This document shows, in pieces, positions 1 through 64,000 of a stretch of 64,000 bases of DNA. A model generated the notes under the pieces. That model ran no database searches, had not been told where the DNA came from, and saw only the letters and a list, made by a program, of their open reading frames with translations. Location of the stretch: NCBI RefSeq assembly GCF_022201045.2, contig NC_068560.1:38465001-38529000 (forward strand), given 5' to 3'. Both the position numbers and the translations under genes were made by a program. Source of the stretch: Citrus sinensis (taxonomy: Eukaryota > Streptophyta > Magnoliopsida > Sapindales > Rutaceae). Numbering within the stretch: position 1 is the first letter of the stretch; every line of letters begins with the position of its first letter.

Positions 1-1392
1 ATTGAATGTGCCCAACCCAATGACTTTATTTCACCAAGCGCATCAAGATGTGGCAATTATTAAGTATTATCTTTTAAGCCCCTACGGATAATTATTGATG
101 AGTTACGAGTAGCTTCTATCGCCAATTTGATGTCCTCCTGTTGCGCCTTGATTACGTTATTGCAAGCCTCACAAATGGTTCTGTTCCCATTTCGAGTAAT
201 AATAATACTAATAAAACGGTTGTGCTTTGAATTTGATCACGTGGAGTTGATAATTGATTTTTTTTTTCTCTCTGACACATGCTTATCTAATTAATATTAT
301 ATTCCAAAGACTGTTTAAAAAATCTCATGAATCATTGATTTTTTGTTTTGTTTTGATTTTCTCATTAGTCATGAAACAAATATTTCAACACGTTAGAGAT
401 ATGTTCGAATTGCATCATAACATAATTTATTTAAACGGTATATCCTAATTGATAATATCAAAAAGTAAATTAAAAAGGAAAATAAATATATATTGATTAA
501 GAGGACCAAACAAACAGATATACCCAAGCACGTGGATTTAAAATACCATGAGCAAGAATATTAAATTTATTATATTAAAAAAAGTTACCGACAACCGACT
601 CTAATATAAACAAATGAGAAAACCATGTTAGAGTCGGTTTTCTCATCTAACTGCTATTAAATGGCGGCCCTTGATTTAAAACTATGTTAAGAGTACGTCT
701 TTTTCTTATTTAAATGCTTTCAATTGCACCGCTTAACTCGCTTTGTTTCAATTGTAATAATGTTTACAACTTTTTTGCTCATTTTTTGGCCCACGAGTTG
801 GCTATAATTTCTCAGTGGGGACACTTTTTTTTTTTTATTTTTTGCCCTTTTGAGATAAAGTTGATGTTTACAACAAAAGAAATATATTTATAAGTAAGGT
901 AACTCATCAAATGTGAAATGAATCAATTACAGTTTCAAAAAGCTCTTTGAATGAGTTTGTTTTTCTCCGTTTTTAATAATGAAAAATAAATTCTCCCTCT
1001 TCAAATAATATTACATTATTTCAAATGACGTGACATTCACCAATTAGTTAGTGAGAAAATATAATTAATTCATTTTAAATTTTGTAAAAAATTACTAACT
1101 AATCAATAAATAACACATCATTTGCGATGAAATTTAAAATATCTATCATTATTAAATTTTTTTTCATTTCTTGTGAATGTGTACGTATCAAATATTCAAA
1201 TCAATCAAAGTTCAAATTAGAATTAAAGAAACTTCAGTGTAAATTTGAGAAATTCAGAAGTACAAGGATTTACGAAGATACTAAAATAAAATGATAAATA
1301 ATAAAACAAGATAAGTTCAAATGCTTTACTGCGTGTGTGAAACGGCTAGCTTTGTTATTGGTCAAATTTGTTTGTTTGCCGAGTGCCCAAGT
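1..1392. other. AT-rich spacer upstream of the TANGO2-like gene
   Basis: No coding exon or RNA gene is visible. The longest open frame, at 254-448, is low complexity without recognisable motifs. Around 1010-1130 short AT-rich phrases recur in both orientations, as expected of a degraded MITE, but I could not set its ends. Confidence 0.5.
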
Positions 1393-1403
1393 TTTATATA
1401 TAG
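1393..1403 (+). promoter_or_regulatory. Probable TATA box of the TANGO2-like gene
   Basis: The sequence TTTATATATAG lies about 170 bases before the start codon at 1571. That leaves room for a normal 5' leader of about 130-140 bases. The assignment rests on sequence and spacing only. Confidence 0.45.
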
Positions 1404-1570
1404 GGTCTCCGCAAATGGAACGCTAAAAAGCAAAACGCATGCAAAAACAGCTGATGCTTATCTCTATCTCCCTTCTACTCTATTCTTATAATTCTTGCTA
1501 ACAGCATTCATTTCAAACATCATAACAAGCAGAACAAATACAACTACTCAAAGCTTCGAGGATTTACACA

Positions 1571-2736
1571 ATGTGTATAGCTGCGTTTATATGGCAAGCC
1601 CACCCGCTTTACCCCTTCTTTCTATTGCAAAACCGAGATGAATATCACCAGAGGTACCTCCTTTCCTCTCGATACTATGCATTTACTTCAAATCGGGTTT
1701 TGTTTTTAACATGATATTTGGTGTTTCAAGGCCTACAAAGCCAGTGGCATGGTGGGATTCTGGTGAAATATTGGGCGGGAGAGATGAGCTTGCCGGAGGG
1801 ACATGGTTAGCTTGTTCAAGAACAGGAAGAGTGGCTTTTCTTACCAATGTGTTGGAGCTTCATACTCTCCCTGAAGCAAAGAGCCGCGGAGACCTACCTG
1901 TGCTCTTCTTAGAGGTTTTTCTTCTTCTTCTTCTTCTTCCTCTTTTCCAATGCTGCAGATCTGCAATCATTTATACTCTAATTCAGTATTGTCTTCTTCC
2001 TGAGAATTTTAATGCAGAGTACAAAGAGTCCAATGGAATTTGCGGAGGAGTTGGTGACAGAGGCTCACCAGTACAATGGATTTAACCTGATTGTAGCTGA
2101 TGTATCATCCAAGAGCATGGTTTATGTCTCCAACCGACCAAAAGGAGAACCAATCACCATTCAAGAGGTTTCTCCAGGCATTCACGTGCTTTCAAATGCA
2201 AAGCTTGATTCCCCCTGGCACAAGGTTATTATTTTTACCCTTACTTCCTTGCTTTATGACTATGTTTCAGCTGTTGATCAAGCTCCATTTATGAAAGGTT
2301 TATAATTCATGCTTTCTTCCAGGCTCAGCGTCTTGGATTGAACTTCAGGGAACAGCTTGCCAAATATGGCAAAGGTCAAATACCCGTGAAAGAAATGGTT
2401 GAAAAACTAATGCAGGACTCGGTTAAAGCAGATAAAAGTAGATTGCCTGGTATTTGTTCTCTTGATTGGGAATTCGATCTAAGCTCTGTGTTTGTTGAAG
2501 TAGACACACCACTGGTAAACCTTAAAGCTTTTACAACGACTTTTATTTGCTTCCAATAAGGTTTTGGTGTTCTATTTAACTAGTTATCTTATGGTCTATA
2601 GGGACTTTATGGCACAAGGAGCACCGCTGCATTAACCATAGATGAAGGTGGGAAATTAAGCTTTTACGAGAAGTATCTTGAAGAGGATACATGGAAGGAG
2701 AAATCTGAAAAATTTTATATTCAGAAGCTAAAGTAG
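1571..2736 (+). CDS. TANGO2: TANGO2-like (NRDE/DUF833 family) protein, 5 exons, 266 aa
   Basis: Exons are 1571-1653, 1731-1914, 2018-2224, 2323-2514 and 2602-2736. All introns are GT-AG and the phases join without a break, giving 266 residues, the usual length of the family. The N-terminal Cys2 and the NRDE signature (residues 21-24, in LLQNRDEYHQRPT) identify it, followed by GGRDELAGGTW and the FLTNVLE block. Family members (human TANGO2, plant 'Ser/Thr-rich protein T10 in DGCR region') act in Golgi/ER organisation and in mitochondrial and haem or lipid homeostasis. The enzymatic activity is unsettled, although the N-terminal Cys suggests an Ntn-hydrolase-like fold. Intron 2 opens with a (CTT)n polypyrimidine run at about 1919-1940. 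Arabidopsis AT1G20680 is the match I recall. Confidence 0.9.
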
Positions 2737-3381
2737 ATCAAGATTCTGAAATATCGGTGTCTAAATAAGAGATTAATCATCTATGTTTTTGTACGTATGC
2801 ATAAATCGTCTTTCCTTAATGTTTTCTGGCAACAGAGAAACATAATGGAGCTAGAAGGCAATGAATGTTGCCTTTCATGTGCTCCGAAGACCAGGCAAAC
2901 TTTATCATGAAGAGCAGTGTGTCTTCTTCAATTATTCTGATGAATATGATAGATTCATTAAAAACAAATAAGGAAACGAAGGAACCCATAAGCACATTCA
3001 AGCTGTTGTGAAAAATAGCAATTAATTCCAATAATCAGCCGGAATAGATAGCACAGACAATTCCAGTGAATCTGCAAGTCGAGCTTTTAACAACAGGAAC
3101 CACAGAAATGTCCGAACCATCGGAAGACCTCTAAATAAATTGTAGTGAAACTTAAAACATATTAAATAACCTGAATTCAGACTCAGCTCCCAGACAAGTT
3201 TCATTCACAGTAAAACTTTCAATAAATCTGTTCATTAACCATGAAGATATTAGTTTAAGTTTACTAGTGTCTTGATAAGGAAAGACTACCTGTTAATGAT
3301 GTGAACATATCAATGAATAGAAGGAAATGTCGATGTTATATGTAATATAGCTAACTGATCACATTAAAAATGATGGAAATT
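2737..3381. other. Convergent 3' region between the TANGO2-like and PPR genes
   Basis: This stretch must hold the 3' UTRs of the two converging genes. Open frames on the minus strand at 2816-3204 lack family motifs. The PPR frame crosses a possible splice donor (AG|GTACTA on the minus strand) just before its stop, so part of this stretch may be a spliced 3' UTR. Confidence 0.4.
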
Positions 3382-4863
3382 TCAAATAGTACCTATTCTT
3401 GATTCCTTTTCAATTTGCAACAACTCTACAACTGTTTGTTTGTCCAATTTAAATCCTGCCATCTCTGCTTCTTTGCAGACATCCCTGCACTTTGCCAATC
3501 TTCCAGAAGCCATGAAAATTCTAATCATGTCACGGTATATGTCATACGTTGGGCAGAAACCTGCTTCCTTAAGTTTTGAAAAGTATCTGATGGCCCTTGA
3601 TATATCATTTAAAGCAACAAAAAGCTTTATCACTACACGGTATGCAGGAAGATCAAAGAGACAATTAGAAGCCTCCATATTCCAAACAACAGTCAATGCC
3701 TCCCTGCATTTCTTCTCAGAAAGTCGGCTATGAATCAAAGTAGTGTACATAACCACAGTTGGATCACGTCCAGAGTGTGTGAACCAGTGAAACAAACTCT
3801 CTACAACACCAAATTTCTGAAGCCTTATACCAACTTTCATGATAGCCGTACAATCCTGCTGGCTTAAATTCAAATCATCTCTTTGTCCAAGCTCATCCAA
3901 TAATGTCATAACAAGCATGTATTTATCAGGATTTTTACCAAGCTCCAATATCAATTTTGCATAAATGCTTGGGTCCAGCATCCTCCCACCATCCTTGGCA
4001 ACCATGAGAAGCTTCCAGGCAAGCTTCAAGTTTCCGCCTTTAACGAACCCCTTGGCCGTGGCCTCCAATACACCCTTACTTGCCAAACTAACAAAATTCT
4101 CCAATTTGAATGGCACCTTCAACTCATGGTGCCTCGCCAAGACCTCAACAGTGGAAGCCAAGAGCCGATCATCTGGGAAAAGATGAGGCTGCTTCTGAGC
4201 CCAACAGAAAGTCTGCAAAGCTCTCTCAGGCAAATTCATGTGACCCAACTCTCTGACTGTAAATGACAATGAGCCCTTGCGCAAGAATCTACCACATTTA
4301 TCAAGAACTTCAGCGACATCCTTGTGGGAATCAAGTCCCTTAATATCTCTAGCTAAACTAATTAAAAAGCTCGGATTCTTGTACACTTGCTTACATATAG
4401 AAGCTCGGGAAGAGGCTAAGCAAACGCGTTTCTTTGGAGTAGGGAGCTCCAATGGCCTTAATCTGTGAGGAAGTGGAAGAGGGAGAGGCCTTTCTCTGTA
4501 TAACCTCCCAGGCTTTTGAGGAATTCTTCCCTGAAATAGAGACGATATAGCTTCTAACTCCTCTGATTCCCAAATAAAATCATTATCTGCTTCTTGTTCT
4601 TCAACAGAATCAGCTTTGATGGGGTCATATTCATCGCTCGGTTTTTTCAAGAACAAGTTAACTCCGAAGTCAGGAGGAAGCTTTGTGCGCCGTGGATTCT
4701 GAAGATTCTTGGGTAGCTTTGGGTGACGAGTTGTTGTTGGTCTCCTTCTTTGATTGGAATGTGCCATCAAAGTTGTAGTGATATTATTATTCTTCGAGAT
4801 GGGGAATATTCTATTGGATAGCACGACGGGATGCAGACTCATATATGACAACGTACAATTCAT
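3382..4863 (-). CDS. PPR/TPR-like organellar protein, single exon, 493 aa
   Basis: An uninterrupted minus-strand frame of 493 codons. The N-terminus is basic and Ser/Thr-rich, as in plastid or mitochondrial targeting peptides. It carries the phrase LPKNLQNPRRTKLPPDFG (about residues 50-67), then an acidic linker. From about residue 170 come helical pairs of PPR character, such as VMYTTLIHSRLSEKKCREALTVV and YDIYRDMIRIFMASGRLAKC. P-class PPR proteins bind organellar transcripts in a sequence-specific way. The architecture resembles Arabidopsis At2g01860 (EMB975), but I recall that match only from the N-terminal phrase and have not aligned it. The last codons (RIGTI) may read into an intron, so the true C-terminus could differ by a few residues. 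Confidence 0.85.
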   Translation of the reverse strand: MNCTLSYMSLHPVVLSNRIFPISKNNNITTTLMAHSNQRRRPTTTRHPKLPKNLQNPRRTKLPPDFGVNLFLKKPSDEYDPIKADSVEEQEADNDFIWESEELEAISSLFQGRIPQKPGRLYRERPLPLPLPHRLRPLELPTPKKRVCLASSRASICKQVYKNPSFLISLARDIKGLDSHKDVAEVLDKCGRFLRKGSLSFTVRELGHMNLPERALQTFCWAQKQPHLFPDDRLLASTVEVLARHHELKVPFKLENFVSLASKGVLEATAKGFVKGGNLKLAWKLLMVAKDGGRMLDPSIYAKLILELGKNPDKYMLVMTLLDELGQRDDLNLSQQDCTAIMKVGIRLQKFGVVESLFHWFTHSGRDPTVVMYTTLIHSRLSEKKCREALTVVWNMEASNCLFDLPAYRVVIKLFVALNDISRAIRYFSKLKEAGFCPTYDIYRDMIRIFMASGRLAKCRDVCKEAEMAGFKLDKQTVVELLQIEKESRIGTI

Positions 4864-5514
4864 TTATTTGTCTCCTTCAAACGAAAGCCGGCAACAGCAG
4901 AGAAATTGAAACGTTATCGCCGTTGTTGATAGTTTGAAAGGCTAACAGGACTTTCATCGAACACTTGGTCTACTAGCTGGGCGGAGAGAGAGGATACCGC
5001 CCCACCACGACGACAACAACGAAACACTTCTGAGGAATATGGGGTGCAAATTAATTAATTATTTAAAACAAACCCAGTGACAGTGGCCCATCCCATCCCG
5101 TCTTCCGAATTTCGTTTGGTGCAAAAATAATATCTCTGCTTTTAATATTTTATTTGGATAAATTTGTCTCTCACACTTAAACTGTGGTGTGGGCGCCCAG
5201 TCGCAAACTATGTTTAGCCGCAAGCTATTTGTCATCGTCATTTCTAACTTTAACATGCACACGTCTACGGCGAATGATAGAGAATCACGTATTTAAAAGA
5301 GTGAAAATTTTTCTTTATGAAAAAACTCTTTAACCAAAAATAAGTTTATATTATAAATTTTAGTTAATTTTTTTCTCTTAAAAAAATCCCTACTAATATT
5401 AAAATTACCATAAAGAATGGAAACTATGTTGTTTTTACTTTTTAATCAAACTCAATAACCCAGAATCTCTATTTTTACTTGCATGTTGTATGCATCAAAT
5501 ATTTTTGGATCCCT
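4864..5514. other. PPR promoter and AT-rich spacer
   Basis: 5' flank of the minus-strand PPR gene (4864-5050 is comparatively GC-rich, as plant 5' leaders often are), followed by AT-rich DNA. No exon is visible. Confidence 0.4.
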
Positions 5515-5621
5515 CTAAGTTACATGCAATTACCTTACAACCCTCTCACATGAATAGTGAGTGGACCCACATCATTCACTATTCATGTGAGAGGGGTGTA
5601 AGGTACATGCATGTAACTTAG
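5515..5621. mobile_element. 107-bp hairpin MITE
   Basis: Two arms of 46 bases (5515-5560 and 5576-5621) are near-perfect reverse complements around a 15-base centre. The outer arms read TAAGTTACATGCA and TGCATGTAACTTA. A TA dinucleotide at both borders would fit a TA target duplication, although the palindrome makes the exact border ambiguous. There is no coding capacity, so this is a non-autonomous DNA element or its fold-back remnant. Confidence 0.75.
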
Positions 5622-6049
5622 CATTAGCCAATATTTTTATGTTTTCAATCTCGGCTTGATTTTTTTTATATGTTTTATTTCTTTTTCACTCTAAAATATT
5701 AAACTTTAGAAATTTATTTGTCTAAAGAAGCTTCTAGTGGACACTTACATAAGAAACGATCAAATTTTTTTTAAAAAAAATAAAATAATGGACGATAGAC
5801 TTGCATTTAAGTGTCTATAATTCTTTAAAAAGAAAAAGTTGTTATGACATAACACAAGAAAAGTTAGAAGTAAATGGTGAAAAAAAGGGGTCTCATGAGA
5901 TAAGAGGGTAATCTTGAAAATTAATGGGATATAAAAAAAAAGAGTAGGGTCTTGTGACATAATATGTGAGTTGAAATATCACTATTCTTTCGATAATAAT
6001 ATATAAAAAAATATTATAATATTAATTGAAGTGGAAAAACTCACTTTTT
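5622..6049. other. AT-rich spacer between two repeats
   Basis: Low-complexity A- and T-rich DNA. Short similar phrases (GGACACTTACATAAG near 5738, AGTGTCTATAATTCTT near 5810) suggest a further degraded repeat. I cannot define its ends. Confidence 0.35.
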
Positions 6050-7385
6050 AACATTAAAAAAGCAACGCCGATATTCACACAAAGAAGAGCACAAAACTTT
6101 GCACAAAACGGTGCGTTTTGTGCAAAGTATAAAATGTCTCTATTGGTGCAAAGAGCACCTCACATACGCAACAGGCGCGCCCAAAGTTCACGCGTCTGAC
6201 TCTTTCCCTTCTCCCTCATTACACTGCTTTTCCTTTCTTCCTCATCGCAACTCTCTCTCTCGTCTTCAAGCTGCCAGCCGCTGCATAAGCTCCACCGCAG
6301 CAGCCATTTTCTTCCGTCTCCACGCAGTTGCCCCATTTCCCAACAGTACAACAAGAAGTCTCTTTGCTCTCATACCCTCACATACACAACTGTACTCTCA
6401 TCCAATGAATCGATCTGTTAACATCAGTTGAGTTTTGAAGGTGGGTTATGAAGAAGTCATTCAAGGTGATCAAGCTTCACTCCAACTTCCAAAAGCTTGA
6501 ATCTAGCAATAATGTCATCACTGAGCCTTTGTTGTTGTTGTTCTCGGCTTTTGTTCTCAACTTTACCATCTGTCTCTTCCATCAACTTTGCAGCCTCTTG
6601 AACTTAGATATTTATGTATATTGGTCAAATTGTTCTAGTTTGTTTATCAAATCTATTGCCCACCATTGCCATAAAAAAAAATTTAGAGTTTGTAACTTTG
6701 ATGAAAATTGCCATGCTTGTCAGTTAAAGTGAAGCATTTTTTTTTTGTAATTTTTGTAGTGTTTAAAGCAACTATGTTGTTTAATTAATTATTTTTCTTC
6801 CTCTTCTCGTGTTTGTTTTTAATTTGCTTCTTTGTGTTGCAATCCTCAGCAGGATACTTCTAGGATTAATTACAAATTCAACAAATTTAAATCTAAGTGG
6901 GCAGAAAAGATTAAGCAAAAGCACACAACTTAGTAAACAAATTAATTTCGTTCACAGCACCAAGTAATACAATCCAAAAAAAGGAAAAAAAAAAAGCACT
7001 ACCACATTCTTCATTCTTGTAAAAAAAAATAAAAAAATACAAAACTATTTTGTGAAATCACTTCTAAAGAGTTGAATCACAGATGTGAGAGAAAGAGTCG
7101 TCAAATACTTCGAAACACTACTGCGATTATGTTGTGAGAAAAGGGACTGCTGCGGTTGAGCTTGTTGCAGCGGCTGGCAGCTTGGAGATGAGAGAAAAAG
7201 AGTTGTGATGAGGGAGAAAGGAAAGAGTCGGGCGCGTGAAGGTGACTGCTGGGTGCGTTTGTTGCGTGTGTGAGGTGTCCCATGCCTCAGAAGTCAGAAG
7301 AGATATTTCATACTTTGCACAAAACTCACCGTTTTGTGCAAAGCTTTGTGCACAACTTTGTGAAAACATCATTTTCCTTAAAGAA
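6050..7385. mobile_element. Non-autonomous Mutator-like element with long terminal inverted repeats
   Basis: The segment at about 6068-6305 and the reverse complement of about 7140-7375 align over roughly 240 bases with few gaps. Shared landmarks are GCACAAAACGGTG..TTTTGTGCAAAGTAT, CACCTCACA.ACGCAACA, GACTCTTTCC.TTCTCCCTCAT and AAGCTGCCAGCCGCTGCA. Long TIRs around an unrelated centre of about 0.8 kb are typical of plant MULEs. No transposase is present, so it would depend on a helper. The two TIRs have clearly diverged, so the insertion is not recent. I could not fix the exact termini or a 9-bp target duplication. The centre contains a gene-fragment-like stretch, listed separately. Confidence 0.75.
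6457..6604 (-). pseudogene. Gene-fragment-like exon inside the long-TIR element
   Basis: Read on the minus strand, this stretch encodes about 46 residues rich in charged and Gln residues (KLMEETDGKVENKSREQQQQ, then RLSDDIIARFKLLEVGVKLD) and ends at a stop. It starts next to an AG that could be a former splice acceptor. The composition is that of a coiled-coil exon and unlike the AT-rich flanks. The likeliest reading is an exon captured by the element (Pack-MULE behaviour). The donor gene is not recognised, and it could also be a chance frame. Confidence 0.4.
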
Positions 7386-7709
7386 GGAACATAATACTAT
7401 TGTTTAAAAAATCTTCAAATTCAACCTTTATTTTTTTATTTGTCTTCTCTAAATGAAAAATAAAATTTCATTTAAAGAATCTTTTGAAGATGCGGATACT
7501 CTTATAAAAGAATTTATTTCCTTGACAGACAACTAAGTTCAAAATTATTGCCTTCCCCGCTGTTAGTAAAGAAGCAAGGCAAGTAAATGAAAATATGCTA
7601 TATAAATAAAGATTAATTTCATATTACTCCTCATAAATTGACTATTTTCAAGTCATCCCTCACTTTTAAAGGCCTTAGTTTACCACTTACTTTAGTTAAG
7701 AAGAAGAAG
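7386..7709. other. AT-rich spacer
   Basis: No gene, RNA or clear repeat is visible. The phrase CCGCTGTTAGTAAAGAAGCAAGGCAAG near 7557 is the only locally GC-richer part. Confidence 0.35.

Positions 7710-7753
<44 letters not shown>
7710..7753. repeat. Poly-A run followed by a (TA)n microsatellite
   Basis: About 17 A residues lead directly into about 13 TA units (7727-7753). This is a simple repeat and probably variable in length. Confidence 0.95.
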
Positions 7754-7756
<3 letters not shown>

Positions 7757-7959
7757 CCCCTCCCAATTTCCCTTTATATTTTGAACAAAAATAAAGATAA
7801 TATCGGGTTTTCAAAAATATGGGAAATGATCTAAAAATAGTCAATTGATCACAAGAAGAGTAATCCAAAATTTGTGCTATAAATAATATTATTATTTACT
7901 ATACACTAACAAATCATCCAACTTCCACGTCCACTGAGCTCCATTAATTTATCATCCTT

Positions 7960-9270
7960 ATGAGTTAAAGAGAGACTGGAAATAAAAGAGACAATTGTGG
8001 AAGAGTGAAAAGAGATATTGCAAAATTGCAAGGATTGCCAAGGATTATTTGATATTCTTCTGATTTTTTTTTTTTTTGGATTTACTATTGAACCAGAGGA
8101 TGCCTTTGATTGGATATCTAGTATTGAAGATTTTACCACTGACAACATTCTCGGAAACAAGCATGTCAAGTATATATCATCCTAATAGGGATTGGAAATG
8201 CTAATGATTGGTGGAGAAACTTGAAGGCAAAACGAGTTCGTGAAGTAAAGAATAAGATTTGCACTTGATACAACATGAAGAGACGATTAAAGCCTATTTT
8301 ATACCTTGTGATTATATCGAGATAATACTTCATAAGTTTAAGAGTTGTCGACAAAGTATGAAAATCTGTCATGCTTGTAAATCTCAATTCTAAAGCTATT
8401 TCTAGAGATGATAAGCTAATTTTAAGATATTTGAGAGGACTACTGGCCGAGATCAAAGAATGAACTCCTTTATAACTCCTTCGCAAATTAAATTGCAAAT
8501 CCAAAATGAAAAAAGTCAAGTTTTGAAGAAGTTAATTCCACCACAATCATGTACTAACCCAAGATCCATCATCCTATCACGAGTCAATAACCTAGAGTGG
8601 AAGATGTCAAGATGAAAGAAATTCGTGCTTCACCATATGAAAAAAGATGTGAGTAATGTTGCAGAAGAAAAGGTACATGCATATTGATTTGAGGTTTCTA
8701 TCTAACAACTTGTATAAGAAAATGTGCATGATGTTCAATTTGATACAAGATATGCGTTGAAGAAGTTGAAATGATTGATATGATTATACATATTCACGTT
8801 GAAGATAAGAAAAGTTGTATTTGAAGAAGGCTTGACGGGAGTTATTTGATTGTAGTTCATTCTTAAAATTATCCATCGCCTTGAAGAGTATTAAAGTCAA
8901 GGAAACTGATGAAGTATGAACTCTCCAACGTTTTAAGAAAGATTGATGATAAAGACTACAAAAGCAAGTTGCAAGATGATTTGTTACTACACCATAAGTT
9001 TCATCCTCCAGATTGCATCAAAACTTGAGGATGAGTTTCTTTTAAGAGAAGGGGAATGATTTAAGACAACTATTTAAGTTTAATTATTTTATCAAGTATT
9101 TTAATTTTGGTCAATTAGATTATGTAATGGGCATATTTTTTCTTTATTATTAGATTATTATCTATGTAGGATTCTATTTGTGTATTTGCTCTGTTATAAA
9201 TAGAGTGGTCATGTAATTTGTATTAAAAAGGAAGTCTTTGATTAACTATAAAAAACATTGCTTTTAAGTT
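7960..9270 (+). mobile_element. Decayed Ty3/gypsy LTR retrotransposon fossil
   Basis: On the plus strand around 8090-8480 the sequence recalls a gypsy gag: a DAFDWISSIE-type capsid start, a WWRNLKAKR-type block and a TWDNMKRR-like region. Near 9005-9060 comes the typical end of gypsy pol (a LRDEF.LREGE-like tail) and a purine-rich tract (AAGAGAAGGGGAATGA). An LTR-like region follows, with a TATAAATAGAG box near 9195 and a poly-A-signal-like end. Most of protease, reverse transcriptase and integrase is missing and the remainder carries many breaks. A matching 5' LTR was not found. It is an old, inactive copy. Confidence 0.6.
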
Positions 9271-9791
9271 TTTTTTTTAAATTATTTATTTAAATCTCTT
9301 ATGTGAAGTCGTTTTGATTAAATCGTCATCTAATTTCACTATAAGATAACTTAATAATATTATTATTGGGTGAATTATTTGTTGAGTATTTTAAGTAGAG
9401 GGGTTTGATAATTAAACTACTATGCAGTAGTTGTACTCTTATTTTCTAATAGCCTTTTTGTCTTTCTCCCATCAAATTCAGTAATTTTAAAAACATAAAA
9501 TTTAAGTATATTTATGTGCATTAGTGGAGGGAAAATTTTCTTCTGATTATTTAAAGAGGAAGTAATTATTTAAAGAAAAATACTTGTTTATTTTAAGTCT
9601 TGATATTCCAAATTATGCCCAAACAAACCCTTAATTATTCTTACTTGCAAGAAACAGCCATGTGTTTAATTAAATAAACCAAACGTATGAACTTCTTAAT
9701 TGCATGATACCGACGGTCTAAATCATGTACTGGGGAAAAAAGTCAAATTAAAAGTATTTTTTGCTTAGTTCCCCTAAACGCACTCTAAAAT
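9271..9791. other. AT-rich spacer
   Basis: No coding signal, RNA gene or bounded repeat could be recognised between the gypsy fossil and the following MITE. Confidence 0.35.
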
Positions 9792-9939
9792 AATGTTAGA
9801 GATCTTGATATTTAAATCTTAATATTATGTGCCACTCATCTATTACATGATAAATGTAGAATTACTAATTACTTTATACTAACATCCAGTTGATAAATGC
9901 AATAGCAATTAAGACTTAAATATTAGGATTTCTAACATT
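9792..9939. mobile_element. 148-bp MITE with about 33-bp inverted ends
   Basis: The left end AATGTTAGAGATCTTGATAT and the reverse complement of the right end (AATGTTAGAAATCCTAATAT) match for about 33 bases with a few mismatches. TA lies at both outer borders, consistent with a TA target duplication. The centre of about 80 bases is non-coding. Confidence 0.7.
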
Positions 9940-10364
9940 AATATGTTAATTAATAACCATTTAATTTCTCTTAAACAGATTGTAATATTTGGGCTCATGT
10001 GGATCTATTAATCCGACCCGTATTCATATGGGCCGCCAGTTGACCGACTCACTCGAAAACCCAACGCATCTAGCGCAAATGCAGAAAATAACGTTTGAAG
10101 CACATGGACGCAGAGAGTGCAAAGAAGCACAAAAGAAAACACAAAGGCAAATCAACGCTCAAGCTTTAACACTGACGCACCCAATCCAACGAACTCACTC
10201 GGATAGATGACGTGGCAATAAATTTCGAAATCCCGCCTAAACCCCTAAAATCCCAAATTTCATTTCGTGCGCAATTGAATTTCAATTTCCATTCCTCCAC
10301 TAAATATCTCCGCCCCTTCGTTTCTCTTGCAGCTCACAAACAACGCATCCGCTATTCACATCTG

Positions 10365-10419
10365 CGTCTCTCTCTTTTTCTCTTTCCTCTTTTTCTCTCA
10401 TTTGAAGCCCTAACCCTAG
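10365..10419 (+). promoter_or_regulatory. TC-rich leader and telo-box-like motif of the HMGB gene
   Basis: A pyrimidine-rich run (10365-10398) is followed by CCCTAACCCTAG (10408-10419), a short plant telomere-repeat motif (telo-box). In plants such motifs cluster near transcription starts of growth- and translation-linked genes. The run sits just before a probable 5'-UTR intron at 10442-10527 (CAG|GTAATT ... TTGCAG). Confidence 0.5.
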
Positions 10420-10535
10420 CTCTATCTTTCTTCAGAAACAGGTAATTCTCGTTCGATTCCGACGAATTTTCACGTAATTTGTTCGATTTTAGCTCTAATT
10501 CTGCCTGATCCGTTGTTGATATTGCAGGATTTGAA

Positions 10536-11660
10536 ATGAAAGGAGGTAAATCAAAGTCAGATACCAGAAACGCCAAGTAAGTCCTCTTTTTACGAAATTC
10601 ATCAAAATAGTTCATCGATTATTGACCGTTAGATCTCGGATCTGTCTAGATGAATATATTAATTAATCTTTTTTTTTTCATTTTTGATTATAGGCTCTCT
10701 GTGAACAAGAAGCCTGCCAAAGCTGGACGAAAATCGGGAAAGGCAGCTAAGGACCCGAACAAGCCAAAGAGGCCAGCCAGCGCCTTCTTTGTTTTCATGT
10801 AATGAATCTTATCTTATCTTATCATCATTCTTCCTTTTTTTAATTTATTTTTATTCTGTTTTTTTGCGCCATAAGCCTTTATTTTAACAAGTGATAAAAT
10901 AAGACTCATGAGAATTTTTTTCGTCACCTAAGTAAAAAAAGTGAGCGAGTTATGGAGTATTGATATTGGTTCGATGAATATAGGGAAGAATTCCGTGAAC
11001 AATACAAGAAGGATCATCCTAAGAACAAATCAGTTGCTGCTGTAAGTGTTAATAATGTTAATATGAATTTTTTAGCTGTTGTTGTGTGCTCAGTAATAAT
11101 AATAATTGTTGTTGTTAGATTATTGATTTATTTCTGTTGTATTTATGTACTCACAGGTTGGTAAAGCTGGTGGTGAGAAATGGAAGTCAATGTCTGAAGC
11201 TGTAAGTGGATTAGTGTTAGTTTGAAGATCTCTAAATATGCAGTTATGAATTTTGCAATTAAATTAGAATTCGATTAATACAGGATAAAGCACCGTATGT
11301 TGCTAAGGCAGAGAAGCGCAAGGTTGAGTATGAGAAGGATATGAAAAACTACAATAGGAGACAGGTGATTTATTGATTATTTGTGATGATATCTGTTGTC
11401 TAATCTTGTTTGTTATTTAATTGGATTGATGATGATGATTTTTAGGCGGAGGGAACTAAGCCGGAGGAAGAAGAGGAGTCTGAGAAGTCTATGTCAGAGG
11501 TGAATGATGAGGATGATGATGAAGAAGGCAGTGGCGAGGTTTTTTTTTTGGGGATGTTTTGATTTTTAGTTTGACTTGTTATCATTGTTATGTGGTTTTT
11601 CTTGAATTTGTTTGTTGATTTATTGTTTTTGGTTTTGTGCAGGAGGATGATGATGAATAG
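10536..11660 (+). CDS. HMGB: HMGB chromatin protein, 7 exons, 146 aa
   Basis: Exons are 10536-10576, 10694-10798, 10984-11041, 11157-11201, 11284-11364, 11446-11538 and 11643-11660, all GT-AG and in phase. The protein has a Lys-rich N-terminus (1-36), one HMG box (about 37-108: DPNKPKRPASAFFVFMEEFR, then GEKWKSMSEADKAPY) and an acidic Glu/Asp tail (114-146). This layout and length are those of Arabidopsis HMGB2/HMGB3. HMGB proteins bend DNA without sequence specificity and loosen chromatin for transcription and repair. The acidic tail moderates DNA binding. The last exon encodes only five residues plus the stop. Assignment to a particular HMGB number is not possible from sequence alone. Confidence 0.93.
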
Positions 11661-14040
11661 AAGTTGAAGGAAGAAATTAGCATAGTCATGTTAGGCTGTG
11701 ACAATGTTTCAAACAACATATGTTAATGCTTTGTGCTTCCATGTTAATTTTTTTGGATGCTTTCATCATCTTCATCATCATGTAAGAGAATCATGTTGCT
11801 TCTCCCTCGACATTTTCTTATGCCTGCCTTTCGAAGAATTAATAGCTGTAGGTGGGAGATTCACTGCTCTATATGTACTGTGTTCTAAAGCTTAATGATT
11901 TAGCTAAGGCGTTCCATCGTTTGTAGAAAAATCCCATGTTTTTTGATGATGAATGGTGGTGATGGTTTTTTCTTATCTTTTGTAATGCTAAGGAAATTAG
12001 TTACATTTGCTATAGTTAATCTTTAACGCATTTGCATGGTTAGGTCATGATTGGATTGCATGATGTCATATGGCTTATGATTGAGCAGCTTGGATGCTGA
12101 AGTATGTTTTTAATGAATGGAATGTCTTAAAATAATTTATTTTGATAATAAGCACATTGAAGTGCTAAATTGTTTGTCAATCTGTGGCTGCAAATTGGTA
12201 GAGTAGAATTCATCCTTTGTGGCATTGCCAGTGCTAAATTTCAAGCATTCAAGTGCAATATAAATTATCTTTTCTGGTTACAATGTGTTTGGTGCCTTTT
12301 GCCTAATCACATAGTTATTGTTTGGCTCAGAAAAATGTTATGCGTCAGCTCCTTTATGCAGTTTTGAGGAAAACCTTTTTGACTTTTTACTTGAAGATGG
12401 TGCTGCCGGACAAAAGTATTTGCTGTTTTGCTCGCTGTGATTAATAGATTAAACGGCCAAGCAATTTCTAGTCATTCGTGGGTTGGGTTAATTTTTACAA
12501 ATTGGAATATGTTGGATGGTTCAGCTATATATGATTGATTTTTGGAAATAATCAGTTTATTGGCAATAAATTATGAATAGTGTAGTGGATCGAAATAAAA
12601 GATGGAGAAGACATTTTGGAATAAGAATTGGGCTTATTATTAGATGGAGACTGTTCAATGAATGTGTAAGAAAATATTTGAAGAAAATAGTAAAAAAAGG
12701 TATTTGGGTAAATATTATATGAGGTAACATATTACTATGATAGGCTAATCAAGGTATATTTGATTGTTAACGATGAAGCAAGTACAAATAGATCTGTATG
12801 TGTCGATAATAAATGGTTGTAATTTGAATTTATTGAGTGATTGAATAGGCGTGGTTGGTAGGAAAGATATTTCATAAAAAGAAAATAAAAATACCCACGC
12901 GAGCTACGGACACACAAAGACAATGGGAAACCTAGAAAATTAATTCGAGAGGGGTGCAATTGAAAAAGAAAATATTACGAGGGCAGTATCCAACAATAAC
13001 CTAACAAAAAGAATACCAATTATAAATATTTTTTCTCAAAATTGTCGGCAAAATCCACAAAAGAATAATTTTTATATACATGAACCTGTCAAAAAATTGT
13101 CACTCTAAACAGGATCATCAACGTACATAAAAAAGATAAAATTGATTTAATTCATCGACCTCAAAATAATTACTAGCCTTTTTGAAAATTGATCATTATT
13201 CATCAACCAAACGTTATTAAAATTAAATTATTGTTACTCCATAATCATAACCCCAGCAAGAGAAATCAAAATCAGTCAATAACCCCAATATTTTCATTTT
13301 TTCAAATCAGCAGCGGCTTTCGAGGAAGAGGAAGAAAGGCCAGTTGCCTAGTGACTTTTCTAGCCCGTAAATCCACCATGTATTTTTTCATTTTTTTAAT
13401 AATCTAACAGCCGTTCGATTTCTGACTCTATACCCAACGGTAAACTATTATTTGTCCGTTAGTTACGAGTCCCCCTTTTAAATGTATTGACAGAACAGAT
13501 ACGTGATATTTTTTTCGGTATTGGAAGCAGATTTTTCACTTTAGTGCCGGCAGAATCTAAATTCTTTTAAGAGCTAGATATTTAGAATAAAATATTAATA
13601 TATTGTAAATATCTTCACTCATTATCGAGTCGGATACGATGGATGTTGGGCACATGGGCAACGGACGGCCATCTCACAAATTTAACGAATTGTCGCGGCG
13701 CAGCGTGGTTTAAAGTTATTCCTCTGTTTGTTAAACCTGTACAACACCATTCTCCATTCAAACGAGTGTTGAATTTGACAAAGAAAAATAATCATAAGAG
13801 TAACGTTGGGGTAAATTTGAGGAACGTAGACAGATTCTGACATAAGCAAGCCTCCGTGATGGGCAATCATAATACAAAAATAGTTAAATTTCAACACAGA
13901 TACTGAATAAATAGGTCTCAATTTTTGAACCTTCTCTTAAGAAAAACATATTTACTTTAATTATCTAATAGACACAATGTATTTAAATTATTCTGCCATT
14001 CATATATATACATATAATGATATATTTCACACAGAGATCT
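11661..14040. other. HMGB 3' UTR and long AT-rich spacer
   Basis: The HMGB 3' UTR probably runs to about 12000. Beyond it I see only short open frames without motifs. The stretch 13300-13480 is somewhat richer in GC but shows no exon-like continuity. Confidence 0.4.
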
Positions 14041-17000
14041 TTCGTCACACATCTGATTCTCGGTGTTATGTTTGTTTTGCCTTTGAACATCTACTTAATT
14101 CTGCAAGAATTTAACCTTATACAATTCTTTTTAAAGTGGCCTCAATTCTCTCTCACATAGGTTATTTCTTAATTAAGAGCAACCCTTATTATGTGCTCAA
14201 ATTCTCAATGCATAAGAATCATTAAGATCATAACTCGTTCTTTCTCCTACAAGCATCATTATATCATCATAGAAATAGATACGAGGAACCCTTATAGTGA
14301 CCTGGCTTAGTCTTTAATAACTGAGTTTTCCCTTTGAACTATAACTCTATGGGCTTTAGTCTTATTTTCTTCTATGATTTTCTACTATCTCTCTGTTTAA
14401 TTCTTTGGTTAGTGAATTTACAATGTTATCCTTTGACTTCATGTACTCAATAAAAATAACTACAATAGAGAGTAATTCCCTAATGTTAATTATGTTTTTG
14501 ACGTATATATCTAGACTTACTATTATACATATTGCTTTGTGCGCTTCCAATTACAGATTGATTATCACAGTGAGTGCAAATTGATGGCACAAGTTTTGGC
14601 CAACTTGGAATATCCTCTAAGAAATTTCGCAGCTATTATACTTTTTCACCATATTTATCCAATGCAATGAATTCAGATTTTGTTATAGATCTAACTATCA
14701 CAGTTTTTTCTAGAGAATTTCCATGAAATAATTGTACCTGCTAGTGTAAACATATAGTCGTTGGTAGACTTTTAAGTCTTTCACATAAGACATCCACTTT
14801 GCTATTCATATTAATGTATCATTCTAGTACAATTGAATATCTAGTATAGTGCATCCCGTAATTTTGAGTATGTTATAAGCATATGAGTACCCTTACTATT
14901 GCTTTCTTGTGGTTAGCCCCTGGTTACTGGTATATCTACTGAACTTCCTCATTGTAAAAATTGAGTTTGATTTTATATAGCTTATTAAGTACATCAAAAT
15001 CTATATCACTCTAGAATATTCTATTAAAGGAATTTTAGTCACAACAAAAGTATCTTTGTTGAATTTACTAAGTTTTTTTTTCACATAATATAATTGACTA
15101 AGAATAAGTCCATTAGAAGTCCTTAAATTTTTTATTCTCAAGATGACATATGCTAGATCTCATGTATTTCATGTCAAATTTATACTTCAACATATTCTTA
15201 GTAGACTTAACAATTTTATCATTATTCCCAACATTGAGCATGTCATCAATGTAAAGCCATAAAATAGCTTAGCTATTTTCTATCTCTTTGATATATATAC
15301 TCATATTTCACGTTTGTTGATCTTAAAACCATTTGCCATCATCATTTGGTCAAAATTTTCTTAAAACCATTTTGCATAATCCTTGGGTCAAAATTCCCAT
15401 GCTTTCAAGCCATAATGACTTTACTAATTTACAGACCTTATTATTATTATTATTATTATTTTGGGATTTTGGAGACTGTTCCATATAGATTTCTTCATCT
15501 AAGTCCCCATTTAAAAGATTTTTTTTACATCCATTTAAGTACTTCAAGATTACATAAAGTTGCAATTGCAAGTATCATCCTAATATAATTTATTCTTGTT
15601 ACAGAAGAATATATATCAAAATCATCAAAGCCTTTTTGTTGTTTATAACCTTTAATTACAACTCTAGCCTTATATTTGTTAATTAATCCATCAACTTTCA
15701 TTTTTTCCTTGATATCACATAGGTTTGCACCCTAGATAAAGTTCCACAAACATTTAAGTATGATTTTGTAAGATAGATTTAATTTAACTGTTAATGGCGT
15801 CTTTTCACAAAGTGTCTTCTCGTGAAATTATAAATCTTCCTTGAAGCTTTGAGGTTCACTTTCCAGTAGCTCTTTTGTTACATTTAAGTTCAATCTCAAC
15901 CTATTATTCATATTCTTAAATTTCTTCTTGATCTAGGTTCTGACTATCTTCAACAATAGGCTCATGTGTTCATTTAATTGAACTCGAATCATCTTTGAAT
16001 TTACAAGTAAATACATGTTCAAAAAATTATGCATTTCCTAAACAATAGTTTTTGGTCCTATCTTCATATTTGTAGGTGGAGAAATGACCACTTTAGCAAG
16101 ACACCTCAACACTCATAAGAATTTATAGCAAGTTACTTTACCTTTCAATAATACGTAAGGAATTATCTCTTTTTCCTTTCAGGACACCTTATTTAAAAGT
16201 AATTAGCTAATAAAATCAACTTCTCTTTACATATCCTAAGGTACCCCATAACCTATCAATATTGCATTCATCATTTTTTTCAAGGTATGATTTTTTTGTT
16301 AAGCAATCCTATTAGATTGATATGAATAAGGAGTTGTGATTTGATTTATAACTCTATATTGTTAATAGAGTGATCCAAATGGAACAACATATTCACCACC
16401 ATGATTTCTTCTCAACACCTTCATTTTTTTGTTTGGTTGATTCTCAACTTCATTTTATAGAAAATAAATTTCTAAATAAATTCATCCTTACTTTTCAACA
16501 AATACACATAACAAAATTTTATATAGTCATTAGTATACATTAAAAAAAAATATTTATGCATTTCTTAATTAGAATATTATATTTATGTGAATATCTGGTA
16601 TATTCCACTTATACACTAGAAATCAAGATGGAGGAATGATCACTTTAGCAAGATACCCTCACACTTGTAAATATTTATTAGATGGCGTTGTACCTTTCTG
16701 TAATTCATAAGAGGTTTTCTCTATTTCCTTTCGGAATACTTTATTTAAAATGTAATTAAATAACTTCTCCTCACACATCTAAGATAACCCAAAACTTATC
16801 AACATTACATTAATCATTTCTTTTAAGGTATGATATTTTCTTTTAGCAATCCCGTTAGATTGAGCTAAATAAGGAGATGAGGTTTGATGTATGATTTCTT
16901 GTTGTTAGCAAAGTGATCCAAATAGAACAACATACTTACCACCATGATTATTTCTCAACTCCATCATTTTATTATTTAGTTGATTCTCAACTTCATTTTT

Positions 17001-17850
17001 GTATAGAAAAAATTTTCTTTATAGCTTTTTGTCTTTGTCTTTGTCTTTTAACAAATACATATAACAAAATTCACCCCTCGACTGAATGGATTTAAAGCAC
17101 ATATATCGTTATGTATTAGATCAAGTGGTTCAGTGCTCCTTTTAATTATTTGAGGGCATACGATTCCCTTATGTTTTGTATAAATTTGTTAGTTTTGCCT
17201 CAACACAAGATTCCCACATATGTTTTGTATAAATTTGGAATAAGGATATATGATTTATGTTAATTAATTTGTGAAAATAATTATAATTAACATGTCCTAA
17301 TCTACCATGCAATAAATCAAATGACTCAAGAAAATAAGGCTAATAATATAGATCATGAAGAAATTGCTTCGTTATTCTTAAGTTCTACCTTAGCCACAAA
17401 AATGATAATTTTCTTGTCATTATTTTTGTTGACTTATTCAATTTAAAGTCTTATAATTAGGTCTTCAATGCTCATTTCCTTTCTTTTATACTTTGGATAA
17501 CTCTTCAAATCTCAATTTTGTTTCAATTCAACAAAAATTGAATTGAATGTCCACCCCTGCCCTAAGTGTCAGACATTTTACTGATCTTACTAGTTACCAC
17601 TTTAACCATTGATGGTTGTTTGATATTGATAATATAAATACCTTCAATTATTTAATTGATATTGTTGTTACACTATACAGATTTAATTTCAATTCAATTC
17701 AATCCTAGTGTAATAAAAAGAAAATGGCAAAATCACCTTTAGTCTTTTCATTTTTACTAAACAAATTGGTGCGTTTTGAGATTCAATTTCTTATTAACTC
17801 AAACACGAGTTTGAGTATTTTATGATTAAAAGAGCTCACAGAGAATATTC
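14040..17850 (-). mobile_element. Decayed Ty1/copia LTR retrotransposon fossil
   Basis: Read on the minus strand, parts of a copia polyprotein appear in the normal order. A GAG-pre-integrase region with a LLHGRLGHVNYNYFHKL-type motif lies near 17230-17340. Integrase-core sequence (VPFGSLY, then TPYS.QSN.IA) lies near 16320-16420. Reverse transcriptase with a YIDDML box lies near 15230-15260. RNase H with CDNQSVI and a final MKSKDNIVNSLTKELNR block lies at 14370-14580. The sequence is AT-rich, carries many breaks and no longer has clear LTRs, so it is old and inactive. The integrase part is present twice (separate entry). Confidence 0.8.
16070..17085 (-). repeat. Duplicated integrase segment within the copia fossil
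   Basis: About 16070-16530 and about 16615-17085 are diverged direct copies of the same integrase-coding stretch. They share, for example, GAATGATCACTTTAGCAAGA-type, AAGCAATCC.GTTAGATTGA-type and AGTGATCCAAAT.GAACAACATA phrases at an offset of roughly 530-540 bases. Either a local tandem duplication or two related elements joined end to end would explain it. Confidence 0.65.
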
Positions 17851-18026
17851 TGAATTATCCATGCAAGCATATTTCCTCAACATATATCTTACTAAAAATT
17901 GGCATTATAATAATTATTTGTATGTTATTTTTTCAGCATATATATTGTTAAGCTTTCTTATATACTTAAGAGATTTAGCATGGGTTGTAAACAAAACATT
18001 TGCATTAGGTATACACCCAACTTTCT
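17851..18026. other. Edge of the copia fossil
   Basis: AT-rich sequence that may still belong to the gag end of the copia fossil. No independent feature is visible. Confidence 0.3.
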
Positions 18027-18199
18027 TAGGGTGCATTTGAAAGTAAGATGCTATATCTTTTAAGTTGAAGTGGATAAAACCCATAACTGTGAAGTAAAAC
18101 TGAGAAAAAAAAAACTGCTAAGCTGCCAAAACACAGTTGTAAGGTGTTACCAAACAACTTTTATTTTTGAATTACACATCATTCCCAAATGCACCCTTA
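18027..18199. mobile_element. hAT-like MITE, about 173 bp
   Basis: The left end TAGGGTGCATTTGAAAG and right end TTCCCAAATGCACCCTTA form inverted termini of about 15 bases. GGGTGCATTTG ends are common in plant hAT-type MITEs. Flanking 8-base sequences do not match well, so a target duplication is not confirmed. Confidence 0.6.
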
Positions 18200-18390
18200 A
18201 ATTACTCAATTGTTGTTTTCCTATTTGTTTGTTAAAATTAACACGTGTCCATGTGTTTGCTTCATCACTAAACACTGCCTCTTTATTATTCCCGTTGGAT
18301 ATGCCGAGGGCTGATAGTTTCATTCATCTCCAAAGACTCAAACCTTTAGCATAAATTACTTAAACAAAATAACAGTTGTAAAATTTCGTT

Positions 18391-18396
<6 letters not shown>

Positions 18397-18436
<40 letters not shown>
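18397..18436. repeat. (GT)20 microsatellite
   Basis: Forty bases of uninterrupted GT dinucleotides. This is a simple repeat, potentially polymorphic and Z-DNA-prone. Confidence 0.98.
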
Positions 18437-18439
<3 letters not shown>

Positions 18440-20538
18440 AATTATGAAAATAATATAACTCTTAACATCTTATCAGGCTAGAGTATGCTCTCACATTTTG
18501 TTTAATATTGACTTAATATATATCATACTCCAAAGTCCAAACATAAGATACAGCCCGTGCACGTTGAAATTCCATACCCACTACCCAGCAAAGAAATAAC
18601 ATGGGTTTTGTACTATATTTAATTAATTCCCACTAACCAACCCCTACGTATAATTATTAGCCAATTTTTTGAATCAAAATCTTGGTTTATAATATGATTT
18701 TTCATCTCATAAACAGAATGTGCGTAATTTCGTTTTTTTTTTCCTTTTTTTTAATTTTTAAATAATAAAGTCATAATAGTATAGAAAAATTTCTATTTGA
18801 AGTGAATTAGATAATAATAAGATGTAAAAACTAAAATTTTGAATATATAAAATATTTGCTAATACATTTATAAATGTATTTTATGCATTTTCATATTTTG
18901 AAAACATTGTGCATTAGACTCATTATCAATGCTATTAAATACATTAGTTTCTATATAAATAACCAAAACAATCATGCATCCATTTATCTCCCATTCAATT
19001 CTAGAGCTGCGAATTTCATTTACTAAAGATATTTTTTCTATGAATAAATAATTACCCATTATGTGAGTTACTATTTAGGATAATTTATTTGTGAACGAGC
19101 GTAACTTAATTATTTTAAACACTCGTGTAACACACTCATTATTCAAAATATAATTCTCTTACCATTAACCCTAAAACTTTTGTTTCTAACATGTTAAAAA
19201 ATACTTCGTTGAATGTGCAGCAAATTAATTAAAGAAAAACTATTAAGTAAAGTTATTTTTTAAAAAATTATTTCAAAGTATAATTAATTCCATTGTTGTA
19301 AGTTATGCTAAATTTCTTGAAAATTTTTCTCGTGTGTGCTAAATATATTTATTGGTGTTTTAATAAATAAATTAATTTAAGTGTTTTAAGTAAAGATTTT
19401 ATTAGTATTTTAAAGAATATACATCTGTAAAATTTAATTCTTTAAGTTTAGTAGATGACTATGCAAAGTAGTAAAGTGTTCAATGCAAATAATTTCGCTC
19501 TTTCTTTATTGTGGTTGTGAAAATTGGAAGAATTGATGCAGATGTCACCAACAAATATACTAAAATTAATGTTTAATTTGTGATTAAAAGGATGAGATAT
19601 TATTATTTTTAAATAATATAAATTTATTTTGAAGAATGAAAAAGTATTTTCGGTTGTGGGGAGGTGGGCTATTATTATTTTTAATTAAAGTATCGACTTT
19701 TGCAATAATAAAAGTTGAAATTTAAATTTATGAATTTTATAAGAATTCTTTTAATACCTTAATGGGGATCAGTTAGAAATTTTAAATATATGTTTTCCGA
19801 GCCTCCACTGCTCACGTGCTGGATCCTCCGCCGGTGGTAAATGGTATGAGGTAGGTACTGTAACACAAAACAGAATGGCATGGATGGGTTTTCATGTTGT
19901 CATGCAATGGAATAACATGGCGGACACCGAACAGTCACATCACATCCCTCTGACTTGGCAGCCAATAAATAAAGCAAAGCAAGACAATTAGACAAAGGGC
20001 AAATATTTTACGCCCCTTTTGCTCTCCGGTTGCATTAATTTACAGGACAATAGGTTCTTTTTCTTTTCTTTTTCGAATTTAAAGATTACACTAGTTTCTC
20101 TGATCAACGGGATCATTTAACCAATGACTTGGCAGGGCCTACCCGCCTACGCCTGTGAGTGATTGTAGTTCAAAAGAATAAGAAGAGTAGAAATGACTTA
20201 CCCGCGAGACCCGCAAGTTATAGCGTTAATTTGGCACAGTCAACTTTCTAATTGCATTAAACTGAGCAATTAACTCCGCCGCCTGTCAATTACACACTTT
20301 TTGTTTGTTTCCAAAATAAATATATAATTCAGAGTGAGTGTGTGTGTGTGTGTTGGTGATGGAATGGTTTCTATACCCTTGCACTCTAAAGTGACTTGTT
20401 TCTTCTTCCCCAATCTATAAAATAAATTTATTTATATAAAAATGAAAGAAATGGTTTGAGTTTGGAAGTGGGTAGTGAAGGGTGGGAAAAAGAAAAAAGA
20501 GAAAAAGCCAAAAAGAAAAAAAAAAGAAAATTCAATCA
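18437..20538. other. Spacer and promoter region of the WOX13-like gene
   Basis: 18437-19780 is AT-rich with no gene. From about 19790 the base composition rises and short promoter-like words occur. A (GT)n run lies at about 20336-20354, and purine-rich leader sequence at 20478-20530 precedes the start codon. Confidence 0.4.
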
Positions 20539-22136
20539 ATGAAAATGGAGTGGCCAAATTTTCAACAAGGAGGAGAAATGGAGAGGCAGTTTCAGCAAGA
20601 TGGAGGGGACACTAGTAATGGGTTGTGCGTGAAAGTGATGACTGATGAACAAATGGAGTTGCTCAGGAAACAGATCGCTGTTTATGCTATGATTTGTGAG
20701 CAGCTTGTTCAGATGCACAAAGTCTTCTCTGCTCAAAATGAAATCGCTGGTCTCTTCTCTTTCTCTTTCCTCTTTTAGTGATTGTGTTTTATTTTAATCT
20801 TATTTTGATTTTTTTTGGGGGGCGTGGGGGGGGGGGGGGGCGGCTTTGGTGTTTTTCCATTAGTCATTGCAAGTTTCTGTTGCTTGATTTTGCTCCGACT
20901 TGCTTTCTTAATTTAGGTGATACGATAACCAATCAGTTTATACATGGAAAATCCCAAATCCATACTTGAATCATGCAATAATTGAATCCCAAATTAACAC
21001 GAGCATAGAATCTCTGATTGATATAATGAAGAAATGATCATCTTTAAGTGGATGTAGAACACTTGCAAATTCTTTCCTTTTTCGGCAAAGCCACTGCCTC
21101 CCCTTATATTCCGGAAAGGAAATTAGAAACTTGCTATGTCATATTCATAGGCACTAGCCCAGTTTTCTGGGAAAAAAGAAAGCATGATTATAGTATATTT
21201 TTTGGAGAAATTGGAAATTGATTTGAGTCTTTTGAAACCCTATCGAATACGCTTGTCAACGAGTATCCAATTGCTTTTGCTTCAGCAGACTTTCCGTTCT
21301 GTTGCACCATTCACTAGTTTAGCTACTTATCCCATCAAAGTCTTGCTATTATTCTCGTGATTCATTTATCCAATCAAATTCTACTAGGACCTTGCCGTAG
21401 GCCCGCAAAATTTTGAGGCCTTTTTTGTCTTGTAGGAATGAGAATGGGGAATCCATACTTTGATCCCTTTGTGGCATCTGGCAGCCAGAAGCTCACTGCC
21501 AGGCAACGGTGGACCCCGACACCTGCACAGCTCCAAATCCTTGAGCATGTTTACGATGAATGCAAGGGGACTCCTCGCAAACAGAAGATCCAGGATATGA
21601 CCGCTGAATTGGCAAAACATGGCCAAATTTCTGAAACAAATGTGTATAACTGGTTTCAGAATAGGAGAGCCCGTTTAAAGAGAAAGCAATCAGGTGTGGT
21701 TCCAAACAATGCAGAATCAGAAGCAGAGACAGTGACACATGCTGAATCCAGGAAGCAAAACCCGGAAAGCATCCAGTCATTGGAGGATTCAGCACCACCA
21801 CCCAGGGACGAAGATATCTATCCTCAAAGTCCTGATTTAGGTAATAAATTTTTCTGCTTCAATGTTCTGCTCAACAAATATAAACTTATTTTCAGTCACA
21901 TGTAAGTTAAGATTCATAGGCAGTTTTTGTTGCATGAGAGGTATGCAAAATTTCTGTTTTTGATCCTTGTTACTTATACTGATGTCAATTGGGCGCACCC
22001 TCATACAAATGAGCAAAAGATTTCTGAAACAATCTGGGGTTTTTGTGTAGGGATTGACCAGATGATTGGTAAGATGGAAATTCCCGGAAGCTTCAGTTTT
22101 CACTGGCAGGTAGACCGATATGACATGCTTGGATGA
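20539..22136 (+). CDS. WOX13: WUSCHEL-related homeobox protein, WOX13 (ancient) clade, 3 exons, 233 aa
   Basis: Exons are 20539-20749, 21436-21840 and 22051-22136, GT-AG and in phase. I chose the ATG that gives [10 protein letters not shown] because WOX13 proteins begin with MEW. An in-frame ATG exists upstream at 20482 but adds only Lys-rich leader. The conserved N-terminal block [20 protein letters not shown] (residues 28-47) is diagnostic of the clade. The homeodomain spans about residues 90-155 ([19 protein letters not shown], then [17 protein letters not shown]), with the WOX-type long loops. WOX13-clade factors are nuclear transcription regulators acting in root, fruit and callus or regeneration programmes. 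The last exon ([18 protein letters not shown]) is a clade-typical tail. A GT inside it (CAG|GTAGAC at 22109) could give an alternative 3' end. Arabidopsis AT1G20700/AT1G20710 (WOX14/WOX10) sit at the matching position in the gene block. Confidence 0.9.
20817..20843 (+). repeat. G-rich tract in WOX intron 1
   Basis: Almost pure G with two short C/T breaks, close after the first splice donor. It could form a G-quadruplex in RNA or DNA, or be only a slippage tract. Confidence 0.8.
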
Positions 22137-22828
22137 TGCCCTTCCAGAAGGCAGTAGCTTAATTGAGGAGGGTGAACATGTCTTTTTGCTAAGAAATATA
22201 TGACCTACTAGCTGAAAATCTACAAAGACAATTGAACGTGGCCAAACTATATTGTTGTTGAATCTAAAATACACCTATATTCTAATTCTGATGAGCTTGG
22301 TTTGTTGGAGCTCAAAAAACTTTCTTAAGTAGTTAAAGTTGATTGCATGGAAGAAATATTAATTTGTGACTGCATCTACCCACGCATTCGACACCAAGAT
22401 ATGTACATATATGCATATAAATACTTATGTATGTTAAATGTTTCTTTTTAGCTTTTGTGCTCAAATTTACTTATTCTAGGGAGTGCAATTCTAATCTCAC
22501 CAGGGTGCTAAACAATAAATATGATGTTTTTATTAGCTAACATCATTTTTATTTACTGGTTACAAGAAGTGCTTTACAACTTACAAATCATCCGAAATGC
22601 AACCAGTATGCCAAAATTGTACAATCAAGCTCCTGCTTGTAATTGCAGAAGTGTGGGAGCTGAACATTAATTAGGCTGCACCAGCTGAGCTTGATGACCA
22701 TAAAGGACCAAAATGGTAAGGAAATTCTTGACTTCTCTGCCTCTACTCGTACATATGTCCATGGCATATACAAAAAGCCAGAAACATACGATCGTCTACA
22801 ATCTGATAATTTTGTGCAACATACAAAT
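22137..22828. other. Convergent 3' region of the WOX and FANCJ genes
   Basis: Holds the 3' UTRs of the two converging genes. No further exon was found. Confidence 0.45.
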
Positions 22829-25800
22829 TCATAAGGCCATGTTAGAATATGCAATCCGGCTCTCCATTAGGAACCCCGGCCTTTCTTTGGTAGTCTCAGC
22901 TGCAGGATTGTGAAAGCTGAATTTCAGATTTATGGCGGGATAATGCCCTGTGATCAAAAGCTGCAAGCATTTTATAAATTATTTTACCTTCGATTTTGTG
23001 GACCTCCACCCTCCTGAATCTTCCAGTATTGGAGAATAAGAAAATTTTTCTATGCAACTGAAAGCAGCGACTTTATCCATGGCTGAATGAGTAATTGGTG
23101 ATGAATCCTGAAATCATACTAAAGTTGTTACCAGGAGGAGAGGGAAAAGCCATAACTTCAAGCCAACTTGGCACTATGACAAGTAGAAAAATGATGCACA
23201 ATGAGAAAATAAAATAAGGAAACAACATAGCAAACTAACCTTGGCCTCTGACTTGAATTTTCCAGATTCAGGAATTCTAATTTCCAGACGATCCAAGTAA
23301 AACAATATCTACACATAAGGCGAAGTTAGAGAAGCAACCCATTATGTGACAAATTGCAAAAACAATAAGATTTTGCATGAAACCTACTTTGTTAAGTAAC
23401 TGAAAGTTCAATGCATTGCTTGCCACTATCTGAACGCCAAGACAGTTGCTGGGGCTACTGCAGAAGGGGCAAAAAAGGGTATTATATACACATCCATCCT
23501 CTTCACACCATATGCCCTGTCCTGAGGCACCTCCAAAAGACTGGTTGGTGAGTAGCTGATCAACTGATGAAATGTCAGTCATGATAACAGGTATGCTTGT
23601 TACATTTGCACACAGTTCCTGTCTTTGTTTCAGAAGAGATACTAAGTGAGCTTTAGCAGATGAAGTAACTGAGCACCTAACATATAGATGATTCTCAGGA
23701 AGACCTAAAGGGCTCCTACAGAGTGAACATGAAATTTGTAAAGTCTTGTCCATAACTGGAGTAGAGGACAAATGTGATTCAGCACAATTATTTGACGTTT
23801 TGGATTTGTTTTTCACATAATTGGTTTCCGAATTAAATTCAATTCTCCGATTTGCTTCTCTGCTTGCCATTAACATAAGGTCAACTGAAGGTGAAACCAT
23901 GGTTTTCCTCCTTTTTTGGGTATGTGAATTAACACTCGAACTCAAAGACGAATCTCTTTCTGGTGGCAAATTGCTGGTGTCTCCAGTGACTTCTTTTTCA
24001 GGAGTGACTACCATCTCAGGCTGGGCGCTGGAAGGGACTCGGACCGGATTTGTCAAAGACTGCGAATGGACTGATAATTGATCTGGAGATTGTGTAGATG
24101 CTTGAAATATGGTTGAACTAGAGTTCCCATCCTTAGATAAGGATCCAGGACTAGCCATGGTATTATTATCATCCATAGCAGGGGTTTCCTTGACAAGGAG
24201 TAATTCTGGATCTTCATTGGAGAATGGCATGGATGAAGCCTCGCAGCACCTGCAGAAAAGAAAAAGTCTTATAACCCACACAAAGTAATCATTGCAGTTT
24301 AAATCATGTGGCAAGATATTCAAAAGAAGCCACCTATAAACTTTACCAAAAAACAATTGCTTAATCCAAGGACTTGAAACACATTGATACTATATAGAAA
24401 TATTTAACAAGGTTCCCATGCTTACCTTGAACTTTTCTGCAAACTGCATTGTGTGTTGATATAATCTTTGCAGCTACTGACTCTATCTAGCTGGACAAAT
24501 TCCTGAACTTCAACCTCATCTAACAAGTTCAGCCCGGGAAAAGAGTCATACTTCACTGAAGAGTGTAGCTTCTGTCCAGAATTGTCATAACTGTTCAGTT
24601 TCTTGTTTTCTTTCCTTGTTGACCCTTTGCTTGAATCAATAGAATGATTGTTTTTATCGTTCATTCTTTCCAGGTCAATATATTCTATGCAGCTGTTGTT
24701 CTGATCAGTTTGCAAAGATGTCTGAACTTCAAAATTACCTTGAGACTTCTGATGGGAAAAAGGGTCATACTTGCTTATAGATTGTACATTCTGTCCAGAA
24801 TGATCAGACTTGTTAAGTTCCTGAGTATTCTGTTTTGTCACCTCTTTGCATTGATCCATAGAAGAGACATGGTCCACATCGTTGTCAGAATTTTCTAAGC
24901 CATTAAACATTTTCTTGCCAACCCAACCCTGAGAGCAAGTTTTGGCAGGAAAACCAATTAGTTCATCCACTGAGTTATCCATATAAAGAAAAGAAAAGTC
25001 TAGTGATACTAGAGAAAGAAATGGTAAAAGATGGGACCTTGACATCTCTGAAAAAAGACTTTAAACCCTCTAGTGATGCGTCAAAGCTATCATACTGTTT
25101 AATGGATTTCCTTAGCCACTTAGAAATATGAGCTCTATTCCTTTCCTCTTGAAAGCGCTCATCTGCTTGCCAATAAAATGTGGCATTATAATCTCATTGA
25201 CAAGGGATTTGAGCATCTCTATTAAAGAGAACAAAGTGGGATTTACAAATATATGAAATGTGAAGATTAATACAAATTTAAGGAAACAACTTGACCTGAG
25301 GTAGATGCAAGGCACAACATGAACAAATAATTCAAAACAGTTACCTAATAAGATGATGGCTCCATAGTCAAACCTATGTCTTATGCAGCGTCCTACAAAA
25401 GGAGTAAAATGCAGTACAAACAATAGAATCATCAAATGATGCCAAGGAAAAATAAGAAGAAAAAATTTGTCTGTTATATGTAAAAACCACCCAGCAAAAC
25501 CCAGTGGCTGACTATAATAATAAAATCACCCCACAAGATAATAGACAAAGTGCAATGCTTGACGCATTGCTTAGCATACCTATAGCTTGATTTAGAGCTC
25601 GAAAGGCTTGGTTGCAGTACCACTCATTACCACTTAGAAGATTTTTTGATGATCTATATGTATCATTATATTTCTTCTTCAATGAAACTTGAATATCATT
25701 TCTGGTAAGAAATTCACAGGAATCAGTCCCTGTGACTTGCAAAATTACATAATGATCTTGTTAGGAAAAAAAAAAAAAAGAACAGGTAAGTATTCTCACA

Positions 25801-28800
25801 TGTTTGGAAATGGTATGCCAACAACTATCTGAGAAAGTTAAGGACTTCCAAACTCATGAGAAAAAAACAATGGGAATTCTGGCAAGCATGCATACAATTT
25901 AATTTAATGCAACTCAAGTTGGAGTCCCATTGCCCGTTATATTGGCCAAGTTAATGTTGAGTCCAAGATATTATTACAACCAATTTCTTTCCATTTTTCC
26001 AAAGTTGGCCAAAGTGACATCACAATCCTAATCCAAAATTATGCAAATTAAAAAGCAGAACTCTTGGCCCAGAAAATTTAAAGAGGAAAAAGGATACAAC
26101 CACTCGAGCATTATCATCGCTGAAGTCAATTCCTTCTGAAACCTGCAAACAAATATAGCAATTTAGACATTTAGTAAAATACAAAATGCAGATTGAACAA
26201 AAAATCAACACATAATGCATCCGCAACCGTATGATAATTGTCATATGACATAAAACATAAATTTCACACCTTTCCACGGCAAACTGCAAGGAAACTGGCT
26301 CCTTTCTTATTAGCATTTTCCTGAGACTCAATTGTGTTTAAGTCATTATTGCCTTCTCTCTTAACTCTTTTCTTTCTCACAACAGCACATTTACTGCCTT
26401 GTGAAATTGAGTTGTAATAATGCTTCAAAACAATCTCAAAGTCTTCCTGGCTTCCCCCTTTTGGCTCTGCACCAACAACCAAGACAATAAGCATAAGACT
26501 CCAACTAAATAGTAGCCAAGATAATTCCAGCAAGAACAACAAAGTAGAATAATTGCCATGTAAAGATAACTTCAAAATCTATGCAAAAAGGCTAAAAATT
26601 GTGAAACAAGACAAGGAAAACAACAAAGTTAATATAGAAATGAAGAATGTTTTCTCAGATAGCATAAAAGATGTGCTGACCCACAAAAAGAGGTTTCTTT
26701 GCATTAAGTCGAGACCATTGGCCTGTTTCACGCCAACGATTGCACAGTTTCTCCATCAACTTATAACTAGGGAAGAATACAAGAGAGCCACCAGGAACAA
26801 CGTTGCATATTTCCTCTATAGATTTGCCAAGGGCATCCTTCAAAACAATATATGTACAACCAATAATTTATTGAACTATAAAAGAGGAGACCACTCTCAG
26901 ACAATCAAAATCAATGTGACAAAAAGCAGAAGATACCTGAAAAGCATACCCATCTGCAGTTTTATAACTTGCATTCAATGGATAATTATCTGGACCAGTG
27001 GAGATTACAGAAGTCAACACCTGCAAAACAGTTGATGGTCCATAACTGCAATAGTAGTATAACAAACCAAAACCAATTAGCAGAGAGATGGAGGAAAATG
27101 GCATTCATACCTGCAAATCAACATCGATGACATGCGGAGCCTCCAGACAAGTTCCGAATTGAACTCCAAGCTCAGAAGAGAAGGAATTCATTGGTGATAA
27201 GGTCCTATTTTCAGAGAGATGAGTACTAGCGTAAAGGAAAGACGCTACTTTGGGTCATGCAATTAAAGCAAAGAGATAGTTTGTAAAAAAGGGCAAATGC
27301 ACAGCTTTTACTCAATCATATGGTATGAGACTGACCAGACATGAAAATAATATCTTGTAGTCCAACATTCAATACTAAGCAGCAGACCATGGCCAATTTT
27401 AGAAAGAGTATATCAGTCCTTATGGATATAGTGGGGAGGTATAGTGACCTCCACTTAGTTGCTCAACACATACTCATGCATTGAAGGTAGTAAACAAAAG
27501 TACAAGATGTTTCCACAATATGCATACATGCCTTGTGACTGAGGAATCAAGCAGTTTAAAATGAGCTTAGCAATCCAGATATGGCAATGTCATAGCTTAC
27601 CCCGATGTTAAAATAATAGACAAAGAAAGCTCAGCAACATCCTTGAAAACAACAGCTGGATTCAAGCACCACAAACTTAAAGTATGTGTCCAGTTTCCAC
27701 CAGGGTTTTCTGCATGGAGTATTATTCATTAACAATGCTGGCCATCAGTTTTCTCTAAACAAGAAAGCCCATGTTAAAATGGACCAACAATAACATATCC
27801 TACAACAAAAACAGTTGAACACTTGATGGCAAGTAATAATAACATATTGAGAAGGAACAGATAATAACAGAGATCAAGATTATGGAGTTCACCTAATACA
27901 ATTCAAATGTAGAGTCAATTCCATAAATGGCTTAATGCAGAAGTTCAATATAGACATTTTTTCTCTAAAAATTCCAAAAACTAACGTATATTAAGTTGGT
28001 GGATACAGTTTCTTAGAGAAACAGTATCAAGATCCCCTGATACATGAATTTTCCAATCATCTTATTAAGGAATCTTACATAGCTAGGGTTTTGGTTTGAT
28101 AATGACTGGTGCATAAACCTGTTAGGCTTTCCATCTGCTACCATAAGCCCTTAGACTGATTTTCAATCACACTTGGCCAAATAATATATTACCTATAAGA
28201 GTTTGGTCAGCAATGTCTATATAATTATTTCACAAATTCAAACCATAGATTCATAATCTATTGACTTTCATTGATGACAAAATTAAAATGACCCTTAAAA
28301 GAATTAATCAAATCATCAAGTATTGACCACTTACTTGAATCTCTTTTAATATATTTCTGTAAAGCAAGCTGATAATCAGATACATGAGAACCGTTTCTTG
28401 AGAAGAAATAGGTAAGTGAGGAGAATAACCCTGTTGCATTTTCAAAGGCAATCAGTAACAATAACAAATGTTCAATAGTTAATAAAAAAGCTGTGGGATC
28501 AGGTCACTATGACAAGAAGACTTGTACCTTCCAATGTTATGACTGACATGCCACTCAGATGAGGTAACTCTGATTCTGTGTCTGTAGCTTCTTTGATTGC
28601 CTTTGACCAAACAAAGAAAGTTTATAAACTTTGGAAGATAGTCAGAATCAAACCCCCAAAACTTTCTTAACAGTGTACCTTTGTGGCACATTCTAGCAAT
28701 ATTGGAAAGCACTGCCGTGAGATGTTAGCTTCTTGGAGTTCTCTTAAAGCTTTATCACCAGTCCAACTTCAATATAAAATGACAACAATAAGATAAAGAA

Positions 28801-31519
28801 ATGAAACAAATTTGATTTTGTTATTTACAAAATTCATACTCTAATATGAGTTACTCAAGAGCATAGTAGTGCATTTAATAATTCATTTAAAGAAACTTCT
28901 TGTATAGCTAAAACAACTGACCAAGAGAAGAAGTGCTGAAATTCCCGCTTTGCTAATGTTGCTTTCCTGCGCTCAATCCAGCCTACGAGGTCCTATACAT
29001 CCATAACTCCCACCATTGTCCAAGATCCAATGATGCAATTTGAAAGCCAGAAATTGTGAAATAAAATGACCAAAATTTACCTGGGTCATTTCAATTAATG
29101 GTTGGTAAATCATGGGATTAACAGAGCACACTTGCTCTAGTTCCATCTGCAATTCTTTCATAAGCCATAACCACTATAAGCGCCAAGAATCACAAAATTT
29201 CAAAATTACATAGGAATTTTTTCCGAACCTACTTAGCAAAACATCTTCATCAATATCCACACTACCGGCATCACGGGCAATGTCTTCGATATTGCTGAAA
29301 AAAAACAAATTATGTCTGTAAGTGTTCAACTCCAGAGATAATAAAAAATTTTAAAATCATTTACTTCTTCAGCATGACCTAAAGAACTTAATAGAAGTTT
29401 ATAGGAAAATAAGTAAATAAAAGTTGTGAAACATACTGGGCTTCATCAAGAATTAAAATGGCTCCTTTAATATCAACTTCCATAGCACCCCGAATGACAG
29501 GATTAATGATGTAGCTGTAGGGACAAAACACCAACTGCGCATCATCTGCCATGGAGCGTGCAGCATAATATGAACATCCTGAAAAATGCATAGCCTCAAT
29601 GAAATGCTTGTTGCCCAAAATTGTAGTATTTCATGTGTAGAATGAAAATATGAGATGAACCTCTAACGACTTGTCCAACATTCACCAGATCTTCAATATC
29701 ATGAACCTCATGGCAACCTCCTTTCTGAAGTGATGGGTGACCTCTGACTTTATGCACATTTCTGTTTGAAATAAAATTATTATTAGACCATACTTTAGCT
29801 TTTTCCATTAGCAGTAGCATCAGACATCACTAAGATTAAATGAGCATGTAAAAATAGAGAAATAACTTACTTAAATTGAGGACAACCCAAATTTCGATCC
29901 CCCAAAAGCAGCTTGCTAGAAAAAAAATAGTTATCATGAGAGAATGAAAGCAAAATCTTGTTGATGTGTTTGGAAAAAAAAAAAAAAAACACCACACCAT
30001 TCTTCATCAATATTCTCTTTGTCACGTACGTACTTGTTTGTGCAATAATGTTTACGCGAAGCCTGATGGGACATGAAATAGAAGTTAATAAACTCATAGA
30101 AGCTTGAACTACACCACTAGTAGGGATAAACATTTTTATTTAATATGATTTTTTTTCAGATTGCTTCATTTCATAGAGAGTTCCAAAGCAATATCAACCT
30201 CTAAAGCAATTGCTATTGGTTTCATCAATATTGACTGTCTTCCTCACTAATCACCGACAGCATTAAAATTAAAAACACTCAAATGCTAACAGATAAAACT
30301 CATCAAAGACATCAGCAAGCAATAATTTTCAGTCTATAATTTCTGGAGAAAGAACAAGGACAGAATATGTAAAATGTAACTATAGTCATGGGTGTTGAAT
30401 GGATGATCTGAACAAGAGCCAAAGGACTCCATAAAGCCCAGTGCTAAAACAAACCTAAAACAAATAGATTATAGTCATGGGTCATTAATATAAGGATGTA
30501 TTAAAACATACCAACACTGCCATTGGCACCCGATAAGCAGTTTTCTTGTATTCAGAAATCACTTGAGAAATTTGTGAATGTGTCCTCCTAGTGTGAACAG
30601 AAAACACACAAAACCATTAATATGTGCAAATTCTTAATTAGCATCCATAAGAGTAAAAACTTTTTGCACAGAAATTACAAAGATCAAATGGTGTCCAGTA
30701 TCTTGCGCGCTTGGCCTCACTCTTTCCCTTTATGAATCTCACATAATTATTACTGGCAAGCAGGACAGGTTTGATGAACACAGTGAACTCAATCTATTCA
30801 CAAACTACAATCTCTTAAAACATCAGAAACACCATGACTTAATTATCACAGCTTAATAAGCGTACCTAAAAGTAAGATTATATCAAAATTTAACTTAATA
30901 TAAGATATAAACCGTCAATTAAACAGATACAACAAACATATAGTAACTCGACAAGATAAAACTCACGATGCATAAAATATTGTAGGCGTCATCTTTTTCT
31001 TCACATTCTTGTTGTTCATCGCAACCTGAGCCGTCTGGCCATTTGTTGACGGCGGAATAGCTAACAACACGAAGCAATAATAGTCATGTCAATAGCAATG
31101 AAACATTTTCATTTTCTCAAGTTTTGAAAAATATTAAATCAATATGATGACGTGGCATTATTACTTGAAGGCTGTGATTCGGGGATGAATCCGCCACCAT
31201 TTGCCAGAGGATCGGTGACGGCCTCGGTATCAGGTTTGGAGTGAGAGATGTTTGCTAACTGATTCTTTAATTTACAATTCTGCTGCCAAGCGAGAGTCGA
31301 GCAAAGAAGCGAGAGAGATTTTCCAGTACCGGTCGGAGACTCGAGTAATGCGTGACAGTGACCGTCTCTTTGCGCTCGATCAAGCGTCGATATCACGCGG
31401 CACATGAACACAAGCTGCGACCCGTATGGTTGGTACGGAAACTCCACTTGGATTCCCCCGACGTGGTACGCATTCAGGGGCTTTCTGTAATTAGGGTTTG
31501 GGTTTGCCTCTGAGACCAT
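22829..31519 (-). CDS. FANCJ: FANCJ/BRIP1-type Fe-S DNA helicase, 28 exons, 1345 aa
   Basis: Exons, 5' to 3' on the minus strand: 31519-31165, 31060-30967, 30587-30512, 30062-29998, 29915-29871, 29761-29661, 29578-29437, 29294-29233, 29154-29081, 28992-28922, 28766-28679, 28600-28528, 28430-28335, 27709-27601, 27204-27111, 27020-26937, 26837-26681, 26466-26270, 26142-26098, 25828-25800, 25701-25580, 25392-25345, 25162-25038, 24928-24426, 24249-23388, 23308-23240, 23107-22988, 22960-22829. All phases join. Core features: Q motif region (27-35), Walker A SPTGTGKS (61-68), five cysteines of the Fe-S region (182, 197, 208, 228, 247), DEAH box (290-293), TSGTLSPMNSF, CRGKVSEGIDF, and motif VI QAIGRCIRHR (724-733). 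FANCJ is a 5'-3' superfamily 2 helicase that removes D-loops, crosslink intermediates and G-quadruplexes in the nucleus. A low-complexity linker (about 785-1110) separates the core from a Cys-rich C-terminal module (about 1115-1265). Confidence 0.93.
23240..23762 (-). other. Mis18/Yippee-like paired-CxxC module in the FANCJ C-terminus
   Basis: Residues about 1115-1265 contain SCSLCRSPLG (Cys1126, Cys1129), a further LYVRC (Cys1144), then EEDGCVYNTLFCPFCSS (Cys1205, Cys1212, Cys1215) and NCLGVQIVASN, followed by a helix-like LLNKILFYLDRLEI. Two CxxC knuckles, with PLG after the first and LGxxI/V after the second, are the layout of the Mis18/Yippee zinc fold. Human Mis18 proteins have CxGCRRPLG and GCVLETLCCAGC...LG at the corresponding places, as I recall them. 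This is seen directly as a motif pattern. The fold assignment is inference. Confidence 0.55.
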
Positions 31520-31619
31520 TTTTGCATTTCTATTTGGAGATCTTGGATGAAAGAAACTGAGATAAAATATTGAGAGGGAGCTCTAAAAGTGAAATGAAAT
31601 GGATGTTTTGGGAGTTTTA

Positions 31620-31627
31620 GCGGGAAT
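31620..31627 (-). promoter_or_regulatory. E2F-like site upstream of FANCJ
   Basis: The minus strand reads ATTCCCGC, an exact match to the plant E2F consensus WTTSSCSS, about 100 bases before the FANCJ start codon. DNA replication and repair genes in plants are often controlled by E2F at G1/S. Whether this short motif is used is inference. Confidence 0.5.
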
Positions 31628-31639
31628 TTTTTTTGAGTG

Positions 31640-34391
31640 AGGCGGTAAATTCTGCACCGCAGGGTTGAACAGTGAACACAATTTTATTAAGCAACGTATC
31701 AGCGTTGGCGTGATGAATGTGTTACGCCAACTTCGTACCTTTTCGTAAATCGAAAAATGATAATCGTCTGCCTTCGGCACGTAAGATTAAATTAAATTAA
31801 TTATAACAAAAATTAAAATATTTTTTTTTTATCTTGAATTTAAATTTTTTAGATGCTTATTTATTTTAGGTTGTTTATTTTTTTAATTTTTCACTTATTT
31901 TCAGATAATTTTATATGAATAGAAAAAATAAAAAAGGCCCACTTTTATATGAAAGTTCGAAATCTAAATCGAAATCTAAATAGAAAATTTTAATTTCAAA
32001 TATCAAAAATATCCTTAACAATTTATGTATTTTCAATATTATATATAAACCTAATAATTTTGTATTATTTTTGAAGTTATTTTTTAATTGCTTTAAATTT
32101 TTATTCACATGATAGCATTAGATAAACTAAAAATATTAAACAAATCAAATTGTATTCATTGTGATGAATCAAAAATAAAATAATAATGTTGACTTTATAA
32201 TAAAATTTGATATTATAATTACATCTTTTAATAAAAAATTAAATTAAGATCAACAATGATAATATTTTTTTTAAATGCTATCAAACTAATCAACCTGTAA
32301 AAATTATAAATTGTGAAGAGTAAATATATGCACTACTTGAAAGGGTATTAACGTCAAATTATTAACTTTTAAGTTTTTCTTTTCAGATGTTGAAAATGAA
32401 AAAATAAACATGTCATTCATAAAATTTTATTTAAACCTATTCAGATTTCAAATAAAAAAATAAATACAACCTAAATTTTTGTTAGCTTTTACATAACAAG
32501 TCAACATAAATTAAATTTAAAAAATACTTTTTTAACTTTGAGTTTTGTATTTTTACTTCTTCCCTTTTTGTTTATTCCTATTCTCTATTTCTCTTCCATC
32601 GCGTTCTAGCCCACTTGATTCACCGTGGTCTTTGGATGGTGAGGACCACTAAAAGTTGTAGTAAGTCCAGAAACATCAATCACGCAAGGGCGCCCCATGC
32701 CATACGTTTAAAGATGGCAAATTCTCCATTTCGTCCCTCAATAAATTTAATGGTAATAGACTAATAGGGTAGAGACGAAAAATCCCTAAATAAGGATTAA
32801 TTTTTTTATTTATTAGTAGATATGTATAAATGATTTCAGTAAATTAAAAATAAAGACTTAAATAAAATTATTAACATATTATAAAGTATTTAATTATTTA
32901 AAAAAATCTATAAAAAGTTGAAATAATATCAAAATTAAAAAATATTTGAAGAGTGCAACATGTTGAGAAAGAAAAGAAAACATAACAATGTTTTAATGTT
33001 GAATAAGAATTACAATGTAGAGTTTTCTTTTAGTTATAATCTATTTATACTAGGTAAGAAAATATTAACCAACATTGTAATTGACAAAACAAAAATTTTT
33101 AAATATTCATATATAATAGGGATTGAGTAGAGAGTACAAAATTAAACCCTGCCGCATTAAGAATTTGGGAATTATTTTTCATCAATTCTCCATCTTATTC
33201 TGCAAAATTATTCAAAATTCACTCCATTTAAGGTGGAGCCCTGTGAATTTCTAAATTCATTAAGGATTTTGCCACCCTAACCCTACCTGTGAAATTGATG
33301 GAGATATAAAAAATTGGAGCCCGGAATGATGAGAAATCTTTTTTGAATTAGAAGCCATTCTTTCTTAATTCCTAGCGGACATAATATGCATAAACCTAAT
33401 TTGATACATCAGACAACTTTTACAAATTCTACTTAGTTTTTTCCTTCACCACAAGGACTACGGTTTCATCCTTTTATTGCACTTCTCAGAAGTCGATGTT
33501 GGTTTGTGTGCTTTGGCTGATGGGATCAAGAGCTTTATTGCACTAACGTTTCTCTTGTTTCAATATTTTAATAATCAATGACTCAACACTTATGTCTGTT
33601 TATGCTAGTAACAGAATATGGATAAGAGAATATTGTAACAAAGGAGCAGATTTTTTTTTTTTTCAGCAAATTAAAAATTCCAAGAAGCGTTACATGGGAT
33701 ATAATCTATTGACTTGAAAGAGTTTACAAGAACCAAAATAATAACACGGTAAGAACCACAAAATTTCGGCTCACAATCTTTTCAATTGAATGTAGACGCA
33801 AATTAAAAAAAAAAAATTGCATATAATATAGTTTTATTTAAAAAAAAAAAAAAAACTTAGAAAATGAAACTGCTTACACCAGGCCAAATCATAGTCGATA
33901 ATGAAAAAAAAAGGAACTCAACTATAGCATACAACGAGTAATCCATGGTCTAGACAAACTATTCTTCATAAGGCCTAGTATATAGCAAAGCCAAAAACTC
34001 CCCCAACAGCAAGATTAAGTTCCAACAGTACAAATCGATATAGATTCACATAATATAACAATAATCGAGAAACAAAACTCAATAACTACAAACTTGAGTA
34101 ATGCAAATCATCTAACAAAAATTTAGTCGAAATTCTCCCATAAAGGGTGGATAGTCTTGACCGCCTGACAAAGTTAAAATCCCCCACAGACCTAGCTGGT
34201 ATAACACATTTGATTCCATTAATTTTTCTTCTTCCTTCACTTTCAAGCAAGCACAGTTGATAGTGTTAGGTGCGTATAATATTCAGGAAGCATTCTTTTT
34301 CACCGTCTCATTTTCGCGATGCTGTAAAAGAATAACTATAATAATAATAATAAAATATATGTACTTTCATCAGCTATAGCATAAAAATAGA
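31640..34391. other. FANCJ promoter and long AT-rich spacer
   Basis: 31690-31790 is still GC-moderate and contains a small hairpin (GTTGGCGT at 31704-31711 pairing with ACGCCAAC at 31724-31731). From 31790 to 34391 the DNA is AT-rich. Stretches around 32700-32800 and 33120-33310 carry phrases such as CTCCATTTCGTCCCTCA and AATTCTCCATCTTATTCTGC that look like ends of a degraded repeat. No exon is supported. Confidence 0.4.
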
Positions 34392-34866
34392 TTAATACCA
34401 CATTTTATTAAGCTTTTATCAAATCCTAGCCATTGAAATTAATAATATCACATATCAATAAATGTTTAAAAATTCAAATACTACTAAGATTATGAGAGAA
34501 TTTGAAATAGTAAAAATATTCACAAGTATCATTTGTGTGGGAGTCAGTTATTTTTTATTTTAGTTTATTTAAGTTTTTGAAGATTGAATAAGATGAGTTC
34601 GATAATTTGAAAATAATATCCTTAATTAATAATGAATTTCACTTGTTAATACCAAATTTTATTAAGCTTTTATCAAATTCTGGCCATTTTAATTAATAAT
34701 ATAACATGTCAATAGGTTTTTAAAAGTTCAGATAGTACTCAGATTAGAAGAGAATATAAAATAGTAAAAATTTTTAACCGGTATCATTAGAGTGGGTGTC
34801 GGTTATTTTTTATTTTAATTTATTTAATGTTTTGAAGATTGAATTAGATGAGTTCGATCATTTGCA
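34392..34866. repeat. Two-copy tandem duplication, unit about 254 bp
   Basis: 34392-34611 and 34646-34866 are diverged direct copies. Both begin TTAATACCA.ATTTTATTAAGC, contain AGAAT.TGAAATAGTAAAAAT-like and GTTATTTTTTATTTTA.TTTA blocks, and end GATGAGTTCGAT.ATTTG. The offset is about 254 bases. The second copy ends about 175 bases before the next gene's start codon and so lies in its promoter. Confidence 0.85.
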
Positions 34867-35039
34867 AAATCTTAATAAAGGGCATTGGATGCCTTGGCCC
34901 AATCAAAAGTCCAGAACGGTCAATAGTAATCAGCCCATATCACATTTTCATCATCACGGCGAACGTGCTTTAACAAACCTCTTAACAATGGCGTTTGCAT
35001 TTCTGAGGCTCACTAGCGAAGCTTTCAACAGTTCCTTTC

Positions 35040-36716
35040 ATGGCGTTTCTTTCGCGGTTTTACAGAACCAGGTACCCTTTATCCTCCCTAAGCTCGTCAT
35101 TTTCACTGTTTTCATTTTCAACTTCAGTTCGGTCAAACTTGTCATACAACGAACTGTTATCGAATCAAAAGAAGAATATGTCAAGCCTCGACGAACATCA
35201 CGTTCTCAAGGAACTATCAGATTTATTTCAAATTTCTAGTCATAATTCATTTCCAAATGTATATAAAGAGAGTCGTAGTAATTCAGTTAAACGAATAGAC
35301 AGCAGCAGGGCAGTTGACGAGTTTTTATTACCCGAGGAGAGACTACGAGGGGTTTTCCTTCAAAAGCTGAAGGGTAAAGGCGTAATTGAAGATGCTTTAT
35401 GGAATGTGAATGTGGATTTGAGTCTTGACGTTGTTGGTAAAGTTGTAAATAGAGGGAATTTGAGTGGGGAAGCGATGGTTTTGTTTTTTAATTGGGCAAT
35501 TAAGCACCCAAACGTAGCTAAAGATGTCAAGAGTTATAATGTGATTGTTAAAGCATTGGGGAGAAGAAAGTTTTTTGATTTCATGTGCAATGTTTTGAGT
35601 GATATGGCTAAGGAAGGCGTAAATCCTGATTTAGAGACTTTATCCATTGTGATGGATAGTTTTATCAGGGCCGGTCAGGTTTATAAAGCTATACAAATGC
35701 TTGGGCGCTTAGAAGATTTTGGATTGAAATTTGATGCTGAATCTTTGAACGTTGTTTTATGGTGTTTGTGTCAACGATTACATGTTGGTGCTGCGAGTTC
35801 GTTGTTTAACTCAATGAAAGGGAAGATTTTGTTTAATGTAATGACGTATAATATTGTCATCAGTGGGTGGTCAAAACTTGGTCAAGTTGTTGAAATGGAG
35901 AGAGTTTTGAAGGAAATTGTAGCTGAAGGTTTTAGTCCTGATAGCTTAACTTTCAGTTTTCTTATTGAGGGTTTAGGTAGAGCTGGTAGAATTGATGATG
36001 CCATTGAGGTTTTTGATACTATGAAGGAGAAAGGCTGTGGGCCAGATACGAATGCTTACAATGCTGTGATTTCTAATTACATTTCTGTTGGAGATTTTGA
36101 TGAATGTATGAAATACTATAAGGGCATGTCAAGTAATAATTGTGAGCCAAATATGGATACATATACCCGATTGATTTCTGGGCTCCTCAAATCCCGAAAA
36201 GTTGCTGATGCACTTGAGGTTTTTGAAGAGATGCTGGATCGAGGGATTGTTCCCTCCACGGGGACTATAACATCTTTCCTTGAACCTTTGTGTAGCTATG
36301 GTCCACCTCATGCTGCGATGATGATGTATAAGAAAGCAAGGAAAGTTGGGTGCAAACTATCCCTTACAGCTTATAAGTTATTGCTCAGGAGGCTGTCTGG
36401 ATTCGGGAAATGCGGAATGCTGCTAGATTTATGGCACGAGATGCAAGAAAGTGGTTATCCTTCTGACGGGGAAATTTATGAATATGTCATTGCCGGACTT
36501 TGCAATATAGGTCAGCTTGAAAACGCTGTTCTTGTTATGGAGGAATCTTTGCGTAAGGGTTTTTGCCCAAGCAGGCTTGTTTATAGCAAACTTAGTAACA
36601 AACTACTTGCTTCAAACAAATTAGAGAGTGCTTATAACCTATTTCGGAAGATTAAAATTGCTCGTCAAAATGATTATGCTCGGCGGTTATGGCGTTCTAA
36701 GGGGTGGCATTTTTAA
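35040..36716 (+). CDS. P-class pentatricopeptide repeat protein, single exon, 558 aa
   Basis: An intronless frame of 558 codons. The first 40 residues ([20 protein letters not shown]...) are Arg/Ser/Phe-rich without acidic residues, a typical mitochondrial targeting peptide. From about residue 160 come roughly ten PPR units of 35 residues, for example [80 protein letters not shown] and [21 protein letters not shown]-class PPR proteins bind single-stranded organellar RNA and stabilise or process it. I recall At5g43820 as similar, with moderate confidence. An upstream ATG at 34988 opens a different frame that overlaps the start and runs to 35239, and could act as an overlapping uORF if transcription starts above it. 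Confidence 0.92.
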
Positions 36717-38165
36717 GCTGATTTGCTTATCTTTGGCAAGCAAACTATAGTCTTTGTGGCAGAAGGTAGTAACTTTCTTGTAGGGTATGGTAATTCTACT
36801 ATCAAGTGCAAGCTTTTGTTTAACCCGATTCTTCATAAACTGTGAACTTATGCTCCTGTCATTCATGTTATGTCTACTTGTCTTCATAGCTTCAACAGCA
36901 TCTTGCATACTAATATTTAAAATGAAAAACTAATTTTAGGCTGTTGACATATTGGTGTTTGTGAAGCTTATGATTTTTTATTTTCTATTTTCGTGCATTA
37001 AAAAATAGCTGTCTTTATGAAATTCTTTATCCTTATTGCTTTATGCGTAGGTGCACATTATTCCTGTGGACTAGACCTTGAAGGACAAGTATGCTATTCC
37101 GTTTGCTTGTTAACAGAGCCTTGGTTGTTCATGGAAAGAAGAGTTAATGCTAACATTCAAGGTGAAATTTTAACCAGATTTTGAACTCAATCACAGGCTC
37201 ACAGCAGTACTTGATTGGATTGTTAAAATATGTGGTGCAGGAAGTAGAGCGGCCTGTGACTGTGATAATCTTGGTTCCGGTTCGGAAGGCCTTATGTGCT
37301 GCTAATGATAAAGGAAAAACCATGGACACTATTTCGGGAAATTTTAGCTGATGTTGTTAGGGATTTCCGTGCTGACATGTTTTATAATAGAAGCAAGCAG
37401 AGCAGAACAATAACTTTTTTAAGCTTCCTCAGTTCAGCAATTTTCTAAATTTATTGTATAACTCAAGTTTTTAAATCTAAACGATTGTCTTTGTTTACTT
37501 GTTTTTACACCCTAACAATTATTCCAAAACCGCCGAGGTTTATATTCATTCTAGAATGGCATTAATTTAGACCCTCTCAACAATCAGACGGAAAGAAAAT
37601 ATTGTTCTTTTCTATAATTAACTGTTTTTCGAAGTGTACTTTTGAAGCTGCGTGATGTGGATCCTGCTGATCCAATTCCCAAGCCGGGCTGAGCCCTCAG
37701 ATAAAATGTCTAAAATGATAAATTGCCGAATAGACTGTAGTAACTAAAATTAAAGAAGAAAAGAGGGGGTAAATGAAATATTTACGCCAAAGCCCAAGGG
37801 CCATAAGTTAAAAATAATAATGATAACAATAAGGAAAAGAGATAGATCCTGTGACAGTCTGCGTTCCTTCCGATCGAGAGAGACTGTACAGCCATTTTTG
37901 CAAAGGAAATTCTCTTCTCTCGCTTTAATCTTTAATTAATTGTTACTTAGCTTCCAAATCCCCATATCATCTTCTCGATCTAAACACCTTATTTAAATTC
38001 CACAAATTCGTCGCTGCACTATTAAAGATTCCTTTCGCCGGTTGTTGCATCGTCACTTTGATGCTTTATATTCAATTGATTAATTATTTCATTTCACGGT
38101 TTGATCGGAGACTCGATTAATTTGATCAATTTGGAGTTGTTTTTTCGGTTAGTTTAGAATCTTAG
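36717..38165. other. PPR 3' UTR, spacer and EH-gene promoter/5' UTR
   Basis: 36717-37000 is probably the PPR 3' UTR. 37000-37440 has mixed composition but no sustained frame or family motif. 37850-38165 is the leader region of the EH gene, pyrimidine-rich around 37900-37925. Confidence 0.4.
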
Positions 38166-41100
38166 ATGGCGGGGCCAAATCAAGATCAATTCGAATCGTT
38201 TTTTAGGAGGGCCGATTTAGATGGTGATGGTCGAATTAGTGGAGCTGAAGCTGTCGCGTTCTTTCAAGGATCTAATTTGCCCAAACAAGTCCTTGCTCAG
38301 GTTGCTTTTTTAACATGTCTTTTATATTTAATTTCGACTTACTGCTTATTCCCTGTTGAGTAGAATTTCTGTTTATATTTAGAACCTAAATTATCTCAAA
38401 GCTGTTTTTCTGGTGTCACAATGTGAATTTTCTTGATAGTTTGAAACCTCATTGTTACTTCTCATAATTAGAAAGTTTGCTGGCTATTTCTGTCTAGTCA
38501 ATACTTTTAGTTGGTTACTACATTCGTTATTTTTTATGTTTACTGAGCTTTAAACCTTATTTTCCTGGATCTCCTAGGATATAAATATCATAGGAAAATA
38601 TGATTTGATTAATGATTTAGGGAGAAGTAAAAAGAATTACGTTCTTAACTTCATTTTATCTGTGAAACCACGTTCTAATTACCTAGTATTGACAATAATG
38701 ACATTGTTCTTAAGCGTATGCAGTATTAAGTGACATTGTTCTGAAGCAGATGGATTGCATTTAATGTCTTGTAGATTGTCATTGTTCCTGTTGCGTAAGG
38801 ACGCCTAAACCTGATTTGACATTGCGCTTCATGATAACGATGCATGCTACTCAAACATTTTCTTTATGGATGCAGATATGGATGCATGCTGATCATAACC
38901 ATACTAGTTACCTTGGCCGGCAAGAATTTTATAATGCTCTCAAACTTGTAACTGTGGCCCAGAGTAAGCGGGAACTAACACCAGATATAGTCAAGGCTGC
39001 GCTCTATGGTCCTGCTGCCACCAAAATACCGCCGCCACAGATCAATCTTTCAGCTACGCCTGCTCAACAAATAAATTCAACGGCTGCTGTATCCGTTCCA
39101 CAAATGAGTGTGCCAACACAAATGGCTCCTCAGAATTTTGGTTTTAGAGGACCAGGAGCTCCAAATGTTAGTCAGGTCCAGCAGCAGTCTATTAGACCAT
39201 ACCAAGCTGCTCCCCATCCAACTCAGGGTTCTGTTGGTCCAGACTTCTCTCGGGGAGGTAGTGTGATGGGTCAAACTCAAGTCATGCCAGGGAGTACTGC
39301 TCCCCGTCCACCTCAAACCATGCCTGCTGGTACTGCTCCCAGGCCGCCTCAATCCATGCCTGCTAGTACTTCTCCCCACCCACCTCAATCCATGCCTGAA
39401 AGTACTGCTGGTCTGAATGTGCCAAACTCAAACATATCCAGTGATTGGCTTAGTGGAGGGGCTGGTGGAGCTTCAACTGGGTCAAGAGCAATCAGTCCAT
39501 CAACACCTCTGATGCCAACAAATCCTCAAACTCCAGTTTCATCGTCTTCACAGCTTATAAATAATAAATCTAAAGCATTAGTTCCTTCTGGAAATGGTTT
39601 TGCTTCTGATTCAGTTTTTGGAGGCGATGTGTTTTCTGCAATTACAACTTCTCCGAAACAAGGGCCTTCTTCGTCAGCTTATTCGGCTAGCACTTCACCT
39701 ACCTCGTCTGCCAACGTTCCAGTTTCAGGTGCTGCTCAACCTTCAAGTAAGCCCTACCCGCTCAACTCGTTGCAGAGTGCTTTCTCTATGCAACCTGCAG
39801 GCAGCCAGATTCCGCAAAACCAGTTATCTTTGAACCCAGGACAGAAAATTTCTTCTCAAAGTTCATCATTTGCTTCAGCTGGGATTTCAGTGGGGTCGGG
39901 AAATTCAACTCCTGATAATTCGCAGGTTCCTTGGCCAAAGATGAAACCATCGGATATTCAGAAATATTCAAAAGTGTTTATGGAAGTAGATACTGACAGA
40001 GATGGAAGAATCACTGGCGAACAGGCGAGGAATTTATTTATGAGTTGGAGGCTACCAAGAGGTAATTTCATTTTTCTTCTTGATATGTCTCTTTATGCTT
40101 GGCTTTTTACTTCATTTTACTTCTTAAAGTTTTATACCTAGTTTCTTAAAGGCAGTTGCCCTTCTTGTTACAATTGCCATAATTTTCATTGCACCAATTC
40201 AATTTTGTTAATGAAACAACAGAACCTACGTTTTGAGAGATACACAGAGATAACCACAACCCAATAATCAGCTTAGTGGGTTGTGCCTTCAACAGACATG
40301 TCATGCATCAAATTAGCACTGACCATGTCACATAGCTCTTGGGCCCTCAAAAAAATCAATTGATTACTAACCCAAACATGGACTGTAACAAAATCAACTA
40401 ACCTAACTTACATAGATGCTATCTCTCATTTTTAGGTAGATTATGACCAAATATTTTAGCCTCGGAAGGTATAAATGATGCTTTTACGCCGATGGTAAAA
40501 AACGGTTCCTTGCTCTGATTTGTGCATCGCATTGCATCTTGTTAAGCTTTGTGTCCCCTTTTTCATGGATATTGCAGAAACTTAGTTCTGTTATTGAATT
40601 ACAGATGTTAATTTTTTTTCTTTGGCCTTTTTTAGAGGTGTTAAAGCAAGTGTGGGACTTATCTGATCAGGATAGTGATAGCATGCTTTCTTTGAGGGAG
40701 TTCTGCTTTGCTCTCTATTTGATGGAGCGGTACAGGGAAGGCCGCCCTCTTCCAGCAGTGCTTCCAAGGAATGTTATGTTTGATGAGACGCTGTTGTCCA
40801 TGACAAGTCAACCACCCAATGCTGGTTATGGAAATGCAGCTTGGGGTCCTGGTCCGGGTATTTGTTAGGAATTCTTATGATCTATAAGATATTTCTCCTT
40901 TCCCCTCTTTAGCTCCCAGCATGTTTGTTGACGGCGTACTTGTTCCCTTAATTTTATTAGGTTTTGGACCGCAGCAGGTGATGCGTCCTCAAGCAATGAC
41001 ACCAGCTGGTGCTTTGAGGCCTCCCAATTTGCCTACCCATCCTACTGCTGATGGTGCCAGGATGCTCAATCAGCAAAAGCCAAGGGCACCTGTATTGGAT

Positions 41101-44100
41101 GATAACTTGGCGAACCAGCTTGATAATGGAGAGTATTCAGCAGACTCAAAGCTCCAAGATTCAACAACTGCAGGAAAAAAGGCATTCTCTTTATTTCTTT
41201 CTTGGTTATTACAATACAGTTCTGCTGTTTAAAGGATTTTGTAATGTTTGACACTTCTGCTCTTCAACTGATTATATGATTTTTTTTTTTAATTCCTTAA
41301 AGGGTAGTGAGAATTTGAGTTTTAGACTTTTCTGAGGTTTTGAATTAGTAACTGCTAGCTTTCAATTATGCATATACCTCTCTTTGAAGTATGAAGGAAT
41401 AATTTCTTTCTGCATGTATGGTAGGTCGATGAAAGAGAAAAAGTAATTTTGGATTCCAGAGAGAAGATTGAGTTTTACCGCTCAAAAATGCAGGAACTTG
41501 TAAGTAGCTTCTGTCTTCAATTTTCTTGCTTCTTCACTTTTACCAACTCCACAGCCCTTGTTGATTTTGTACTCCTTTAAAAAAAAAAAAGTGTACTTTT
41601 CTATGAACTGTTTCCAAATCTGTGTGATAAGAAACTTGATTTACAAAAAAGATGGCGGGTTTTCCTTCTGGATGGGCTAAAATTTTGTTTGTTTGCTTTT
41701 AGGTCCTTTATAAAAGCCGATGTGACAACAGACTAAATGAAATCACAGAAAGGGCACTTGCAGACAGGCGTGAGGTACACTATAGAGTGTAAAAATTATA
41801 CATCAGACTGATTTTACTTGGTTTTATTTTAACAGTATGTTTTACAGGCTGAGACACTGGGTAAGAAGTATGAAGAGAAGTACAAACAAGTTGCAGAAAT
41901 AGCATCAAAATTAACTATTGAAGATGCCAAATTTCGTGAACTGCAGGTAATGACTAATTATTCATTATTTTAAAGATGACTTGTAGATCGTTCCAACTGC
42001 ATGAACTTTTCAGAATGTTCATTTAAATTTGTTGTGGACACTAAATTCTCCTCATCTTCAGAATTAGTCATCTGCCTTGTCAGTCAATGTGGCAACAGTT
42101 CTGAATTTTTATTATAAAGTTGTTCTCTGAGTATCTTCTCCCTGTTTTAGATCAATATCTATGGCCTTCGGGCTTTTCACCCATTTGTAATTAAGTGCTT
42201 ATTGATGCTGTTATGACTAATTGGATTACCTTTTAGTTCACACTACCATGAGTCTCCATCTCATCTTTACTTACATATTCAGGAGAGGAAGATGGAGTTG
42301 CATCAAGCTATTGTCAATATGGAACGAGGTGGCAGTGCGGATGGTCTTTTGCAGGTTAAGTTCTGCTTATTACCTACAATGATTGGTTTGGGATTCTATG
42401 TTAACGTGTCCAACACTGAAGCATTGTGGATTCTGTAGGTCCGTGCTGATCGTATTCAATCAGATCTTGAGGAGCTGTTGAAGGCTCTAACCGAACGCTG
42501 TAAGAAACATGGAATAGATGTTAAGTCACACGCGGTGATTGAGCTTCCATTTGGTACTGCCTCTTTGACTTGCCTTCATGAAGCACCTTTTTAGTGATAA
42601 GTTGCTTGCTATGTTTCAATAAACAAAATGCTGTTACATTAATGTATATCTATGTACAATGTGTTAAGGCTGGCAACCTGGAATCCAAGAAGGAGCAGGT
42701 GTCTGGGATGAAGATTGGGATAAATTTGAAGATGCTGGTATGCTCTCTGGGCCTTGGGCTGCTAACCTGAGCCAATTTACTTCACCTCATGTTTTCTGAT
42801 TTTCTATCTCCATTTGTGCTTTCAGTTCCGCATATATGTTTTTAAATTATTTATTTGACAGAGATCTGATAGTATTATTATATGTGACAAATATTTTCTT
42901 CTTCCAGGATTTGGTAATGAGATCACTTTTGATGTGAAAAATGCTTCTGCCTCTCCAAATACAAATTCATCTGTTCAGATGGAAAACACTTCCCCAGATG
43001 GTAGTCCAAGTGCTGATAACTTCGCCAATGTGGATGAAAGACAGAGGGAATTGATGAATGCTGGTGAACGGGCTTTTGAGAGTGAATCTGCATATACTCA
43101 TAGTGAAGATGAATCAGCAAGAAGCCCTCATGATAGTCCTGCTGGAAAAGCTGCTCCAGAAAGTCCATCTCAGAATTTTTCGGATGTCTTCAGAAGTTCT
43201 GAAGCAGATGCAGAAACTCATAGGTGATGAGTTTGATTTTTAATTTGTTATTGTTGTTTTTTTTTTTATACTTTTTTTACTTGTGTGTTTTTTTATAATT
43301 TATAATTTTTTCACTTTAACCAACTTTATCTATGTTGCTCTTAGCTTAGCTAATTCCACTGATTTTTTGTTCACGTGGCAATGCTTTTTTTTTTTTTTTG
43401 GCTGTTTGCAGAAGTTTTGATGACTCAACTTGGGGTGCATTTGACAATGATGACACAGATTCAGTGTGGGGGTTTAATACCAAGGTGAGCTTTGGCCTCC
43501 TCTGGCACATTTTTTATGCTAAAGTCTGGTTTGATGGATATGTGGGGCATTTTCTTAAGTTCTTGGCCAGTCAATATAAAAGAATGGATATTTTGTTTCT
43601 GGATTCAAGTATTGGCAAGCTTTGAAATTCTTTGGATGTGTCTATTGCTATTGTTTGGGCAGGATTTTTCCTTGTGGTCTGCTAATTTTGTAATATAGTG
43701 TCATCTTGCATTTTACAGTGTCTTGTTATTAACATCATATAGATTTACTTTTCCCCTATGTTTGATGCCATTTTTCAGGGTTCAAATTCAGACAAAAACA
43801 GAGATTTCTTTGGATCAAGCAATTTTGGTGGAAGCCCGATAAGAACAGAATCTCCAACTGCAGATAGTACCTTCCACAAAAAGAGTCCATTCAGATTTGA
43901 TGATTCTGTACCTAGCACTCCACTCTCAAGATTTGGAAACTCCCCACCAAGGCATAGTGAGGCGTCATCGGACCATTTTGATAGTTTCTCAAGATTTGAT
44001 TCTTTCAACGTGCACGACAGTGGATTTTCTTCGCATCCAGAGAGACTCACTAGGTTTGATTCCATGAACAGTACAAATGACTTTGGCCCCTTCTCTTCAC

Positions 44101-44459
44101 AACCAGAGAAGGTCTCTAGGTTTGATTCTATGAACAGTTCAAAGGACTTTGGCCCTTTCTCTTCACAACTGGAAAAGTTCTCTAGGTTCGATTCCATGAG
44201 CAGTACAAGTGACTTTGGCCATTTCTCTTCACAAACAGAGAAGTTCTCTAGATTCGATTCCATGAACAGTGCAAGGGACTTTGGTGGGGATAAACTCTCG
44301 AGGTTTGATTCCATGAGCAGTACTAAAGATGTTGGGAACAGCCCTGGATTCTACTGTTTTGATGATACTGATCCTTTTGGCTCCAGTGGCCCGTTCAAGG
44401 TATCAACAGACTCCAAAGAGAAATCCTCATTGGAATCAAGCTCCAAAGATAAATTCTAG
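38166..44459 (+). CDS. EH1: EH-domain endocytic protein (AtEH/Pan1 type, TPLATE complex), 13 exons, 1111 aa
   Basis: Exons are 38166-38300, 38876-40061, 40636-40857, 40961-41181, 41425-41499, 41703-41774, 41848-41946, 42283-42354, 42439-42553, 42669-42737, 42908-43223, 43412-43484 and 43779-44459. Phases join throughout. Two EH domains, each with an EF-hand, lie at about residues 1-95 (DLDGDGRISGAE) and 390-490 (DTDRDGRITGEQA, then LPREVLKQVWDLSDQDSD). Between them is a Pro/Gln/Ser-rich linker with a 13-residue repeat (MPxSTAPRPPQ, four copies). A coiled coil spans about 588-732. The C-terminal tail holds DPF and FDSM-type repeats. Arabidopsis AtEH1/AtEH2 are subunits of the TPLATE complex, which drives clathrin-mediated endocytosis at the plasma membrane. 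EH domains bind NPF peptides and lipids. The intron after 41181 appears to use a GC donor. Confidence 0.92.
44053..44320 (+). repeat. 66-bp coding tandem repeat in the EH-protein tail
   Basis: Four to five copies of a 22-residue unit, RFDSMNSTNDFGPFSSQPEK and variants, the last ones shortened. The unit places Phe-Asp-Ser and Asp-Phe-Gly motifs at regular spacing, as in flexible tails that bind adaptor appendage domains. Confidence 0.9.
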
Positions 44460-46434
44460 AAGTACTTTCTGGTTTTCGTTCTTCGGCAGTTCCTTTTCTC
44501 CCTTTTGCTTGTCTTTTCGTCAATTTGTTTAGGGCTTGTTATGGGGGCGGCCATTATTTTTGTGTGTTGTATAGCTTGGGACAAAATTTGGACTGTTGTA
44601 AGTTTATTTCGTGTACGGCCTGATTGAACTTACGGTGACATAATTTTTTTAAGAGAGTGATTTTTGTGGTATGGAGAGATAAGAGAATATGCTTGTTTGG
44701 AGTTTTTTTTTTTTTCTGTGTGGGGGGGTGGGGGGGAGGGGGTTGGGTCGGGGGGGGTAATTATGGAACGTGGTGAGATGTGTGCTTCTTCCATTTCTAT
44801 CCAGATTGTAGTGTAAGCTCTGTTTAATTTATTATCTTTGCATTTGAAGTGTGATGAGGCGATCGAAGCACTCATTAGGAAACTATCTTTTTTTTAAAAA
44901 AAAAAAAAAAAAACGTTGGCATCGCGGGGACACGTCACTGTTCAGATTGTGAAGTGACAAATAATGATTATTGAGAGTTATTTGTCGCAAGCGACAAGGG
45001 ATACAGGTGCTATCTGAACTTTGTTGTATTGCAACGACGTTTAAATTATGGGCGGATAAAAATGATTTGAAGCAGAAACAAAAAGAATTGCTAAACTTGA
45101 TAGATTTAAAGCAGGATCATGATATGAGAGGTCGAATTCTTGGCTAAATGTGATGGCAGCGGTTCAAATCTCTTTATGGGGACTAAACATTTCTGTTTTC
45201 AATTTAAAATTGGGTAGAATCGAGTATTTTTTTCGCTGGTTTGTGGGCAGAGCAAATTTCTCTCCAATTTTGTAAGGGTTGGTAAATTTAGATTTGGATC
45301 AAACCGATTGAGTTTCAGGTTGATAAGGTTGGGAAAAAAATATTCAAACTATATTTAAATCAGATCAGATAAAAAATTTAAATTCAGTTACGATAAGATC
45401 AGATTATGATTATATGTTGATCGAGTTGGATATGTGTTAAAATAGAATTCCAGTCAATTAAGATGGATCCAGATTAGGGTAATTTTGAGCCATTTTTCTT
45501 TTGAGTTTCTTTTTTTGCTAATTATTTTAGTTATTAAAAAATTGTGTTAATGCTATGAAATCAAATGAATAAAAATAAAAATAAATTATTATTGTTGGAT
45601 CGGGTCGAGTTGTTTACCCATCCCTAATTATATCTAAAACATTTTTTTTTTTAATTTAGAGTCAACCTATTGGATTTTTGGATCCATTGAGTTTAACTCG
45701 ATTTGGCCAAAATCCCATCCAATAAGGTTGGAGCCTCCAACCTTCATTTGCATCTGATTCGAGCCCAAATTTTTCAGATCAAGTCCGGTCATTGGTAGAC
45801 CCCCTATTTGTATGGGAAAAAATTTGAGTTGTGACATGACAGACTTGATCTAGGTGGTTCCAATAGATGTCTAATGTAAATATCAGTAAACTTCTAATTA
45901 TACAATACAGATAAATATCAGAGTTCTAATTGTATAATACATATCAATGATTTAAAAAAAAAATTCTGCGATCAAGAAAAAAATTGCTGGATCAAAGAAA
46001 ACTTAATCATATAGATCAAGATGATAGACATACGATGAGCAAGAAGCCAACATAACAGGTTAAAGGAAATAGCTTTTAAGTCACAATTGTAGGGAAAAAG
46101 CCCAACGAATATCATCTGTCGCTATCTGTAGGACTTTGCCTGAATGCAATCAATCATGTCTTCCGATGCAAAATAACCAACCTGTTGAAACAGAAAGGTT
46201 ACCGATTATGCAACAAAAATATGCTGTCATACAAATATGCTGACAGATAAATAGCAATACAATTCATCTAAGTAGGGAAATTACAATATGCACAAGTCTC
46301 AGCTAAGGATGCCTTGACTACCCCGACCCAACTCTGCATTACTAGCATGTTTGAGTCTTAACAGTTCCTTAGTATGAGACAAATGGGGAAACTACAAATC
46401 AGGGCCATACATACCAAAAGGAAGAAACTTGTTA
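44460..46434. other. EH-gene 3' UTR and repeat-bearing spacer
   Basis: 44460-44640 is the likely 3' UTR. 44722-44758 is a G-rich tract (separate entry). 45230-45800 contains phrases such as GGATCGGGTCGAGTTG, TTTACCCATCCCTAA and CCCATCCAATAAGGTTGGA, typical of a dispersed plant repeat whose family I cannot name. 45800-46430 shows no gene. Confidence 0.4.
44722..44758 (+). repeat. Potential G-quadruplex tract
   Basis: Five G runs of 7, 7, 5, 3 and 8 separated by one or two bases, downstream of the EH gene. This exceeds the usual four-run quadruplex pattern with very short loops. Confidence 0.8.
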
Positions 46435-48145
46435 TCATCCATTGGTGTTTTCTAATTCTTTGTGGACTTGTTCAAACATAGAAAGCATTGTTGTGTGCAA
46501 ATTTGCTATTTCTACAAGTGTCTCCAGAGCTGCATGGAAAATAAAATAAGAAAATTCATTGCATTCTATTTTACATATTTTCATGAGCACTTGTGATAAG
46601 TTACAGACCTCTCTCAAATGATAATTGTGCAGATCGAAGCTTTGGGGAGACCAGTACTCCGAACACTGACAATGATTTTTGCCGCTGCTGCTGAACATAA
46701 GACAGATGAAACAACATTTATAAATTTGTTCAAATTATAAAACTGTATTATTCAGGAGTTCATCAAATTCTCTGAATATAATTAATACTGTCAGTTCACC
46801 AACAGTTATGTCATTTGTCTCTCCAATGTAATTTTGCTTGTGCGACAAACAACAAAGGTACACAGACTGATGCTTCTCTTTATGTGGATATGCAACAAGA
46901 GACATAATCCAGAAAAAGATTCAATACAAAATCTAAAATACAATATCCTCGTAACAAAAATTTAAAGTCCTAACAAATTGATAGTCGTAACATATGCAGA
47001 ACTCTTACTTGGTCAACAAGAATAAGTGGAGTTCCAGTCCTTGTTGAGACTTTCTCTTCTTCACAAGAGAGGAAAAAATTGAAAAAGTGAGAAAAGGCTA
47101 ATTAAGGAGATGTCACGGCAAAGCAAACTCCTGAATACGACATAAAATCAAACAGTGATTTTTTATTTGGTTTTAACTGATACAAAATTACCCACAATAT
47201 TCCCTAAAAGAAAATCATTCAAGTATATATTTTCAAAAGACATCTACAAATGTATTTTAAGTTATTTACGGAGAAGTCCTGCTTTAGCAGAACCAGCACT
47301 GGCAATGGCCCTAGGTTTGATTGCATTCGAAAATTTATACATCTTGTGGAAGATCCCATTACTCTACTTCATTATTTTAAAAGGACTGCACTCACATACA
47401 GGAGAAGATATTATACCAGAGAGCTGGGAATTGTTCCGGTGTCGTAGCTGTGGACTTAGAGATTTCTCTTCTCCGGAAGAACGTTCTCCATTATCAGAGG
47501 ATGCCCATTTGCATAAAGTAAAGCAAGGTTGCGACTCCATGGAATCAACTAGAATGCATTACATTTTACATAAGTAACATCATTTCTCAAACTTTAAGTT
47601 CTCTATAACTCAAAATCTTCCCACTCATCATACAAATCACTATCAGCTAAGCCCTTAGTGAGTCAAACAAAAAATTACCATCTTGTTCAGATACTTTCAG
47701 TGAAGTAGCAGCGGCGTGAACTTTAAGATCTAACAAAGCGCCATTAATGCGTGAAGCTCCCATTGCATGCCTGGCGCTTGCCAATTCCAGCCACCCCTGA
47801 AAGCAATTTTCTTACCAATTTCTTCAAACTTTTAACATGTTTTAAAAAATCAAAATATCACATTAAAAACCCATATAAGAAAAAACTAGTAAGAGATTCG
47901 ATCTATATAGTAAAGTTTCAGTCTTGTGAATTAAAACGGCATGTTTATTTCTATTATTTTACCTGGCTAAGGGTCGAAGATAAAGAATCTAATAGAGTTA
48001 AATACCCATCCAATGAATCCAAAAACTGCAACAAGTACTCATCTTTGACTTGCTTTTGCCTTCCAATCCCATTTTCAGCGTTGCCCTTTTCCTCTTGGTC
48101 TTCCATCATGAGCAATACTGACGAGCAATTCGACCCTTCGATCAA
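46435..48145 (-). CDS. Small coiled-coil protein of unknown function, about 7 exons
   Basis: Well-supported exons: 48145-47963 (start MIEGSNCSS, or MMEDQEEKG at 48109), 47796-47679 (GWLELASARHAMGASRINGA), 47548-47417 (DSMESQPCFTLCKWASSDNG), 46690-46609 (QQRQKSLSVFGVLVSPKLRS) and 46529-46435 (ALETLVEIANLHTTMLSMFE, then a stop). Two middle exons near 47361-47270 and 47053-47009 (KVSTRTGTPLILVDQ) are needed to link them, but the 47361 border is uncertain because the implied intron is only about 55 bases long. The protein is helical, mostly soluble, with no signal peptide or membrane segment. I do not recognise a named domain. It sits where Arabidopsis has AT1G20770, a coiled-coil protein of unknown role. 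It is divergent from, and 231 bases apart from, the next gene. Confidence 0.65.
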
Positions 48146-48376
48146 AAAGACACCCGTGTAATTATTTTGACAATATCGTGGACTTCTTCGTCACTTTCTT
48201 CAAACTAGTCAAATTAAGTAGAATAATTCAAAATACAAGGACCATAATGAAAACAAATGCGATCTTTCACAGCTTGTACGACGTTTTCACCGCCTATGAA
48301 TAGATTAAAAATAAAAGGAAAAAGAACTAACTAACTGACGTCAAAAGAAAAAAAAAATCTAGGTTCTTGGAATCTG
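48146..48376. promoter_or_regulatory. Short bidirectional promoter region
   Basis: Only 231 bases separate the start codons of two divergent genes, so both must draw on this stretch or on DNA inside each other. It contains no clear TATA box. A TGACGTCA-like word (CTGACGTCAAAA near 48336) could be a bZIP site. Confidence 0.5.
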
Positions 48377-49805
48377 ATGGAGGGAATTGTGAAGAAATAT
48401 CAGCAAAAATTTAAAAAAATTAAAGAAGAAATGAATCGATGGGACGAGTTGCAATCTCGCTTAATTTCGCAATTTAAAAACGCTTCTTCAATTATTGAAA
48501 GATTGCAGGTCAATACAAATCTTACTTATTGATTTAATTTCAATTAATTTGCTTATTTATCTATATTCTAATCATATCTCTCTCGTTTTTAGATTCTTCA
48601 AGATGCTAAACATTACGGAAATTTGAATTCTATTGGTGGTATTGAAGCTGCCGTGTTACGAAAACAAATGGAGTCTTTGCAGACGATTTTGCTTTCAATG
48701 CAAAAAACACTGTAAGCTTCTTCTTTTTTCGTTTTTTAATTATTAGTTTCATTTCATGAATTGTTTGATTTCTGAGAAAATGCGGGAAAATAATGTGCAT
48801 TATGAGGTAACATGGAGTAGCTACTTTGGTTGACTTATTAGTTGTTTTAAGGAGGAATGGTGTTTGATGTATTGAACTTTAATATAGCGAGGAGTTTCGT
48901 GGAATTGTTTTATCGCTCGAGAAGTTTCATCGTGATGGTAAACAGCTAGTTAGAGGTGGCTCTAATCAGTTAACAGTGAAACAACTGCAGCAAAGAGTTG
49001 GTTTGAAGCCAACTCTTGCAGATTGCTTGGATGGGCTTATGATTCTTTGGGATATGCACAATTCAGAGTATGTAGTTCTCGAAGTTTAGTTTCAACAGTG
49101 TCCTGAATATTGCTTTTGTTAAGATCGAGTACATTTAGATTCTAAATGAAGCTTGCTATTTGTTTTTTGCCAGGTATGTGCTTAAAATATCACTGGTTTC
49201 AACACTTTCCACACTTGCTGTAAAACCCTGGTATATGGAAATGTAGCATATTGATACCTTGTCTCTTAATTGTTTAAGGGTCATTCATGTTAGTGTTATG
49301 TCTTTGCAGTTGATTCAGTTCACTTTTCTCTATTTTCATGTATCTATACATTTTGGTTGCAAGAATCGTGATTATAACTTGAACTCTCTACAATTCAGTA
49401 CTTTTGATCTAGGTGCACTTCAGCAACTCTTGGTTGATCAGCCTAACATCCCCAAAGAGGAAGGTAGGATCTTTCTGGTTTGAAGTGTATGGATTTCGCA
49501 TATGTGCAAAAATTTTTATTCTGTGTGATAAATATGAGAAATTATTTGAATATTTAAATCAGGGTGGCTTCTGTCTTGGAAATATTTTGTGGAGATCAAT
49601 ATAATGAATTAATCATCATTACTAACCTGTCTGCCCATCCTTATCTTGTGTTCATTTGGAAGTTCCTTCTTAATTTACATCTATTTTGGAATGACTGATG
49701 ATTGAAATTATTTTCCTCTTTCATATCTTCTCCTGATTGGGGCTTCTTTTGTACTTGCCAGTGCAATACATTTCTGAAATCATATTTGCAGAAGAAATTT
49801 GTTGA
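48377..49805 (+). CDS. Conserved plant protein of unknown function, 6 exons, 198 aa
   Basis: Exons are 48377-48508, 48593-48711, 48888-49067, 49174-49230, 49399-49463 and 49762-49805, all GT-AG and in phase, ending FAEEIC. The first 75 residues are a charged amphipathic helix (MEGIVKKYQQKFKKIKEEMN, then a QFKNASSIIERLQ segment), likely coiled coil. The middle (VKQLQQRVGLKPTLADCLDG) and the C-terminal LGALQQLLVDQPNIPKEE helices are predicted soluble. No signal peptide, membrane segment or catalytic motif is seen. I recall a family member at Arabidopsis At5g43822, which lies next to the PPR gene At5g43820. A similar PPR gene is also present in this window, 12 kb upstream. Function unknown. Confidence 0.75.
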
Positions 49806-51839
49806 CTCTCTTTGTGATACTGAAAGCCAATGTCTTGTACATTTACTGCTACATGGAAGTGTCATGAATTGCCAAGTGCTCTCATTGTTCTTTGGGAACT
49901 CATGCTCTGCAATACCAAAACCAGCAAAATGTTTGTGATCCCAAAGATAAATGAAATGATGAGTTGAGTGGTGACATTCGCGGCACTGTGATCTTCATCA
50001 GCAACTAGTCCTTCACCAAGATTTTCTCCAGTGCATTATGTTAAACGAGGTTTTTTCAGCTCACAGTTAATGTGTAGTTGATATGACTTGATGATTTACT
50101 TATGAACCATCATTTGCTGACCATATGTAGACTTTCAAAAGCACACCATTATTAGTTATTTTTCCTAGGAGTTCATCATATTTTATCACTGTCAACATGT
50201 GTGATACTCCAAGTTTTCTCTTGAATTGTATTAATAGTCAAATACTTACCACTATATTTGGGCCCTTTTTAACTTTGAAGCTATATTGTTTTATCTTGTA
50301 CTTTAATAACTTTTTGTAGGGTATGTTTTGCTTGTTTTTTAATTTGTTTCTTATTTGATCACGCATATAGGGTTTTGATACAACAGGACATGATTTGGAA
50401 TGTTGTGCGTAACACACCCCAATCATGTCTTACCATGTGGGACTTTACACACTAGATGTGAATTGTCATTATCTAATAAAGATCTCTTATTTTAATAAAG
50501 GAAAAGATAAATTTAAAAAATGAAGTGTATTTTTTTTATTAAAAAAATTACTATGTATATATTAATTCAGTAATGAAAATATTTTTATTTTAACAAAATG
50601 AGAATATTATTAATAGATAAGAAAACATAAATTTCGATATATTAATAAATAAGAAAATATATTTTCTTATATATTAAAATTTATAAATATATTCGAGAAT
50701 GAAGGTAAAAGGTATCTTTAGATTGTATTTATTTTAACTTATATTTAAATTTAAAAAAAAAAAAAGAAGAAGACTTACAAAACAGTGGAATAAATGGATG
50801 AAATTTTCCGACTATAAATTATATGAAAGTTAACTTGGAGAGACCCAACTAACTAATTATACCACTCGCTAACAATCACCGTGGTGTACGAAAACACAAA
50901 AACGACATCGTTTGTCGTCCGTCTGAAATTCTGAACTGTGTTCTTGACTTCTTGTCCTGTCATCTTCAGAGAGATATTTATTATTTATTTTAGTTTGAAG
51001 TTTTTTTTTTGGGTTTTTGATAGGACTAAACAGCTGTTTTCTTTTGTTTGCTCGAACATCGTTGGGGCTTTGTAGTGGGGCCCACTGCTCTCAAATCTCT
51101 CGATGAACAATTCTTTTCTGTTCTGTTGGTGATGTAGCTGGGAGTCAACTTTTTTACGATGGCTCGCGGTCTCGGCTTGGCTTCCCCTCAATTTTAATTT
51201 TGTTTTGTTTTTTAGCTGCAGTATCCTCATCCCTTTCGTCAACACGCGCAGAAATTCCAAAAAAGAAAAGTCTTTTATTTATTTCCTTTTTATTATTTTA
51301 ATTTTTTTCATCTCTCTTCCTATCTCAACAAGTTCGAAAAATCGAACCCAAAAGAGAAAGAATCCCTAATTCAGATGCTATTTCTATCTTTAATCACTTA
51401 ATTTAACCAAATGGCCGAAGAAGAAGTGTTTATCCGAATCCATTCCCTAGAGCAACTAAGCTAGAATTACGCTTCTGTCACAGGAGAAAGGTATGTCTTA
51501 AGTTTTGTTAACTAGAATATGATGAGCTGGATTGTGTGGTGATAAGCATCAATTTAGCTTTTTGGATTTTTATTTGTTTGATTTAAATTCTTGATAATTG
51601 ACCCAATTGATGACAATCCTTAATTTACTTACTTTATTTTTTTATTTTTTAAAATGAAGTTCTGAAGTCATATTAGCTATGGAAATTTTGAATTTTCTTT
51701 GGAAAATCTTGATCGAATTCAACTTTCCCATTTGGTTTTAATGTTCCTTTACATTTGTTGGTACTTTGATTCTTGATGCAATGGTAGATTATGATGTTAT
51801 TCTAGTGCTGCTGCAGATTTCAGCGACTGATTTGATCAG
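49806..51839. other. Spacer and 5' UTR of the U-box gene
   Basis: 49806-50450 includes the 3' UTR of the previous gene. 50450-50900 is AT-rich without genes. 51300-51490 is leader-like. A probable 5'-UTR intron lies at 51491-51816 (GAAAG|GTATGT ... CTGCAG), so translation starts in exon 2 of the U-box gene. Confidence 0.5.
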
Positions 51840-54690
51840 ATGGCTGGAAGTTGGGATGGAGGTTATGACTCTGGTAGCCAGTCAGATGGGAGCTACCACT
51901 TTGAAAGACTGCACATAGAGCCTATTTACGATGCATTTGTTTGCCCTTTAACAAAGCAAGTCATGCGTGATCCTGTCACTTTAGAAAATGGACAAACTTT
52001 TGAACGCGAAGCAATTGAAAAGTGGTTCAAGGAATGCAGGGAGAATGGAAGAAAGCCGGTGTGCCCTTTGACACAAAAAGAACTAAGGAGCACTGATCTT
52101 AATCCAAGTATAGCTTTGAGAAACACAATTGAAGAGTGGAATGCTAGGAATGAAGCTGCTCAATTAGATATGGCTCGTAAATCATTAAATCTTGGCAGCT
52201 CGGAGAGTGATATTATGCCGGCTCTGAAGTATGTTCAGTATTTTTGCCAATCAAGCCGATCAAATAAGCATGTTGTGCACAATTCCGAGCTGATACCTAT
52301 GATAATTGACATGTTAAAGAGCAGTAGCCGCAAAGTTCGGTGTACGGCTCTTGAAACCCTTCGAATCGTTGTGGAGGAAGATGACGACAATAAGGTTGGT
52401 CAAATGTTTGATCATTTTTGTGCAACTTCATTGACATATCTAGCACGGATGCACTTAGTGCCTCTTCCTTTTTCTTTGTTCTGCAGGAAATACTAGGCCA
52501 GGGGGACACTGTGCGAACAATAGTTAAGTTCTTATCTCATGAACTTTCGAGAGAGAGAGAGGAAGCTGTCTCTTTGCTATATGAGCTCTCTAAATCTGAA
52601 GCCTTGTGTGAGAAAATTGGTTCAATCAATGGTGCAATTCTTATCTTGGTTGGAATGACAAGCAGCAAATCAGAAAATCTTCTGACTGTTGAAAAGGCTG
52701 AAAAAACACTGGCAAATCTGGAGAAGTGTGAAAACAATGTGCGGCAGATGGCTGAAAATGGTAGACTGCAGCCTCTTCTTACACAAATTCTTGAAGGTAT
52801 ATTTTTCTTTTGAGAAAATAAAAAAATTAAATTTTGAGCGTTGAAATCACGGAACTGAATATGCACCATACATTTTTCTATTGAGGTTTCTTGTCCTCTC
52901 TTTCTATGATCTGCATGGTTGATGTATTTGCGGCCTGTGAGTTGTAGTTCAGTGATACATTATTTGTTTCTTTAAGTTGTTGAAACATAGCAATCATCTC
53001 CTCAAATTGTTGGTGGTAGAAGCATCTATTTAATTTTTCTTCAGTTGGTTGCAAATTTTAAAGTGCAGGTTGCCTTTTATGTTGTTAACAATCCTACAAT
53101 TGGATGGATGCAGGGCCACAAGAAACCAAACTGTCCTTGGCTGCATTTCTTGGTGATCTGGCTCTAAACAGTGACGTGAAAGTCCTGGTTGCAAGAACTG
53201 TTGGTTCATGTTTGATCAATATTATGAAAAGTGGTAACATGCAGGCCAGAGAAGCTGCTTTAAAAGCTCTTAACCAAATTTCATCTTGTGAGCCAAGTGC
53301 CAAAGTGTTGATACACGCAGGAATTCTTCCCCCTCTTGTAAAGGACCTCTTTACTGTTGGTTCCAATCATCTTCCGATGCGACTGAAAGAGGTCTCGGCT
53401 ACAATTCTTGCTAATGTTGTGAATTCAGGCCATGACTTTGATTCCATCACTGTTGGACCTGACAACCAGACTTTGGTTTCAGAAGATATCGTCCATAACC
53501 TACTCCATCTGATTAGCAACACTGGTCCAACGATCGAGTGCAAACTTCTACAGGTTCTTGTTGGACTCACTAGTAGCCCCACAACAGTCCTCAGTGTGGT
53601 CTCTGCCATCAAAAGTTCTGGTGCTACCATCAGTTTGGTTCAGTTTGTTGAGGCTCCTCAGAATGACTTGCGTCTAGCTTCCATTGAACTTATCCAAAAC
53701 CTCTCCCCGCATATGGGTCATGAATTAGCTGATGCGCTACGGGGTGCAGTTGGACAGCTTGGCAGCCTAATAAGAGTAATATCAGAAAATGTAGGAATCT
53801 CTAAAGAGCAGGCAGCAGCTGTTGGCCTTCTAGCTGAACTACCAGAGAGGGATCTGGGCCTGACACGGCAGATGCTAGATGAAGGTGCCTTCGGGTTAAT
53901 ATTCTCTAGAGTGAAAAGTATCCAGCTGGGGGAAACAAGGGGCAGTCGCTTCGTGACACCATTTCTCGAAGGACTTTTATCAGTTCTTGCAAGGGTTACA
54001 TTTGTCTTGTCTGATGAACCTGATGCCATTGCTCTCTGCCGTGAGCATAATCTTGCAGCACTCTTCATTGAGCTGCTTCAGAGCAATGGACTTGACAAAG
54101 TACAGATGGTTTCTGCAACAGCATTGGAGAACTTGTCGCTGGAATCCAAAAATTTGACAAAACTGCCCGAGTTGCCACCTTCTGGTTTTTGTGCCTCAAT
54201 CTTTCCATGTTTCAGCAAGCAGCCTGTCATAACTGGATTGTGTCGGCTGCACAGAGGATTATGCTCTTTAAAAGAAACTTTTTGTCTATTGGAAGGGCAT
54301 GCTGTGGAGAAGTTGATAGCACTTTTAGACCATACAAATGAGAAGGTGGTTGAGGCATCGTTGGCAGCACTATCTACAGTGATAGATGATGGGGTTGATA
54401 TTGAACAAGGGGTGATGGTATTGTGCGAGGCACAGGGAATCAAGCCCATTCTAGATGTATTACTCGAAAAACGAACTGAGAACCTGCAGAGGAGAGCAGT
54501 TTGGGTGGTAGAAAGAATCCTGCGGACTGATGATATAGCATATGAAGTCTCTGGAGACCCAAATGTCAGTACTGCTCTAGTTGATGCCTTCCAGCATGCT
54601 GACTATAGAACACGGCAGATTGCCGAACGTGCCCTGAAGCATATTGATAAGATACCGAACTTTTCAGGAATCTTCCCAAACATGGGATGA
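51840..54690 (+). CDS. SAUL1: U-box/ARM E3 ubiquitin ligase, SAUL1/PUB44 type, 3 exons, 813 aa
   Basis: Exons are 51840-52394, 52487-52796 and 53114-54690, in phase. The U-box covers about residues 30-105 (YDAFVCPLTKQVMRDPVTLE, then PVCPLTQKELRSTDLNPSIA). The rest is a long array of armadillo-type helical repeats, ending TRQIAERALKHIDKIPNFSG. The length agrees with Arabidopsis SAUL1/PUB44 (about 800 residues) and its paralogue PUB43. SAUL1 is a plasma-membrane-associated E3 ligase that suppresses premature senescence and cell death, targets AAO3 in abscisic acid synthesis, and is guarded by the NLR SOC3. The ARM array gives membrane association. SAUL1 is AT1G20780, next in order after the EH1 region, which supports this assignment over other PUB genes. 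Confidence 0.92.
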
Positions 54691-55881
54691 GTTTCTTCCA
54701 GATGTTTTTTTTTTTTTTTTTTAATCTTACAAGGATGAGCTCCTGTATGTAATTCTTCCTTTGCGTAAGCAGTTTTGACATTTATGGATATTGTTTGTGA
54801 ATCGTCGAACTGCAGGTAGATATTGTTGTATAAAGATGTTCAATTTGTAGAGAATTTCCAATGCCATTAATTTGTTCTTAAGTTTACTGTTTTTCATCAA
54901 TTCCACATCTTCAAATGCCTTGTCACGACTTACTGCTTATTGAGTCGGAATGCGCTTTTCTCCAAATGCAAAACTATATAACGGCGCGGTGTGTTGTGAT
55001 CTATGAATTTTATTTGGATTCTACTCCATAAGGTTTCCATACTTTCACACATTATCATTTTCATCCTTAAATTAGTTCATATTCCATTCATTCATTAGTT
55101 TGAAATAAAAAGGTGGGAATGTTGACGTTGAAGAATATTTACCAAGTATAATTAGATCTAGATCTCGAGCATTATGGAAAATATGACTCAAGAACATATT
55201 GTCAATGTGCAATCTTCCAAAACAATCGGGTCTCCTGTGCTAATATGGTTGCTGCTTTTTAAATTTTTACCTTGCTGCAATTGTGGGGGCCTCATACCTA
55301 TTTGATTTTCTTTAAATCTTCATGACTTTTTAAGAGATCTCTCCTCACTCTCATTTCATTAGCTTAAATGTTCATAGTACGTGATTCTAAATCTTAATTA
55401 TGAGTATTGCATGGTTATCACCAGTTCGAATGTATTGCTTAATCTAGGTCAGCAAGGCAACTTTTAAAATAGCCAAATCTAGGTCAGCAACGCAACTTTT
55501 AAAATAGCCAAAAGCATTCAAGTGTGACTTTGAAGTTTTAAAACTTCTCTGTATGTCTTCCAAGCGAAAGAAACAAGAGCCAGGAAGTTCAACGAGAAGA
55601 ACAGATATCACATTATCAATTTAACATAAACAATAAGCTCTTTTCCACCTAGTCAAGACAACACAAACAAGATTGAAAAACATGAATAATTTATAAACAG
55701 TGGCAAAGAGAGTACATAAATGGCTACATGTGAAACATGCCTCTTAAATGAGCCAGGATAAGATACAGAAACTAGAGGCAGGTGCCAAGGTTCAAATCAA
55801 CTGTACCCAAAGAATTTGAAATGAAATTTGCAGGTTCAAGCCTAAAATTTCCAGCATGAATCAGCACATACGCCAACAAGA
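54691..55881. other. Convergent 3' region of the U-box and F-box genes
   Basis: 3' UTRs of two converging genes with an AT-rich centre. A 40-base direct repeat lies at about 55435-55515 (AATCTAGGTCAGCAA.GCAACTTTTAAAATAGCC twice). No other gene is visible. Confidence 0.5.
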
Positions 55882-57636
55882 TTACAGATGTAAAACGGCC
55901 AATGATTTAGTCATGCATGAAGTAGCATCCAGTTCATAAGCCATGTGATTTCTTGAGATATGGCTCCAGTTCATCCTCTTTTCCGACACGTCACATACAG
56001 TCAAGAAGTCCAGCACCTGACCAAATATCTTAAACATTTCGACACCAAATATATGGTTTCTGTCCGCAACAAATGCAGCATTCCAGTCCATTGGAGCATC
56101 AGGATGTACAGAGACCTCAGTCCAGGTGAGGTACATGAGATCTAGCTCCCATAATTTTCTCACTGCCTTGTTTCTACAGCCTATTTGACCATCCCCTTCA
56201 CACCAGGAGACAGAAAGCATGAATAGACGACCACTAGAGGATACAAGTTTTGGGTAGTACTCAATAACACGGGGAGGAAATGGAGAGGTTTGGATTCCAA
56301 TCCAGAAGCCTCTTTCTATGTCATATCCTGCCAGTTTGTCAGTCTCAGAATAGACATAAAATATCCCATTGCAAACAACTCCAGAAGAAACAACCCCAAA
56401 ATCTACTGGCAACCTCTGGATTTCCATCCATTTATTGGATACAGAATCATATATTTCTCCAGAATCCAAGGGCTCATCCCAAGATCCCAGGCCTCCTACA
56501 GCAATCAAAACAAACCTTTTACTGGCTTTTGTGATTGACTGATCACTTTTTTGTCTAATAAACTTATATGACTTTCTGTTGGGCAACAACGAACCTTCAA
56601 ATCCATCGAAAGAATTTCTGTATTGACGCCTTAGTGAAAGCCTATGAGGATCCTCATAAACATCTGACACCCCACCAAGTCGTGACCTGGGGAAACGCCT
56701 ATCTTGATGACTCTGATGACATGGGATGATAGAGAACTCCGGACTCACCTCAGATATTCCTAAAATAGGCATTGATCTGGCATATCTCATAGATGCAACT
56801 TTCCGCCAAGATTTAGTTAAGGGACTAAATACCAATACCCCTTTGTGCGTCTTAAATGAACTCCTATCCACCCTCCCAAAGCTGGTCAAGCTTGAACAAC
56901 CCCCAACAACATAGACATCATCCATGATGCTGACAACAGAGAACATGAATCTTCCTTTGAGAATACTGGCATCAATCCTATGCCACTGGTCTTGAGAAAC
57001 ATCCAGTGCATGAATCTCCCCAGAGCAATAGCCATCCTTAACAGCACCAAACAGAAACAACCAAGGATTTTGATGCAAACCTTCCCGTCTCATCTGCAGA
57101 AACCGAGGAGTGGTAGTCAAGTATCTCCATTTCTTGCACACAAGGCGAGCATTCATAAGACTCGTCAATGGGAGTCTCACCAAGCACATCTCCAGAATGT
57201 CATCCGGAAGAAAAATGTGCATCCTGCTATTTCTCACCGAATCTTCGAGTTCCAAGTATTTTCTGTTACTTTTCTTCCAAAACTTCTCTTTCACCCCATA
57301 TGAGAAACAATCCACTCCCACTCCTATTTCCTCAGAACCACAAAATGGTTTGTATCCCTTTCCTTCTTCACTAGCACTTGACCTCCTCCTACTACTCGGA
57401 TCCCCACATTCCTCTCCAGTTTCAGCACCTACTTTGCAACCCCCACCTCTTCCATATAATGTGAGACATTTTAAAGACACCCCTTTCACATCATCCTCGT
57501 CATCCCCATCATAGTTTCTTAGATTCTTATTCCTCAATTTTCGGCTAACACTTCTAACAAGCCGTTTTGACACACTCAAAGATTCAAAATCCCGACGAAG
57601 AGAATCCTCCTCGCCAGTCGGACTCTCACAAATCAT
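55882..57636 (-). CDS. F-box/kelch-repeat protein, single exon, 584 aa
   Basis: An uninterrupted frame of 584 codons. A basic, Ser/Arg-rich N-terminus (1-135) precedes an F-box at about 141-182 (IFLPDDILEMCLVRLPLTSL, then NARLVCKKWRYL). Kelch-type blades follow, recognisable as DDVYVVGGCSSL, GVLVFSPLTKSWRKVASMRY, FVLIAVGGLGSWDEPLDSGE and MDWNAAFVADRNHIFG. F-box proteins link substrates to SCF (SKP1-CUL1) ubiquitin ligases. The kelch propeller would select the substrate. The long N-terminal extension and the overall size resemble Arabidopsis At5g42350/At5g42360 (CFK1/CFK2), which I recall as linked to turnover of the DNA methyltransferase DRM2. That match is moderate recall, not an alignment. 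Confidence 0.88.
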   Translation of the reverse strand: MICESPTGEEDSLRRDFESLSVSKRLVRSVSRKLRNKNLRNYDGDDEDDVKGVSLKCLTLYGRGGGCKVGAETGEECGDPSSRRRSSASEEGKGYKPFCGSEEIGVGVDCFSYGVKEKFWKKSNRKYLELEDSVRNSRMHIFLPDDILEMCLVRLPLTSLMNARLVCKKWRYLTTTPRFLQMRREGLHQNPWLFLFGAVKDGYCSGEIHALDVSQDQWHRIDASILKGRFMFSVVSIMDDVYVVGGCSSLTSFGRVDRSSFKTHKGVLVFSPLTKSWRKVASMRYARSMPILGISEVSPEFSIIPCHQSHQDRRFPRSRLGGVSDVYEDPHRLSLRRQYRNSFDGFEGSLLPNRKSYKFIRQKSDQSITKASKRFVLIAVGGLGSWDEPLDSGEIYDSVSNKWMEIQRLPVDFGVVSSGVVCNGIFYVYSETDKLAGYDIERGFWIGIQTSPFPPRVIEYYPKLVSSSGRLFMLSVSWCEGDGQIGCRNKAVRKLWELDLMYLTWTEVSVHPDAPMDWNAAFVADRNHIFGVEMFKIFGQVLDFLTVCDVSEKRMNWSHISRNHMAYELDATSCMTKSLAVLHL

Positions 57637-60415
57637 TCTTCTCTTTTCCTTACCAAAACCTAAACCATATTCTCATTTCTATCTTCATACAAGCTCTTCA
57701 TCCAATAAACCCACATGATGTCTGCTTGAAGCACAAGTACACAATTTAAGTAAGTAAAGGTGAAAATTTCAATAAAATCACACAAACTTAAACAAAAAAG
57801 GTTCTTTTCCATTCTCAACAAAACAGAGAGTAAAAACAAACATATTCAAATTTATCAACAGAAATGTACTTACACATGTACAAAAATGAAAATTTTCAGA
57901 TCCACAAAACCCTAAAAACGTACTTTTACCACAAAAAGGTTCACAAAATACACAATTCATAACGCTCATTAACCAGCTCGAATCATAACCGTCTGATCAA
58001 ATATCATAAACACAAGAATCAAGCAATTACAATAAAAGCAGACAGCAGAAACGTTGCGAGATCAAAACGCAGCGTTTATGAAACTTACAGAAATGTGAAA
58101 GCAAAATCGGTTTCTGCGAAGTGGTTGAATGTGAAAAAGCAAACAATATAAAGACGAGATTCCAGATGTTGGTCCTGTCCGAGCGGAAGCAAGTTTTAAT
58201 TTCGTTTATTTATTTATTTTTTCTGTTTGGTTATTTAAATTTAATAGTAACTAAAAATAAATAAATAAAATAATTGAAACAAATAGTTAGTATTTTTGTC
58301 CTCCGTGTTCGTGTTCTGTTGGTGCGGCTAAAATTAGTAAAAGCGACATAATACTGATTAATAAAAGCGACTCATCAGCTCCTCGCTTTTCCATTTGGCA
58401 TTCTCTATCTCTGCTTTCCATTTTTCGCTTTTATTTTTAAAATTGAGTTTTGTTTGTGTACGGGCGCGTCCTTCAACGGTTATTGTCCGATTCATATCGC
58501 AGCCGTTCGATTGTAAAAGCGGAGGCGTTATGGGCTCGGGTCCCTGTGGATTTGGACCCACGCAGATTGTGATCTTGTGAGGTAACACTAGTAAATTCGT
58601 TGCTTTAGTTATGCACGTGCGAGGTTATGTTGTGTTTGACTGTTTGTAACAGTTGACACAGCGGAATGCCCGGCAACGAAGGTGGAAGTGAATTTTCATC
58701 GGTTGCCCCTCACCTCTTATTAAGAAAAATCTTTGAGGATTTAAAAAATTTTCGTTTTGCTTAACATTAGAATTAGAAATTTGTCAAAATCGGTTTTGAT
58801 TTTGACCACCAAAGCAATAATAAGCAAAACTTCAAAATTTAGTTCGATAATGAGAATGTTGGAATTAAATTTAAATAATTGATTGAATAGTACTCTAATT
58901 AAGTTGTGTGTGGGGCAGTGCACCATACATTTTTCAAATATTTCTCTTAGAAATGTATCCTTAATCTACATGTAAGAGAGACCCGAGTCCGTTCTAACTT
59001 TATCAAAATGTTGATGAGTAAGTAAGCATAATTCATTTATTACCTCAAAATATAGGTAGTATTATTTATAACAAATGGTGATCAACTCCCTCCTATCAAT
59101 TTAAAAACAAATGGTAATTGAGTCCCTCCTACTAATTTAGTCTCACATATAAATTATAGGGACTTAATCCACTCTTATCAGTTTTGGTTGATAACATATT
59201 CTAAAAATATTATCAAAATTGAAATAATAAAAAATAAATCTTTTAAATTATGATTAGGGTGATTAATGTATGTAATTAACTACTGTTATACAAATTTTAA
59301 AAAATAAGTACTATCAAGGATTTTATCTTATATGAGTTTTAACTGGATATGACATTCATTTTATTAGATGGTATAATAATAATAATTTAACAAGCTTTGA
59401 AACTCAAGTTATATCTTTTAACTTTTAGGTTTTTTAGTGGGATTATTGTTTGAAGGAATATACAGCGAGATTAATTGGTGGGCGCATCATTAAATTTCAC
59501 AAATATAGGATAAGAAAATGGAAAGCATATTGGGGTCATGATGACACCAAACTTGGAAATTATAATACATGATGGCCAATGTAGGCATGGGGCCACATGA
59601 CCTTTCATTTTAGGACACGTAATATATTATGTCGATGGCCCGTAACTATTAATACCGTTTTTCTCCGCCTCAAACTCAAAAGGTGTATACTATAAACATT
59701 TATTTTTCAAACAATATTTACGTAGAAGACCATCATGGCCTCATGGGCCGGACAAGCGATCGATGCCCAACCTGATTGGCTGATCCAGTGTGGGCCGGTG
59801 TTTTGGTCAATAATTTTTAGAATTTGTCCATGCCTAAGGTTTGATTTAAGCACGAGTTGAACTATTGGCACCCCTTTATAACCTTTATAAAACCATTCTC
59901 CTATTATAATTACAATAAAGACGAATTAAATCTAAATGTAATTAAATTCATATACTATTTCTCTCTCTATAAGTTTCTCTTGAGAACTTTACACCCGCAC
60001 CTACACTAATATCTTTTATTTTCCTCTTTTCTGACAAACACATTGCATTCTAATTTTTTATTTTATATTATTTTCTCGCTTATCATTTTTTATTTCAAAA
60101 AATTAGGAAATGATTATTTGAGTTTATTTATAATTCTACTTAATATATATATTTCAAAAATTTATAAACAAACTGTAGTTATTTTTTTTAAATCAACTTT
60201 GTAATTAGCGTTGAGTGAAAGAAACTGAAATTTTATTTTATTTTATATTTAAATCAGAAAGAAACTAAAAAAAATTACATTTAAAAAGGATATTTTGGGA
60301 ATTTAAATAAGGATTTGACAAGAAAAGGGGTTTGAAAAAAAATTTTCCGGGCGCTGATGATTGCGTTTGACTGTTTAAACACAGAAGCCGAAGGGAAGAA
60401 GAAACGAAAAAGAAG
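57637..60415. other. F-box promoter, AT-rich spacer and CNPY-gene promoter
   Basis: 57637-58200 is the leader and promoter of the F-box gene and may hold a 5'-UTR intron. 58390-58690 is GC-richer but has no coding signal. 59070-59150 contains two copies of an approximately 40-base unit (ACAAATGGT.AT..A.TCCCTCCTA.). The rest is AT-rich. Confidence 0.4.
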
Positions 60416-62288
60416 ATGGCGAAGTCAGTGACTTGTCTTGTAATTACGCTCGCCATTTTCTCCGTCGCGGCTTCGATCGACGAGAAATGCGGAGCCTGCA
60501 ATGCCGTTGCAGTAAGTCTTTACTTGATTTTAAAACAGGAAATAAAAGCATGACGGATCTAATTTATGGTTTGAAAATTGGAATAATTCTGTAGGAGGAG
60601 CTAGAGCGTGGACTTTCAAAGGTATGAACTTTATCATTTTTACATAGGTTTAATTTTGATGTTCCTTTATAGTATCTTGATATGCAATTGGTATTTTATT
60701 AGGAAAAAACGAGGAATCATTTGGATTTGAGACATAGATTGGACTCCAAAGGCCAACGTGAAGGAAAGTTAATCGATTACAGGTATAAAACTGAAATTGT
60801 ATCTTTTGCTCTTTCATTTTTTTTTCTCTTTTGTTACAGAATTTTTGTTCAATGCGATCCAGAAGTGTTAGTTATTTGTGTTAGTATGTAATTGTTGAAT
60901 GATGGTGCTAAAGTGTCTGCAAGATCAATCACGGAATGCTTATGATAGGAAGTGGCTGATGACTATGTATTTTTTGCAGAGTAAGTGAGCTTCGAGTTGT
61001 TGAGCTATTGGATGGACTTTGTGATAAGATGCAAGACTACACTCTGGAGAAGGTACTTTTGATACTGAATTAGTTTCTTCATTGTGTAATGTTATGCTTT
61101 TTGTATTGGAGCCACTTGGAAGAAAAACCTGTTTACAAGGTTCAACTTATTACCTAAAAATTTTCACTCTCTGGCGCATGCATTTTGGCTCATTCATATC
61201 TTTTGATATCCGTCGGTATATTTATTGTTTTTGCAGATAGATTCAACCAGACAAGATTGGATCAGAGTAGATAATTGGGAAAACCTTTCCATTAGTATGT
61301 TATTATTTTTTCATATCATTAACATGGTAATTTCATTACTTGTTCTAGCTAACGTGCTGGTAAAAGTTTTGTTTGGGGCATCCATGATGCTTGTAGTTCT
61401 CTGAGCTTTTTGTTTGATTGAATTAGACTTAAGTTAAAAGATTCTTTCATGTCTGATGATATGACCTCAGATTTGCGATTGAAACTCAATAATTCAGCTT
61501 AAAATGTCTTTGTGATTGGACTTATGCATCCTTGGTTGCGTTGGCAGTTCATCAAAATGGTGCTTAGTGTTGCAGGATATTTGATTGATTTCTTTGCTTT
61601 CTCTTGATGACTTGCGCTACATCCAGCATCTTTCTTGCAACATTCATGACTTTTGAACTTATTTGTTAGGTTTCATTAAGCTTCAATCAAATTTACAAGT
61701 ACTTCTTTGTTTCTAGGTAAACAAGAAGCTAAAGCATATGCTAATGATATTTCTACTTATTGTGGAAGGTGAGACATAAAATTTTTACCATACCACTTTA
61801 TATGCCATTTAGCATATAATATCAGTAATTAATCAAGTTTCTTATAATGAAATAGGTTACTTGAGGAAACTGAAGATGAGGTGAACTTTCTTATATCTGC
61901 CTATGAATAACTAGCATTTTTGAAGTCACATTTGCTTGTCCGTGAGATATTTATATTGAGAATGATTTTGATTGCTGTTGCAGTTGGCAAAATTGATAAA
62001 GAAAGGATCACTTAGAACAGGAGATGTAAGCAAGGTTCTATGTGAAGATTTGAGCAAGCACTGCAACAAGTCAAGGTAATGTTGACTATTCCTTACCCAC
62101 TTCCTATAATGCGTAGAATTTAGGAAGCGTGTACTTTCATTTAAGAGAGACACTTTTCTAAACCATTATACTCATGCAAACTGCTCATGGCTTGTCGTCT
62201 GTGGTGTTTCTATATATATATATATATAATATGCAGTGGCTCGCAGAGACTGGAATATTACAGTAATGAATCTTATGGAGAACTTTGA
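60416..62288 (+). CDS. Canopy/MIR-interacting saposin-like (DUF3456) secretory protein, 9 exons, 184 aa
   Basis: Exons are 60416-60511, 60595-60621, 60703-60782, 60980-61052, 61237-61294, 61717-61768, 61856-61880, 61984-62075 and 62237-62288, GT-AG and in phase. Residues 1-20 form a signal peptide (MAKSVTCLVITLAIFSVAAS). Then come CGACNAVAEELERGL, the RVSELRVVELLDGLCDKMQD block, NDISTYCGRLLEE and VLCEDLSKHCNK. Six paired cysteines in this spacing define the saposin-like Canopy (CNPY/MSAP) fold. Animal relatives are ER proteins assisting folding and traffic of receptors. The plant role is little known. No K/HDEL retention signal ends the protein (it ends SYGEL), so it may be retained by partners or secreted. 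Exons 2 and 7 are micro-exons of 27 and 25 bases. Confidence 0.88.
62211..62228. repeat. (TA)9 run before the last CNPY exon
   Basis: A short TA microsatellite lying 8 bases before the acceptor of the final exon (62237), between branch point and splice site. Length change here could affect splicing. Confidence 0.85.
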
Positions 62289-63810
62289 GCTTCCATGCTT
62301 ATTGCTTCATCAGAAGAAAAGAGTTGAAGTAAATTAATTGTAGAACAAAATTAAAGACGGCGTCCCTCCAGAAGTGGCTGGGATATGCTTGTGAGGATAA
62401 CTGAAAAGAATTTAAATCTAGTTCGACGCATTTCTTTTTTCAAATTCAAAAATTTCAGTAACGCTGTGTTTAGTCTTTACTACTTGTATCGGCGACATCT
62501 TCCTTTTTTGTTTTATATTATTTTTCTTTGAAAGAGGCGTGACTAGTCTATTTCCTTGTCTACACGTAAACTTCCTTTCAAGTTTCAAACATACATATGC
62601 TAACTTCATAGCATCCAGGCAAACAGCTTGCCTCTGGGAAACCAACCACAATAGTCTACTAATAATACATCTTATTTTTCAGAAGCTTAGCAACTAATAA
62701 TGCTATCTTCTTTTTTATAAGCTTAGTCTAATCAACGGATCAAATAAGATGATCATTAGATTTAGGGTAAATGCTCTTTTAGACCATATACTTTGAGCCA
62801 ATTGCGTAATTGGTTCTTGTATTTTAAAAATTACCTTCAAAGTCAGTTGTCGTATATTTGTTTCCGTCAAAATCTGTGTATTTTCACTTGTTCAGATTCA
62901 GCAATTATCAAAGAGACGGCTTTTTGCGTAGTTTTTTAAATTACAAAGGTTAATTAGACGATCGATTCAAAGTGTGGCGAGTATCTGTACAATCAACTCT
63001 AGAAAGTTTGAACAATGAAATCATCTCAATTGCAGAGGATCAACAATTAACAAATTCAAAGTCAAGTTAGGGGCAGGTAAAGACCGTAACTCTGTAGAAC
63101 GAAGGCCCTACAATTGAGAGTCTATTTATCCTCTTTGTCTTTGGCATCCTGACACAAAACAAACGTAAGACGCGTTTTTCTCGTTACCAAAACAGTTTGT
63201 CATGGTCAACTACACATTTGACATTTCTCTAACTCTCAGAGACGGTGGGGACCCTCACCCTCACCACACATTTGACTTCCTCCGTCTCCGATTCATTTGT
63301 TTTTATATGCTAACTAATTTAAGTTGAAATTACCTCGATTACATTCACTCAATCGTTTGCTCTGTCGCCCCTACTTATCAAGATGTTGAAACAAAGTTCC
63401 AATGACCCATTCGTAATTTAAATTTTCACTAGATTTATTAATCTTTATCATTTCAATTGCATATCTCGAATACAGAAGAAAGCAAATATGCCGTCATGGA
63501 TTTATGACCCAGTTTTTTTTTTTTTAGAAAAAAAAAAGAAAAAGAAATTCTATGTAAAGCAATTATTGCAGCAATTTAATGAACTCGTATGCTTCAATTT
63601 CATAATAATAAACTAAATTCATTAAGCATACTAATCAACTGATTCAAATCATACAATTAATGACTAAATGCAGTTTAATTTTTTTTAAAAAAAAGGCATA
63701 GTATATCAATCACTTCATTTTCATACTATTTACAATGAAAAAAAAAATAGAAAATGAGGAAACAGTACAAATAATCAACTAATTGATTCCTAGTACAACA
63801 TGACTTTGAC
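62289..63810. other. CNPY 3' UTR and spacer
   Basis: 62289-62690 is the likely 3' UTR. 62755-62900 contains GGGTAAATGCTCTTTTAGAC, CATATACTTTGAGCCAATTG and GTAATTGGTTCTTGTA, wording typical of a dispersed plant repeat seen near many genes. 63500-63780 is A- and T-rich. No exon is supported. Confidence 0.4.
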
Positions 63811-64000
63811 TTATCTCGGATGTACAAAATCAGCAAACTCAAAGAATGAGGAGTTTATTTCCTCTGAACGAGCCTGAATGTCGACCATGGCTAAGGAAGC
63901 AGTAGCAACAACAGCAGCAGTAACAAGACCAACAAGAATAATGCCCTTAACCACAGGATCCTCCTCCAATGAGTACACACAGAACTCTTTGAATTGAATC
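63811..64000 (-). CDS. C-terminal part of a small membrane protein, running off the window
   Basis: From the window edge an open minus-strand frame of 62 codons ends at a TAA (63811-63813). It reads QFKEFCVYSLEEDPVVKGII, then LVGLVTAAVVATASLAMV, a clear single membrane segment. After it come VDIQARSEEIN and an aromatic tail FFEFADFVHPR. The codon pattern and the clean hydrophobic segment between charged ends argue for a real exon, but I do not recognise the family. The 5' part lies outside the window. Confidence 0.55.
   Translation of the reverse strand, partial: IQFKEFCVYSLEEDPVVKGIILVGLVTAAVVATASLAMVDIQARSEEINSSFFEFADFVHPR

Follow-up and report, generated by a model that had tools for sequence, protein, structure and literature searches.

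A plant FANCJ helicase probably ends in a Mis18-leaning beta-tent that is absent, by sequence, from the human FANCJ chain

The window analyzed here is a 64,000-nucleotide stretch of Citrus sinensis DNA (C5:38465001-38529000). Copies of its features were searched for in the genome to which it belongs (299.7 Mb in 11 contigs), referred to below as the own genome; by eye, the genes present are such as a flowering plant would have. On the minus strand, the window contains a FANCJ-like helicase gene, whose model was rebuilt manually from splice signals. The model has 27 GT-AG introns, and the frame stays open throughout, from 31519 down to 22867 (Table 1). A WUSCHEL-related homeobox (WOX13-like) gene, recognized by eye at about 20540 to 22136 on the plus strand, is convergent with the FANCJ gene, with about 730 bases between the two coding ends. 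Broken Copia-type retrotransposon-like pieces (reverse transcriptase and GAG-pre-integrase-like), identified by eye only, lie at 15113 to 17340 on the minus strand. Long open frames are also found at 3385 to 4863 (minus strand), 35007 to 36713 (plus), 51831 to 54687 (plus), and 55885 to 57672 (minus); by eye, two of these four resemble PPR-type proteins, one a U-box/armadillo protein, and one an F-box/kelch protein.

Table 1. Positions, within the window, of the FANCJ-like gene and of the parts discussed in the text
Feature	Position	Strand	Remarks
FANCJ-like helicase gene	22867..31519	-	28 coding exons, 1312 aa; hand-built, GT-AG introns
Helicase core, Pfam DEAD_2 (residues 148-311) and Helicase_C_2 (residues 550-761)	25107..30974	-	Many exons
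Exon 25	23388..24249	-	End of the linker and most of the candidate zinc module
Exon-25 portion of the candidate zinc module, residues ~1122-1239	23388..23741	-	
First CxxC, CSLC, residues 1126-1129	23718..23729	-	Context CSLCRSPLG; compare CSGCRRPLG in human Mis18-alpha
18-residue stretch, residues 1149-1166	23607..23660	-	Helical in a low-confidence model
Second CxxC, CPFC, residues 1212-1215	23460..23471	-	Context GCVYNTLFCPFC; compare GCVLETLCCAGC in human Mis18-alpha
Exon 26, residues 1240-1262	23240..23308	-	Gives the last portion of the PF03226 match
Exon 27, residues 1263-1302	22988..23107	-	
Exon 28	22867..22899	-	Basic terminus LRLPKKGRGS and stop

The identity of the helicase was examined with its N-terminal part. 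Residues 1-785 matched the Fanconi anemia group J protein (PDB 9ej9) with an E value of 1.8e-161, well ahead of CHL1 and XPD (~2e-45), and the TIGR00604 (rad3) model scored 398.7 bits. Pfam DEAD_2 was matched as well; a DEAH motif and candidate Fe-S cysteines were read by eye in the translation. Judged by sequence, the core is that of FANCJ, an XPD/Rad3-type core nearest to FANCJ, as an earlier note on this DNA had proposed from the letters alone. Searching the own genome with the core yielded 25 matches. The 18 on C5 all fall within the FANCJ gene itself, and the others, of which C7 has 6 and C3 has 1, show 32-69% identity across single exons. No second close FANCJ copy turned up among these 25 matches, whereas Arabidopsis has two FANCJ copies. 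Two regions on C7 (C7:9300042-9302474 and C7:9586754-9593451), with 37-69% identity per exon to the core, probably encode other Rad3-family helicases.

The core is followed by a linker of about 330 residues (~785-1120), for which the sole Pfam listing was an implausible phage family (E 1.8). At about residues 1049-1075 of the linker (23880-23960, minus strand), a basic KRRKT motif, possibly a nuclear localization signal, precedes VDLMLMASREANRRIEF, which looks helical by eye. Behind the linker come two CxxC pairs, both encoded by exon 25, and exons 26, 27, and 28 come after them. The splice signals suggest that exon 28, with the terminus LRLPKKGRGS, is the last exon; if intron 27 were left unspliced, the frame would finish with KSKVK and a stop. 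The two knuckles thus lie in the tail, behind the core and the linker, as described in the earlier note, and the region that it had delimited (23240-23762) takes in the whole of exon 26 together with the 3'-terminal 375 bases of exon 25, with the residue range also correct.

The order and spacing of the knuckles had further been taken as the signature of the Mis18/Yippee fold. The order agrees with this proposal, but the spacing does not. The gap between the pairs is 82 residues in the FANCJ tail, compared with 52 in human Mis18-alpha, 50 in Schizosaccharomyces pombe Mis18, 52 in YPEL5, and 52 in a Yippee gene of the own genome. Of the roughly 30 extra residues, whose placement is putative, at least some would belong to a predicted helix. 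Every beta-tent has a segment inserted after strand 2 and before strand 3 (PMC4287342), so that extra residues between the CxxC pairs of FANCJ are plausible. Shuffling also produced two CxxC pairs at a distance of 40 to 100 residues, 326 times in 20,000 for residues 952-1262 (~1.6%) and 372 times in 20,000 for residues 785-1312. Since shuffles also yield such pairs, the motifs by themselves are weak evidence.

The tail was then compared with Pfam, for which E values count all 24,736 families. Family PF03226 (Yippee-Mis18), which the earlier note had named beforehand, has a curated cut-off of 26.6 bits. With residues 1113-1312, it was the sole Pfam family listed (16.4 bits, E 0.01). With residues 1113-1262, it was the top family (17.3 bits, E 0.0054), with Trm112p next (E 0.067), and the match spanned only positions 40-100 of the 108 in the profile. 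With exon 25 alone, PF03226 reached 11.6 bits (E 0.31) and Trm112p an E value of 0.04. The score exceeded 26.6 bits in none of the natural or deletion constructs, and a Pfam search with the full-length 1312-aa protein did not return PF03226 at E values up to 10. An exon of the own genome encoding a cereblon-like CULT domain (L007, G000:C1:3480323-3483445) was scored by PF03226 at 23.6-25.9 bits, also below the cut-off. Genuine beta-tents can thus escape the PF03226 model.

Several controls were applied to this match. Exon 26 had been placed from splice signals, with no use of homology. Its addition raised the PF03226 score from 11.6 to 17.3 bits (+5.7), and the match then ran to profile position 100. 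When exon 26 was replaced, none of nine constructs reached 17.3 bits: reading through the intron gave 11.9 bits and eight shuffled versions gave 11.0-14.9, the one at 14.9 bits extending as far as position 96 of the profile. Deletion in silico of the 18 residues 1149-1166 resulted in one PF03226 match that covered profile positions 3-100 of 108 and both CxxC pairs (E 0.0027), and deletion of the 46 residues 1149-1194 resulted in an E value of 0.0013 over positions 48-101 only; the scores of the two deletion constructs were 19.3 and 18.3 bits. Among 16 cysteine-fixed shuffles, eight of the natural sequence and eight of the copy lacking 46 residues, PF03226 was matched in none, and the best E value for any Pfam family was 0.075. 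Trm112p was likewise matched in none of the 16, so this control favors a zinc-binding tail rather than one family over the other. The PF03226 match is therefore weak, yet above chance, and the controls taken together favor a real relationship in sequence.

To which branch of the family the tail is closer was addressed by pairwise comparison, in which human Mis18-alpha was the closest match among the sequences compared. Its Smith-Waterman score with the tail was 53, which 30 of 10,000 cysteine-fixed shuffles equaled or exceeded. Mis18-beta, whose family was confirmed by search, scored 47 (43 of 10,000 shuffles), and S. pombe Mis18 alone scored 40, which was not significant (673 of 10,000). The summed score of the three Mis18 proteins, which are related sequences, was 140, and no shuffle among 10,000 reached this sum. 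The other 11 200-residue tiles of the FANCJ protein scored lower against each Mis18. Similarity to Yippee proteins was unremarkable, the score being reached by 187 of 2000 shuffles for YPEL5 and by 362 and 121 of 2000 for two Yippee pieces of the own genome; nor was the cereblon-like exon significantly similar to the tail (104 of 2000). The best alignment with Mis18-alpha corresponded to the second knuckle, and the likeness at the first (CSLCRSPLG versus CSGCRRPLG) was noted by eye. A profile made from two Mis18 sequences gave 8.1 bits (16 of 5000 shuffles), with the knuckles found as separate stretches in the correct order. These small home-made profiles were weaker than that of Pfam; one for Yippee was equaled or exceeded by 204 of 5000 shuffles, and one for all four sequences by 51 of 5000. 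Of the two branches, these comparisons favor Mis18 as the one nearer to the tail in sequence.

Searches for relatives of the tail gave little. In the own genome there were four matches, three of which were the same gene; the fourth (C8:18786465), with a stop and an E value of 0.49, looks like chance and was rejected as a relative. Pattern matching returned 43 stretches in genome_contigs and 17 in viral_contigs, neither of which is a plant collection, and none of these stretches was confirmed. According to phmmer, the tail had three matches in the PDB (E 0.7-1.4), none of them related. A single-sequence AlphaFold model of residues 1113-1239, which did not include exon 26, had a pLDDT of 38, and Foldseek with this model returned 12 matches, all with E values above 4 and none useful.

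On balance, it seems reasonably probable that residues ~1122-1258, encoded by exons 25 and 26, form a zinc-binding beta-tent of the Yippee/Mis18 kind that is closer to Mis18. The fold proposed in the earlier note is thus upheld in part. PF03226 as the top family, Mis18-alpha as the nearest sequence, and the shuffle and exon-26 controls speak for it, and the scores below the cut-off, the spacing, and the preference of exon 25 alone for Trm112p speak against it.

A different explanation is that the zinc knuckles or ribbons of the tail, whether one or two, are unrelated, for example a Trm112-like pair or an LSD1-like element at the first CxxC, and that the Mis18 likeness is convergent around the CxxC motifs. 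We consider this rather unlikely. The NCBIfam model TIGR01053 (LSD1 zinc finger) scored 14.7 bits over the first knuckle, below its cut-off of 15.5. LSD1 zinc fingers require a fourth Cys, and this residue is absent from the FANCJ tail. Trm112p (Pfam PF03966, cut-off 22 bits) had E values of 0.04-0.08 across the exon-25/26 constructs, also with scores below its cut-off (at most 14.3 bits), and it outranked PF03226, bar one case, whenever exon 26 was absent or replaced. Its silence in the shuffles, the departure of about 30 residues from the usual CxxC spacing, and the recurrence of such CxxC pairs in ~1.6% of shuffles are all compatible with unrelated knuckles. However, the Trm112p match must stretch about 22 profile positions over about 90 residues, and it gained nothing from exon 26 (E 0.04 without it, 0.067 with it). 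PF03226, unlike Trm112p, scores higher when exon 26 is present, and its match continues through that exon. The response to exon 26 bears equally on the possibility that the gene model is an artefact, the tail beyond the core not being translated as modeled because of an early transcript end or other splicing. Exons 24-28 were indeed defined by splice signals and an open frame only. Against such an artefact, exons 25-28 connect in frame through GT-AG introns, the splice into exon 26 strengthens a match to a family that had no part in placing that exon, and the exon number is similar to the 30 of Arabidopsis FANCJB (25 in AtFANCJA), the plant homologues described in PMC6550410. Taking these points together, we regard a modeling artefact as very improbable.

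A more far-reaching reading would make FANCJ the missing plant Mis18, with the fused domain acting in CENH3 loading at centromeres. The leaning of the tail sequence to Mis18 fits this reading, and so does the reported situation in plants. Mis18 is described as broadly present in eukaryotes, plants excepted (PMC4287342), and Mis18-alpha and Mis18-beta as unidentified in plants (PMC9210943 and PMC13294675), in agreement with the statement of the earlier note that plants are said to lack a clear Mis18; seven genes with a Yippee-Mis18 domain have been pointed out (PMC9210943). In the own genome, PF03226 had at least 10 matches. Among those listed, eight are Yippee-like by eye, one is the cereblon-like L007 (confirmed), and one (L006) looks by eye like a zinc finger without relation to the family; exon 25 of FANCJ is itself not among these 10. 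No exon of Mis18 strength was found, the best listed PF03226 exon (38 bits) being Yippee-like, and human Mis18-alpha searched exon by exon gave nothing better than E 0.8; both searches scored the best candidates exon by exon and do not prove absence. On the other side stand the Arabidopsis mutants. The fancja and fancjb lines grow as the wild type and are fully fertile, and fancja fancjb double mutants were obtained, with hypersensitivity to MMC at the level of fancjb (PMC6550410). According to the same paper, FANCJB is required in crosslink repair; its title names the stability of rDNA repeats, and its main text contains no word starting with "centromer." Because fancja and fancjb plants grow normally and are fertile, a primary centromere function of FANCJ is unlikely, and the normal growth and fertility of these single mutants weigh against the role in plant Mis18 function suggested in the earlier note. 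The other role suggested there, the targeting of FANCJ to chromatin, is likewise hypothetical. We accordingly give the equation of FANCJ with the plant Mis18 hardly any credence. A broader version is that plant Mis18 persists at the C-terminus of FANCJ, where a dimerizing beta-tent derived from Mis18 and fused to a crosslink-repair helicase would couple the repair or replication of repeats (rDNA and centromeric arrays) to chromatin assembly. Although speculative, this is slightly less remote, and we still hold it to be improbable.

Returning to the preferred reading, a Mis18-leaning beta-tent at the end of FANCJ, the candidate module is compact, with about 140 residues and four cysteines. The two CxxC pairs would grip one zinc and thereby pin two beta-sheets together, and the beta-tent so formed would be tethered to the helicase core by the linker of about 330 residues. 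Its groove or dimer face may bind a partner, which could be a protein, a nucleic acid, or a second FANCJ. Such binding might bring the helicase to crosslinks and repeats or regulate it there, by analogy with the terminal beta-tent of RIG-I. By this analogy, the module would be a binding or dimerization unit on a long tether. The known roles of plant FANCJ lie in crosslink repair and in the stability of rDNA, and no domain has been assigned to its tail in the literature examined. The word "zinc" occurs once in the main text of PMC6550410, in a reference on TOP3alpha, and among the open-licence papers listed no title or abstract start links FANCJ to Mis18 or Yippee. If the beta-tent is real, it would suggest how plant FANCJ is positioned or regulated. 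FANCJ would then resemble RIG-I in its architecture, and plants, a group reported as without Mis18 or with none identified, would gain a domain that leans to Mis18.

Comparison with known systems places the tail as follows. The human FANCJ/BRIP1 protein is alike in its helicase core and differs at its end, the tail module remaining unmatched at E values up to 10 to the 1271-aa FANCJ chain in the PDB (9ej9). This plant FANCJ helicase probably ends in a Mis18-leaning beta-tent that, as far as sequence comparison can tell, the human chain lacks. With Mis18-alpha, Mis18-beta, and S. pombe Mis18 (MeDiY; PDB 7sfz, 5hj0, and 5j6p), the tail shares two CxxC pairs, and with human Mis18-alpha also CSxCRxPLG at the first pair and GCVxxTLxCxxCS at the second; its match continues into the final part of the profile. 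It differs from them in being about 30 residues longer between the pairs, in its fusion to a helicase, and in showing little similarity beyond the knuckles. In S. pombe Mis18, the Yippee-like domain is reported to be homodimeric and to require a cradle-shaped pocket for its function (PMC4818781). By eye, and based on the residue list in the same paper, R89 and P91 of the Mis18-alpha dimer interface would correspond to R1130 and P1132 of FANCJ, and V82 and D94 are without counterpart.

YPEL proteins share with the tail the Pfam family PF03226 and two CxxC pairs (in the own genome, L001-L005, L008, L013, and L014, by eye). They differ from it in that pairwise similarity is not significant, no LGWxY strand is seen by eye behind the second pair of the tail, and the gap in the tail is 82 rather than 52 residues. 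The CULT domain of cereblon is a beta-tent with CxxC pairs (PMC4287342), and the cereblon-like exon of the own genome, like the FANCJ tail, is under the PF03226 cut-off; the GW..F conserved after the second pair in CULT is, by eye, not present in the tail. The closest architecture is that of RIG-I, with its C-terminal regulatory domain, a helicase with a C-terminal beta-tent (PMC4287342); the C-terminal location is given in the Pfam name. RIG-I differs as an RNA helicase outside the XPD/FANCJ kind, and the Pfam model RIG-I_C-RD had no match on the FANCJ tail at E values up to 10. Its regulatory domain is a sensor of RNA 5'-triphosphate and activates the ATPase via RNA-dependent dimerization (PMC4287342).
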